Assembly (NCBI GenBank): GCA_025358155.1
Contig: JANYKR010000088.1
Location: forward strand, 1 to 50,062
DNA length: 50,062 nt
From: Betaproteobacteria bacterium
Lineage (GTDB): Bacteria; Pseudomonadota; Gammaproteobacteria; Burkholderiales; Burkholderiaceae_C
Reading direction: 5' to 3'
The position numbers and the translations under genes were made by a program. Below the pieces are notes generated by a model. That model saw nothing but the letters and a program-made list of their open reading frames with translations. It searched no databases and was not told the origin of the DNA. Of this stretch, positions 1 through 50,062 are shown in pieces. Within the stretch, counting starts at the first letter, position 1. Each line of letters starts with the position of its first letter.

Positions 1-141
1 CCAACTACGTCAAGACCTACAACCACCGCATCCCGCAACGTGCGCTCAATCATTTGTCACCTGTCCAGGCGCTCAAAAATTGGCAGGCCAAAAAGCCCAA
101 TCTGTTCGTGAAGCGGGTTTATAACCAGCCGGGACTTGACA
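1..141 (+). mobile_element. IS481-family insertion sequence, right end
   Basis: The first 141 bases are the right-hand end of an insertion sequence whose body lies outside the window. Read inward from 141 on the minus strand the end is TGTCAAGTCCCGGCTGG, which starts with TGT as IS481-type ends do. The boundary is fixed by the integrase reading frame, which is normal up to the codon before this sequence and then runs into IS-encoded residues. The target duplication cannot be checked because the left end is missing. Family assignment rests on the transposase tail and the terminus. Confidence 0.75.
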
Positions 142-146
142 CGTAG
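3..146 (+). CDS. IS481-family transposase, C-terminal fragment
   Basis: The last 47 codons of a DDE transposase are open from the window edge, in the frame that starts at base 3. The peptide contains YNHRIPQRALNHLSPVQAL, the conserved end of the rve integrase core in IS481/IS3-type transposases, where the target-site strand of the domain ends and a basic tail follows. The stop TAG at 144–146 lies outside the inferred IS end at 141, so the final codon and the stop appear to be supplied by the interrupted integrase gene. The rest of the gene, including the DDE residues, is beyond the window. Confidence 0.8.
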   Translation, partial: NYVKTYNHRIPQRALNHLSPVQALKNWQAKKPNLFVKRVYNQPGLDT

Positions 147-805
147 GCATCCAGCGCCGCCAGGAAAGCGGGTAATTCCTTGTCGGTCAGCGCGGCCCGG
201 TGGCGCACCTGGCGGGGCTTCAGCAGTTCGGCCGGCTTCAGGTCCAACATGGGGTTGGAGTCGATCAGCTCATGCACCACGGCGTAGCGGAACACCGCCT
301 TGACCCGCTGCAGCACCCGGCCGGCCGTCTCGGCCGCGCCCCGGCCTTCGATGCCCTTGATGATCTCCATGACTTCGCGGGGCCGCAGGTGGGCCACCGG
401 CCGGGCGCCGATCTTCGGGAACACGTCGGCTTCCAGGCTCTTGCGGATCGCGGCCAGGGTGTCGGCGGCCCAGCGGCCGGCCTGATGCCCCAGCCACTCA
501 CGGGCCACGGCCTCGAAGGTCTGCACGGCCTCGCGCTGGGCCTGCGCTGCGGCCTCGCGCTTCAGGGCGGCGGGATCGTCACCACGGGCCAGGATCGCCC
601 GGGCCTCGGCCTGGCGCTCTCGGGCGGCCTTCAGGGTGATTTCGGGATAGACCCCGAAGGCAAGGCGCTTCTCCTTGCCGCCGTGGCGGTACTTCATGCG
701 CCAGTACCGGCCACCGGTTGCGGTCACTTCCAGGTAAAGCCCGTGTCCGTCCGCGTGCTTGCCGGGCGTGGTCAGGGTGCGCAGCTTGGCATCGGTCAGC
801 TTCAT
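119..805 (-). pseudogene. P4-type tyrosine integrase, truncated by the IS
   Basis: An N-terminal integrase fragment of about 222 residues plus a few IS-encoded ones. It opens with MKLTDAKLRTL and carries the Arm-DNA-binding (DUF4102) fold with GLYLEVTATGGRYWRMKY, then the SAM-like core-binding domain (about 100–195, ending HELIDSNPMLDL). The reading frame enters the IS terminus at the residues VSSPGWL and stops at 119. The whole catalytic domain with the R..HxxR..Y residues is missing, so the product cannot recombine DNA. Intact relatives are about 400 residues. The start at 805 is preferred over ATGs at 838 and 850 because family members begin with MKLTD-like sequence. It marks a former genomic island or prophage boundary. 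Confidence 0.85.
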
Positions 806-828
806 CGCTCGGTCTCCCGTGCCCGCTT

Positions 829-850
829 GGGGGCACATCCGGGGGCACAT
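829..850. repeat. 10-bp tandem direct repeat upstream of integrase
   Basis: GGGGGCACAT occurs at 829–838 and again at 841–850, separated by CC. On the minus strand this reads as two ATGTGCCCCC units, each giving an in-frame ATG upstream of the preferred integrase start. Similar short repeats are common just upstream of P4-type integrase genes, where integrase arm sites or the attachment core lie. That role is inference here. Confidence 0.45.
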
Positions 851-875
851 CGTAGCCCCGCATTTAGAAAACTGA

Positions 876-932
876 GTGTTGACGAGGGCTTAGGACCGAC
901 GTGCGGTTACTGTCGGAGCACCACGTCAACAC
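876..932. other. Nested inverted repeats beside the integrase
   Basis: GTGTTGACG at 876–884 pairs perfectly with CGTCAACAC at 924–932. Inside, CCGAC (896–900) pairs with GTCGG (912–916). The 851–1072 interval contains no gene. It also has a hairpin at 1041–1057 (CCGTCA/TGACGG) just past the 3' end of the hydrolase gene. The nested arms could be an integrase or attachment-region structure or a regulatory site. No tRNA was recognised next to it. Confidence 0.35.
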
Positions 933-1072
933 CCGCCAACGTCCGCAACCGGTCGGTTTGCCCCGTTTTTGGCAGTGACTGGTGCTTGCCAACCCGCCGC
1001 AGGCTGTCGGTGCAGCGTGCCGGCAGCCCGGCCCTGGCGTCCGTCATGACCTGACGGCCAGTCGCCGCCGGG

Positions 1073-1954
1073 TCATGCCGTCGGCAAGAAGTGCCGCAGC
1101 AGCCGCGCGCCGACTTCCGCTGGCGCTTCGCGCTGCGGAAAGTGCCCGACACCGGGCAGCGTCACCATCTCGAACTCGCCGCTGAACCTTGTCGGCACCG
1201 CGCGCGTCGCCGAAGGCGGGTTGATGCCGTCCACCTCGCCTTGGAAATAAAGCGTGGGCAGCGCCAGCTGCGGCGTCGCCCTGACGCGATCTTCGAGCCA
1301 ACGGCTCTTCGGATCGGGCTCGGCCTCGTCCCAGCGGGCGCGGTAGCTGTGCAGGGTGACGTCAACCCAGTCGGGGTGGTCCCAGGCGCGGGCGGTGCGC
1401 TCGAAGGTGGCCTCATCGAACCAGCCCGGTGGTGACCAATTGACCCAATGCAGGCGAGCGAAGCCGCGCCGGTCGGCGCGCACAGCGGCAGCGCCGCGCT
1501 TCGTCGCCATGAACCAGTGGTACCACTGGCGCTGCGTTTGCTCAAACGGCGGTGTCACCATGCCACCGAGGCGCGGCGGCGTGGCCAGCATCGCCAGACG
1601 CATCACACGGTCGGGCCAGCCGACGGCGAGCGCCTCGGCAGCGTTCGAGCCCCAGTCGTGGCCGGCGACCGAGAAGCGGCCGATGCCCAGGCCGTCGAGC
1701 AGCGCGATGGCGTCGATTGCCAGCATGGCACTGTTGCCGGTGCGGGCGACCTCCGCCGAGGTGAAGCGGGTGGCGCCGAATCCACGCAGCGACGGCGTGA
1801 TGGCGCGCAGGCCGGCGCCGGCGAGCGCGGCCGCCACCGGCGCCCAGCTCAAGCGGTCGTCAGGCCAGCCGTGCAGCAACAGCACGACGGGGCCGTCGCG
1901 CGGGCCGTCGTCGGCGTAGTCGATCTCAAGATCGGGCGTGGTGAGCATAGGCAT
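1073..1954 (-). CDS. Alpha/beta hydrolase, epoxide hydrolase/dehalogenase type
   Basis: A 293-residue cytosolic alpha/beta hydrolase. HGWPD at residues 28–32 is the oxyanion-hole motif. GHDWGS around 98–103 places an aspartate (D100) at the nucleophile elbow, as in soluble epoxide hydrolases and haloalkane dehalogenases rather than serine esterases. GEVDG near 240 and GVGHFPQ with H271 supply a plausible acid and histidine. A cap region rich in Trp and Arg lies between about 130 and 225. The substrate is unknown. It is transcribed towards the integrase remnant, is separated by 184 bp from the acyltransferase gene upstream, and is not obviously in an operon. ATG at 1954 is used; the ATG two codons later is equally possible. 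Confidence 0.8.
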   Translation of the reverse strand: MPMLTTPDLEIDYADDGPRDGPVVLLLHGWPDDRLSWAPVAAALAGAGLRAITPSLRGFGATRFTSAEVARTGNSAMLAIDAIALLDGLGIGRFSVAGHDWGSNAAEALAVGWPDRVMRLAMLATPPRLGGMVTPPFEQTQRQWYHWFMATKRGAAAVRADRRGFARLHWVNWSPPGWFDEATFERTARAWDHPDWVDVTLHSYRARWDEAEPDPKSRWLEDRVRATPQLALPTLYFQGEVDGINPPSATRAVPTRFSGEFEMVTLPGVGHFPQREAPAEVGARLLRHFLPTA

Positions 1955-2138
1955 GGGCGCACGCTACACCAAGCAGTGGCACACCGCCAGGGTCTGGTCG
2001 GCGAAGGCATGGGCCGGCGTGCACACGGCATGCAACATCAAACCGGGTACCAGAAACCGCATCGGGTCGGCCAGCTCGGCAGGTCGGGTCAATGCTGTCG
2101 CAGCACCAAGCTGGGCCCGAAGCCAGCGCTTGACCAGG

Positions 2139-2912
2139 TCAGAATCCCAACATGTCGGTGGCGCCCTGGTCGGTGTGCGGGCCATCCGGGTGACCGGTGT
2201 CCATCAACCGGCGGTCGGCCAGGCGCTGCTTGGCCTGCATACGAGACAGGATGGCTGCTTCCTCCCGCAGGGAGAAAAACCCAGGGTAGAGCGAGCGCTC
2301 GGTCGACATCAGTTCGGGTTGCCCCCCAAATCGACCGATCTGCTGCAGGATGTGTGAAAACTCCACCGACAGCAACACCGCCGGGGCGTTGACGTGTTTG
2401 TTCAGCCGCTCTTCTGAAATCACGGTAAAACCCAGCATGCGCTCGTAGTAACGCACATGCCGGGGGTTCACCTCGATCAGCAGCAGATCGTGGCCGCGGA
2501 TTCGGTGGGCCACGATGACCGCCACATGGAATAGCGCTGCCAACACGCGCTTGGTACCGACCGTCGGGTCTACGGCCAGCCGGGCAAATTCACAAAGCCG
2601 ACGCCCCTGGCTGCGCAGCACCGCGACCTCAGGGCCAAACGCGTCGTCTGCACTCAAGCGACTGGGGCTGTCGAACGACACGGTGATCGTGCCGATGACG
2701 GCGTCTTCTTCAACCGCCGACAGGGTGAACTTGTAAACCGAGCTGTCGGTGGGCAGTGAAACGTCGCGGTAGCCCCGCCAGCCGTAGCGGTTCTTGAGCA
2801 GGCTGTTGACCATGCCCCGCCGCTCTTCCGACTCGGTTGACTTGATCTTGAAACGCCGCGGGCCGGCCACTCCATCGGGCAACAAGTCGATGCGCGGGTC
2901 GCTCACCAGCAT
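2139..2912 (-). CDS. N-acyl amino acid synthase FeeM-like acyltransferase
   Basis: A predicted protein of 257 residues resembling the GNAT-fold FeeM family, which moves a long acyl chain from acyl-ACP onto an amino acid. Visible family features are the early KSTESEERRGMVNSLLKNRYGW segment (split here as KSTESEERRG then MVNSLLKNRYGW), the GTITVSFDSP strand, CEFARLAVDP, and VNPRHVRYYERMLGF, the typical acceptor-side motif. The open frame extends upstream to 3284, but that stretch has no family similarity. ATG at 2912 is chosen, and GTG slightly upstream is possible. The 274 bases to the clsB gene hold no other gene. No acyl carrier protein or partner gene is adjacent. The family call is good; the product is not known. 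Confidence 0.7.
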   Translation of the reverse strand: MLVSDPRIDLLPDGVAGPRRFKIKSTESEERRGMVNSLLKNRYGWRGYRDVSLPTDSSVYKFTLSAVEEDAVIGTITVSFDSPSRLSADDAFGPEVAVLRSQGRRLCEFARLAVDPTVGTKRVLAALFHVAVIVAHRIRGHDLLLIEVNPRHVRYYERMLGFTVISEERLNKHVNAPAVLLSVEFSHILQQIGRFGGQPELMSTERSLYPGFFSLREEAAILSRMQAKQRLADRRLMDTGHPDGPHTDQGATDMLGF

Positions 2913-3186
2913 CGTGCCCGACTTGCCCCGCCAGATCACAGACGCCGCGTAAATAGTGCTCGACTTCAAGGATGCACCGCCGTTGAGGAAAAGTGAAAAA
3001 AAGATACGTACATCGCAGGCTTGTCGAATGATAGCGGTTGCAAAGCGACGGGCCAGTGATGATTCAGTGACAGATCGAACAGTCGAGTCGGGCGCCGGCC
3101 TGTACTTCTCTGTCGAGCACGGCATTCGCGAATCAAGGGGTGCGGCATGTCCGGGTTCGCACCTGTGCGCAGCAACAGCAGGCCGG

Positions 3187-4467
3187 TCAGTACTTGCCGG
3201 TGATACCGGCCAGGCGCAAGAACCAGTACGCAGCCGAGGCCACCAAGCGACGACGCAGCGTGCGCCCCCAGCCCCGGCCAGCACTGCCGAGGCTCACCTC
3301 CCGCGAGGCTGCCATGGCCACATCGATGCGCTGGGCCAGCTCGGCAGTGAAGGGTGCGTCATGCACGATCAGGTTGGCCTCCAGGTTCAGCAACAGCGAC
3401 AACGGGTCGATATTGCTGCTGCCCACGGTGGACCAGGCCTGGTCCACCACGGCCACTTTGGCATGCAAAAAAGCCGGGGTGTACTCAAACACCCGCACCC
3501 CGCTGCGCAGCATTTCGTCATACAGCACCTGGGCCGCCATCGCTGCAAACCTGTAGTCGGCCTTGCCCTGCAACAGCAAGCGCACCCGCACCCCGCGCTT
3601 GGCAGCCCGGCGCAGCGCACGCCGGAACAAGCGGCCAGGATAGAAATAGGGGCAGATCAGATCGACCCGGTCGGTGGCCTGGGCGATGGCCTCGACGTAG
3701 GCGTGCTCGATGCTGCGGCGCCGTCGCAGGTTGTCCCGTACCACAAAGGCGGCACGGACCGGCGCCAGGGGGCCAGGCGCATCGGCCGCGGTGTCAGGGC
3801 CCGGTGCCACGCGCAGGCGCGCCAGCACCCGGCGGGCCCGGGCCAGCGGTTCGGCACCGCGGACCAGCTGAACGATCTCTTCGCGCCAGTCGGCGCCCAG
3901 TGCCGCACGGTTCCACATCGCGCGGGCGGTTTGCTCCATCTGCGCCGCTGCCGGGCCGAGCAGCCGCACTGCAAAGTCCAACCGGGGCGCGTCGGACCAG
4001 CCGTGGTTGAGGTCGTTGCGGTCGTCGATGAGGTTGATGCCGCCGACAAAACCCAGCTCGCCATCGACCACGCAGAGCTTGTGGTGCAAGCGCCTCAACT
4101 GGCCCGGCTGCAACAGCCGCCACCAGCGGTCCACCGGCCGAAACACTGCCAGATTGACGCCCGCGTCCGACATCCACTCGCGCAATCGGGGCAATGTGGC
4201 CTTGCTGCCGAAGCCATCGACCACCACACCCACCCAGACGCCGCGCCGCGCCGCGTCGGCCAGGGCCATCGCCACGCGCTGGGCGGCGGGGTCGTCATGG
4301 AAGATGTAGGTCGCCACCCAGACCTGGTGGCGCGCTGCAGCGATCGCTGCGCACATGGACGGGAACAGTTCGTCGCCACCGGCCTGAAGCTCGACCGTAT
4401 TGCCGCCGGTCAGCTGCGACGCCATCTCCGCCGCGAGCGGTAAAGCAGACGCAAGGGGTGGCGTCAT
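3187..4467 (-). CDS. clsB: Cardiolipin synthase B (phospholipase D family)
   Basis: A phospholipase D superfamily enzyme of 426 residues that makes cardiolipin from two phospholipids at the inner membrane. Two HxKxxxxD motifs are intact: HHKLCVVD at about 128–135 and HAKVAVVD at about 335–342, each followed by the expected G(G/S)xN element (GGIN and GSSN). There is no N-terminal pair of membrane helices, which fits ClsB rather than ClsA; E. coli ClsB is 413 residues. The start ATG at 4467 is used because upstream residues are a non-homologous extension. The endonuclease/phosphatase gene sits 25 bp upstream on the same strand, the same pairing as ybhP–clsB in enterobacteria. Confidence 0.9.
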   Translation of the reverse strand: MTPPLASALPLAAEMASQLTGGNTVELQAGGDELFPSMCAAIAAARHQVWVATYIFHDDPAAQRVAMALADAARRGVWVGVVVDGFGSKATLPRLREWMSDAGVNLAVFRPVDRWWRLLQPGQLRRLHHKLCVVDGELGFVGGINLIDDRNDLNHGWSDAPRLDFAVRLLGPAAAQMEQTARAMWNRAALGADWREEIVQLVRGAEPLARARRVLARLRVAPGPDTAADAPGPLAPVRAAFVVRDNLRRRRSIEHAYVEAIAQATDRVDLICPYFYPGRLFRRALRRAAKRGVRVRLLLQGKADYRFAAMAAQVLYDEMLRSGVRVFEYTPAFLHAKVAVVDQAWSTVGSSNIDPLSLLLNLEANLIVHDAPFTAELAQRIDVAMAASREVSLGSAGRGWGRTLRRRLVASAAYWFLRLAGITGKY

Positions 4468-4492
4468 CGAGCGGCGAACCAGCGCTGGCGGC

Positions 4493-5323
4493 TCAATCGA
4501 GCTGCAACTCAACCACCAGCGGCAGGTGATCAGACATGCGGGCCCAGCCGTTGTTGCGCGGCACGCTGGCAGCCACGCAGGCCAGACCTCGGGTGTAGAC
4601 CCGGTCCATCGCAAACAAGGGCACCGACGACGGAAAGGTGCGCTGCGCCCGCTCGGGGCCGGCGCTGGCACGCCGCAGGTCAATCGCAGACATCGGGCCG
4701 TCGAGCTTCTCGCCCCAGTCGTTGAAATCGCCTGCCACCAGCAGCGGCGCGCCGGGCGGCACCTCGGCGGCGATGAACTCGGCCAGGCGCTCGACCTGAC
4801 GCACCCGGCTGGCATGGATCAGTCCAAAATGCGCCACCACCGCATGCACCTCCACGCCGTGCCACAGCACCGGCACGTGCAGCAGGCCACGCTGCTCAAA
4901 TCGGTGGTCCGAGACATCGTGATGACCGACATCGCCAATCGGCCAACGCGACAGCAGTGCATTGCCGTGCTCGCCGTGCCGGGTGACGGCATTGGTGCGG
5001 TAGGCCACCTCGTAGCCTTCGGGCGCCAGGTAATCCGCCTGGCCACCCTCGGGCCAGCCCAGCAGCGTACGCTGAAAGTGCAATGCCTCGCGTTGGTGGA
5101 ACAAGCGCACCTCCTGCAGGCAGACCAGGTCGGCGTCCAGCGCCTCGATGCCCAGGCCCAGATTGTGGATCTCCAGCCGCTTGCGAGGCCCCAGGCCGCG
5201 CACGCCCTTGTGGATGTTGTAGGTGGCCACCCGCAGCGTCTGGCTGCTTTGCTGGGTTGTTTGCTGGGCCTTGGATTGGACAGTCTGCGGCAGCCGCGAC
5301 GGCCCCGGAACGGGTTTGCGCAT
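4493..5323 (-). CDS. Endonuclease/exonuclease/phosphatase family protein (YbhP-like)
   Basis: A 276-residue EEP-superfamily protein. Family motifs are visible in order: RVATYNIHKG at about 31–40, CLQEV (the metal-binding Glu), the central VAHFGL and LLVAGDFNDW motifs, and the final SDHLPLV with the catalytic Asp-His. This arrangement is that of YbhP, whose gene normally precedes clsB. The exact substrate of the family is not established; a phosphodiester in lipid metabolism is possible from the context. A glutamine-rich stretch between residues 10 and 27 precedes the domain. It lies 11 bp downstream of nudB and is probably in one transcript with it. Confidence 0.85.
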   Translation of the reverse strand: MRKPVPGPSRLPQTVQSKAQQTTQQSSQTLRVATYNIHKGVRGLGPRKRLEIHNLGLGIEALDADLVCLQEVRLFHQREALHFQRTLLGWPEGGQADYLAPEGYEVAYRTNAVTRHGEHGNALLSRWPIGDVGHHDVSDHRFEQRGLLHVPVLWHGVEVHAVVAHFGLIHASRVRQVERLAEFIAAEVPPGAPLLVAGDFNDWGEKLDGPMSAIDLRRASAGPERAQRTFPSSVPLFAMDRVYTRGLACVAASVPRNNGWARMSDHLPLVVELQLD

Positions 5324-5334
5324 GGCGGGCGCGG

Positions 5335-5820
5335 TCAGGCGGTCATGCGCGGCAGGTGCAGCAGCGCCTCGGCGTTGCTGGGCGAAAAACAGCGGTCAGC
5401 GGCCTCGCGCCAGGGCAGCCAGGCGTGCTGCAGGTGCTCACGCGGGCTCAAGATGACGGGCGTGCCGGCGGGCACACACAGGCCAAAGACATGCTCGGTG
5501 TTGTGCGTCACGCCGGGCGCGTAGCGGTGACGCCAGACGGGGTAGATCTCGTAGACATTGCGCAGGCCCCAGTCGCGAAGAGCCGACCTGGGAATCCCGG
5601 GCGACAGTGCGGGCGCACCGATGACGATGCCGGTTTCCTCCGCCACCTCGCGGATGCAGGTTTCGATGAGCGGCTCATCGGCAAAGTCTTTGCTACCGGT
5701 CACGCTTTGCCAGAAACCGGGCTGGTCGGCGCGCTCGATCAGCAGCACATCGAGCGCCGGGGTGTAGATCACCACCAGCACGCTCTCGGGTATCTTGGCC
5801 GGCCGCTGGGTTTCGGTCAT
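5335..5820 (-). CDS. nudB: Dihydroneopterin triphosphate diphosphatase (Nudix)
   Basis: A 161-residue Nudix hydrolase matching NudB, which removes pyrophosphate from dihydroneopterin triphosphate in folate synthesis. The Nudix box is present as GSKDFADEPLIETC followed by IREVAEETGI, with the metal-binding REVAEE core. The spacing before the first Glu is one residue longer than the canonical box. SVLVVIYTP and QSVTGSKD match NudB. The ATG overlaps the aroG stop by four bases (ATGA), so the two are translationally coupled and folate and aromatic precursor steps are made together. Confidence 0.88.
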   Translation of the reverse strand: MTETQRPAKIPESVLVVIYTPALDVLLIERADQPGFWQSVTGSKDFADEPLIETCIREVAEETGIVIGAPALSPGIPRSALRDWGLRNVYEIYPVWRHRYAPGVTHNTEHVFGLCVPAGTPVILSPREHLQHAWLPWREAADRCFSPSNAEALLHLPRMTA

Positions 5821-6947
5821 GCGCGGGCCCTGCGCTGGCGCACCGCCCGCGCCAAGTCTTGCAGCAGCGGCACGGTGTCGGCCCAGCCGATGCAGGCGTC
5901 GGTGATGGAGACGCCCGGCTGCAGCGGCACGCCGTCTCTCAAATCCTGCCGGCCTTCTTGCAAGTGACTCTCAACCATCAAGCCGATGATGCGGCGTTCA
6001 CCACCGGCAAGCTGCGCTGCAACGTCAGCCGCCACGTCGATCTGACGGCGGTGCTGCTTGGCCGAGTTGGCATGCGAGCAGTCCACCATCACCTGCGCGC
6101 GCAAGCCGGACTTGGTGAGCGCGGTGCAGGCCACGGCCACATGCGCAGCGTTGTAATTGGGCGTCTTGCCACCGCGCAGGATGACGTGGCCGTCGGCATT
6201 GCCTCGGGTCTCGAATATCGCCGCCACGCCCATCTTGGTCATGCCCATGAAGGCGTGCGGCGCTGCGGCCGAAACCAGCGCGTCAGCAGCCACCTGCACC
6301 CCGCCATCGGTGCCGTTCTTGAAACCGACCGGGCACGACAGGCCCGAGGCGAGTTGCCGGTGGCTGGGGCTTTCGGTGGTGCGGGCGCCGATCGCGCCCC
6401 AGGCGATCAGGTCGCTTTGGTATTGCGGGCTGAGCAGGTCAAGAAACTCGGTGCCGGCGGGCAGGCCCAGAGCATTGACCTCCAGCAGCAGCTCACGCGC
6501 GCGGCGCAAGCCCTCATTGATTCGAAAGCTGCCGTTCAGCCGCGGGTCGTTGATGTAGCCCTTCCAGCCGACCGTCGTGCGGGGCTTTTCAAAATACACC
6601 CGCATCACCACGATCAACTCATCCGCCAGCGCATCGGCCAACGGCTTGAGCAGCCTGGCGTACTGCATCGCCTGGTCATGGTCGTGGATCGAGCAGGGGC
6701 CGACCACCACCACCAGCCGGTCGTCGCTGCCGCGCAAGACAGCGCCGATGGCGTTGCGGGTGGTCTCGACCAACGCCTCGATCTCCGCGGTGACGGGCAG
6801 TTCTTCCAGCAGCACCGCAGGCGAGACCAGCGCCCGCACCGCCTTGATCCGGGTGTCGTCGATGCGGGTGGTGTCGAGGGTGGCGTCTGTCATTTCACCG
6901 CGCGGGCCAGCTTCGCGGCCGGGTTGGGGAGTGTCAAGCTGATTCAT
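5817..6947 (-). CDS. aroG: 3-deoxy-7-phosphoheptulonate synthase, class I
   Basis: DAHP synthase of 376 residues, condensing phosphoenolpyruvate and erythrose 4-phosphate as the first shikimate-pathway step. Diagnostic sequence includes VVGPCSIHD, VYFEKPRTTVGWKGYINDP, the substrate-binding KNGTDG and the metal-binding DCSHANSAK. The N-terminal arm of about 30 residues, TRIDDTRIKAVRALVSPAVL, is the regulatory region of the AroF/AroG/AroH type. Which aromatic amino acid inhibits it cannot be read from sequence alone. The Doc toxin gene ends 18 bp upstream on the same strand, so transcription from the toxin–antitoxin promoter may continue into aroG. Confidence 0.9.
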   Translation of the reverse strand: MNQLDTPQPGREAGPRGEMTDATLDTTRIDDTRIKAVRALVSPAVLLEELPVTAEIEALVETTRNAIGAVLRGSDDRLVVVVGPCSIHDHDQAMQYARLLKPLADALADELIVVMRVYFEKPRTTVGWKGYINDPRLNGSFRINEGLRRARELLLEVNALGLPAGTEFLDLLSPQYQSDLIAWGAIGARTTESPSHRQLASGLSCPVGFKNGTDGGVQVAADALVSAAAPHAFMGMTKMGVAAIFETRGNADGHVILRGGKTPNYNAAHVAVACTALTKSGLRAQVMVDCSHANSAKQHRRQIDVAADVAAQLAGGERRIIGLMVESHLQEGRQDLRDGVPLQPGVSITDACIGWADTVPLLQDLARAVRQRRARA

Positions 6948-6965
6948 TTGGGGGTGCCGATGGGA

Positions 6966-7349
6966 TTAACGCGGGGCGATTCGATCACGCAGCCACGCGC
7001 CAAACGTGGCCTCATCGATCTCACCCGACGCCAGGCCGAACATGGCCACTGTAGCCTCGGGCTGAGAGGCCTTGAGCCGGTAAGCGTTCAAGCCGAGAAA
7101 CAGGCCGACTGACAAAAAGGCCGCCCGTTTGTTGCCGTCAACAAAGGGAGGGTTCTGCGCCAGCCCGGATGCGTAGCTGGCGGCCAGGCCCGCCAGATCG
7201 GCCTCGCCGCACGCCACCAGATTCAAGGGCCGAGCAAGCGCCGAATCGAGCAGCCCTGCGTCGCGCACCCCCGAGGCACCACCATGCATGACCAGACTCT
7301 CGTCGTGCAGCAGCACGAGCAGGCGCCGGTCGATCCAGCGCCAGCTCAC
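6966..7349 (-). CDS. doc: Doc-type death-on-curing toxin with altered Fic motif
   Basis: A 127-residue Fic/DOC-family protein, the toxin half of a type II toxin–antitoxin system; characterised Doc phosphorylates EF-Tu. The family motif HxFx(D/A)GNK is present as PPFVDGNKR, but the residue normally His in the HPFVDGNKR form is Pro, encoded CCT. The rest (GLLDSALARP, the helix NKRAAFLSVGLFL) is intact. The start is GTG overlapping the antitoxin TGA by four bases (GTGA). The missing His suggests reduced or lost catalysis, or a sequencing difference. A pairing with the adjacent AbrB-type antitoxin is clear from the overlap. Confidence 0.85.
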   Translation of the reverse strand: MSWRWIDRRLLVLLHDESLVMHGGASGVRDAGLLDSALARPLNLVACGEADLAGLAASYASGLAQNPPFVDGNKRAAFLSVGLFLGLNAYRLKASQPEATVAMFGLASGEIDEATFGAWLRDRIAPR

Positions 7350-7570
7350 TTGGCCAAGGCCCGAAAGGTGTCGCGGTACTCACGCATGAACTCGCGGCCC
7401 GCTTCTAGCTGTTGCTCGAAATTGGGGTCCAGTGGGGTCAGTGCCAAGCCGTCCGGCGTCTCGGTGACGTAGACCGTGTCACCTTTTTCCAGCCTCAGCC
7501 GGGCCAACACATCCTTGGGCAGGATGACGCCAACCGAATTGCCGATCTGGGTGAGTTTGAGCGCGTGCAT
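7346..7570 (-). CDS. AbrB/MazE-type antitoxin
   Basis: A 74-residue protein with the swapped-hairpin SpoVT-AbrB DNA-binding fold in its first 45 residues: LKLTQIGNSVGVILPKDVL followed by LEKGDTVYVTETPDGLAL. The C-terminal 25 residues are charged and helical and would bind and neutralise the Doc toxin, whose gene overlaps its stop codon. Antitoxins of this type repress their own operon; a perfect palindrome 20 bp upstream of the start at 7590–7605 is the obvious operator. It is a small, complete gene. Confidence 0.88.
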   Translation of the reverse strand: MHALKLTQIGNSVGVILPKDVLARLRLEKGDTVYVTETPDGLALTPLDPNFEQQLEAGREFMREYRDTFRALAK

Positions 7571-7589
7571 GAGGGACCTACCACAAAGT

Positions 7590-7605
7590 TATAACAAATG
7601 TTATA
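7590..7605 (-). promoter_or_regulatory. Palindromic operator/promoter of the toxin–antitoxin operon
   Basis: TATAAC at 7590–7595 and GTTATA at 7600–7605 are perfect inverted repeats around AAAT. Read on the minus strand, TATAAC also resembles a sigma-70 -10 element. It is 20 bp from the antitoxin ATG. AT-rich dyads of this kind are where AbrB-type antitoxins bind, so autoregulation is likely. Binding is inferred. Confidence 0.65.
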
Positions 7606-7660
7606 CCTCGGTGGCAGCCAACACAACACGCAAGGCACGAGCGAGCGAGGGTCCGGCAGA

Positions 7661-7686
7661 CGCAGGCCGCCCCCAGGCGGCCTGCG
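7661..7686 (-). terminator. Strong hairpin after aspS
   Basis: CGCAGGCCGCC (7661–7671) and GGCGGCCTGCG (7676–7686) form an 11-bp perfect stem with a four-base loop, 13 bp past the aspS stop. There is no clear U-tract on either strand, so it may act as a Rho-independent terminator of weak type or a transcript 3'-end stabiliser. It also separates aspS from the toxin–antitoxin operator. Confidence 0.6.
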
Positions 7687-7698
7687 CTCCCCACCCGA

Positions 7699-9492
<1,794 letters not shown>

Positions 9493-9668
9493 GGCAATAC
9501 TCCAGACTTGTAGGGCGTGAGGCGCAGCGACGGGGGCGTGCGCCCTGGGGTTTGACTCGGATGATCGGCGCTCACACCCAGCAACGTGCGGCGCAATCAC
9601 CGGGTGGCGGCAGGTGGGCTGTGTTGCAAGCCCTCAGGACCAGGCGCTGAGCCAAGCGCCCGGCCCGA

Positions 9669-10325
9669 TCAATTTCGAGCCACTGCCGGTGTGTGAACCG
9701 CCGGCGGCGCCGGTGGCGGTGGCACCACCACACCCATCGAGATGATGTATTTCAGGGCCTGGTCCACACTCATCTGCAGCGGCCTGATCTGCGAGCGGGG
9801 CATGATCAAAAAGAAGCCGGAGGTCGGGTTGGGCGTGGTCGGCACATACAGGCTGACGTGTTCACCATCGAGGTGCGCGGCCACCTCGGCGCCCGGTTTG
9901 CCGGTGACAAAGGCAATGGTCCAGGAGCCGGCGTGCGGGTACTGCACCAGCACCGCCTCGCGAAAGGCATTGCCGCTGCTGGAAAACAGCGTGTCCGAAA
10001 CCTGCTTGACCGAGCTGTAGATGGCATTGACGATAGGGATGCGCGACATCAGTCGGTCCCACTGCCGCATCCACCACTGGCCAAAGATGTTGGTGACGAA
10101 CACACCGCTGAGCAGCACCACGGCCACCATCACCAGCACGCTCAGGCCCGGGATGTGGCGCAACGACTCGATGGAGGCATCGGCACCGGCCGGCAGCACC
10201 ACCTGGATGATCGTCAGCAGCCACGAAAAAATACCGTCCATCAGGCCGAGCAGCCACAGCAGCACCCAGATGGTGATGGCCAGCGGCAGCCAGACCAGCA
10301 GGCCGGCAATGATGTACTTTTTCAC
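9669..10325 (-). CDS. DUF502 family membrane protein
   Basis: An integral membrane protein of 218 residues. Two hydrophobic segments are obvious, residues 5–45 (GLLVWLPLAITIWVLLWLLG) and 62–85 (SVLVMVAVVLLSGVFVTNIFG). The conserved RIPIVNAIYSSVKQVSDTLF segment and the PTTPNPTSGFFLIMPRSQI region are characteristic of DUF502. Its molecular function is unknown. It keeps the gene order fmdB–DUF502–aspS found across betaproteobacteria. The proline-rich tail (about 200–210) is variable. The start is ATG at 10325, 24 bp after fmdB. Confidence 0.85.
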   Translation of the reverse strand: MKKYIIAGLLVWLPLAITIWVLLWLLGLMDGIFSWLLTIIQVVLPAGADASIESLRHIPGLSVLVMVAVVLLSGVFVTNIFGQWWMRQWDRLMSRIPIVNAIYSSVKQVSDTLFSSSGNAFREAVLVQYPHAGSWTIAFVTGKPGAEVAAHLDGEHVSLYVPTTPNPTSGFFLIMPRSQIRPLQMSVDQALKYIISMGVVVPPPPAPPAVHTPAVARN

Positions 10326-10349
10326 GCGGTGTGCTCTGTAAACCGGCTG

Positions 10350-10772
10350 TCAGTGGCCGGCGCTGGAACCGCTGGCACCTTGCGGGGCCGATGCGGCCGC
10401 ACCGCCACTGCTGCGGCCGCCATCTGGCGGGGGCGAGGTCGACGTCGCCGGGGCCGCTACCGGTGCGGATGCGCCAGCGGGTCCCGCCGCAGGGCTTGCG
10501 GGCGCGCTTGCGCCGGAATTTGCGGCGGCATCAGCGGGTTTGGCCTTGTCGCCGCCCTCGTCTGCCCCAGCGCTGGCCGCCGGTGCAGGGCCGCCCTTGA
10601 AGTCTGTCGCGTACCAGCCCGTGCCCTTGAGCTGAAACCCGGCCGCCGTGAGTTGCTTGGTGAAGGTCTCGCCGCCGCAGGCCGGGCAGGTGTGCAGCAG
10701 CGGGTCGGACATCTTCTGCAAGACGTCCTTCGCATGGCCGCAGGCTGAACAGCGGTAGGCATAGAACGGCAT
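10350..10772 (-). CDS. FmdB-type zinc ribbon protein with low-complexity tail
   Basis: A 140-residue protein. The first 65 residues hold an FmdB/CxxC_CxxC_SSSS zinc ribbon: CSACG at about 8–12 and CPACGG at about 29–34, followed by GFQLKGTGWYATDFK. The remaining 75 residues are an Ala/Pro/Ser/Gly-rich disordered extension. Family members are putative regulatory or zinc-binding proteins. The best promoter element in this operon lies just upstream. Gene order with DUF502 and aspS supports the call. Confidence 0.85.
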   Translation of the reverse strand: MPFYAYRCSACGHAKDVLQKMSDPLLHTCPACGGETFTKQLTAAGFQLKGTGWYATDFKGGPAPAASAGADEGGDKAKPADAAANSGASAPASPAAGPAGASAPVAAPATSTSPPPDGGRSSGGAAASAPQGASGSSAGH

Positions 10773-10799
10773 GGCAAAACCCTTGGCGCAAAACCTTAA

Positions 10800-10805
10800 A
10801 TTATA
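10800..10805 (-). promoter_or_regulatory. Consensus -10 element upstream of fmdB
   Basis: Read on the minus strand, TATAAT lies 28 bp before the fmdB ATG within an AT-rich patch that contrasts with surrounding GC-rich sequence. No good -35 hexamer is found at 16–18 bp spacing. It is likely the promoter of the fmdB–DUF502–aspS operon. Only the -10 element is directly supported. Confidence 0.5.
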
Positions 10806-10844
10806 AGCGAGCGCACCTTTTGCAGCCGTACCGCTGTCAGCCCT

Positions 10845-12287
10845 TCAGGTCACCGCGACCCGGTGGTGCTCGCCGTGCCTGTTCTTGACCGCCTGTGGCC
10901 CCAGCGAGCCGATCACCATGCCCAGCACCGCCATCACCAAACCACCCAGCTGCGCCGGAAAGTCTTCGCCAGCCGGCGTGGCCATCAGCAAAAGCCAGGC
11001 CAGCACGCCCAGCACGATCGAAAACACCGCCCCTTGCGTGGTCGCCCGCCGCCAGTACAAGCCGGCCACCAGCGGCACGAATGCACCCACGAGCGTGACC
11101 TGGTAGGCGCCCGAGACCATGTCGTAGATCGGCGTGCCCTGCGACGCGATGGCATAGGCGCAGACGCAGGCCGAAAACACCAGCACCGAAATGCGCATGG
11201 TGCGCAGCTCCTGCTGATCGCTGATGCGGGGGTAGAACTGGCGCCAGATGTTCTCGACGAAGGTGACCGACGGCGCCAGCAGCGTGGCCGAGGCGGTGCT
11301 TTTCAGGGCTGAAAGCAAGGCGCCAAAAAAGATCACCTGCATCACGAACGGCATTTTGGTCATCACCAATGTGGGGATGACTTTTTGCGGATCGTCCTTG
11401 ATCAGCGCGGCAGCCGACTCGGGCATGATGATCAGCGCGCTGACGACCAGAAACATCGGCACAAACGCAAACAGGATGTAGCAGACGCCGCCGATCACCG
11501 GGCCCTGGGTCGCCGCACCGACGTTCTTGGCTGACATCACCCGCTGGAACACGTCTTGCTGCGGGATCGAGCCCAGCATCATCGTCACCGCGGCGGCCAG
11601 AAAGAAGCTGATCTGCTTGAAGCTGGGCTCGGGCAGGAACTTGAACAGGTCTTTTTGCGTGGCCAGCGCCAGCACCTTGTCCGCACCGCCCGCCAGGTTG
11701 GCAGCAAACACCGCGATGATCGCCAGCCCAACCACAAGAATGATCATCTGGATGAAGTCGGTCACCGCCACCGACCACATGCCGCCAAACAAGGTGTAGG
11801 CCAAAATCGACGCCGTGCCCAGCACCATGCCCAGCGGCACGCTGATGGCGCCGTCCGACAGCAGGTTGAAGACCAGCCCGAGCGCAGTGACCTGGGCCGA
11901 GACCCAGCCCAGGTAGCTCAGGATGATGATAAGCGAGCACACCACCTCGACCGTGCGGCCGTAGCGCTCGCGGTAGTAGTCGCTGATGGTCAGCAGCGTC
12001 ATCTTGTAGAGCTTGGCGGCAAAAAACAGCCCGACCAGGATCAGGCAGGTGCCCGCGCCAAACGGGTCTTCGACCACGCCGTTCAGCCCGCCCTGCACAA
12101 ACTTGGCCGGGATGCCCAGCACCGTCTCGGAGCCGAACCAGGTGGCAAAAGTGGTGGTGACAATCATCACCAGCGGCAGATGCCGGCCGGCGATTGCAAA
12201 GTCGGCGGTGTTCTTGACCCGCCGGGCGGCCCACAGACCGATGGCGATCGTGATCAGCAAGTAGAAGATGACCAGGGTCAGCAGCAT
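10845..12287 (-). CDS. Sodium:solute symporter family protein
   Basis: A polytopic membrane protein of 480 residues of the SSS family (PutP/PanF/sugar symporters), with about 13 hydrophobic segments. Typical signatures are the first helix VIFYLLITIAIGLWAA, then ADFAIAGRHLPLVM, TTFATWFGSETVLGIPAKF and the central ISDYYRERYGRTVEV. It should couple sodium entry to uptake of an organic solute. The substrate cannot be read from sequence. It stands between fmdB and ubiB on the minus strand with gaps of about 70 bp on both sides, so it is probably transcribed with the ubi genes. Confidence 0.85.
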   Translation of the reverse strand: MLLTLVIFYLLITIAIGLWAARRVKNTADFAIAGRHLPLVMIVTTTFATWFGSETVLGIPAKFVQGGLNGVVEDPFGAGTCLILVGLFFAAKLYKMTLLTISDYYRERYGRTVEVVCSLIIILSYLGWVSAQVTALGLVFNLLSDGAISVPLGMVLGTASILAYTLFGGMWSVAVTDFIQMIILVVGLAIIAVFAANLAGGADKVLALATQKDLFKFLPEPSFKQISFFLAAAVTMMLGSIPQQDVFQRVMSAKNVGAATQGPVIGGVCYILFAFVPMFLVVSALIIMPESAAALIKDDPQKVIPTLVMTKMPFVMQVIFFGALLSALKSTASATLLAPSVTFVENIWRQFYPRISDQQELRTMRISVLVFSACVCAYAIASQGTPIYDMVSGAYQVTLVGAFVPLVAGLYWRRATTQGAVFSIVLGVLAWLLLMATPAGEDFPAQLGGLVMAVLGMVIGSLGPQAVKNRHGEHHRVAVT

Positions 12288-12356
12288 GGAGGGCAGGCGC
12301 TGGGCGCAGGCTTGGGATTCAGGGCCATGGCGGCAAAGTGTCAGTTTGTCAGGCGC

Positions 12357-13913
12357 TCAATGGCCTGGCCAGCGCAACAGGATTTGCGTGACCAGCACAC
12401 CGCCGACAAAACCCACCGCCGCGTACAACAAGGCCTGCAGCAACCGATTGGTGCGGCGCTGCTCGGCCAGCAAGGCCAGCGTGGCCGCGTCCGGCTGGCG
12501 TCCGCGCAGCAAGGCCTGGTGCACCAGCCTCGGCAACTCGGGCAACAGTTGGGCGTAGCGCGGTGATTCGTTCTTGAGCCGCTCGACCAGCCCGGCCCAG
12601 CCCACCTGCCGGTGCATCCACGTCTCCAGAAACGGTTTGGCAGTGGCCCAGAGGTCGAGCTCGGGGTCGAGCTGGCGGCCCAGGCCCTCGATATTGAGCA
12701 GGGTCTTTTGCAGCAACACCAATTGCGGCTGGATCTCGACATTGAAGCGGCGCGAGGTCTGGAACAGCCGCATCAGCACCTGACCCAGCGAAATGTCCTT
12801 GAGCGGCCGGTCGAAGTGCGGCTCGCAGACCGCCCGGATCGCGCCCTCCAGTGCATCCACCCGGGTATCGGCCGGCACCCAGCCGCTTTCCACATGCAGT
12901 TCGGCCACGCGTTTGTAATCGCGGCGGAAGAACGCCATGAAGTTCTGCGCCAGGTACTCTTTGTCCCAATCGGTCAGCGTGCCGACGATGCCGAAATCCA
13001 GCGCGATGTAGCGGCCAAAGCTGCGCGGCGCCAGGCTGACCTGGATGTTGCCGGGGTGCATGTCGGCATGGAAAAACCCGTCTCGAAATACCTGGGTGAA
13101 AAAAATCGTCACCCCGTCGCGCGCCAGCTTGGGGATGTCGACCCCGGCGTCCCGCAGGCGCTGGATCTGGCTGATCGGTACCCCCGTCATGCGCTCCATC
13201 ACCAGTACCGTCGTGGTGCAGAAGTCCCACACCATCTCGGGCACCATCACCAGGTCAAGGCCCTGCATGTTGCGCCGCAGGTGGGCGGCGTTGGCCGCCT
13301 CGCGCACCAGGTCGAGTTCGTCGTGCAGGTAGACGTCGAACTCGGCCACCACTTCACGCGGCTTGAGCCGCTTGCCGTCAGCCCAAGCCCAGTCGACCAG
13401 CCGCGCCAGGCTGTGCAGCAGATTCAGGTCGTGGTCGATGACCTCCAGCATGCCGGGTCGCAGCACCTTGACCGCCACTTCGCGGCCGTTCTTGAGGGTG
13501 GCAAAGTGCACCTGGGCGATTGACGCACTGGCCACCGGCACGGTGTCGAAGACCTCAAAAACATCGGCCAAGCGCTTGCCAAAGGCCTTTTCAATCAACA
13601 GCACCGCTTGCGCGCCCGGGAACGGCGGCACCCGGTCTTGCAACAGGGCCAGTTCGTCGGCCACGTCCAGCGGCAGCAGGTCGCGGCGGGTCGAGAGCAC
13701 CTGGCCAAACTTGACGAAAATCGGCCCGAGGCGCTCCAAGGCCATGCGCAAGCGTGCACCGCGCGGCGCGTCCAGCCGCGAGCGGCGGCCGATGGTGGCT
13801 ACTCGCACCAGCAACCGTACCCAGCCCTGCCGGAAGCCCGACAGCGCCACCTCGTCCAGGCCAAAGCGCAGGACGGTGATGCCGATGAAGACCAGCCGGA
13901 AAAATTGGCCCAT
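12357..13913 (-). CDS. ubiB: Ubiquinone biosynthesis protein UbiB
   Basis: A 518-residue protein of the ABC1/ADCK/UbiB atypical-kinase family needed for coenzyme Q synthesis. The hallmark KxGQ motif is [19 protein letters not shown], with the Ala-rich ASIAQVHFA loop, the VAVKVLRP lysine and the ExD-type VREAANAAH segment. The metal site is [11 protein letters not shown] and the DFG-like motif is ALDFGIVG. Two C-terminal transmembrane helices, including [18 protein letters not shown], anchor it to the membrane. Family ATPase activity is thought to help extract hydrophobic intermediates. It follows ubiJ by 11 bp, the usual grouping. Confidence 0.92.
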
Positions 13914-13924
13914 CAGCAGGCTAC

Positions 13925-14464
13925 TCAGCGCTGGGTTGGCGCACGCCCGACCCAGGTCGAGGCACCCTGCATCGCCGTGCGCAAGCCCTGCGCCAGGCCA
14001 GAACCCAGCCGGTGCAGTTGATGGGCCACGGCCGGACCGAACAGGCGCTCGAGGTCATCTGCCACATCCCAGCGCAGGTTCTTCAGCAGCCAGTCCACAT
14101 CGGCGGCCAGTTGTGCATCACCCTCGATCACCAGCGCCGGCATCTCGCCGCCCACCAGCTTGAGGGCCAGCGCCGCCGGGTTGCCCGCCTCCAGGTGCAC
14201 CCGCAGGTCGGCATCGACAGGCTCGCGGCACCATTCGACCAGCCCCGCCGGGGTGATCCGAAAAGCCAGCGGTGGCGGTGCAGGCAGCAGTCGCGGCCAC
14301 TGCAGCAGGTCGAGCCGCAGCACCCGGTCCCGGTGCGGCAACAGCCGCTGCACCGCCTGGGGCTCGGCTGACAGCACGTGGTTGACGACCAGCACCAGGC
14401 GGTCCATCAGCGCCGGTGCCAACAAGGCATTGAGGTTCTGCAGCATCTGCAAGATTGTAGGCAA
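13925..14464 (-). CDS. ubiJ: Ubiquinone biosynthesis accessory factor UbiJ
   Basis: A 179-residue SCP2-domain protein that binds ubiquinone intermediates and scaffolds the soluble Ubi complex with UbiK. The SCP2-like core covers about 25–130 ([52 protein letters not shown]), followed by [16 protein letters not shown], which is strongly typical of UbiJ. The start may be ATG at 14464 or the ATG at residue 7. It is the promoter-proximal gene of the ubi operon; ubiE is not present upstream, where the divergent polysaccharide genes begin. Confidence 0.85.
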
Positions 14465-14644
14465 CCGACCCAGGCGCTTGCCTGCTGGCGCCCAAAGCGG
14501 GCCTGAAACTGAACGAGAATGTTGGATGCTTCCCGGTCAGGCGACCATGTTTCCACGCGGTTCAGCGGGGCCTGGATTGCCGATGACCCGGGTTGCCAAG
14601 ACCGCTCGCCCTGATTCCGGCCCGCCTGCCCCACCGTCATCTTG

Positions 14645-16036
14645 ATGTTCGACACCCGAATACATCGCAATTTCAGCGGCACGCACCAGTCGGCAACAGC
14701 CCTGATCGCCACCGTGCTCGAGCCGGCAATCACGGTCCTGGTCTACGCGGCAGCGCTGAACTGGCAACGCACGCCAATGGGCCGGGCCGACCTGACGCTG
14801 TGTTTTCTGGTGGTGGTACTCACCTGGCCGGGCATCAACCGCTTTCGTGATCGGTTGAGTTCGGCCGCCGTCGGTATCCTCGGCTCGTGGCTCACCTTGC
14901 TGGCGATTCTTGCGGGCTTTGGCTACGGCACCCGCAGCCTGGATTTCTTTGACCGTGAGGTCTTGATGTTCTGGGCACTGGCCACGCCGGTGTTGCAGCT
15001 GCTGGCGGTGCGGCTGGGCCATGCGCTGATCCGCCGCGAATCGGCAGACACGCGCAACCGGCGCAACGCGGTGGTGATCGGCGCCGGCTCGCTCGGCGTC
15101 AAGGTGGCACGGGCCATCGCCTCACGGTCGGTGCAGGGCATCAATTTTGCCGGCTACTTTGACGACCGCACAGATGCCCGGGTGCATGCTGACAGCGTCG
15201 GTCATCGCCTGGGTACCTTGCGCGACGCCGCACCCTACGTCCTCCAGCGCGGTGTCAAAGTGGTGTTCATCACCCTGCCGCTCGGTTCACAGCCCCGCAT
15301 CATCGAGCTGCTGGAGAACCTGCAGGGCACCAACGCGACCATCTACTTCGTACCCGACGTGTTCGGCATCAGCATCATCCAGGGCCAATTGCAGGATTTC
15401 AACGGCGTGCCGGTGGTCGGCATTTGGGACACCCCGTTCACCGGCACCAACCGGCTGGTCAAACGGGTCAGCGATGTGTTGCTGGCCAGCCTGATCCTGG
15501 TGCTGATTGCGCCCGTGCTGGCTGCCGTGGCGCTGGGTGTGCGGCTCAGTTCGCCCGGGCCGATCATCTTCAAGCAAAAGCGCAACGGGCTCGATGGCGA
15601 AGAGATCATCGTCTACAAGTTTCGCTCGATGACAAGCACCGACAACGGGGCGGTGGTCAAGCAGGCAACCCGGGGGGATGCACGCATCACACCGTTTGGC
15701 ACCTTCATCCGCAAGACTTCGCTCGATGAATTGCCTCAATTCATCAACGTGCTGCAAGGCAGCATGAGCATCGTCGGGCCCCGGCCGCATGCGGTGGCAC
15801 ACAACGAGTTGTACCGCCAGCTGATCAAGGCCTACATGGTGCGCCACAAGATCAAGCCCGGCATCACTGGCTGGGCGCAGGTCAACGGTCACCGCGGCGA
15901 GACCGACACCATCGACAAAATGCAGGCCCGGGTTGAATACGACCTGGAGTACCTGCGCAACTGGTCTTTGGGGCTGGACCTGGTGATCATCCTGCGTACC
16001 GTCAAATCGATTTGGGCCGACGCCAAGGCCTACTGA
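14645..16036 (+). CDS. Undecaprenyl-phosphate glucose phosphotransferase (WcaJ/EpsB type)
   Basis: A 463-residue initiating enzyme of exopolysaccharide synthesis, transferring a sugar phosphate, usually glucose, onto undecaprenyl phosphate in the inner membrane. Hydrophobic helices fill residues 15–115; a Rossmann-like segment follows (VVIGAGSLGVKVARAI). The catalytic C-terminal domain begins KRVSDVLLASLILVLIAP and contains FKQKRNGLDG, VYKFRSM, TSLDELPQFINVLQGSMS, IVGPRPH and KPGITGWAQVNG. This is the polyisoprenyl-phosphate hexose-1-phosphate transferase family. ATG at 14645 is preferred over TTG at 14642. It heads the plus-strand cluster, divergent from ubiJ with 180 bp between. Confidence 0.9.
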   Translation: MFDTRIHRNFSGTHQSATALIATVLEPAITVLVYAAALNWQRTPMGRADLTLCFLVVVLTWPGINRFRDRLSSAAVGILGSWLTLLAILAGFGYGTRSLDFFDREVLMFWALATPVLQLLAVRLGHALIRRESADTRNRRNAVVIGAGSLGVKVARAIASRSVQGINFAGYFDDRTDARVHADSVGHRLGTLRDAAPYVLQRGVKVVFITLPLGSQPRIIELLENLQGTNATIYFVPDVFGISIIQGQLQDFNGVPVVGIWDTPFTGTNRLVKRVSDVLLASLILVLIAPVLAAVALGVRLSSPGPIIFKQKRNGLDGEEIIVYKFRSMTSTDNGAVVKQATRGDARITPFGTFIRKTSLDELPQFINVLQGSMSIVGPRPHAVAHNELYRQLIKAYMVRHKIKPGITGWAQVNGHRGETDTIDKMQARVEYDLEYLRNWSLGLDLVIILRTVKSIWADAKAY

Positions 16037-16104
16037 TGCGCCGTCGCCAGATTGCAGATGCCAAGCTCCGGCCCGGGGTTTGGCCTCGCACCGAACCAGA
16101 CGCC

Positions 16105-17382
16105 ATGAAAAGTCCCCGCACCCCTTTGGTCCTGCACCTGCCGCTGGCCGCCACGCTGCTAGCGCTGGGAGCCGGCCCGGCCGTTGCCGAGACCAACCCC
16201 TACTTCATCGGCCTGGTGCAGTCGTTCGGCCATGAATCCAACCTGTACCGTATCGGCGACAACCAGCCGCTACCGGCCGGGCTGAGCAAGTCCGACAGTA
16301 TTTCGGCCACCGCCTTGTTTGCAGGTGTTGACCAGAGTCTCGGCAGGCAGCGGATTTACGGCAGTTTGAATCTGAAAACCAACCGCTACGCCAGCAACAA
16401 GGCGCTGAACAACGCGTCGCACGGCCTGAACCTGGCGCTTGACTGGTCCACCATCGAGCGCTTGTCGGGCATGCTGAGCGTGTCGGCCGACCAGAATCTG
16501 GCCCAGTTCAACAGCCGCAATGGCGCAGGCTCCATCGAGACCCGCAAAAATATCGTCAAGACCGAACAGGCGGATGCCAAGTTCCGGCTCGGCCTGGTGA
16601 CCCAGTACACGGTGGAAGCGGCTTTGGGCTACCGGCAAGTTGACTACTCGTCGGTGGAATACCAGCGCAACCAGTACCAGCAGACCAGTCACTCGCTAGG
16701 GCTGAGCTACCGCTACAACGGAGCCCTCAAGCTGGGCAGCGCGCTGAGATTGGCCCATGTGGCCTACCCGCAGTTCCGGCAGACAAGCGTGACCACTTTC
16801 GAAGCCGACAGCCTGAAACGCAAGGACCTCGACCTGACCGCCGACTGGGTGCCTGACGCCATCAGCCAGGTTGTCCTGCGCTTGAGCCCGACCCGCACCA
16901 CCTATGACCGCAACACGGGCAGCAATTTTTCGGGCCTCACTGGCTCCGCCGCCTGGGATTGGCAAGCCACCGGCAAAAGCAAGCTGGCTACCCTGCTCTG
17001 GCGCGAAACGGGTCAAAGCTCGTACGCCGCCAATCTGGGCTTTGCCCAGCCCGGCGTGGTTGACTACAGCACCATCGGAACAACGCTGCGAATCAAGGGC
17101 GACCATCAAATCACCAGCAAGACCACGGCTACCGCAACCATGACTTATGCCCACCGCTCCCTCACCGACACCGTCACCGCAACCTTGCTGGGGGCCAGCA
17201 CACGCACCGACGGCAGCGACAAAACCGCAACCCTGGCGCTTGGCGGGCGTTGGTCACCCACCCGCAGCGCCCAACTGGGCTGCGATGTCAGCAACACCCA
17301 ACGCAGCAGCAGCAACGCCAGGCTGTCTGTGGCCCTGCGCGGCAACTCGCTGAGTTGCTACGGCCAGTTCGTGCTGCAGTGA
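16105..17382 (+). CDS. EpsL-like exopolysaccharide outer-membrane barrel
   Basis: About 425 residues with a Sec signal peptide (MKSPRTPLVLHLPLAATLLA then VAETNPYF), giving an envelope protein. The mature part is made of alternating amphipathic strands rich in Ser, Thr, Gln and aromatic residues, as in beta-barrels. Resemblance to the EpsL family of Methylobacillus-type exopolysaccharide operons is a pattern judgement from length, position and strand texture. It probably takes part in export of the polymer. An upstream ATG at 16036 overlaps the preceding stop (TGATG) and would add 23 residues before the signal peptide. It ends 11 bp before galE. Confidence 0.65.
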   Translation: MKSPRTPLVLHLPLAATLLALGAGPAVAETNPYFIGLVQSFGHESNLYRIGDNQPLPAGLSKSDSISATALFAGVDQSLGRQRIYGSLNLKTNRYASNKALNNASHGLNLALDWSTIERLSGMLSVSADQNLAQFNSRNGAGSIETRKNIVKTEQADAKFRLGLVTQYTVEAALGYRQVDYSSVEYQRNQYQQTSHSLGLSYRYNGALKLGSALRLAHVAYPQFRQTSVTTFEADSLKRKDLDLTADWVPDAISQVVLRLSPTRTTYDRNTGSNFSGLTGSAAWDWQATGKSKLATLLWRETGQSSYAANLGFAQPGVVDYSTIGTTLRIKGDHQITSKTTATATMTYAHRSLTDTVTATLLGASTRTDGSDKTATLALGGRWSPTRSAQLGCDVSNTQRSSSNARLSVALRGNSLSCYGQFVLQ

Positions 17383-17393
17383 GCGTGCGCCCA

Positions 17394-18410
17394 ATGCCTA
17401 CCGTCCTGCTCACCGGCGCTGCCGGCTACATCGCGTCGCACACCTGGTTGGCGCTGGAGGCGGCCGGCTTTCAGGTCGTGGGGGTGGACGACTTCTCCAA
17501 CAGCTCACCCGAGGTGCTGAAACGACTGCAGCGGCTGGGCAGTTTCAAGCCCGAATTCGAGCGTGCCAGTGTGGGCGATGCGGCAGCAATGACCGGCCTG
17601 TTTGGCCGCCACAAGATCGACGCGGTGGTGCACTTTGCCGCCTTCAAGGCGGTGGGCGAATCCGCTGCCCAGCCACTGGCCTACTACCGCAACAACATCG
17701 GCGGGTTGGTCACCGTGGCCGAGGCGATGCAAGCTGCCGGCTGCCGCCGCTTTGTCTTCAGCAGCAGCGCCACGGTCTATGGCGACCCGCAACGGCTGCC
17801 GATCACCGAGGACTCACCGCTCTCGGCCACCAACCCCTACGGCCAGACCAAGCTGATGGGTGAGACCATTTTGCGCGACCTTGGCGCGGCTGATCCCGGC
17901 TGGCAAACCGCCTGTCTGCGCTACTTCAACCCGGTGGGTGCCCACGAGAGCGGCCTGATCGGCGAAGACCCCCGTGGCACGCCCAACAACCTGATGCCCT
18001 ACGTCGCCCAGGTGGCCGTGGGCCGGCGCGAGCAACTCAGCATCTATGGCAACGACTACGCCACTCCCGACGGTACCGGCGTGCGCGACTACATCCATGT
18101 GCTCGACCTGGCCGATGGCCATGTGGCTGCACTGCGCCGCTTGTTCGACAGCCCCGGCTCGGTCACCGTCAACCTGGGCACCGGGCTTGGCTACAGCGTG
18201 CTCGACCTGGTGAGCGCCTATGCTGCAGCCAGCGGTCGCGCGGTGCCCTACCAGATCGTGGCGCGCCGGCCGGGCGATGTGGCGGCCTGTTATGCCGACC
18301 CGGCACTGGCGCGCCGACTGCTGGGCTGGCAGGCGCAACACGACCTGGACCGCATGTGCACTGACAGCTGGCGCTGGCAATCCCTCAACCCTCAAGGCTA
18401 CTCCGCATGA
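17394..18410 (+). CDS. galE: UDP-glucose 4-epimerase
   Basis: An extended SDR of 338 residues interconverting UDP-glucose and UDP-galactose. The NAD-binding loop is GAAGYIASHT, where the third Gly of the usual GxxGxxG is Ala. Other signatures are VDDFSNSS, SSSATVYGDP, the catalytic NPYGQTKLMGE (Tyr and Lys) and LRYFNPVGAHESGLIGEDP, typical of GalE. It gives the locus galactose for polymer building. The stop overlaps the next ATG by four bases (ATGA), so galE and manC are coupled. Confidence 0.92.
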   Translation: MPTVLLTGAAGYIASHTWLALEAAGFQVVGVDDFSNSSPEVLKRLQRLGSFKPEFERASVGDAAAMTGLFGRHKIDAVVHFAAFKAVGESAAQPLAYYRNNIGGLVTVAEAMQAAGCRRFVFSSSATVYGDPQRLPITEDSPLSATNPYGQTKLMGETILRDLGAADPGWQTACLRYFNPVGAHESGLIGEDPRGTPNNLMPYVAQVAVGRREQLSIYGNDYATPDGTGVRDYIHVLDLADGHVAALRRLFDSPGSVTVNLGTGLGYSVLDLVSAYAAASGRAVPYQIVARRPGDVAACYADPALARRLLGWQAQHDLDRMCTDSWRWQSLNPQGYSA

Positions 18411-19891
18411 CGCTCGTTGTTCAACCCGTGATCATGGCCGGCGGCTCCGGCACCCGGCTCTGGCCGCTGTCACGCGCCGGCTACCCCAAGCAGTTTCTGG
18501 TGCTGTCGGGTGATCCGGCCAACCAACACAGCCTGTTCCAACAAGCCGTGGGCCGGCTGCAAGGCCTGGGCGACCACGACATCACAGTCGCAGCACCCAT
18601 GGTCGTGGGCAACGAGGAGCACCGTTTCCTGGTGCTGGACCAATTGCGGGAGCTGGGTATCGAGCCCGCAGCCGCGCTGCTGGAACCGGTGGGCCGCAAC
18701 ACCGCGCCCGCCGTCACGCTGGCGGCCCTGGCAGCGCTGGAGGGCGGCCAGGACCCGGTGCTGGTGATCAACTCCTCCGACCAGACCGTCACCGACGAGG
18801 CCGCTTTCACCACGGCCTTGCGCCGAGCGGTGCTGGTTGCCGGCGCGGGCGCGGGTGCGGGTGTTGGTACCGGTGCCGGTGCAATCGCCATTCTTGGCAT
18901 CACACCCGACCGGCCCGAAACCGGCTACGGCTACATCCGGGTCCAGGCTGCCGCCGACACAGTTGCCGCGGCCGTGGCGCAATTCATCGAGAAACCCGAT
19001 CTCGCCACTGCCCAGCGCTACCTGGCCGAGGGTGGCTATTTCTGGAACGCCGGCATGTTTGTGCTCAAGGCCTCAGTCTGGATGGCCGCACTCGACCGCT
19101 TCCGCCCCGACATCGCCAACGCCACCCGCACCGCCTGGGCCGCGCGCAGCACCGATGCCAAGTTCGTGCGGCCCGGCAAGGCCGAATTTGCCGCCGTGCC
19201 AAGCGAATCGGTCGACTACGCGGTGATGGAGAAATGTCCCGGCAGCGACTTCGACATCCGCATGGTCGCGCTGGACGCCGGCTGGAACGACCTGGGCGCC
19301 TGGGAGGCGGTCTGGCAGGTGGCGCCCAAGGACGCCCACGGCAACGCCAGCGTGGGCGATGCCATCCTCAAAGACTCCACCAACACCCTGGTGCATGCCA
19401 CCAGCCGGCTGGTCAGCACCGTGGGGCTGGACAACGTGGTGGTGATCGAAACGCCGGACGCGGTGCTGGTGGCCAGTCGCGAGCGCAGCCAGGACGTCAA
19501 GCTGATCGTCAACCAGCTCCACGCCGAGAAGCGCGCAGAGCAAACGCTGCACCGCAAGGTGCACCGGCCCTGGGGCTGGTACGACAGCATCGACAACGGC
19601 CCGCGCCACCAGGTCAAGCGCATCATGGTCAAGCCGGGTGCCAGCTTGAGCCTGCAGATGCACCACCACCGCGCCGAGCACTGGATCGTGGTCAGCGGCA
19701 CGGCCGAGGTGACCAACGGCGACAAGGTGATCTTGCTGGCCGAAAACCAGAGCACCTACATCCCGCTCGGCCAGACCCACCGCCTGGCCAACCCCGGCAA
19801 GGTGCCGCTGGAGATCATCGAGGTGCAGTCAGGCAGTTACCTGGGCGAGGACGACATCGTGCGCTTTGAAGACACCTACGGAAGAAACTGA
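18407..19891 (+). CDS. manC: Mannose-1-phosphate guanylyltransferase / mannose-6-phosphate isomerase
   Basis: A bifunctional protein of 494 residues making GDP-mannose. The N-terminal nucleotidyltransferase begins PVIMAGGSGTRLWPLSRAGY, then PKQFL, FIEKP, YFWNAGMF and NDLGAWEAVW. The C-terminal cupin isomerase region starts near RPWGWYDSI and includes VKPGASLSLQMHHHRAEHWI. A Gly/Ala run (GAGAGAGVGTGAGA) at about 147–160 interrupts the usual loop before AILGITPDRPETGYGYI; it is encoded by a short tandem DNA repeat. GDP-mannose feeds the Gmd–Fcl genes downstream. No phosphomannomutase gene is in the window. Confidence 0.92.
   Translation: MTLVVQPVIMAGGSGTRLWPLSRAGYPKQFLVLSGDPANQHSLFQQAVGRLQGLGDHDITVAAPMVVGNEEHRFLVLDQLRELGIEPAAALLEPVGRNTAPAVTLAALAALEGGQDPVLVINSSDQTVTDEAAFTTALRRAVLVAGAGAGAGVGTGAGAIAILGITPDRPETGYGYIRVQAAADTVAAAVAQFIEKPDLATAQRYLAEGGYFWNAGMFVLKASVWMAALDRFRPDIANATRTAWAARSTDAKFVRPGKAEFAAVPSESVDYAVMEKCPGSDFDIRMVALDAGWNDLGAWEAVWQVAPKDAHGNASVGDAILKDSTNTLVHATSRLVSTVGLDNVVVIETPDAVLVASRERSQDVKLIVNQLHAEKRAEQTLHRKVHRPWGWYDSIDNGPRHQVKRIMVKPGASLSLQMHHHRAEHWIVVSGTAEVTNGDKVILLAENQSTYIPLGQTHRLANPGKVPLEIIEVQSGSYLGEDDIVRFEDTYGRN
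18840..18886 (+). repeat. GC-rich tandem repeat inside manC
   Basis: Repeated GCGGGC/GCGGGT/GCCGGT hexamer-like units encode alternating Gly and Ala. It keeps the reading frame. Such tracts expand or contract by slippage; here changes of six bases would preserve the frame, so it is likely a length-variable, loop-located linker. Confidence 0.6.
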
Positions 19892-19894
19892 GCC

Positions 19895-20950
19895 ATGACG
19901 ATTCTTGTCACCGGCGGCGCCGGCTTCATCGGCAGCAATTTTGTGCTCGACTGGTTCAAGACCAGTGACGAGCCGGTCGTCAACCTCGACGCGCTGACCT
20001 ATGCCGGCAACCTCGCCAATCTGGCCAGCCTGGGGCGCGATGCCCGCCACATTTTTGTCAAGGGCGACATCGGCGACCGGGCGCTGCTGGAGGGCTTGCT
20101 GGCCGCGCACAAGCCTCGCGCCGTGATCCACTTTGCGGCTGAGAGCCATGTCGACCGGAGCATTCACGGCCCCGGCGCCTTCATGAAGACCAACATCGAC
20201 GGCACTTTCACGCTGCTCGAAGCCACCCGCGGCCACTGGTCCGGCCTGGCAGCGGACGACAAGGCCAGCTTCCGCTTCCACCACGTCAGCACCGACGAGG
20301 TCTACGGCAGCCTGGCACCCCATGCCCCGGCCTTCACCGAAACCCATCCCTACGAGCCCAACAGCCCGTACTCGGCCAGCAAGGCCGCCAGCGACCACCT
20401 GGTGCGCGCCTGGCACCACACCTACGGCCTGCCAGTGCTCACCACCAATTGCAGCAACAACTACGGGCCTTTTCACTTCCCCGAGAAGCTGACCCCGCTG
20501 ATGATCGTCAACGCGCTGGCCGGCAAGCCCCTGCCGGTGTACGGCGACGGCCAGCAGATCCGCGACTGGTTGTACGTGACCGATCACTGCAGCGGCATCC
20601 GCGCCGTGCTGGCCGGCGGCCGGCTCGGTGAGACCTACAACATCGGCGGCTGGAACGAAAAGGCCAACATCGACATCGTCAAGACCGTGTGCGCCCTGCT
20701 CGACGAATTGAGGCCCGACCCTGCAGGGCCGTACGCCCGGCTGATCACGTATGTGACCGACCGGCCCGGCCACGACCGGCGCTACGCGATCGACGCCCAC
20801 AAGATCGAGCGCGAGCTGGGCTGGCGGCCGGCCGAGACCTTCGAGACCGGCATCCGCAAAACGGTGATCTGGTACCTGGCCAATGCCGACTGGGTGGCCG
20901 ATGTGCAAAGCGGCGCCTACCGCGCCTGGGTCGACCAGCAATACGGCTGA
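19895..20950 (+). CDS. rfbB: dTDP-glucose 4,6-dehydratase
   Basis: An extended SDR of 351 residues that converts dTDP-glucose to dTDP-4-keto-6-deoxyglucose. It has [14 protein letters not shown], the [10 protein letters not shown] motif, [21 protein letters not shown] with the catalytic Tyr and Lys, and [19 protein letters not shown], which identifies RmlB/RfbB. Its product needs further enzymes (rmlC and rmlD for rhamnose, or an aminotransferase or reductase) that are not next to it. It starts three bases after manC and is followed 69 bp later by rfbA. Confidence 0.92.
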
Positions 20951-21019
20951 GGCCTGGCCATTGGCCCGACCCCGTTGCCGCAACAGCCACAGCGCCCCAA
21001 TCCACCGCAAGGACTCCCC

Positions 21020-21901
21020 ATGCAACGCAAAGGCATCATCCTGGCCGGCGGCTCCGGCAGCCGGCTGCACCCCGCCACGCTGGCCATCAGCAAGCAACTG
21101 CTGCCGGTCTACGACAAGCCGATGGTGTACTACCCGCTCAGCACCTTGATGCTGGCCGGCATCCGCGACATCCTGCTGATCAGCACGCCGCAGGACACAC
21201 CGCGATTCGAGTCGCTGCTGGGCGACGGCAGCCGCTGGGGCCTGAACGTCAGCTACTGCGTGCAGCCCAGCCCGGACGGGCTGGCCCAAGCCTTCATCCT
21301 GGGGCGCCAGTTTGTGGGCGGCCAGCCCAGCGCGCTGGTGCTGGGCGACAACATCTTCTACGGCCACGACTTTGCCACCCTGTTGCAGCGGGCCGATGCC
21401 CGCAGCGCTGGCGCGTCGGTGTTTGCCTACCACGTCACCGACCCCGAGCGCTACGGTGTGGTCGAGTTCGACGCCCAAAAACACGCGCTCAGCATTGAAG
21501 AAAAACCCACGGTGCCCAAGAGCAACTACGCCGTCACCGGCCTGTACTTTTACGACAACCAGGTGTGTGACATCGCTGCCAGCATCGCCCCAAGCGCCCG
21601 GGGCGAGCTGGAGATCACCACCGTCAACGCGGCCTACCTGCAACAAGGCCAGCTCGACGTGGAGATCATGGGCCGGGGTTACGCCTGGCTCGACACCGGC
21701 ACCCACGACAGCTTGCTCGAAGCCAGCCAATTCATCGCCACGCTGGAGCGGCGCCAAGGCCTGAAGGTGGCCTGCCCGGAGGAGATCGCCTACCGCAGCG
21801 GCTGGATCAACGCCGACCAACTGGAGCAACTTGCACAACCCATGCTCAAGAACGGTTACGGCCAGTACCTGCTGCAGGTGCTGCGTGAAAAGGCGTTTTA
21901 G
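21020..21901 (+). CDS. rfbA: Glucose-1-phosphate thymidylyltransferase
   Basis: A 293-residue nucleotidyltransferase forming dTDP-glucose, the substrate of the preceding rfbB product. Motifs are [67 protein letters not shown] and [18 protein letters not shown] replaces the more usual RLYP. ATG at 21020 is chosen because it follows a good ribosome-binding site, AAGGA at 21009–21013, and matches the family start. The next gene, gmd, begins 72 bp later. Confidence 0.92.
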
Positions 21902-21973
21902 GCCGGGCCAGACACGGGTTCACCCTAAGTCAGCCGGTATGCTCATCAGTTTTACGCACCGCACACCCCAAAA

Positions 21974-23086
21974 ATGAAGACTGCACTGATCACCGGCGTC
22001 ACCGGTCAAGACGGCGCCTACCTGGCCGAACTGCTTCTCGACAAGGGCTACCAGGTGCACGGCATCAAGCGCCGTGCCAGCCTGTTCAACACCGACCGCA
22101 TCGACCACCTGTACCAAGATCCGCATGTCGATCACCAGCGCTTCAAGCTGCATTACGGTGACCTGAGTGACAGCACCAACCTGATCCGCATCGTGCAGCA
22201 GGTGCAGCCCGACGAGATCTACAACCTGGGCGCCATGAGCCATGTGGCGGTCAGCTTCGAGACGCCCGAGTACACCGCCAACGCCGACGGCATCGGCACG
22301 CTGCGCCTGCTCGAAGCCATCCGCATCTTGGGGCTGGAGAAGAAGACCCGCTTCTACCAGGCCTCCACCAGCGAGCTGTACGGGCTGGTGCAGGAGATAC
22401 CGCAGAAGGAGACCACGCCGTTTTACCCGCGCAGCCCCTATGCGGTGGCCAAGATGTACGCCTACTGGATCACCGTCAACTACCGTGAGGCCTACGGCAT
22501 GTACGCCTGCAACGGCATCTTGTTCAACCACGAGAGCCCGCTGCGCGGCGAGACCTTTGTCACCCGCAAGATCACCCGCGCCGTCGCCCGCATTGCGCTC
22601 GGTCTGCAAGACTGCCTGTACCTGGGCAACATGAGCGCGCTGCGCGACTGGGGCCATGCCCGCGACTACGTGCAGATGCAGTGGCTGATGCTGCAGCAAG
22701 ACGTGGCAGAAGACTTTGTTATCGCCACCGGCGTGCAGTACAGCGTGCGCCAGTTTGTCGAGCGCGCCGCGCTGGAGCTGGGCATCACCATCGAGTTCAA
22801 GGGCGAAGGCGCTGACGAGGTGGGCGTGGTAGCCCGGGTGGCGGGCACCAAAGCCCAATGCAAGCCCGGCGACGTTGTGGTCAAGGTTGACCCGCGCTAC
22901 TACCGCCCGACCGAAGTCGAGACCCTGCTGGGCGACCCAAGCAAAGCCAAGGCCAAACTCGGCTGGACACCGACAACCACGTTCGAGGAGCTGGTGCGCG
23001 AGATGGTCGAGAGCGACTACAGCGCCGCGCGGCGCGACAGCCTGATCAAGTTGGCGGGGTTTCAGGCTTACGACCACCACGAGTGA
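21974..23086 (+). CDS. gmd: GDP-mannose 4,6-dehydratase
   Basis: An extended SDR of 370 residues that produces GDP-4-keto-6-deoxymannose, using the GDP-mannose supplied by manC. Diagnostic sequences are [67 protein letters not shown] and [17 protein letters not shown]. Its GTGA stop region overlaps an alternative fcl start, so translation is coupled. A 72-bp gap upstream has TATGCT-like sequence that could be a second promoter, without a convincing -35. Confidence 0.93.
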
Positions 23087-23091
23087 GCGGC

Positions 23092-24096
23092 ATGGACCTC
23101 CAAGCCAGAATCTACATCGCCGGCCACCGTGGCCTGGTGGGCAGCGCCATCCTGCGCCGATTGCAAGCCGCTGGCCACACGAACCTGCTGCTGCGCACCC
23201 ACGCCGAGCTTGACCTGACCGATGAGCGCGCCACGCGGGCGTTTTTCGAGGCCGAACGGCCCGAGTTCGTGTTCCTCGCGGCGGCCAAGGTGGGCGGTAT
23301 CGTGGCCAACAACGAGTTCCCGGCCGAATTCATCCGCGACAACCTGGCGATCCAGACCCACCTGATTCACGCCGCTTACCTGACCGGGGTGCAGCGCCTG
23401 CTGTTTTTAGGCTCAAGCTGCATCTACCCCAAGTTGGCCCCCCAGCCGATGAAAGAAAGCGCCTTGCTCACCGGTCCGCTGGAGCCCACCAACCGGCCCT
23501 ACGCGCTGGCCAAGATCGCCGGGGTGGAGATGTGCTGGAGCTACAACCGCCAATACGGCACCCGCTACCTGGCCGCCATGCCCACCAACCTCTACGGCCC
23601 GGGCGACAACTACCACCCCACCAACAGCCACGTCATCCCGGCACTGATACGCAAGTTTCACGAGGCCAAACTCAGCGGCGCAGCCAGCGTCAACGTCTGG
23701 GGCAGCGGTACGCCACGGCGCGAGTTCTTGTACAGCGACGACATGGCCGACGCCTGCGTTCACCTGATGAATCTGCCTGAAGACCGCTTCACGGCACTGC
23801 TGGGCAGCGACGAGAGCGTGACTGGCCGCTTCGAGCCGCCACTGGTCAACGTGGGGGTGGGCGCCGATGTGACGATTGCTGAACTGGCGTCCAGCGTCGC
23901 CCGCGTGGTGGGCTACAGCGGCGCAATCGTCTACGACAGCAGCAAGCCCGACGGCACACCTCGAAAATTGATGGACGTGGGACTGATCAATGCAGCTGGC
24001 TGGCAGGCCAGCACCCCGCTGGACGCTGGGCTGAAGCTAGCCTACGCCGAGTTTGCCCTCGGCAACTCGCCAGCCCAGGCCCGCCGCAGATCCTAG
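23092..24096 (+). CDS. fcl: GDP-L-fucose synthase
   Basis: A 334-residue SDR that epimerises and reduces the Gmd product to GDP-L-fucose. Features are [51 protein letters not shown] with catalytic Tyr and Lys, and [11 protein letters not shown]. The family usually starts close to the glycine-rich loop, so ATG at 23092 is used; a GTG at 23083 overlapping the gmd stop would add three residues. It is the last clear nucleotide-sugar gene of the cluster, and gmd–fcl together provide L-fucose for the polymer. Confidence 0.92.
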
Positions 24097-24144
24097 CGCT
24101 CAAGGCCACATCGCCCTAGCCGCCGTGACTGATCAGGATTTGAA

Positions 24145-25158
24145 TTGCTGACCTCCGTCACCCTCGACTACGAGTTGTACTTCGGCAAGAAAGCGGGAAC
24201 AGTAGAGCAATGCCTGATTGAACCTACCAATGCCTTGCTCGATGTCGCACGGCGAAGAGCCAGTCGCCTGGTCTTCTTTGTCGATGCTGGATTCATCCTG
24301 CGCCTGGAGGAGCAGTCTCGAACTGTTCAACAAGTAGCTCGGCAGTTCGATGCGGTCCGTCGTCAACTCACCCGCGTTGTCAGCGAGGGTCACGATATCC
24401 AGCTGCACATCCATCCGCATTGGGAAGATTCTCATTGGAATGGTTCACATTGGCAGATGGACACGCGCCGCTACCGATTGCACACCTTCTCGCCCGGTGA
24501 CATTGCGAGAATTGTCATTCAATATCGAGATGCGCTGATCAGGGCCTGCGGCAGCAACGATGTCTGTGCCTACCGGGCTGGCGGGCTGACGATGCAACCG
24601 TTCGACAAGATTGCCGCTGCGCTCGGCGCTGCGGGCATCGTCATGGACAGTTCGGTCGTTCCAGGCATGCATATTTCAGATCCAATCTCTGGTTGTGATT
24701 TCAGATCTGCACCCACCATGGGTGTCTGGCGGTTCTCGGCCAACCCCAATATTCCGGACCCGCGCGGCGGCTTCCTGGAAATTCCTATCTCGTCAACCCA
24801 GGCGCCAGTACTCACGAAGTTGAGCTCTGCAGTATCCAAACGATTCGGTTCGAGCAGACACGCCACATTCGGCGATGGCTATGCGGTTTGGGCCAACTCG
24901 CCCGGACATTCATGGGCCAGACTTCGGCGGATTTTTGATCACGAGCGCATCGCAGTCACACTGGACGGCTACCGGGCAAGCTTGCTAGAGCGCGCCTACC
25001 ATGACCACGCAAACCAAGGCCACGAGACTTTCACGATCATGGGCCATCCCAAGGCACTGACACCTTTCTCGCTCGATTGCCTCGATGGCTTCTTGGACAG
25101 ATGCGCACCCCGCACCGTCACCTTCCCTCAATTGCTCAAGCACTTCCAGGCCAGCTGA
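24145..25158 (+). CDS. Polysaccharide deacetylase-like (NodB-fold) protein
   Basis: A 337-residue protein of the polysaccharide-deacetylase/WalW-like group. The opening TLDYELYFGKKAGTVEQC carries the conserved Asp and Tyr-Glu of the first strand; LVFFVDAGFILRL, DIQLHIHPHW and CAYRAGGLTMQPFDKIAAAL fit the family, with His residues that would ligand a metal. The likely job is removal of acetyl groups from sugars of the neighbouring polymer. The start is TTG at 24145, preceded at about 6 bp by AGGA; an in-frame stop at 24130 rules out an upstream ATG. Base and codon use is visibly less GC-rich than the genes before it, which suggests separate acquisition. Confidence 0.7.
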   Translation: MLTSVTLDYELYFGKKAGTVEQCLIEPTNALLDVARRRASRLVFFVDAGFILRLEEQSRTVQQVARQFDAVRRQLTRVVSEGHDIQLHIHPHWEDSHWNGSHWQMDTRRYRLHTFSPGDIARIVIQYRDALIRACGSNDVCAYRAGGLTMQPFDKIAAALGAAGIVMDSSVVPGMHISDPISGCDFRSAPTMGVWRFSANPNIPDPRGGFLEIPISSTQAPVLTKLSSAVSKRFGSSRHATFGDGYAVWANSPGHSWARLRRIFDHERIAVTLDGYRASLLERAYHDHANQGHETFTIMGHPKALTPFSLDCLDGFLDRCAPRTVTFPQLLKHFQAS

Positions 25159-25319
25159 TTTCGCAGGCCGAGGCTTGAGGCCGGTAGTCATTGCCCCAGG
25201 GGTCCGGAAGGCGGGGTATGGTCGGCAAGGTACAGCGGGAGGGCGACGGTTCAATGGCAGGCGCTGCGGGGCCATCGGGATTTGACCGGCCTGCATTCTG
25301 AGGGTCCGCCAGCCTCCGC

Positions 25320-27178
25320 TCAAAACTGGTTGCACAGACTTTGGCAGGTGCTCGTGCAACGACTTCTGGGCGAACCGGACGATGGGCAACCTTCTTCGCA
25401 CTTGCTGACCCGAACCCTACTTTGCAAAGGCTCGTGCTGAGCCCTTTCCTCCGCCTCGCGGCGCGGCCGGTCGCGTTCGGCACGCGCAGCCCCCCTCCTT
25501 ACCCCCCCGGGGGGGCCTCGCGGTCTTCGCGTATTTGAGCCAACTGCATCGCCTTCTGAGCCTTTGGCAGCAGGCCCGGAACGTGTCAATGACTTTGCAG
25601 CACCATTTGTCATGAATTTACTGCGCAGGCTGGTGGTGATTTCTGTGCGACTGTCTCCGATGGTGGTGGGTTGATCCAAGCGGCCGTGGGCAGCGCATGG
25701 GGCTGCGCTCTCTTCCACAAGCGCAGCGTTCTGCTGCGTGGTCTGGTCCATCTGGCTAACGGCCTGTCCAACCTGTTGCACACCGTTGTTCTGTTCGACG
25801 CTGGCCGACGCAATCTCGGCCACAAGGTCGCTCACTCGCCGGATCGAGCCGACGATCTCGGCCATGGTCTTGCCGGCCTGATCGACCAAGGCCGTACCTT
25901 GCTCGACCTGTTCGACGCTGCGACCGATCAGCGACTTGATTTCCTTGGCGGCCTCGGCGCTGCGCTGGGCCAGGCTGCGCACTTCCGACGCAACCACCGC
26001 GAAGCCGTGGCCCTGTTCCCCAGCTCGCGCAGCTTCCACAGCTGCGTTCAAGGCCAGGATGTTGGTCTGGAATGCGATGCCGTCGATGACGCTGATGATG
26101 TTGCCGATCTTGCGGCTGCTGTCGTTGATACCTTGCATGGTGGTGACGACGCGGCCGAACACTTCTCCGCCCTGCGCCGCGACGGCAGATGCGCCTTGTG
26201 CCAGCTCGTTGGCCTGCTCGGCACTGTCGGCGTTGTTGCGCGCCGTGGTGCCTAGCTGCTCCATCGTGGCCGCTGTCTGCTGGAGGGCGCTGGCCTGCTG
26301 CTCGGTGCGGCTGGACAAGTCCTGGTTGCCCTGCGCGATTTGGGCGCTGGCCGTGGCCACGCTTTCAGAATTGTGGCGAACGTTCGAGACCACGGTCGTC
26401 AGGTTCCCGGACATAGACATCAGCGCCGACATGAGCTGCGAAACCTGATCGCGGCCGTCGCTGTCAACGCGTAGGGTCAGGTCGCCCGATGCCACGGCCT
26501 TGGCCATCTTCGCGGCATTCGCCACACCGGCACCGTGATCGAGCGCGTGGTGACCCATGCCAGGCATGCGCCCAGGACAACGCTCAGCAAGCCCACACCC
26601 ATCGAGATGCTGAGTACCGTGGCCTGCAGTGCTGCTGCAGCCTTCACTTCCATTTCGGATTCGCGGGTATTGATCTCGATGAGCTTGGCGATCGTTTTTT
26701 CGACTGCAGGGGACAGCTTGACCACCTGTGTTTTGTACAGCTTGGCCACATCTTCCGCCTTGCCCGCCACCGCTGCATCGCGAGCAGGCATCAGGCCCTC
26801 GGTGATGAAGATCATGCGTGCGGCGACGAACTCTTTCGACGCCTGCTTTTCATCGGCCGACATCTGCGTCGCCAAATAGGCATTGAGCAGGCTCGTGCTC
26901 TTCTCGACGTTGGCCTTGAACTCGGTGTCGCGCCGCTCCAGGTTGGCCGGCTCGGGGTTGACCATCATGTCCATCACCAGCACGCGGTTGCCGAGGCTCA
27001 GGCGGTTCAGCTCGGCCAATTGCGCGAGTACGACAACCCGGTTGTCGTACATCGACCGCAGCGACTCCCCCATGCGATGGACGCCCACCATTCCGACGCC
27101 GGTGATCACCAACGCCAGCAGCAAAACGACGACGAAGGCCGTGCCCAGGCGGCTACCGATCATGAAATTCTTGAGCAT
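25320..27178 (-). pseudogene. Methyl-accepting chemotaxis protein, frameshifted and 3'-truncated
   Basis: A chemoreceptor gene in two frames. The first piece (27178 to about 26525) gives MLKNFMIGSRLGTAFVVVLL with a transmembrane helix, a four-helix-bundle periplasmic sensor with an early MYDNRVVVLAQL segment, and the second membrane helix before TTRSITVP. The second frame (from about 26528) continues HAMP and the signalling domain with [17 protein letters not shown] and [20 protein letters not shown]. The break is at GTGTGG, where a duplicated GT (plus strand CACAC at 26523–26527) explains a +2 shift. Similarity ends near 25701 at [10 protein letters not shown]; the normal C-terminus is absent and the frame runs on through repeat-like DNA to 25320. 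Confidence 0.85.
25425..25520. repeat. GC-rich palindromic intergenic element
   Basis: A dense block of dyads follows the chemoreceptor 3' end: GGCTC/GAGCC around 25430–25445, GCG-rich symmetric segments near 25460–25480, and CCCCCCCGGGGGGG at 25502–25515. It has no coding character and resembles dispersed repeats seen next to genes in Burkholderiales. Whether it is repeated in this genome cannot be seen within the window. Confidence 0.4.
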
Positions 27179-27484
27179 CTTTTCAACCCCGATCTGAAAT
27201 GATGTGTACGACGATTTGCAGAAGTTACTTCTGCAACCCATCTGCTTGGTGCTTTCCGGTGGTCGTCAGTCGCAAGGAAAAATTGAGGCTTTTTGTAACG
27301 CAGATCGCATCGGGGTGAGGTGCGACGTCATCAGCAGTTCAACAGGCAGCAGCCCGCCTGTTGCCGCCGGTCATCTGCGCCGCAGCGCTGTGCGCCGGCG
27401 CAGCGGTCGCCGGGTCAGGCGTCGTGGCAGGCAGTTGCCCCTGGCCGCATGCCCGGCTTGGCCCCTCCCCCACGGGGGGCAGGC
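27179..27484. other. Non-coding interval between SDR operon and chemoreceptor
   Basis: No gene was recognised in about 300 bases. It contains CAACAGGC (27340–27347) pairing with GCCTGTTG (27356–27363) and several GC-rich dyads. The right half is the end of the dehydrogenase operon; the left half should hold the chemoreceptor promoter, but no clear -35/-10 pair was found. Confidence 0.5.
27461..27480 (-). terminator. Possible terminator hairpin of the RLP/TRAP operon
   Basis: CTCCCC and GGGGGG can pair around a CAC loop, five bases past the stop of the last operon gene. No U-tract follows, so the strength is uncertain. A second 8-bp stem lies at 27340–27363. Confidence 0.35.
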
Positions 27485-28246
27485 TCAGTGGATGTGCATC
27501 CCACCGCTCACGTCGAGCACCACCCCGGTGATGTAGGCCGACTGATCGGAGGCCAGAAACAAACAGGCATTGGCAATGTCGGCTGGCAGCGCCAGCCGGC
27601 CCAGCGGCACGTTGTCGGCGACGCGGCGCTTGCCGGCGTCGTCGATCTTGCCGACCAGCAGGTCGGTGTCGACCATGCCAGGCGCGACGGCGTTGGCGCG
27701 GATGCCGTCGGGGGCCAGTTCGCGGGCCATCGCCTTGGCCAGTGTCTGCAGGGCGCCCTTCGCGGCCGAGTAGTGCGGACCGCCGAGGATGCCGCCACCC
27801 CGTTGCGCCGCCACCGATCCCATGCAGACGATGGCGCCGCGACGGCGTTCGCGCATGTGCGGCACAACGGCGCGCGACATGTTGAAAGCGCCGCGCACGC
27901 TGCTGTCCATCACCAGGTCGTAGTCAGCCTGCGTGCTGTCCATCAGCCGCTGTGACTGGCTGACGCCAGCGTTGTTGACGAGGATGTCGATGCGGCCCAA
28001 CGCCTCCAGCACCTGCTGCACGGTGCGGCGGCAGAGGGCCTCGTCGCGCACGTCGCAGGCCAGGCCCAGGTGCCGGCCGGGTTGCGCTGCGCCCAGGCTG
28101 GCGGCGGCCTGCTCGGCGGCCGACCCGTCGAGGTCGAGGATGACGATGCGCGCGCCTTCGTCGGCAAAACGCTTGGCGGTTGCCCAGCCGATGCCGCGTG
28201 GCGACGCTGCGCCGGTGATGATGGCGACCTGGTCGTTGAGTTGCAT
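27485..28246 (-). CDS. SDR family oxidoreductase
   Basis: A classical short-chain dehydrogenase of 253 residues. Cofactor loop ITGAASPRGIGWATA (TGxxxGxG with a two-residue insertion), DLDGSAAE after the second strand favouring NAD(H), NNAG at about 92–95, catalytic Ser in GSVAAQRGGG, YSAAKGAL with Tyr and Lys, and a C-terminal GVVLDVSGGMHIH. The ninth-strand region APGMVDTDL is typical. It is the last gene of the six-gene minus-strand operon with the RuBisCO-like protein and is 16 bp after a second SDR gene. Its substrate is presumably a sugar-acid intermediate (inference). Confidence 0.88.
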   Translation of the reverse strand: MQLNDQVAIITGAASPRGIGWATAKRFADEGARIVILDLDGSAAEQAAASLGAAQPGRHLGLACDVRDEALCRRTVQQVLEALGRIDILVNNAGVSQSQRLMDSTQADYDLVMDSSVRGAFNMSRAVVPHMRERRRGAIVCMGSVAAQRGGGILGGPHYSAAKGALQTLAKAMARELAPDGIRANAVAPGMVDTDLLVGKIDDAGKRRVADNVPLGRLALPADIANACLFLASDQSAYITGVVLDVSGGMHIH

Positions 28247-28262
28247 GTCGGAGTCTCCTGAG

Positions 28263-29039
28263 TCACAAGCCGCGTGCGCCCGAGGCGAGAAAACCGCCGT
28301 CCACCGGCAGCACTACGCCCGAGGTGTAGGACGCGTCGTCCGACACCAGATACATCACCGCCGCGGCGACCTCGCCGGTGGTGCCGTAGCGGTTCATCGG
28401 GATCGCTTTCGAATATTCCTGGCGGAAGCGCTCGGTGTGCAACGCCTGCGTCATCGGCGTGTCCACCGGCCCGGGTGCCACCGCATTGGCGGTGATGCCG
28501 TGCTCGGCGAGTTCGACCGCCATCTGCCGCGTCAGCGCAATCACTGCGCCCTTGGACGTGCCGTAGGCCGTGCGCCCGCTGCCCACCGCGCGCATGCCGG
28601 CCACCGAGGCGATGTTGACGATGCGGCCCCAGCGCCGGTGCTGCATCAGCCGCGCTGCGGCCTGGGCGCACAGCAGCGTGCCGGTGACGTTGATGTTCAT
28701 CGTCGCGATGAAGTTGTCCAGCGGAAAGTCAATGAACGGAAAGACCTTGGCGATGCCGGCGCAGTTGACCAGGATGTCGCAGCGGCCGTGGACGCGCTTG
28801 ACCTGCTCGAAAGCCAGCGTGATCGACTCGGGGCGGCCGACGTCCAGCGCCAACGCCGCAGCGTGGCCGTTGGTCGCGCACAGGGCCTGCGCCGTCGCCT
28901 GGGCGACATCGAGGTCGATGTCGGCCACCAGCACCTGGTGGCCGGCAGCGGCCAGACGCCGGCAGACCTCGGCGCCAATACCCATCGCGCCGCCAGTGAC
29001 CAGCGCAACGCGGCGTTCTGAATTGTGGGGCGTCGTCAT
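28263..29039 (-). CDS. SDR family oxidoreductase
   Basis: A second classical SDR of 258 residues, distinct from its neighbour. Cofactor loop VTGGAMGIGAEV, DIDLDVAQ favouring NAD(H), NCAG in place of NNAG, NIASVAGMRA with the catalytic Ser and TAYGTSKGAVIAL with Tyr and Lys. APGPVDTPM and GVVLPVDGGFLA complete the family pattern. The start ATG at 29039 is used, as upstream residues lack similarity. With the adjacent SDR, it could perform two oxidation or epimerisation steps before the DUF1537 kinase. Confidence 0.88.
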   Translation of the reverse strand: MTTPHNSERRVALVTGGAMGIGAEVCRRLAAAGHQVLVADIDLDVAQATAQALCATNGHAAALALDVGRPESITLAFEQVKRVHGRCDILVNCAGIAKVFPFIDFPLDNFIATMNINVTGTLLCAQAAARLMQHRRWGRIVNIASVAGMRAVGSGRTAYGTSKGAVIALTRQMAVELAEHGITANAVAPGPVDTPMTQALHTERFRQEYSKAIPMNRYGTTGEVAAAVMYLVSDDASYTSGVVLPVDGGFLASGARGL

Positions 29040-29070
29040 GGGCGTCCTGAGGTGAATGGGTTGAGGATAT

Positions 29071-30945
29071 TCAGAGGAAGCCGATGGAGATCCACGGCAC
29101 CAGCGCAACGACCAGCAGGCCGACGAACAGCGCTGCCATGTAAGCCGCTATCGGCCCGATGCCGCTGTCTGGGTTGACGCGGCCGATGGCGCAAGCGGCG
29201 TAGTAGCCGACGCCAAACGGCGGCGCGAACAGGCCCATGCCCATCGCCAGGATCACCACCATCGCGTAGTGCACCTCATGGATGCCGACCGCCTTGGCGA
29301 TTGGGAACAGCAGCGGCCCGAACAGCACAATCGCCGGGATGCCTTCGAGCACACTGCCCAGCACGATGAAGGCAACGATGGACACCGCCATGAAGCTGGC
29401 CGCGCCGCCCGGAATGGCGCGCATTGCCTCGCTGAGGTCGCGCGAAAAACCCGACTGCGTCAGACCCCAGGCCATCGCGGTGGCGGCGCCGATGATCAGC
29501 AGGATCGACCCCGACAGGCTGGCGGTGTCGACCAGCATCGGGTAGACGCGTTTCCAGTCGAACTGCCGGTAGACAAAAATGCCGGCCAGCACGCCGTAGG
29601 CGATGCCGATGGTGGAGACCTCGGTCGCGGTGGCCACGCCTTCGACCACCGCAGCGCGGATGATGAAGGGCAGCGCCACCGCGGGCAGCGCAATCAGGAA
29701 GGTCTTGCCGATCTGCCGCCGGCTGGCGCGCTGCACGCCTTGCAGGTCTTCAGTGCGGTAGCGAAACCACACCACCACCACCAGCATCAGCGCCAACACC
29801 AGCCCGGGCAACAAGCCGCCGGTGAACAGCGCGGCGATCGACACGCCGGTGACCGATCCGATGGTGATCAGCACGATGCTGGGCGGGATCGTCTCGGTCT
29901 GCGCGCCGGTGGCTGCGAGCAGCGCCACCAGATCGCCCTCCTTGGCGCCGCGCTTGATCATTTCGGGGAACAGCACCGGTGCCACGGCAGCCATGTCGGC
30001 CGCCTTGGAGCCCGAGATGCCTGAGACCAGGTACATCGCGCCGAGCAGCACGTAGTGCAGCCCGCCGCGCACATGGCCCAGCAGGCTGGCCAGAAAAGCC
30101 ACCATCGCGCGCGCCATGCCGGTCATCTCGATCAGCTGGCCCAGAAACACGAACAGCGGCACCGACAGCAGGATCAGGTGGCTGACGCCTTCGTCCATGC
30201 GGCCGACGACGACCAGCACCGGGGTGTTGGTCGTCAGCATCACGTAGCCCATCGTCGCCAGGCCGAAAGCAAAGGCGATGGGCACACCGGCAAACACCGC
30301 GCCAGCCACGACGACAACGAAGAACACCACCAGATTCAGGTTGCCGAGCTGGCGCCACAGCGGCTGCAGCAGCGCCATGCCCACGATCAACCCGACCGTC
30401 AGGGCCAGCGCCTGCAGCACCTGGCGCGGGCGCCCCAGCTGCACCAGCCGCAGCAGCGCAAACAGCGCCATCGCGCCAAAGCCGGTGGCCATGGCCGCCA
30501 CGCGCCACGAGTTCTGGATGTCGAGCGCCGGCGTGTGCATCACCGCCTCTTCCACCGCGTACTCCCAGGCATACGGCAGGATCAGCAGCAGAAAGGCCAG
30601 CGCGGCGGTGGTGGCCAGCACGTCGAGAAAGGCGCGCTGGGCAGGCTGCAGCTTGCTGACGACGGCCGTCATGCGCATGTGATCGCCCCGCTCGAAGGCA
30701 ATGGCCGAACCCAGCATGGCCAGCCACAGGAACAGGATCGACGCCACCTCATCGGACCAGATCAGCGGATGGTGAAAGACGTAGCGTGCGATCACGCCGG
30801 CCAGCAGCACGCCGATCTCGGCGGCCACCAGCAGCGCCACCGGCACGCCGAGCAGCCGGGCCAGCGCGGTCTGCAGGCGTCGCGCCCACAGCGCCGCTGC
30901 ACCGGGCGGCGCCGCCTCGGCGTCGGGGGTGGGGACGGCCTGCAT
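29071..30945 (-). CDS. TRAP transporter fused DctQ–DctM permease
   Basis: A fusion of 624 residues. Residues 1–185 are the small DctQ subunit with four helices (LIWSDEVASILFLWLAMLG is typical); from about 190 the large DctM subunit of about 12 helices follows, with GVPIAFAFGLATMGY, LSVPLFVFLGQLIEMTG, YLVSGISGSKAADMAAVAPV and LFPIAKAVGIHEVHYAMVV. It is the sodium-coupled membrane part of a TRAP importer in the inner membrane, partnered with the binding protein encoded just upstream. It is clearly similar to the fused permease at 39813–41699. Confidence 0.92.
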   Translation of the reverse strand: MQAVPTPDAEAAPPGAAALWARRLQTALARLLGVPVALLVAAEIGVLLAGVIARYVFHHPLIWSDEVASILFLWLAMLGSAIAFERGDHMRMTAVVSKLQPAQRAFLDVLATTAALAFLLLILPYAWEYAVEEAVMHTPALDIQNSWRVAAMATGFGAMALFALLRLVQLGRPRQVLQALALTVGLIVGMALLQPLWRQLGNLNLVVFFVVVVAGAVFAGVPIAFAFGLATMGYVMLTTNTPVLVVVGRMDEGVSHLILLSVPLFVFLGQLIEMTGMARAMVAFLASLLGHVRGGLHYVLLGAMYLVSGISGSKAADMAAVAPVLFPEMIKRGAKEGDLVALLAATGAQTETIPPSIVLITIGSVTGVSIAALFTGGLLPGLVLALMLVVVVWFRYRTEDLQGVQRASRRQIGKTFLIALPAVALPFIIRAAVVEGVATATEVSTIGIAYGVLAGIFVYRQFDWKRVYPMLVDTASLSGSILLIIGAATAMAWGLTQSGFSRDLSEAMRAIPGGAASFMAVSIVAFIVLGSVLEGIPAIVLFGPLLFPIAKAVGIHEVHYAMVVILAMGMGLFAPPFGVGYYAACAIGRVNPDSGIGPIAAYMAALFVGLLVVALVPWISIGFL

Positions 30946-30949
30946 CGCC

Positions 30950-31990
30950 TCAGCCCAGCTTGCCTGTGTACTTCTCCAGCAGCGCCCAGGCTTCTTCGCC
31001 GTACTTCTGGCGCCACTCGGCGTAGAAGCCTGACTTCACCAGCGTGCTGCGGAAGGCGTCGAGCTTGGGATCGTTGAACGTCAGGCCCTTGGTGGCCAGC
31101 TCCGCACGCAACGACGAATTGAGCTTGGCACCGTCGGCGCGCATGTCCAGCGCGGCCTGGTTCAAGTGCTTGGCAATGATGGGGCGCGCCTTCTCGGGGA
31201 TGCGGTCCCACACCTTCTGGTTGGTCATGCACCACCAGCCGTCCCACATGTGGTTGGTCATGGAGCAGAACTTCTGCACCTCGTACAGCTTGGCGATGGA
31301 GATGATCGCCAGCGGGTTCTCCTGCCCATCAACCACCTTGGTCTGCAGCGACGAGTAGGTCTCGGCGAAGCTGATCGAGGTGGGCGCGGCGCCCAGGCTC
31401 TTGAACAGCGAGGTCCACAGCGGGCTCACCGGCACGCGCATCTTCATGCCCTTCAAGTCATCGGGCGTGTTGATCGGCTTGACGCTGTTGGTGATCTGGC
31501 GGAAGCCCGAGCTCCAGATGGTGTCCATCGCCAGCAGGCCGACCTTGGGGAACTGGCCGCGCAGGAACTTGCCCAGCTCGCCGTCCAGCGCCTTGTGTAC
31601 CGCGTCGTCGTTGGCCCACGCAAAACCCAGGCCCCACATCGACGAGATCGGCACCAGCTGCGACAGCACGTTGACGCCGGAGATGGTGAAGAACTCCAGG
31701 CCACCAGCGCGCAGCTGCGACAGCATGTCCGAGTCGTTGCCGAGCTGGTTGTTCGGGAAGACGTTGATCTGAACCTGGCCGCCGGTTTCTTTCAGGATGC
31801 GCTCACTGGCCTCCACCGCACGCACGTTCAGCGGGTGCGTGGCCGGCACGTTGGTGCCGAACTTGTAGCTGAACTCGGGCGCGGCGTGGGCGCTGCGCGG
31901 CAGGATCAGCGCGGGCGCGGTGATTAACGCGGGTGTGGCAATCAGCGCAGCGCTGCGCGTCAGGGCCTGACGGCGGGTGATGTCGAACAT
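30950..31990 (-). CDS. TRAP transporter substrate-binding protein DctP
   Basis: A periplasmic solute-binding protein of 346 residues, the specificity part of the TRAP importer. The N-terminus MFDITRRQALTRSAALIATP with a long hydrophobic region and cut after AHAA suggests a twin-arginine-like or Sec signal. The mature part has FGTNVPATHPLNVR, INVFPNNQLGNDSDMLSQL, a typical DctP DTIWSSGFRQITNS segment and TWDGQENPL-like VVDGQENPLAIIS. Conserved binding-site Arg is within KMRVPVSPLW. The ligand is probably a carboxylate sugar, inferred from the operon. The start at 31990 avoids an unsupported extension. Confidence 0.9.
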   Translation of the reverse strand: MFDITRRQALTRSAALIATPALITAPALILPRSAHAAPEFSYKFGTNVPATHPLNVRAVEASERILKETGGQVQINVFPNNQLGNDSDMLSQLRAGGLEFFTISGVNVLSQLVPISSMWGLGFAWANDDAVHKALDGELGKFLRGQFPKVGLLAMDTIWSSGFRQITNSVKPINTPDDLKGMKMRVPVSPLWTSLFKSLGAAPTSISFAETYSSLQTKVVDGQENPLAIISIAKLYEVQKFCSMTNHMWDGWWCMTNQKVWDRIPEKARPIIAKHLNQAALDMRADGAKLNSSLRAELATKGLTFNDPKLDAFRSTLVKSGFYAEWRQKYGEEAWALLEKYTGKLG

Positions 31991-32031
31991 GGTCAATCTC
32001 CTCGGGCTGGGGTTGGGTGGTGCTGAAGGTT

Positions 32032-33450
32032 TCAGCCGCTGTGGCTGCCGCCGCGCAGTGCGGTGATGAAGTAGTCGGCCTGGCCCATCTGCCCGCCTTT
32101 CAAGGCGAGCTGCAGCGTGCGCAGGTGCAGCTCGCGCGACAACACGCGGCACAGCGGCGCGCCCGGCGCCAGGCGCGCGGCAATCAGCAGCGCGTCGGGC
32201 GCCAGGCGCTGGGTGATCTGACTGGCGGTGTCGCCGCCCGAGATCACCAGGCGGCGCAGCGGCACGGCACGCAGCACCGCATCGACGAGCTCGCCCAGGC
32301 GCTGGCCGAGCAGCCGGCCACCCTGGTGTTTGGCCTGGTCGCGGCTGGCGCCACCGGCCACCAGGGCGTCAAGCATGGCGGCGATGCGCGGGTCTTGCGG
32401 GCCCCGCGCGGTGTGCAGCATCACGCTGCGGCCCTGGCGCAGCGCAGCGGTCGCCCGCTCGGTCAGGCCATCCAGGCTGCGCTGCCAGCCGCTCTCGGCC
32501 ACCAGCGCGACGGCCTCCACCGGCAGATCGGCAAAGCCGGCGGCCAGCGCGGCGTCGATCTGCAAGGCGCTCAGCGGCGATGCGCTGCCCGACACCGCCA
32601 ACAACTGCGGCACGGCATCGACGGTCTCCAGCCCGGCGGCTACGCTGGCTGGCAGCGTGCCGCTCTCGCGCCACCACTGCGTGAGCGCGTATTCCAGGCC
32701 CGACGAGCCGACGCAGAACAGCGGCCCGCCGCGCTGCCCGCGCTGATGCGCCAGACGCTCCAGCAGGCGGCCGACCTCGGTCAGGTGCGCGGGCGTGGCG
32801 GCGTCAAACAGCACCGCGCCATGCTGTTGTGCGGCCAGTCGTTCAAGCTCGGCGTCCATCGTCGCCCGGTCGGTGGCGAAATTTGGCAGGGTGAACCCGG
32901 CAATCGGCATAGCGGTCTGCGCCGCCAGGTGGCGTGCCAGGTCGGCCTCGTGCATCGGCGTCACTGGATGCGCGCTCATGATCGGGTGGCGGTCGAGCCG
33001 GTGCACCAGGCCGTCGGTGGCCGAGCGGGCAAACAGGTTGCCGAACAGGCAGTAGCGCCCCAGCGCCGGTGTGCCAGCGACGATGGGCATCACGTCGTCG
33101 CCGCAGGGGCCACGCGCCAAGTCCATCACGCAGCCGATGCTGCCAATGGCGGGCGAACTGTCAAAGGTGGAACAGACCTTGTAGTGCAGCAGCGGCGTCG
33201 GCAGTCGGGCCAGGGCCGCCAGCACCGGCGGCAACGCCTGCGCCAGCTCGGCCGTCGACATGCCTCGGCTGTCGCCGGCGATGCCGATGGCATCGAACGG
33301 GCCCAGTTCGCGCAGCGTCCGGGTATCGGGCACCCGCAGGAACAGCGCGCAGCGCAGGCCGGCAAAGGCCAGCACCTCCAGCGCGTCGGTCGAGCCGGTG
33401 AAGTCGTCGCCGTAGAAGGCGAGCCGGAGGGTAGTTTGCGGCGCGGTCAT
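32032..33450 (-). CDS. DUF1537 four-carbon acid sugar kinase family protein
   Basis: A 472-residue member of the DUF1537 kinase family (OtnK, DtnK, OiaK), which phosphorylates sugar acids such as 3-oxo-tetronates or 3-oxo-isoapionate with ATP. N-terminal domain: LRLAFYGDDFTGSTDALEVL; C-terminal nucleotide domain: VMLHTARGPQDPRI and LVISGGDTASQI. The next gene, ending four bases after this one begins, encodes a RuBisCO-like protein; this pair is the arrangement known in D-apionate catabolism, where OiaK feeds RuBisCO-like enzymes. The exact substrate is not shown by sequence. Confidence 0.85.
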   Translation of the reverse strand: MTAPQTTLRLAFYGDDFTGSTDALEVLAFAGLRCALFLRVPDTRTLRELGPFDAIGIAGDSRGMSTAELAQALPPVLAALARLPTPLLHYKVCSTFDSSPAIGSIGCVMDLARGPCGDDVMPIVAGTPALGRYCLFGNLFARSATDGLVHRLDRHPIMSAHPVTPMHEADLARHLAAQTAMPIAGFTLPNFATDRATMDAELERLAAQQHGAVLFDAATPAHLTEVGRLLERLAHQRGQRGGPLFCVGSSGLEYALTQWWRESGTLPASVAAGLETVDAVPQLLAVSGSASPLSALQIDAALAAGFADLPVEAVALVAESGWQRSLDGLTERATAALRQGRSVMLHTARGPQDPRIAAMLDALVAGGASRDQAKHQGGRLLGQRLGELVDAVLRAVPLRRLVISGGDTASQITQRLAPDALLIAARLAPGAPLCRVLSRELHLRTLQLALKGGQMGQADYFITALRGGSHSG

Positions 33451-33454
33451 GGCC

Positions 33455-34729
33455 TCACAGCGCCTTGAAGTGGGCCAGCGCGCGGCGCAGTGCCGGATGG
33501 TCTTGCGCGTAGCTGTCGAGGCTGGCGCCGGCAAGCGCCGCCTCCCAGCCTTCGCGCATGCTGGCGACGCCGGCGGCGATGCCGTCGGGGTGGCCGATGA
33601 TGCCGCCGCCAGCCAGGTGCATCAGGTCGGTGGAGCCGAGCCGCGCGTACAGGTCGGGCGCCTGGCCGGCCCATTGGCCCGACGAGAACACCGGCATCAG
33701 CGGGCGCACGCCGGCAAAGGCCGCCAAGCAGCTGCGGGCCGAGCGGATGACCGAATCGTCGGGCTCCCAGAACTTGCTGCGGATGCCGTTGACGTGCAGG
33801 TGGTCCACGCCCGCCAGCCGCCACAACTTCTGGTAAGCCTCGAACGCAAAACCCAGCCCGGCGTGGCGCGTGAGGGCGCCCCAGCCGTTGCGGTGGCCGT
33901 GGATCGGCAACCGGGCGTGGCGGCGCAGGTGCTCGACCCCGGCAAAGCCGACCCAGTTGGCGCTGACCATCACGCAGGTGCCACCGGCCGCCAGCACCGC
34001 ATCGTGACGCTGCAGCATCTGGTCGATGGACCCCGAGATGTTGATCGCATACATCGGCATGCGGCCAATGCGATCAGCGTGGCGTTGCAGCACCGGCATC
34101 ACCGCCGCCAGCCGCTGATCGAAGGGCGCGTAGGGCGGGTCGGCAATGAGTTCGTCGTCCTTGATGAAGTCGATGCCGGCGCTGCACAGGCTGTCCACCA
34201 GCTCGGCGGTCTGCTGCGGGGTCAGGCCGATGCTGGGCTTGATGATGGTGCCGATCAGCGGCCGCTCGAACACACCCGCGAGCCTTCGGGTGCCTTCGAT
34301 GCCAAAGCCCGGCCCGGCAAAACCCGCCGCATAGTCGAGCGGCAGGTCCAGATCGAGCAAGCGCAGGCCGGTGACTTCACCCAGCTCGAACAGGTTGCCG
34401 GCCACCGTGGCGAGCAGGCTTGACAGGTTGTGGCCGACGTTGGCCACCGGGAAGGCGATTTCAACCTCGGCACGGTGGAACACGCCGTCGTGCGGACGGC
34501 GGTCAATGTAGGCGCTGGACAGGGTCGGCGCCAGCACCGGGGGCAGGTTGTCGATGCGCACGACGCGGGCCCGCGAGCGCTCTTTCAGCGCGTCGGTTTC
34601 GCCGGGCAAGGACAAGAAGGTGCCGCTGGACTGCTCGCCGGCAATCACCTGCGCAGCGTGTTCGGCAGGGATTGAACTCTCGACGAAGTAGCGCGCGGTG
34701 AACTCGGCGCGGGCGGGGGGGGGTGGCAT
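33455..34729 (-). CDS. RuBisCO-like protein (type IV), candidate sugar-acid phosphate decarboxylase/transcarboxylase
   Basis: A 424-residue RuBisCO large-chain homologue. Compared with true RuBisCO, the catalytic positions look kept: GTIIKPSIGL carries K175 (residue 164), GIDFIKDDE carries the carbamylated K201 with D203 and E204 (190, 192, 193), HGHRN carries H294 and R295 (279, 280), HVNGIRSK gives H327 and K334 at proper spacing (312 and 319), and SGQ and HLAGGGIIGHPDG match the phosphate loop. Family OiaX/OiaT members split 3-oxo-isoapionate 4-phosphate. The N-terminus is encoded across a run of nine C residues directly after the ATG. It heads the operon. Confidence 0.88.
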   Translation of the reverse strand: MPPPPARAEFTARYFVESSIPAEHAAQVIAGEQSSGTFLSLPGETDALKERSRARVVRIDNLPPVLAPTLSSAYIDRRPHDGVFHRAEVEIAFPVANVGHNLSSLLATVAGNLFELGEVTGLRLLDLDLPLDYAAGFAGPGFGIEGTRRLAGVFERPLIGTIIKPSIGLTPQQTAELVDSLCSAGIDFIKDDELIADPPYAPFDQRLAAVMPVLQRHADRIGRMPMYAINISGSIDQMLQRHDAVLAAGGTCVMVSANWVGFAGVEHLRRHARLPIHGHRNGWGALTRHAGLGFAFEAYQKLWRLAGVDHLHVNGIRSKFWEPDDSVIRSARSCLAAFAGVRPLMPVFSSGQWAGQAPDLYARLGSTDLMHLAGGGIIGHPDGIAAGVASMREGWEAALAGASLDSYAQDHPALRRALAHFKAL

Positions 34730-34779
34730 CGGGTCTGTGATATTTTTTCAACCTGTCGACGCAAGAATAGATGCCAATC

Positions 34780-34792
34780 TGCACGTTGTGCA
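34780..34792. promoter_or_regulatory. LysR-type T-N11-A operator
   Basis: TGCACGTTGTGCA is a perfect 5-bp inverted repeat around GTT, with T and A spaced by 11 bases as in LysR-regulator boxes, and sits in the 128-bp region between the divergent lysR and RuBisCO-like genes. TCAACCTGT occurs on either side, at 34748–34756 and 34808–34816. The dyad probably binds the adjacent LysR protein and controls both directions. Binding is inferred. Confidence 0.6.
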
Positions 34793-34857
34793 AACGATAT
34801 GAATTCGTCAACCTGTGAAGTAAACTCACACAAACACCGGGAAAACCCGAAGCCGTC

Positions 34858-35742
34858 ATGCCCTCCTTGCGCTTGTCCCTGAACGCGCTGCGCGCCTTCG
34901 AAGCCACCGCCCGCCTGCGCAGCTTCAGCGCTGCGGCCGATGAGTTGTCGGTGACGCATGGCGCGGTCAGCCGTCACGTCCGCTCGCTTGAAGATTCGCT
35001 GGGTCTGGCCTTGCTGACGCGCAGCGCACAAGGCACCGCGCCGACCCCTGAGGGCCAGCGCCTGGCCGAGGATTTGTCGGTGGCCTTCAACCTGATCGAA
35101 ACCAGCGTCGAGCAGCTGACGCCTGGTCCGCTGACGCTGTCGTGCTCGGAGTCGATCATGATGTACTGGCTGATTCCGCGACTGGCGCGCTTCCAGGCGG
35201 CCAACCCAGGCATCGAGCTGCGCTTCAACATGAGCCACGGCGCGCTGGACTTTGCACGCGACAGCGTCAGTGTGGCGATCCGGCTGTCGAGCATCGACGC
35301 ACCGAAAGGCGTGCTGAGCAGCGATGTGGTCGAGGAGTGGATCGGCCCGGTTTGCTCACCGGCCTACCTGGGTAGCCTGCAACTGCAGACCGTCGCCGAT
35401 CTGGCGCGGGCGCGCCTGATGGTGTCGCGCACCCGCCCCAACGCCTGGGCAGACTGGCTGCGCTGCGGCGGGCATGAGGCAGCGGGCCCCTGGCAGGTGG
35501 ACGAAACCTTCGACCATTTCTACCTGCTGATCCAGGCCGCCAAATGCGGCCTGGGCATGGCCAACGTGCCGCGCATGCTGGTGCGCGACGACCTCGACAA
35601 CGGCACCCTGACAGCGCCACTGGGGTTCTCACCAGGGCCGCACAAGCTGGCGGTCTGGGTCTCGCAGCACCTGAGCCGGCGGGCGGATACGGTCAAGCTC
35701 GTCGACTGGCTGACGGACGAACTGCGCTTGATCGAGCGTTAG
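34858..35742 (+). CDS. LysR family transcriptional regulator
   Basis: A 294-residue regulator similar to the GcvA-like group. The N-terminal wHTH is LSLNALRAFEATARLRSFSA followed by AADELSVTHGAVSRHVRSLE, and a periplasmic-binding-like effector domain follows from about 90 to 290 (LTLSCSESIMMYWLIPRLAR, GLGMANVPRMLV). It is divergent from the RuBisCO-like/DUF1537/TRAP operon with a dyad operator between them, so it likely senses the sugar-acid substrate or a pathway intermediate. The start follows a weak ribosome-binding site. Confidence 0.9.
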   Translation: MPSLRLSLNALRAFEATARLRSFSAAADELSVTHGAVSRHVRSLEDSLGLALLTRSAQGTAPTPEGQRLAEDLSVAFNLIETSVEQLTPGPLTLSCSESIMMYWLIPRLARFQAANPGIELRFNMSHGALDFARDSVSVAIRLSSIDAPKGVLSSDVVEEWIGPVCSPAYLGSLQLQTVADLARARLMVSRTRPNAWADWLRCGGHEAAGPWQVDETFDHFYLLIQAAKCGLGMANVPRMLVRDDLDNGTLTAPLGFSPGPHKLAVWVSQHLSRRADTVKLVDWLTDELRLIER

Positions 35743-35754
35743 CCTCACGGCACA

Positions 35755-36912
35755 TCAGCCCCTGCTGCGCAAAGGCCGGAAGAACTCGCGGATCTCGTGC
35801 GCAAGCACCTCGGGTTGCTCCAGCGCGGCAAAGTGGCCGCCCTTGGGCTGTGTCGTCCAGCGGCGGATGTCGCTGTACTGGCGCGCCGCCACCGAGCGTG
35901 GCGGGCGCAGGATTTCACGCGGGAACTCGACGTAGCCCATCGGCACGTCCACTGTCTTGCCGGCCGGCACCGACCACTCGCGGTGCAGCCGCGCGTAGTA
36001 CGGCCAGAACGACGAGCCCACCGCGCCCTGGGCCCAGTACAGGGTGATGTTGGCCAGCATCTCGTCGCGCGGCACCGCGCTGGCGGGGTCGCCGTCGTTG
36101 TCGGTCCAGCTGCGAAACTTCTCGACGATCCAGGCGGCCAGCCCGGCGGGCGAATCATTCAGGCCAAACGCCAGCGTCTGCGGCTTCGTGCCCTGTATCG
36201 CCTGGTAGCCGGTCTCCTCCTTCAAGAAGTGGTTCAGCTCGTCCAGAAACCGCCGCTCCTCGACGGTCGGCGCCTGCAGCATCTGCGGGTCGCGCCGCAC
36301 CGCCAGCAAATTCAGGTGGATGCCGATTACCTTCTCAGCATGGCTGTAGCCCAGCCGCGAGCTGACGAACGCACCCCAGTCGCCACCCTGCGCGGCAAAG
36401 CGCGGGTAGCCGAGCACATCGGTCATCAGCGTGGCAAACACGTCGGCCATCTCCTCGACACCAAAGCGCGGTTGCCCCGGCTTGAACGACAGCGTAAAGC
36501 CCGGCAGTGACGGCGCGACAACGGTGAACGCGTCGGCCGGGTCGCCGCCAAAGCGTGCGGGGTCGGTGAGCAGCGGGATCAGGCGCCGGAACTCGAACAC
36601 CGACCCCGGCCAGCCGTGCGACAGCAGCAAGGGCAGCGGCGCCGGCCCCTGGCCTGGCTCGTGGATGAAGTGCAGATCGATGCCAGCCAGCGGCACGGTG
36701 AACTGGCGGAATTGGTTCAGCACGGCCTCGTGTTCGCGCCAGTTGAAAGCCGTGCGCCAGTGCTCGACCAGCGCCTGCATGTAGGCCAGGCTGGTGCCAG
36801 TGGACCAGGCAGGGCCGGGCGGCTCGTCGGGCCAGCGGGTGTGGGCCAGGCGACGGCGCAGGTCGTCGAGCACGCTGTCATCAACGTGGAGGGAGAAAGG
36901 TGTTGGCGTCAT
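35755..36912 (-). CDS. Epoxide hydrolase, EHN-domain family
   Basis: An alpha/beta hydrolase of 385 residues of the microsomal-type epoxide hydrolase group. An N-terminal EHN segment (residues 5–115: DDSVLDDLRRRLAHTRWPDE) precedes the core with HGWPGS (99–104) and the nucleophile Asp at 178 in QGGDWGAF. The catalytic His is in GGHFAALEQPE near 360. No membrane anchor is visible, unlike the mammalian enzymes. Its gene is 14 bp downstream of the AEC permease gene and convergent with lysR. The substrate is unknown. Confidence 0.87.
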   Translation of the reverse strand: MTPTPFSLHVDDSVLDDLRRRLAHTRWPDEPPGPAWSTGTSLAYMQALVEHWRTAFNWREHEAVLNQFRQFTVPLAGIDLHFIHEPGQGPAPLPLLLSHGWPGSVFEFRRLIPLLTDPARFGGDPADAFTVVAPSLPGFTLSFKPGQPRFGVEEMADVFATLMTDVLGYPRFAAQGGDWGAFVSSRLGYSHAEKVIGIHLNLLAVRRDPQMLQAPTVEERRFLDELNHFLKEETGYQAIQGTKPQTLAFGLNDSPAGLAAWIVEKFRSWTDNDGDPASAVPRDEMLANITLYWAQGAVGSSFWPYYARLHREWSVPAGKTVDVPMGYVEFPREILRPPRSVAARQYSDIRRWTTQPKGGHFAALEQPEVLAHEIREFFRPLRSRG

Positions 36913-36926
36913 GTCAAGGCCTGCTT

Positions 36927-37892
36927 TCAGATGAGCCACGCCACCGCAGCAGAGAAGCTGACGAAGGACGCTGCGGTGGTAAAGAGCACGATACGTGCAA
37001 TCCGGCCGGCATCGGCGCCAAAGCGCTCGGCCAGCATCGGCACGTTGCTGGCACTGGGCAAAGCCGCGACCAGCGCCAGCACGGTGACGGAGAAGTGATC
37101 CAGCGGCGCGCCAGCGGCCATCGCCAGCCGCCCTGCGCCCAGCACCAGTGCCGGGTGCAGCAGCAGCTTGAAGACGACGATCTGCCAGACGCCGTCAGCC
37201 CGCCCAGGCGCGGCCGTGACCCAGACCGACTGCAGCCGTGACCGCGCCAGCATCGCCCCCAGCGTGAACAACGCCACCGGCGATGCCGCATCGGCCAGCA
37301 TGCCCACTGGCTTGTCCACCATGACGGGCAAGGCCAGGCCAGAGGCGGACACCAGACCACCCAGCGCAATCGACCAGGGCAAGGGGTTGGTCGCCATGCC
37401 CTTGAGCGCATGCAGCACTGCCCGGCCTGCACCACCGGCCTGCCCGGTGCTGAAGCGCGAGAGTGCAATACACAGCGACGAGGTCAACACCATGTCAACC
37501 GCCAGCGCCACGATGGCCGGGGCTGCGGCGCGCTCGCCCAGCAGCCGCACCAGCAGCGGCACGCCGATGAAACCGGTGTTCGGGAACGCCGCCACCAGTG
37601 CACCAAAGGACGCGTCACTCCAGCCGATGGGCCCGCGCCGGGTGGCCAGAACGGCCAATCCCACCATCACCAGCGCGCAGAGCAAGTAGGTGACAAAGAC
37701 GCTGGGGTTGAGCAGCTGCGCGATCGGCGTGGCAGCGCCAAAGCGGAACAACATGCAGGGCAGCGCAAAGAACAGCACGAAGACATTGAGCCCGAGGATG
37801 GAATCCAGCGGCAGCCAGCGCAAACGTGTCACGCCATAGCCGCACAACACGAGCGCGAAGAACGGGGAGGTGACCTCGATGATGTTGAGCAT
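36927..37892 (-). CDS. AEC family transporter
   Basis: A polytopic protein of 321 residues with about ten helices of the auxin-efflux-carrier (AEC/MdcF) family, mainly transporting malonate or other organic acids or effluxing small metabolites. Typical is the first helix FFALVLCGYGVTRLRWLP, a middle GAALVAAFPNTGFIGVPLL-like segment (GALVAAFPNTGFIGVPLLVR), and the last helices LALVAALPSASNVPMLA. ATG at 37892 avoids an unsupported extension. The 171 bp upstream to the TPP enzyme gene contains no gene; it may share the transcript of the second TRAP locus. Confidence 0.85.
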   Translation of the reverse strand: MLNIIEVTSPFFALVLCGYGVTRLRWLPLDSILGLNVFVLFFALPCMLFRFGAATPIAQLLNPSVFVTYLLCALVMVGLAVLATRRGPIGWSDASFGALVAAFPNTGFIGVPLLVRLLGERAAAPAIVALAVDMVLTSSLCIALSRFSTGQAGGAGRAVLHALKGMATNPLPWSIALGGLVSASGLALPVMVDKPVGMLADAASPVALFTLGAMLARSRLQSVWVTAAPGRADGVWQIVVFKLLLHPALVLGAGRLAMAAGAPLDHFSVTVLALVAALPSASNVPMLAERFGADAGRIARIVLFTTAASFVSFSAAVAWLI

Positions 37893-38063
37893 GGGCAAAT
37901 GTAGCCCTCGGCCTGTGCTCAGCCTGCCTGCATCCGCAGCATTCGCAGCAACTGGCGCCAGCCGGCCCCGGCCATCACCACGCGGGCACCGGTGACCGGC
38001 GCAACCGGACCACAAAGGCTGGGGCAACCACTGCGCGTTGTCATGCCGCCCTGGGGCGCGCGC

Positions 38064-39797
38064 TCATGCATTGCGCCAGTTGCGTTCGGCCTCGTCCCAG
38101 GCGCCCAGGGCCTGCAGGTCGGGCACCCAGGCCAGTCCGGACTTGGCATCCGACGACGCGGCTTCGGGCGTCACCAGCACGTCCAGCAGCGCGGGCCGGC
38201 CGGCCTGCACCACGGCCAGGGCGCGCGCGATGGCGCCGTCCAGGTCCTCCACCCGCTCCACGCGCTCGCCATGCAGGTTGAAGGCGCGGGCCATCGCGGC
38301 ATGGTCGGCAAACTGCAGCCGCGTGCCCACCACTTTGCCGTGCGTCTCCTGCTGGTCGCGCACCTCAATGGCCCAGCTGCCGTTGTTGGCCACCACGATC
38401 AGCACCGGCGCACGGTGCCGCGCGGCGGTGTCGATCTCCATCGCGTTGAAGCCGAAGGCACCGTCGCCCGTGGCCACCACCACGGTGCGGCCCGGGCAGG
38501 CCAGCGCGGCCGCCACACCGAAAGGCGTGCCGATGCCGATGCAGCCCAGCGGCCCGGGGTCGAGGTAGGTGGTGGCCGGCAGCCCGACACGGGCGAAGCT
38601 GAGGAAGTCGCCGCCGTCGGCCACCACCACGGCGTCGGCTGGCAGCGCGTCGCGCAGCGCGGCAAGCAGGCGGTTGGGATGCATCAGGCCGTCGCTGCCG
38701 GGCGCGGCCTGGCGCATCGAGGCCACCAGTTTGTCGGCGCGCGCCTGGTGCTTGACGCGGGTGGCGCGTGCCCAGTCGCCGTCGACCGACGGTACCCGGT
38801 TGCCGGCGCGGTCCGCGATGGCTTGCAGCGCGGCGGCCGGTGTGGCCAGCAGCTCGGCGGCGCCACGGCGGTTGTCACGCAGTTCGGCCGCGTTGTCGGC
38901 GATGCGCACGAAGCGCGCTTGGCCGAACACCGCCGGCGAGCCGTAGGCCAGCTGGAAGTCCAGCTTGCGTCCGACGGTAAGGATCAGGTCGACCTCACCC
39001 ATCACCGAGCCGCGCATGGCTGCCACCACCGCCGGATGGTCATCGGGTACCAGGCCGCGGCTCTCGCCGGTGTTCAGGTACAGCGCGCCCAGCGCGTCGA
39101 GCAGGCGGCGCAGCTCCGGGCCTGCACCTTTGGCGCCTCGGCCGCTGATGACCAGCGGCCGCCTGGCCGACCACAACGCCTCGACCGCAGCGTCCACCGC
39201 CTGGGGGTCCGGCAGCATCTGGGCCTTGGGCCGGGGCGCCAGCAACTCGGGCAGTTGCACGGCATGCGACACCGTCGCCCGCAGCGTGTCCACCGGAAAG
39301 TCGATGTAAGCCGGGCCGGGCTCGCCGGCCTCGCCAAGCGCACGAGCCACCGCCTCGGCCAGCTCTTGCAGCACCAGGTCTGGCTCGCGCACGGTGCGGG
39401 CATAGCGGGTGAGCGGGCGCACGAAGTCGGTGTGCACCATGTCCTGTAACGCGCCACGGTTCTCCTGCGCACGCGGCGGCGTGCCGCTGATGACCAGCAC
39501 CGGTGCCCGCGCTACATGGGCATTGGCGATGCCGGTCATCGCGTTGGTGACACCCGGCCCGGCGGTGACCAGGGCCACGCCCAAGGTGCCGGTCAGCTCG
39601 GCATGGGCATGGGCCATATAGACGGCGGCGCGCTCGTCACGCACGTCGATGATGCGGATGCCCTCGGCGTCCAGCCGCATCCAGATCGGCATGATGTGGC
39701 CGCCGCAGAGTGCAAAGACGCGGTCCACGCCGCGGGCCTTGAGAAAGCGCGCCACCAGCGCCGCGGCGCTGTGCTCGGAGATTTTTGCAGTGGTCAT
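38064..39797 (-). CDS. Thiamine pyrophosphate-dependent enzyme, acetolactate synthase-like
   Basis: A 577-residue ThDP enzyme with the three-domain order Pyr, central, PP. The activating Glu is E55 in RDERAAVYMAHA, and TPP binding is GDGAFGFNAM (444–453) with NN at 471–472. Sequence similarity is to acetolactate synthase large subunits and to 2-hydroxyacyl-CoA lyases or sulfoacetaldehyde/oxalyl-type lyases, and no regulatory subunit is nearby. The enzyme probably condenses or cleaves a 2-keto or 2-hydroxy acid that enters through the TRAP system. The exact reaction is not predictable. It starts 15 bp after the TRAP permease. Confidence 0.85.
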   Translation of the reverse strand: MTTAKISEHSAAALVARFLKARGVDRVFALCGGHIMPIWMRLDAEGIRIIDVRDERAAVYMAHAHAELTGTLGVALVTAGPGVTNAMTGIANAHVARAPVLVISGTPPRAQENRGALQDMVHTDFVRPLTRYARTVREPDLVLQELAEAVARALGEAGEPGPAYIDFPVDTLRATVSHAVQLPELLAPRPKAQMLPDPQAVDAAVEALWSARRPLVISGRGAKGAGPELRRLLDALGALYLNTGESRGLVPDDHPAVVAAMRGSVMGEVDLILTVGRKLDFQLAYGSPAVFGQARFVRIADNAAELRDNRRGAAELLATPAAALQAIADRAGNRVPSVDGDWARATRVKHQARADKLVASMRQAAPGSDGLMHPNRLLAALRDALPADAVVVADGGDFLSFARVGLPATTYLDPGPLGCIGIGTPFGVAAALACPGRTVVVATGDGAFGFNAMEIDTAARHRAPVLIVVANNGSWAIEVRDQQETHGKVVGTRLQFADHAAMARAFNLHGERVERVEDLDGAIARALAVVQAGRPALLDVLVTPEAASSDAKSGLAWVPDLQALGAWDEAERNWRNA

Positions 39798-39812
39798 GGT
39801 GGGGGTGTTGGC

Positions 39813-41699
39813 TCAGAGAAAACCGATGGAGATCCACGGCACGGCAGCCACCAGGGCCAGACCGACCAGCAGCGCCAGCACATAGCCGACGATAGGCTGC
39901 ATGCCGTCCTTGGGATCAACCCGGCCGATGGCACAGGCCGCGTAGTAACCCACGCCAAAAGGCGGCGCGAACAGGCCCACGCCCATCGCCAGCACGACCA
40001 CCATGGCGTAGTGCACCTCGTGCACACCGACCTGGCGGGCGATGGGAAACAGCAGCGGTCCGAACAGCACAATGGCCGGGATGCCTTCCAGCACACTGCC
40101 CAGGACCACGAAGGCGACGATGGAGACGAACAGGAACATGCCCGCGCCCCCCGGCAGCGAGGCCATCACCTGGGCCAGGTCGCCCGAGAAGCCTGACTGC
40201 GTCAGCGACCAGGCCATGCCGGTGGCAGTGCCGATGATGAACAGGATGGCGCCCGAGAGTGCGGCCGTCTCCACCAGCATCGGGCGCAGCCGCGTCCAGT
40301 CGACCTGGCGATGGTTGGCCAGTCCCACCACCAGGGCGTAGGCGATACCCAGGGTCGACACCTCGGTGGCAGTGGCCACGCCGTTGACCACTGCAGCCCG
40401 GATCACGAACGGCAGGATGATCGCCGGCAACGCCGCCAGCAGCGCCCGGCCCACAGCGGCGGCCCCGGCGCGCTTGATCTGCGACAGGTCCTCGCCGCGA
40501 TAGCGCCAGCCGATCACAGCGCACAGCGCCGCGCCCATCACCACGCCAGGCAGCATGCCGCCGGTAAACAGTGCGGCAATCGACACGCCCGTCACCGAAC
40601 CGATGGTGATCAGTACCAGGCTGGGCGGGATGGTCTCGGTCTGCGCGCCACTGGCGGCCAGCAGCGCCACCAGGTCGCCCTTGCGGGCGCCGCGCTTTGC
40701 CATCTCGGGGAACAGCACCGGCGCCACGGCGGCCATGTCGGCCACCTTGGAGCCGGAAATGCCCGAGACCAGGTACATCGCGCCCAGCATCACGTACTGC
40801 AGGCCACCGCGCACATGGCCCAGCACCGAGGCCAGAAGTGCGACCATGGTGCGCGCCATGCCCGTCATCTCGATCAGCAGGCCGAGAAAGACGAAGAGCG
40901 GCACCGACAGCAGCACCACGTGCGACATGCCCTCGTCCATGCGCCCGACGATCACGCCCACCGGCACATGGGTGGTCAGCGCCAGGAAGCCGAACGTGGC
41001 CAGGCCGAAGCTCACCGCGATCGGCACGCCGATCAGCACCGTGGCAGCAGTGACGCCGACGAAAAAGATCACCAGGTTCAGGTTGCCCAGACCTTGGAAA
41101 AGTGGCTGCGCCGCAGCGAATGCTGCACACACCGCCACCACCGTGCCCACGGCCGCCCCGGCTTGGCCCCAGCTGGACATCTTGAGCAGGCGCAGCAGCG
41201 ACATGGCCGCCATCATCGCCAGTCCCACTGGCAAGGCGGCGACGCGCCAGGCCGCCGAGATGTCGAGCGCCGGCGTGGTGATGACGGACTCTTCAACCGT
41301 GTGCTCGTAGGCCGGCCAGAGGTTGAAGGCCAGGAAGGCCAGCGCCGCAGCGATCGCCACGGTGTCGAGATAGCCGCGTGTGCGCTGCGAGGCGCGGGCC
41401 ACCAGCGCCGTCATGCGCATGTGCTCACCGCGGCGGAAAGCCACCACCGCGCCAAGGCTGGCCAGCCAGAGGAACAGGGTGGATGCCGCCTCGTCGCTCC
41501 ACACCAGGGGCATGTGCAGGGCGTAGCGTGCCACCACGCCGGCAAACAAGATTGCCACCTCGATTGCGATCAACATCGCGACGATGGCCTCGACGGCCGC
41601 GCCCAGGCGCCGGTCGAACGCCTTGACCCAAACCTGCGTGGTTGTATCGACCTGGGCGGCGGCCGGGGTGCCGCCCAGTGGTGCCACGACGGAGCTCAC
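39813..41699 (-). CDS. TRAP transporter fused DctQ–DctM permease, second copy
   Basis: A 628-residue fused permease, close paralogue of the one at 29071–30945: SGISGSK.ADMAAVAPVLFPEM, GAQTETIPPS and the terminal WISIGFL are common to both. DctQ part about 1–185 with PLVWSDEAASTLFLWLASLG, DctM part from about 195 onward. It should form the membrane unit of a sodium-dependent importer, but its binding-protein gene upstream has lost its 5' end, so a working transporter is doubtful unless another DctP serves it. The gene itself is intact. Confidence 0.92.
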   Translation of the reverse strand: MSSVVAPLGGTPAAAQVDTTTQVWVKAFDRRLGAAVEAIVAMLIAIEVAILFAGVVARYALHMPLVWSDEAASTLFLWLASLGAVVAFRRGEHMRMTALVARASQRTRGYLDTVAIAAALAFLAFNLWPAYEHTVEESVITTPALDISAAWRVAALPVGLAMMAAMSLLRLLKMSSWGQAGAAVGTVVAVCAAFAAAQPLFQGLGNLNLVIFFVGVTAATVLIGVPIAVSFGLATFGFLALTTHVPVGVIVGRMDEGMSHVVLLSVPLFVFLGLLIEMTGMARTMVALLASVLGHVRGGLQYVMLGAMYLVSGISGSKVADMAAVAPVLFPEMAKRGARKGDLVALLAASGAQTETIPPSLVLITIGSVTGVSIAALFTGGMLPGVVMGAALCAVIGWRYRGEDLSQIKRAGAAAVGRALLAALPAIILPFVIRAAVVNGVATATEVSTLGIAYALVVGLANHRQVDWTRLRPMLVETAALSGAILFIIGTATGMAWSLTQSGFSGDLAQVMASLPGGAGMFLFVSIVAFVVLGSVLEGIPAIVLFGPLLFPIARQVGVHEVHYAMVVVLAMGVGLFAPPFGVGYYAACAIGRVDPKDGMQPIVGYVLALLVGLALVAAVPWISIGFL

Positions 41700-41708
41700 G
41701 ACCCGGCC

Positions 41709-42599
41709 TCAGCCGATCTGGCCGGCGTACTGCTGCAGCAACGCCCAGGCCTCGGGTCCGAACTTCTCCTTGGCCTGGGTGTAGAAGCCGCCGGCGACCA
41801 GCGCCTTCTGGAATGCGCTGTTGTCCACGGTGTTGAAGGTCAGGCCCTTGCCTTCGAGCTGCTTTTGCAGATCGGTGTTGGCGCGGGCGATGTCGTCGCG
41901 CTGCTTGCGTCCCGCTGCGTTGATGTGCTTGGCGATCAGCTGCTGCAGGTCGGCCGGCACCGTCTTCCACACCTTGCCGCCGGCCATGAACCAGAAGCCG
42001 TCCCAGGAATGGTTGGTCAGCGAGCAGAACTTCTGCACCTCGTAGAACTTGGCCGATTCGATCAGCGCGAGCGGGTTCTCCTGGCCATCGGCCACCTTGG
42101 TCTGCAGCGCCTGGTAGGCCTCTGACAGCGGCAGACTCACCGGTGCGGCGCCCAGCGTCTTGAACATGCTGACCCACAGCGGCACCACCGGCACGCGGAT
42201 CTTGAAGCCCTTGAGATCATCGGGCGTGCGGATCGGCTTGGTGCTGGTGGTGATCTGGCGGAAGCCGTTGTCCCACACCGTGGAGAACGGCACCAGGCCG
42301 ACCTTCTCGATCGCTGCACGGATGTGGGTGCCCACCGCACCGTCCATCGCCGCCCACACCTTGTCATAGCCGCTGAAGGCAAAGCCCACGCCGGTGATGG
42401 CCGTCACCGGAATCAGCGTGGACATCACGGTGCCCGGAAAGGTTGCCAACTCCAGCGCACCAGAGCGTACCTGCGACATCATGTCCGAGTCACTGCCAAG
42501 CTGGTTGTTGGGAAACAGCTCAATCACCACCCGACCCTGCGTTTCGGCAGCAATCGCAGCGATCGCCTCCTTCAGGCGCACGTTCACCGAGTGCGTCAA
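41709..42599 (-). pseudogene. TRAP substrate-binding protein DctP, 5'-truncated by deletion
   Basis: About 296 residues remain of a DctP of about 346. From THSVNVRLKEAIA onward the sequence follows the intact DctP at 30950 (THPLNVR matches THSVNVR) with VVIELFPNNQLGSDSDMMS and ADGQENPLALIE. About 50 N-terminal residues, including the signal peptide, are missing, and the 5' end abuts the acyl-CoA ligase fragment. A TTG near 42599 is the only apparent start. Without a signal peptide the product cannot reach the periplasm, and the operon promoter has been lost too. Confidence 0.8.
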
Positions 42600-43743
42600 C
42601 TGGCAGAGCTACGAGGCCTTGATCGAGCGCGCCAGCGCCCTGCCCTGCGACACCGACGTTCAGCCGGGCGACCCCTGTGCGCTGATGTACACCTCGGGCA
42701 CCACCGGCCGGCCCAAGGGCGCGCTGCGCAGCCACGAGGGCAACACCCTGATCGCGCTGGCCACCGCGCTGGAGATGGGCTTCACCCGCAACGACACCGC
42801 GCTGCTGGTGATGCCGATGTGCCACGCCAACTCGCTGTACTTCAGCCACACCTTCACCCACCTGGGCGCCGCCTGCGTGGTGGACGACCGCAAGAACTTC
42901 GACCCCGAAGCGCTGCTCGCCACGCTGTCGCGCGAGAAGGTCACCTTCACCTCGCTGGTGCCCACCCACTACATCATGATGCTGGGCCTGCCCGACGCGC
43001 TCAAGGCGCAGTACGACGTCAGCGCGGTCGAGAAGCTGATGATCTCGTCGGCCCCGGCGCGCAAGGACACCAAGCTGGCCATCCTCGACCATTTCCGCAA
43101 CGGCAAGCTCTACGAGCTGTACGGCTCCACCGAGGCCGGCTGGGTGACGCTGCTGCGCCCCGACGAGCAGATCGACAAGCTCGGCTCGGTGGGGCGCGAG
43201 TGGGTCGGCTCAGGCGCCATCCGCCTGCTCGACGCCGAGGGCAACGAGGTGGCCGACGGCGAGGTGGGCGAGTTGTATTCGCGCACGCCGTATGTCTTCG
43301 ACGGCTACTGGAAGAACCCGGAGAAGACCGCCGAAGCCTTCCACGGCGCCTGGTGCTCGGTGGGCGACATGGCACGCCGCGATGCCGACGGCTACATCAC
43401 CCTGATCGACCGCAAGAGCAACATGATCATCAGCGGCGGCGAGAACGTGTACCCTTTGGAGGTGGAAAGCATCCTCGGCGCGCACCCTCAGATCAAGGAC
43501 GTGGCCGTGATCGGCGTGCCGCACGACAAATGGGGCGAGGCGGTGGAGGCGGTGGTGGTGCTGCACGCCGGCCAGCAGGCTAGCGAGCGCGAGATCCTCG
43601 ACTGGTGCCGCCCGCGCATGGCCGGATTCAAGCGCCCGCAGGCGGTCCGCTTTGTCGACGACCCGCAGATGCCTCGCACGGCCACCGGCAAGATCTTGCA
43701 CCGCGTGCTGCGCGAGCGTTTGGTCACCCCAACGGAACACTGA
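42600..43743 (+). pseudogene. Acyl-CoA ligase (AMP-binding), 5'-truncated by deletion
   Basis: The C-terminal part of an ANL-superfamily acyl-CoA synthetase. Kept are MYTSGTTGRPKGALRSH (A3), PMCHANSLYFSHTF, LYELYGSTEAGW, VGDMARRDADGY, IDRKSNMIISGGENVYP and the final TATGKILHRVLR with the catalytic lysine. About 130–140 N-terminal residues are gone. The open frame extends back into antisense dctP sequence to 42394, so a chimeric protein of up to 449 residues could be read, but its first third would be unrelated. ATG-like starts in that stretch are accidental. It ends directly at the next gene start. Confidence 0.8.
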
Positions 43744-44421
43744 ATGAAAGCCCTTGCCAGCCAGCCCAATTTGGTCGAGCAGGTCAGCCAGGCAGTGCTC
43801 GACGAGATCACCGCCGGCAAGCTGGCGCCCGGTGACCGGGTGATCCAGGAGCAACTCGCCCTGGCGCTGGGCGTGTCGCGCCAGCCGGTGCAGCAGGCCT
43901 TGCTGCTGCTTCGTAACCAGGGCGTGCTGCAGGACGCACCGGGCCGCGGCCTGATCGTGGCAGCGCTGGATGCGGTGCATGTGCGCCACATGTACGCCAT
44001 GCGCTCGGTGCTGGAAGGCCTAGCCGCAAGGCGCGCCGCCGAGTGCAATGCCGAGCAGGCGGCCAGACAAGGGCCGGCGCTGATCGAGGCGGGCCGCCGT
44101 GCAGTGGCCAGCGGCTCGTTCACCAAGATGATTGCTGCGGACACACGTTTCCATGAGTTTTTGTACCTGCTGTCGTGCAACACCCTGGTGGCGCCAGCGC
44201 TGGCCACCCACCTCACCTACACGCAGCGGGTGATGGGCGAGGTGCTGGTAGGCAACGAGAAGCCAACCAACATCTGGCACGAACATGCGCAGATCCTCGA
44301 GGCGGTGTGTGCAGGTGACGGCGAGCGTGCCGAGGCGCTGGCGCGCCGCCACATCTCGGATGCGTCGGACTTCATGCTGGCGCAGCTACAGCCGGCAGCC
44401 GCATCAGGCTCAAAGACCTGA
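43744..44421 (+). CDS. GntR family regulator, FCD domain
   Basis: A 225-residue FadR-like regulator. The winged helix (about 10–75) has LDEITAGKLAPGDRVIQEQL and LGVSRQPVQQALLLLRNQG; the ligand-binding FCD domain follows with HVRHMYAMRSVLEGLAARRA, FHEFLYLLSCNTL and WHEHAQILEAV, whose His residues usually bind a metal and a carboxylate. The ATG immediately follows the ligase stop (TGAATG). It closely resembles the regulator at 49211–49888. It probably controlled the truncated ligase/TRAP locus and may be left with changed targets. Confidence 0.9.
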   Translation: MKALASQPNLVEQVSQAVLDEITAGKLAPGDRVIQEQLALALGVSRQPVQQALLLLRNQGVLQDAPGRGLIVAALDAVHVRHMYAMRSVLEGLAARRAAECNAEQAARQGPALIEAGRRAVASGSFTKMIAADTRFHEFLYLLSCNTLVAPALATHLTYTQRVMGEVLVGNEKPTNIWHEHAQILEAVCAGDGERAEALARRHISDASDFMLAQLQPAAASGSKT

Positions 44422-44637
44422 GCCGAGCTGTACCTGAAACAGCGAAGACAGCGGGCTAGAGTGTCTGCGCGACGCGGCGCCGCCGGCCCCAACGCCGAGC
44501 AATCTGGGCCACTGCAGGACGACCCAGAGCTGGACTTTGGCGGTCTGGAGGAAGTTCAATACTCTTACACTCTGGCGAGCAGATCCGCACCGGGATCGGC
44601 GCCTGAAATGCAATGTTCTACAAGAGGAGACATCACC

Positions 44638-45963
44638 ATGACGACAAGAACCCTGACCTTTCGATCCGCTGCGCTGACTGCAGCCGTGATGCTGGCGCTG
44701 AGCGCTGGCATGGCCTTTGCCCAGCCGCTACCCACCGCCCGACCCGACTCGGTGGGCATGTCGTCCGAGCGGCTGGAACGCATCACCACCTTCATGCGGC
44801 AGGAGGTGGCCGACAAGAAGCTGCCCGGCGCTGTGGTGATGGTGGCGCGCAAGGGCAAGCTGGTCTATTCGCAGGCCTTTGGCAGCCAGAACAACGCGGC
44901 CGGCGCGCCGATGACCACCGACACGATCTTCCGCATCTATTCGATGACCAAGCCGCTGGTGTCGACCGCGCTGATGATGCTGGTGGAAGAAGGCAAGGTA
45001 CAGCTGACCGACCCGGTGTCGAAGTTCCTGCCCTCGTTCAAGAGCCCGATGGTCAGCACGCCGAGCTTCGATGCGGTCTCGGGCGCCGTCAGCTACCGGC
45101 TGGTGGCCGCCAACCGCGAGCCGACGGTCCAGGACCTGTTGCGCCACACCTCGGGCATTGCCTATGGTGAGCTGACGCGCAACCCGCTGGTGCGCGATGC
45201 CTACATCAAGGCCGGCGTCTTCAAACCCGCGCTCGACTTCGACGCCCGGGAGCTGCCCGGCCCGCAGATGGCCGACGCGCTGGGCAGGGCGCCGCTGGCC
45301 CAACAGCCCGGCACGCACTGGGAGTACAGCCTGTCGGTCGACGTGCAGGGCCGGGTGGTGGAGGCCGTGTCGGGCCAGCGACTGAACGATTTCATGCAGG
45401 CGCGGCTGTTCGGCCCGCTGAAGATGACCGACACCGCCTTCAGCGTGCCAGCGGCAAAGGCCGGCCGCCTGGCCGAGGCCTTTGCCAAGGACCCGGCCAG
45501 CGGCGTGGACAACAAGCTGATCGACGTCAGCCAGGTGCCGGGCAACGACTCGGGTGGCGCTGGCGGTGTCAGTACCGCAGGCGACTACCTGCGCTACTGC
45601 CAGGCCATGCTCAATGGCGGACAGCTCGACGGCGCCCGCATCCTGGCACGGCCCACCGTCACACTGATGGCGTCGGACCACCTGGGGCCCACCGTCAACT
45701 TGACGATGAACCCGGGCAATCTGCTGCTCGGCACCACCGGCTACACCTTCGGCCTGGGCTTGCTGGTGCGCCAGGGCGAGGGCATCGCTGCGGTGCATGG
45801 CAGCACCGGTGAATTCATGTGGGCGGGCTACGCAGGCACCTTCTTCTGGGCCGATCCGAAGGAGCAGGTCTGTGCCGTCTACATGACGCAGGCACCCAGC
45901 CCGCTGCGCGCCAGCTACCGCCGGGCCATGAAGAACCTGGTGGCGCAGTCGATCGTCGATTGA
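44638..45963 (+). CDS. Serine hydrolase, beta-lactamase class C-like
   Basis: A 441-residue protein of the penicillin-binding/beta-lactamase (serine hydrolase) family, exported through an N-terminal Sec signal (MTTRTLTFRSAALTAAVMLA ... MAFAQ). Active-site S102-M-T-K is in IYSMTKPLVST; YSLS at about 231 replaces the YxN motif, and the HGSTGEFMW motif near the C-terminus takes the place of KTG. It could be an esterase, peptidase or dispensable beta-lactamase relative. A strong ribosome-binding site AGAGGAGA lies 8 bp before the ATG. The preceding 216 bp contain no gene. Confidence 0.88.
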   Translation: MTTRTLTFRSAALTAAVMLALSAGMAFAQPLPTARPDSVGMSSERLERITTFMRQEVADKKLPGAVVMVARKGKLVYSQAFGSQNNAAGAPMTTDTIFRIYSMTKPLVSTALMMLVEEGKVQLTDPVSKFLPSFKSPMVSTPSFDAVSGAVSYRLVAANREPTVQDLLRHTSGIAYGELTRNPLVRDAYIKAGVFKPALDFDARELPGPQMADALGRAPLAQQPGTHWEYSLSVDVQGRVVEAVSGQRLNDFMQARLFGPLKMTDTAFSVPAAKAGRLAEAFAKDPASGVDNKLIDVSQVPGNDSGGAGGVSTAGDYLRYCQAMLNGGQLDGARILARPTVTLMASDHLGPTVNLTMNPGNLLLGTTGYTFGLGLLVRQGEGIAAVHGSTGEFMWAGYAGTFFWADPKEQVCAVYMTQAPSPLRASYRRAMKNLVAQSIVD

Positions 45964-45976
45964 AGCTGAGCGGGCA

Positions 45977-45994
45977 GCCGGCCTGCAGGCCGGC
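45977..45994. terminator. Palindromic hairpin after the serine hydrolase
   Basis: GCCGGCCTGCAGGCCGGC is an 18-bp perfect palindrome, 13 bp past the hydrolase stop. It can form a very stable stem and likely ends the transcript, though no U-tract follows. Confidence 0.55.
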
Positions 45995-46547
45995 CGCCTG
46001 ACGCCGGACGTGCGCGGCCATCATGCAGAACCGTCCACCGCCAGAGCTGGATTGACCCTGATGACTGCCCTGCCACGCGGACACGGCGCACGGCGCCGCA
46101 CCGGCTGCAAGGCGGCGGTGCAGCCTATGGCGCTGTGGGCTTGAAGGTGGACGCGGTTGAGCCGCGCATCGTCAATGTTGCGTTGTTGGGTCTGGTCGCG
46201 GCGTACTGGCGCGGTCAGCTTGGCGTGAGGGTTGCGTGAGTGGCGCAGTGACGCCATTCGCAGCGCGGTTTTGGGGCGAGCGTCAGGGCACTTGGCTGAG
46301 TGAGGAAGCCAGTCACGAAGCGACGCAGTGCCGCTCCCTATGGCTTAACTCCCGACACCCCGTTCAGGAGCACATATCCCCTGATCGCCGGTCACACAAG
46401 CTTGGTCAGACAAGGGCAGCCTGCCTGCGCGACCCACTCTGAACCTGCAAAGGCGCGCGTCGCTGAAGAGGCGGGTGCGCACCCCCTCGCCAGCGATCCA
46501 GATGCGTTCGAACCTGTCGATGGCGCGTCTGGTGTTGAAGCAGTGGA
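45995..46547. other. Gap without recognisable gene before the PQQ dehydrogenase
   Basis: Some 550 bases without a supportable gene. Short open frames occur on both strands, for example one encoding LKVDAVEPRIVNVALLGL around 46140–46240, but none has convincing codon use or family similarity, and they may be remnants of a degraded gene. A GGGTGCGCACCC palindrome at 46473–46484 is near the 3' end of the PQQ gene and could be part of its terminator. Confidence 0.5.
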
Positions 46548-48280
46548 CTACTTCGCGAGCTTGAACACCATCGCCGTGCCGCCCTGTGGCACCGGCTCGG
46601 GCTTGCCCTGGAGCGTGTCGATGCCCGACTGCATGCGTTGGGCGTCCACGCCCCAGCCGGCCTGCACGGCGATGTACTGCTCACCGCCGACCTGGAACGA
46701 GGTGGGCACGGCGGTCACGCCCGACGACATGTTGCAGTCCCACAGCACCTTGCGGTTGGTTGCGTCAAACGCGCGGAACTTGCGGTCGTTGGTACCGCCG
46801 GCAAAAACGAGGTTGCCGCCGGTGGTCAGCAGCGGCGCCCACAGGTGGGTGTTGAACTTGTGCACCCAGGCCATCTTGCCGGGCTTCAGGTCCCAGGCCT
46901 GCAGCTCGCCGATGGTGGCCGGCGGCTTGTCGTCCTTGTATCGCAGGCTGCCCAGAACACCCTCGCTCAGGTCGCCGATGTGCAAGTCGCCCGCCTTGTA
47001 CTTGGTTGGCTCGGCGGCCGGCAGTTCGGCGCAGAGGTTGTTGTTGGCCGGGATGTAGAACAGGCCCGTCTTCGGGTTCCAGGCCTCGGGCGGCCAATCT
47101 TTGCCGCCCCACAGCGACGGGCAGAACTTGACGGCTTTGCCCATGCCCGGGATCTTTGCGGGGTTGTAGCTCGGACGGCCGGTCTGCTTGTCAATACTGG
47201 TGAAGACGTCGTTGTGCACATACGGCACGGCGTCGATAAAACCGATCTTGCCAGTGTCCTGGCGCTCCAGCATCCACAGGTAGCCGTTGCGGGCTGCGTG
47301 GACCGCTGCCTTGACCTTGCGGCCCTTGACCTCGGTGTCGATCAGTATCGGCGCAGACACTTCGTCCCTGTCCCAGACGTCGTTCTGGTGGTACTGGTGG
47401 TGGCCTTTGATCGACCCGGTATCCACATCCAGCGCGACGGCGGACGTGGTGTGCAGGTTGTCGCCCTTGCGGCCTTCGGTCGGCCACGGCGCCGGATTGC
47501 CAGTGCCCCAGTAGGCCAGGCTGGTGGCCGGGTCATAGGTGCCGGTGATCCAGATGCTGCCGCCGCCGTTCTTGTGCGTGTCGCCGGGCCAGGTGTCGCC
47601 TCCTGGCTGGCCGGGGGCAGCAGTCATGAAGGTGCGCCAGGCTTCCTTGCCGGTAGCAGCGTCGTAGGCGGCCACAAAGCCGCGCACGCCGGTCTCGCCG
47701 CCTGACGAGCCGACCATGATCTTGCCTTTGGCGGCAAGGGGGGCCAGCGTGATGTACTGCAGCGCCTTGGAGTCGCCGACCTGGGTGCTCCAGGCCACCT
47801 TGCCGGTGCGCGCGTCGAGCGCTACCAAGTGGGCGTCGACGGTCGCAACAAAGACCTTGTCGCCGTACAGCGCCACGCCGCGGTTGGTCGGGTGCAGTTG
47901 CAGCAGGTCGCCCGGGATGTCCTTCTTCCAGCGCCACAGCTCGGTACCGCTGGCGGCGTCCAGCGCGATCACCTGAGCGCCGGGGGTGGTGACGTACATG
48001 TAGCCGTTGTTGACGATCGGCGGCGACTGGGGCCTTCGGTCTGCCCGGTGGCCAGTGACCATGCGAGCTGCAGCTTGCCGACGTTGCCGGCGTTGATCTG
48101 GTCCAGCGGGCTGTAGCCCCAGCCGCCATAGTTGCCGCGGTACTGCAGCCAGTTCGACGGCTCGGGGTTGATCAGACGCGCGTCAGTGACGGGCGTATAA
48201 CTGTCTGGCACAGCATGTGCGACCAGAGCGGGCAGCGCGGCGCCAAGGCTGGCGAGCAAACGGGTAAGACGATGGGTCAC
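46548..48280 (-). pseudogene. PQQ-dependent dehydrogenase, frameshifted
   Basis: A quinoprotein dehydrogenase of about 577 residues if the frame is restored. Two frames cover it: the first (GTG at 48280 with GGAGA before it) gives a signal peptide, SNWLQYRGNYGGWGYSPL and WSLATGQTEG; the second starts in SPPIVNNGYMYVTTPG. A missing base in GGCCCCAG near 48029–48034 (a sibling would read GGCCACCAG) accounts for the shift. Beta-propeller repeats and GTGNPAPW, QYHQNDVWDRDEVS and the C-terminal HLWAPLLTTGGNLVF are typical. A second Asp two residues after the catalytic one (WDRDE) matches the lanthanide-type pattern. No vicinal Cys pair. It probably shares a transcript with the Rieske gene upstream. 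Confidence 0.85.
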
Positions 48281-48370
48281 AGCTTATCTCCACTTCGGGT
48301 TGTGGTTGCTTGGGGAACGGGGTGGTTCGCTGACAGGGGCTCGGTCGTTGGCGACAAGGGTGAGGGCTGG

Positions 48371-48922
48371 TCAACTGACCTGGCCGCCGGGCTGCGCGCT
48401 GAAGCCACCGGCCACGACGATGACATCGCCCACCAACTTCAGCGGCATGTTGGGCAAGGACCGCGAGGCCGGGCCGCTGGCCACGGTGCCGCCTTCGAGC
48501 AGCCGGTACTTCGTCGAATGACAGAAGCACACCAGCAGCTGGTCTTTGGTTGACCAAGTCTTCAAATCACAGCCCTGGTGGGTGCAGATGGCCGAGAAAG
48601 CCAGCACGCCGCCGGCCGAGCGCGCACGGCTTTCGGCATCCAGCACACCCTCGGCAAAGCGCATCAGCACCACCTTGTTGAGGTGGGAGTCATCGCGCAC
48701 CATGTTCTGCGACTCATCGAAGGGGTAGGCCAGCACCGGTTTGTCGACCGGAACGTCGGACAGGCGCAGCGGCGTGGGCACCCCTTCGGCCGATTCATCG
48801 ACCAGGCGATCGCCGTCGGCGGGCTTGGGCCAGGCATCGTCGGCCTTCAGGGCCATCAGGGCCAGCGGCGCGGCCAGCCCCGAGGCGGCGATCTGGATGA
48901 TGCGGCGGCGTTGCGCATTCAC
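48371..48922 (-). CDS. Rieske [2Fe-2S] protein
   Basis: About 183 residues from a GTG start at 48922, giving a twin-arginine-like leader NAQRRRIIQIAASGLAAPL that would export a folded cofactor-bearing protein. The cluster motif is CTHQGCDLKTWS followed 16 residues after the first His by CFCHSTKY (C-x-H ... C-x-x-H), with a further Cys within each box as in high-potential Rieske proteins. The other ATG upstream at 49075 has no support. It lies 90 bp upstream of the PQQ dehydrogenase gene and could pass electrons from it, an inference from adjacency. Confidence 0.75.
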   Translation of the reverse strand: MNAQRRRIIQIAASGLAAPLALMALKADDAWPKPADGDRLVDESAEGVPTPLRLSDVPVDKPVLAYPFDESQNMVRDDSHLNKVVLMRFAEGVLDAESRARSAGGVLAFSAICTHQGCDLKTWSTKDQLLVCFCHSTKYRLLEGGTVASGPASRSLPNMPLKLVGDVIVVAGGFSAQPGGQVS

Positions 48923-49083
48923 TGCCTGCGCAGTGCAGCACGCGCGGGCGCGGTTCTCTGGCTGGGGCAAGGGCAACTCTCCATCAGGCAATGAGCGGTG
49001 CCGGCTTGCGGCACCACCCTGTCGCGGCCCCGAGGTGGGGCGGCTGCAGGCTATGGCAAGCATGCCAACCTGCATTCAGAGTT

Positions 49084-49093
49084 CTGACGTCAG
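49084..49093. promoter_or_regulatory. Palindrome in the Rieske/GntR divergent region
   Basis: CTGACGTCAG is a perfect 10-bp palindrome in the 288-bp interval between the divergent Rieske and gntR genes. GAGTTCT appears at 49079–49085 and again near 49113. A GntR operator is possible; no site of this kind was seen before the other gntR gene, whose upstream DNA has been deleted. Confidence 0.35.
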
Positions 49094-49210
49094 TATTATC
49101 CCGAGTGCAATTCGAGTTCTAAGTGCTGATTCAAACGCTGTGAAGCGGGCTACGGGCACCGGGCATCAGGTTTGGCGCAGCCTAGAATCACCCGGTCAAA
49201 AAACCCAGTC

Positions 49211-49888
49211 ATGAAGCAACTTTCATCCCAGCCCAACCTGGTTGACCAGGTTCGTGATGCGATCCTGCAAGAGATCGCCACCGGCACGCTGGCCCCGGGC
49301 GAGCGGCTGGTGCAAGAGCGCATCGCCGAGTCTCTGGGTGTGTCTCGCCAGCCGGTGCAGCAGGCGCTGGCCTTGCTGCTGAGCCAGGGCGTGCTGCGCG
49401 ACGCGCCGGGGCGCCGCCTGATCGTGGCGCCGCTGGACGCGAAGTACGTGCGCCAGATGTACGACATGCGCGCCGTCATCGAGGGCCTGGCGTTTGCGCA
49501 GGCTGCGCTCCTGAACCCGGAGCGCGCCGCGCGCCAGGGGGCGACCTACATCGACGCCGGCCGCAAGGCGGTGGCCAGCGGGTCGGTGCCGCGCATGATC
49601 GTGGCCGACATGAAGTTCCACGCCTTCATCCACGAACTGTCGGGCAATTCGCTGATCGTGCCCACGCTGGAACCGCATCTCACCTACATGCAACGGGTGA
49701 TGGGCCAGGTGCTGATCCGCGACCACAAGCCGCGTGATGTGTGGGAAGAGCACGAACAGTTGCTGCAGGCCGTGGCCGCTGGCGACGCTGACCGTGCCGA
49801 GGCGATGGCACGCGCCCACGTCACGGCCGCAGCCGATTTCATGATCGATGGGCTAGAACCTGCGCAGAACCCGCCCGCCGGCACCTGA
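49211..49888 (+). CDS. GntR family regulator, FCD domain, second copy
   Basis: A 225-residue FadR-like regulator, strongly similar over its whole length to that at 43744–44421 (MK-L-SQPNLV-QV, SLGVSRQPVQQALALLLSQG, RDAPGRRLIVAPLDAKYVRQ). FCD metal-site His are in MKFHAFIHELSGNSL and EEHEQLLQAV. ATG at 49211 is preferred because it aligns with the other copy. Divergence from the Rieske–PQQ genes suggests it controls them. Confidence 0.9.
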   Translation: MKQLSSQPNLVDQVRDAILQEIATGTLAPGERLVQERIAESLGVSRQPVQQALALLLSQGVLRDAPGRRLIVAPLDAKYVRQMYDMRAVIEGLAFAQAALLNPERAARQGATYIDAGRKAVASGSVPRMIVADMKFHAFIHELSGNSLIVPTLEPHLTYMQRVMGQVLIRDHKPRDVWEEHEQLLQAVAAGDADRAEAMARAHVTAAADFMIDGLEPAQNPPAGT

Positions 49889-50062
49889 GTATTTGGCACT
49901 GGTCTTGCTGAGTCAACCGCTAGTCTTGTCCAACGAGGTATGAGCCTGGAGCTGGGCGCCACATTCCACTGAGGAGTGAGCCTGGCGGCCACCTGAGGTC
50001 GTCGATTTGGTGGCTGGCGGGCAGCCCACCGACGCAGCGGGTCGATCATCGAATCGATGGTG
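49889..50062. other. Possible mobile-element edge
   Basis: The interval lacks a clear gene. TGAGCCTGG is repeated (near 49942 and 49978) next to GGCGCCAC and CGGCCACC, a pattern of subterminal repeats seen at ends of IS21-type elements. Only one side is inside the window, and no transposase sequence is visible, so the call is tentative. Confidence 0.25.

Follow-up and report, generated by a model that had tools for sequence, protein, structure and literature searches.

A RuBisCO-like protein operon with a short-chain dehydrogenase in place of ApnO, probably for the catabolism of a 2-C-branched sugar acid, in a betaproteobacterial genome

The window analysed here, 50,062 nucleotides of contig JANYKR010000088.1 from a betaproteobacterium, carries an operon that combines a RuBisCO-like protein (RLP) with a DUF1537-family kinase, a TRAP importer and short-chain dehydrogenases (SDRs); it probably serves the LysR-regulated catabolism of a 2-C-branched sugar acid, in a route that would join the OiaK-OiaT pathway of D-apionate degradation downstream of ApnO. 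Every gene that an earlier note on this DNA had read from the operon was recovered at its coordinates on the minus strand, where RLP, OiaK-type kinase, DctP, fused DctQM, SDR-A and SDR-B form one run with a divergent LysR gene (Table 1); the short intergenic gaps from RLP down to SDR-B (4, 41, 4, 31, and 16 nt) fit one transcription unit. The kinase start was placed at the ATG at 33450, a longer ORF start being unlikely. The RLP gene of this operon is the one RuBisCO-family gene in the source genome, an assembly of 330 contigs that is 98% complete. The gene at 35755-36939 (automatic label c29) was dropped as a conserved pathway component because it scored 47, compared to 451-595 for true members. 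A second TRAP operon, with a 2-hydroxyacyl-CoA lyase, adjoins the RLP operon.

Table 1. Genes and presumed regulatory site of the RLP operon in the window
Feature	Coordinates	Strand	Remark
RuBisCO-like protein (RLP), 424 aa	33455..34729	-	OiaX/OiaT family; keeps RuBisCO residues that OiaX lost
DUF1537-family (four-carbon acid sugar) kinase, 472 aa	32032..33450	-	OiaK is the nearest model
TRAP solute-binding protein DctP, 346 aa	30950..31990	-	Nearest solved structure 4oan (RPB_2686)
Fused TRAP permease DctQM, 624 aa	29071..30945	-	Domain matches
SDR-A, 258 aa	28263..29039	-	Most conserved dehydrogenase of the clade
SDR-B, 253 aa	27485..28246	-	Accessory; orthologues in only 3 other clade loci
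LysR-family regulator, divergent, GcvA-like	34858..35742	+	GcvA is the best NCBIfam match
Two-part conserved site, presumed LysR operator	34791..34830	-	Between LysR and RLP

The RLP matched PF00016 (E 2e-73) and, as its best NCBIfam model, OiaX (3-oxo-isoapionate-4-phosphate decarboxylase, NF042437; 483 bits, E 6e-145); the kinase matched both DUF1537-family domains above their gathering scores (PF07005, 180 bits; PF17042, 101 bits) and, as its best model, OiaK (3-oxo-isoapionate kinase, NF042436; 427 bits, E 1e-127), followed by OtnK at 163. Both proteins fall below the curated cut-offs of 700 bits, yet OiaX and OiaK clearly outscore the other models, and the kinship to the OiaX/OiaT and OiaK pair proposed in the earlier note stands. 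Within the OiaX/OiaT family, the RLP groups in a distinct clade (support 99), and OiaX forms another, of eight rows (support 100); the outgroup rows of this tree include none named as MtnW or RuBisCO records. The clade was sampled as 48 tabulated loci, mostly from Burkholderiales, with 47 rows in the residue comparison and 38 loci with complete flanks; the clade tables were built on HMM hits, since the first gene caller had overlooked kinases lying under antisense ORFs. The closest solved structure, the Burkholderia fungorum RLP PDB 3nwr (48% identity, TM 0.92-0.97), carries a title that states no function.

Residue alignment bore out the earlier claim that K175, K201, D203, E204, H294, and K334 are kept in the RLP, and real C–C bond chemistry by this protein remains plausible; E60, T65, N123, R295, H327, S379, G381, G403, and G404 are kept as well, with substitutions relative to RuBisCO at K177 (S), H298 (W), and E336 (W). 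General fold similarity could suggest an MtnW-like methionine-salvage enolase or a CO2-fixing RuBisCO of forms I-III; however, MtnW models reach 145-182 bits and the form III model 253 bits against 483 for OiaX, K177 is lost, the partners are a kinase and a TRAP importer, and the operon contains neither salvage nor Calvin-cycle genes, so that both assignments were rejected as extremely improbable. Placement with MtnW, named beforehand as one outcome that would count against the proposed pathway, was not seen.

A further distinction lies within the family, between OiaX and OiaT, the enzyme of Xanthobacter autotrophicus. The Xanthobacter RLP is a 3-oxo-isoapionate-4-phosphate transcarboxylase/hydrolase (Carter et al. 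2018, cited in an excerpt of PMC6302742). A presumptive OiaT set of 24 rows was chosen by us, in which Xanthobacteraceae rows stand in for the characterized OiaT; all 24 share E60, N123, K175, K201, D203, E204, H294, H327, K334, and S379 with the RLP. E60, N123, and H327 are kept in 47 of 47 clade rows, and also in the remaining rows of the family on the OiaX side of the tree, but are lost in all eight OiaX rows, which uniformly show D60/G123/Q327. The active site of the RLP thus matches the RuBisCO-like pattern of the non-OiaX, ApnO-linked rows, and OiaT-like cleavage appears likelier than decarboxylation, even though the tree connects the clade weakly (support 81) to its OiaX-containing part and not to the presumptive OiaT rows; the Xanthobacteraceae rows L131 and L119 sit elsewhere in the tree. 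This weak connection would suit an OiaX-type decarboxylase that yields tetrulose phosphate and CO2, as would the best model match and the tryptophans that the RLP shares with OiaX two positions past K334 and three past S379, where the window clade has mostly W and the presumptive OiaT rows have S/C/A and T/S/G, respectively. Decarboxylation is nevertheless unlikely in view of the E/N/H pattern, of the lower identity to OiaX (44-47%, compared to 51-56% to the presumptive OiaT set), and of the annotated neighbors, among which no tetrulose-phosphate isomerase was noticed, as far as annotation goes; membership of the RLP in OiaX itself was rejected on its model score, its position outside the eight-row clade and its E/N/H residues.

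Domain and family model searches found no lactonase, isomerase, class II aldolase, or ApnO in the operon, in agreement with the earlier note; its description of ApnO as a Gfo/Idh-type enzyme, on the other hand, had to be abandoned. At its locus, Rhizobium leguminosarum has the Gfo/Idh gene next to one that matches the D-apionate lactonase model; the candidate for ApnO there is a "phosphogluconate dehydrogenase C-terminal domain" protein, which places ApnO in the PGDH_C family; PDB 5t57 is presumably ApnO. A search of the source genome for this family (PF16896) gave no match, a weak absence because none of 14 control genomes gave a match either. The canonical D-apiose/D-apionate locus, with ABC importer, Gfo/Idh protein, lactonase, NanR, RLP, kinase, and PGDH_C protein, was found at L163, by annotation at L167, and partly at L164. 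The window operon has the RLP-kinase pair in common with this locus, and with OiaT, but lacks its lactonase, Gfo/Idh protein, PGDH_C protein, sugar ABC importer, and NanR; where OiaT is accompanied by ApnO, NanR, and ABC components, the window RLP is accompanied by SDR, LysR, and TRAP genes.

Both window dehydrogenases are classical SDRs (adh_short match, glycine-rich loop, YxxxK) with generic best model labels; the Asp in the VADIDL motif of SDR-A is taken here as a sign of NAD preference. Across the clade, an SDR lies within 6.5 kb of the RLP in 35 of 48 loci, and SDR-A itself recurs at ≥60% identity in 25 loci, the window included. The earlier suggestion that two SDRs occupy the place of ApnO therefore applies to SDR-A; SDR-B, present in just four clade loci, one of them a partial match, was rejected as a core gene. 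Within 6.5 kb of the RLP, 37 of the 38 full-flank loci have an SDR, a zinc MDR, or ApnO (SDR 30, MDR 3, ApnO 3, SDR plus ApnO 1), with just one kind in 36 of them; the remaining locus, L070, has none of the three within this distance. The kinds tend to exclude each other (Fisher p 2e-5, with rows that are not independent).

Within the clade, the catalytic residues and the upstream site are the same whether the RLP is linked to ApnO or to an SDR. This site, with the consensus TGTGAGTTTT-n2-TCACAG-n8-GAAATCATATCGTTTG, lies between the LysR and RLP genes and is presumed to be the LysR operator. A scan of the source genome returned one perfect copy (the site in Table 1) and one with two mismatches, while the backwards control pattern returned one. 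Stand-alone SDR genes carry a similar upstream site (a score of at least 17 in 6 of 12, compared to 0 of 2000 background windows, and a score above the 95% point of the background in 11 of 12). The site was not found at L062, L090, and L134, and it was missing from its expected place in four Limnohabitans-type loci. With a dehydrogenase near the RLP in 37 of 38 loci and a common presumed operator, "SDR in place of ApnO" holds as a conserved variant; among the matches listed from the open-licence literature, none bears a title about an SDR-linked RLP operon.

Such interchange of SDR, MDR, and ApnO within one clade, with like catalytic residues and upstream sites, could also mean that D-apionate itself is degraded, SDR-A being a non-homologous replacement of ApnO that oxidizes C2, with an acyloin rearrangement then leading to 3-oxo-isoapionate. 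This is quite unlikely: Azohydromonas lata (G439, on a contig shared with L053) has one locus of the SDR type and another of the ApnO type, a hint that the two serve distinct entry compounds; the window operon is devoid of lactonase, Gfo/Idh protein, and sugar ABC importer; and to our knowledge SDRs lack a metal site of the kind used in ketol-acid shifts.

The preferred route, entry of a different branched acid downstream of ApnO, would begin, as the earlier note had assumed, with the TRAP importer, whose DctP, DctQ, and DctM domains all score above their cut-offs. DctP is 60% identical (TM 0.85-0.95) to PDB 4oan, although that protein comes from Rhodopseudomonas palustris; its ligand, modeled into density, we take to be 2-acetolactate, a 2-methyl acid. 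2-Acetolactate is itself named among TRAP ligands (excerpt of PMC5812351). The importer would take up a C2-branched 2-hydroxy acid, with isoapionate (2-C-hydroxymethyl tetronate) as the best fit, although we know of no free isoapionate as a natural product. SDR-A, with NAD, would oxidize the C3 hydroxyl, giving a 3-oxo acid (3-oxo-isoapionate, for example), a step suggested by the gene exchange; the OiaK-like kinase would, by family, place phosphate on O4; and the RLP may move the carboxylate and hydrolyze a C–C bond in OiaT-like fashion, yielding 3-phosphoglycerate and glycolate or a similar C2 acid. The predicted formation of 3-phosphoglycerate is based on the retained RuBisCO residues and on pyruvate kinase and enolase neighbors in some relatives: among the 48 clade loci, pyruvate kinase lies within 6.5 kb of the RLP in 7 and is absent from this range in 41, and in Cupriavidus pinatubonensis enolase, pyruvate kinase, and PEP carboxylase occur near the RLP.

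The readings that compete with this route overlap one another. It is rather unlikely that the substrate is instead a dicarboxylate, a sugar acid without a branch, or one with a methyl branch (such as 2-C-methyl-erythronate, which would give acetate and 3-phosphoglycerate); the presumed ligand of 4oan would agree with a methyl branch, and the adjoining lyase operon suggests methyl-branched 2-hydroxy acids nearby (compare PMC7176365), but the OiaK-type kinase and OiaX/OiaT-family RLP appear to favor a hydroxymethyl compound. It is improbable that the substrates of the clade are larger 2-C-branched sugar acids made by plants, such as 2-carboxy-D-arabinitol (hamamelonate), which RuBisCO's night inhibitor CA1P yields on dephosphorylation (excerpt of PMC9833046); after SDR oxidation to the 3-keto acid and phosphorylation, the RLP would run RuBisCO's last steps, the hydrolysis of a 2-carboxy-3-keto sugar phosphate, to 3-phosphoglycerate and glycerate. 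If true, a RuBisCO relative would consume the backbone of a RuBisCO inhibitor.

At least three unrelated families of dehydrogenase accompany the RLP-kinase pair of apiose catabolism, and the pair's conserved SDR-linked version is found in Burkholderiales, Pseudomonas, Bradyrhizobium, and Chimaeribacter. The small, testable operon provides a handle on what would be a new branched sugar-acid substrate, and the E60/N123/H327 pattern offers a ready marker for shifts of RuBisCO-type active sites among decarboxylation, transcarboxylation, and hydrolysis.

All six genes proposed in the earlier note were found where it had placed them, as a single minus-strand unit with intergenic gaps of 4–41 nt and an adjoining divergent LysR gene; family searches identify their products as the RuBisCO-like protein (RLP), a DUF1537 kinase, DctP, DctQM, and two classical SDRs. 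The source genome (5.1 Mb, 330 contigs) contains no second RuBisCO-family gene besides this RLP. The RLP's best NCBIfam match was OiaX, the 3-oxo-isoapionate-4-phosphate decarboxylase (483 bits, cut-off 700), followed by form III RuBisCO (253 bits) and MtnW (145–182 bits); PDB 3nwr is the closest solved structure, and the AlphaFold model has a mean pLDDT of 92. Matches to OiaX above cut-off occurred in 6 of 398 genomes sampled from the phylum. In a tree of 136 RLP rows, the window RLP falls within a clade of 54 and an inner clade of 44 (support 99 for both); OiaX forms a distinct clade (8 rows, support 100) apart from it, and the rows linked to the D-apionate oxidoisomerase ApnO (Ancylobacter, Microvirga, and Cupriavidus necator N-1) also lie outside it. 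The window clade joins the OiaX-holding part of the tree with weak support (81), and not the Ancylobacter, Microvirga, and C. necator N-1 rows; this placement counts against reading the protein as OiaT, the transcarboxylase/hydrolase acting on the same compound.

Aligned to the form I RuBisCO of C. necator H16, the window RLP retains E60, T65, N123, K175, K201, D203, E204, H294, R295, H327, K334, S379, G381, G403, and G404, with substitutions K177 to S, H298 to W, and E336 to W. E60, N123, and H327 are present in 47 of 47 window-clade rows and in all 24 presumptive OiaT rows, which were selected by tree position (ApnO was seen next to fewer than all of them); the OiaX rows carry D, G, and Q at these positions (8/8). 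The other 55 family rows retain E60 in 54, N123 in 54, and H327 in 55 cases, and those placed between the window clade and OiaX are among the rows that retain them; the loss in OiaX is therefore a derived state. Such a loss would suit an enzyme that only decarboxylates, and retention one that still needs to carboxylate and hydrolyse. The earlier note had left open decarboxylation or hydrolytic cleavage; the kept residues, unlike those of OiaX, lean towards hydrolytic cleavage, which we favor with moderate confidence.

The proposal that an SDR stands where ApnO would be is borne out across the clade. Among the 48 tabulated loci, 38 have full flanks, with 2.5 kb or more of sequence on the upstream side and 5.5 kb or more on the downstream side; of these, 30 carry SDR only, three MDR only, three ApnO only, one SDR and ApnO, and one (L070) none; the ten short-flank loci comprise four with SDR, one with ApnO, and five with none. 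On a previously built 110-row tree, with SDR labels delimited differently from this table, the label requires 11 changes, whereas shuffled labels average 30.6 and none of 500 shuffles comes as low. Besides the window, 24 clade loci carry SDR-A orthologues (61–81% identity) and three carry SDR-B orthologues, one a partial match; Paraburkholderia, Caballeronia, Herbaspirillum, and Chitinasiproducens loci carry another SDR (37–42%). The genome of Azohydromonas lata (L053) contains both SDR-type and ApnO-type loci, which argues for different entry compounds. Outside the window clade, an Agrobacterium locus (L166) has an SDR together with LysR, RLP, kinase, and a 2-keto-3-deoxygluconate permease; the association with SDR has therefore arisen, or moved, more than once.

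ApnO itself had been described in the earlier note as a Gfo/Idh-type protein, a reading that did not hold. In Rhizobium leguminosarum WSM1325, the apiose locus encodes NanR, OiaX, kinase, a PGDH_C (phosphogluconate dehydrogenase C-terminal domain) protein, an ABC importer, a Gfo/Idh protein, and a lactonase (755 bits over the visible 429 aa; ApnL cut-off 750). A Microvirga locus has a matching set by annotation, its presumed lactonase being annotated as "hypothetical protein", and a Shinella locus has that set too, but no PGDH_C gene within the sequence covered. A PGDH_C protein (L038) clustering with that of WSM1325 matches PDB 5t57 (464 bits), which we take to be ApnO; on this match ApnO is taken to belong to the PGDH_C family, and the Gfo/Idh gene to encode apiose dehydrogenase.

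Other RLP-kinase combinations were observed. A zinc-type MDR dehydrogenase adjoins RLP and kinase in L059, L060, L064, L102, L110, and L122 (Rhodoferax, Pullulanibacillus/Bacilli). Loci L101, L105, L112, L113, L116, L124, L126, and L128, from Bacteroidota, Verrucomicrobiota, and Planctomycetota (L126 without phylum assignment), pair RLP and kinase with a transporter of the SBF type and a protein of the Asp/Glu racemase family; no ApnO was seen in these eight loci, which represent a further variant of the module. RLP, kinase, and PGDH_C (ApnO-type) genes also occur on a plasmid of the archaeon Halalkalicoccus (L168). In an Azospirillum locus (L170), RLP and kinase are accompanied by TRAP, a VOC protein, an acetolactate-synthase-like enzyme, and a 3-keto-5-aminohexanoate cleavage protein.

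Between LysR and RLP lies a bipartite site, TGTGAGTTTT-n2-TCACAG-n8-GAAATCATATCGTTTG, which LysR presumably binds; it is common to SDR-linked, MDR-linked, and ApnO-linked clade loci, and its perfect form occurs once in the source genome. A matrix was built from 28 LysR-RLP sites picked by pattern. Among 15 clade loci outside this set, six score at least 19 at the expected place, one of them (L135) near-identical to a used locus; L059 scores 14.9 and L133 9.7 there, and the matrix scan found no site in L062, L090, and L134, nor at the expected place in the Limnohabitans-type loci L079, L081, L083, and L086. In 12 loci the SDR gene is separate, on the far side of LysR in the upstream direction; in all 12, the best-scoring site no more than 300 nt from the SDR start looks similar on visual inspection. 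These sites score 23.6, 22.9, 22.1, 22.1, 19.3, 17.4, 10.0, 8.6, 6.7, 6.7, 6.7, and 2.4, against 2000 background windows drawn from non-clade loci (95% point 3.3, maximum 14.6); these control loci contain two stronger sites outside the drawn windows (L102, 23.9; L122, 16.7). L088 and L135 belong to one species. The site ties the SDR to the RLP pathway independently of operon order.

The DctP of the RLP operon is 60% identical to RPB_2686 of Rhodopseudomonas palustris HaA2 (PDB 4oan); the ligand modelled in the 4oan density is, we presume, (S)-2-acetolactate. Acetolactate is a 2-hydroxy-2-methyl-3-oxo acid and a small analogue of 3-oxo-isoapionate. A review lists 2-acetolactate among new TRAP ligands (PMC5812351). 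A second TRAP operon (38064–42599) adjoins the first; its DctP, 54% identical to the first, is also nearest to 4oan, and this importer, with the 2-hydroxyacyl-CoA lyase and the neighbouring AMP-binding enzyme, resembles the set described for 2-hydroxyisobutyrate in PMC7176365. The stretch 35755–44421 looks like a 2-hydroxyisobutyrate-type lyase cluster, and both importers would suggest C2-branched 2-hydroxy acids. Some operon relatives have an MFS transporter or another TRAP type instead.

Features of the second TRAP operon and its surroundings
Feature	Position	Strand	Remark
Epoxide-hydrolase-like	35755–36939		
Mem_trans	36927–38027		
2-hydroxyacyl-CoA lyase	38064–39797		805 bits, cut-off 600
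Second-operon DctQM	39813–41699		
Second-operon DctP	41709–42599	-	
AMP-binding enzyme	42394–43743	+	beside the lyase operon; divergent from it
GntR	43744–44421		divergent from second TRAP operon

There is a head-to-head overlap at 42394–42599 between the frames of DctP (-) and the AMP-binding enzyme (+), both seemingly without 5' ends (DctP aligns from 4oan residue 39, the AMP-binding match begins at profile position 81), a deletion or assembly fault. A methyl-accepting chemotaxis protein at 25320–27241 (-) is seemingly split into sensor (26477–27241) and signalling (25320–26567) parts with overlapping frames, a frameshift or assembly fault.

The proposed route would proceed from uptake through SDR oxidation and phosphorylation by the kinase to an OiaT-like cleavage, its substrate, bonds, and products being predictions; gene content, dehydrogenase exchange, and the shared upstream site are what was observed. 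With isoapionate as substrate, no rearrangement would be required, the branch being already at C2, and an SDR could for this reason replace ApnO. Pyruvate kinase is encoded within 6.5 kb of RLP in 7 of 48 clade loci; the C. pinatubonensis RLP is surrounded by enolase, pyruvate kinase, and PEP carboxylase, and by otnK/otnC, which could account for these three. Glyoxylate carboligase is encoded in the source genome (1164 bits, cut-off 711), as is a GlcD-like protein that falls short of its cut-off (485 vs. 568), and the organism could therefore use glycolate. In sum, the RLP operon represents a new, conserved form of the apionate RLP module.
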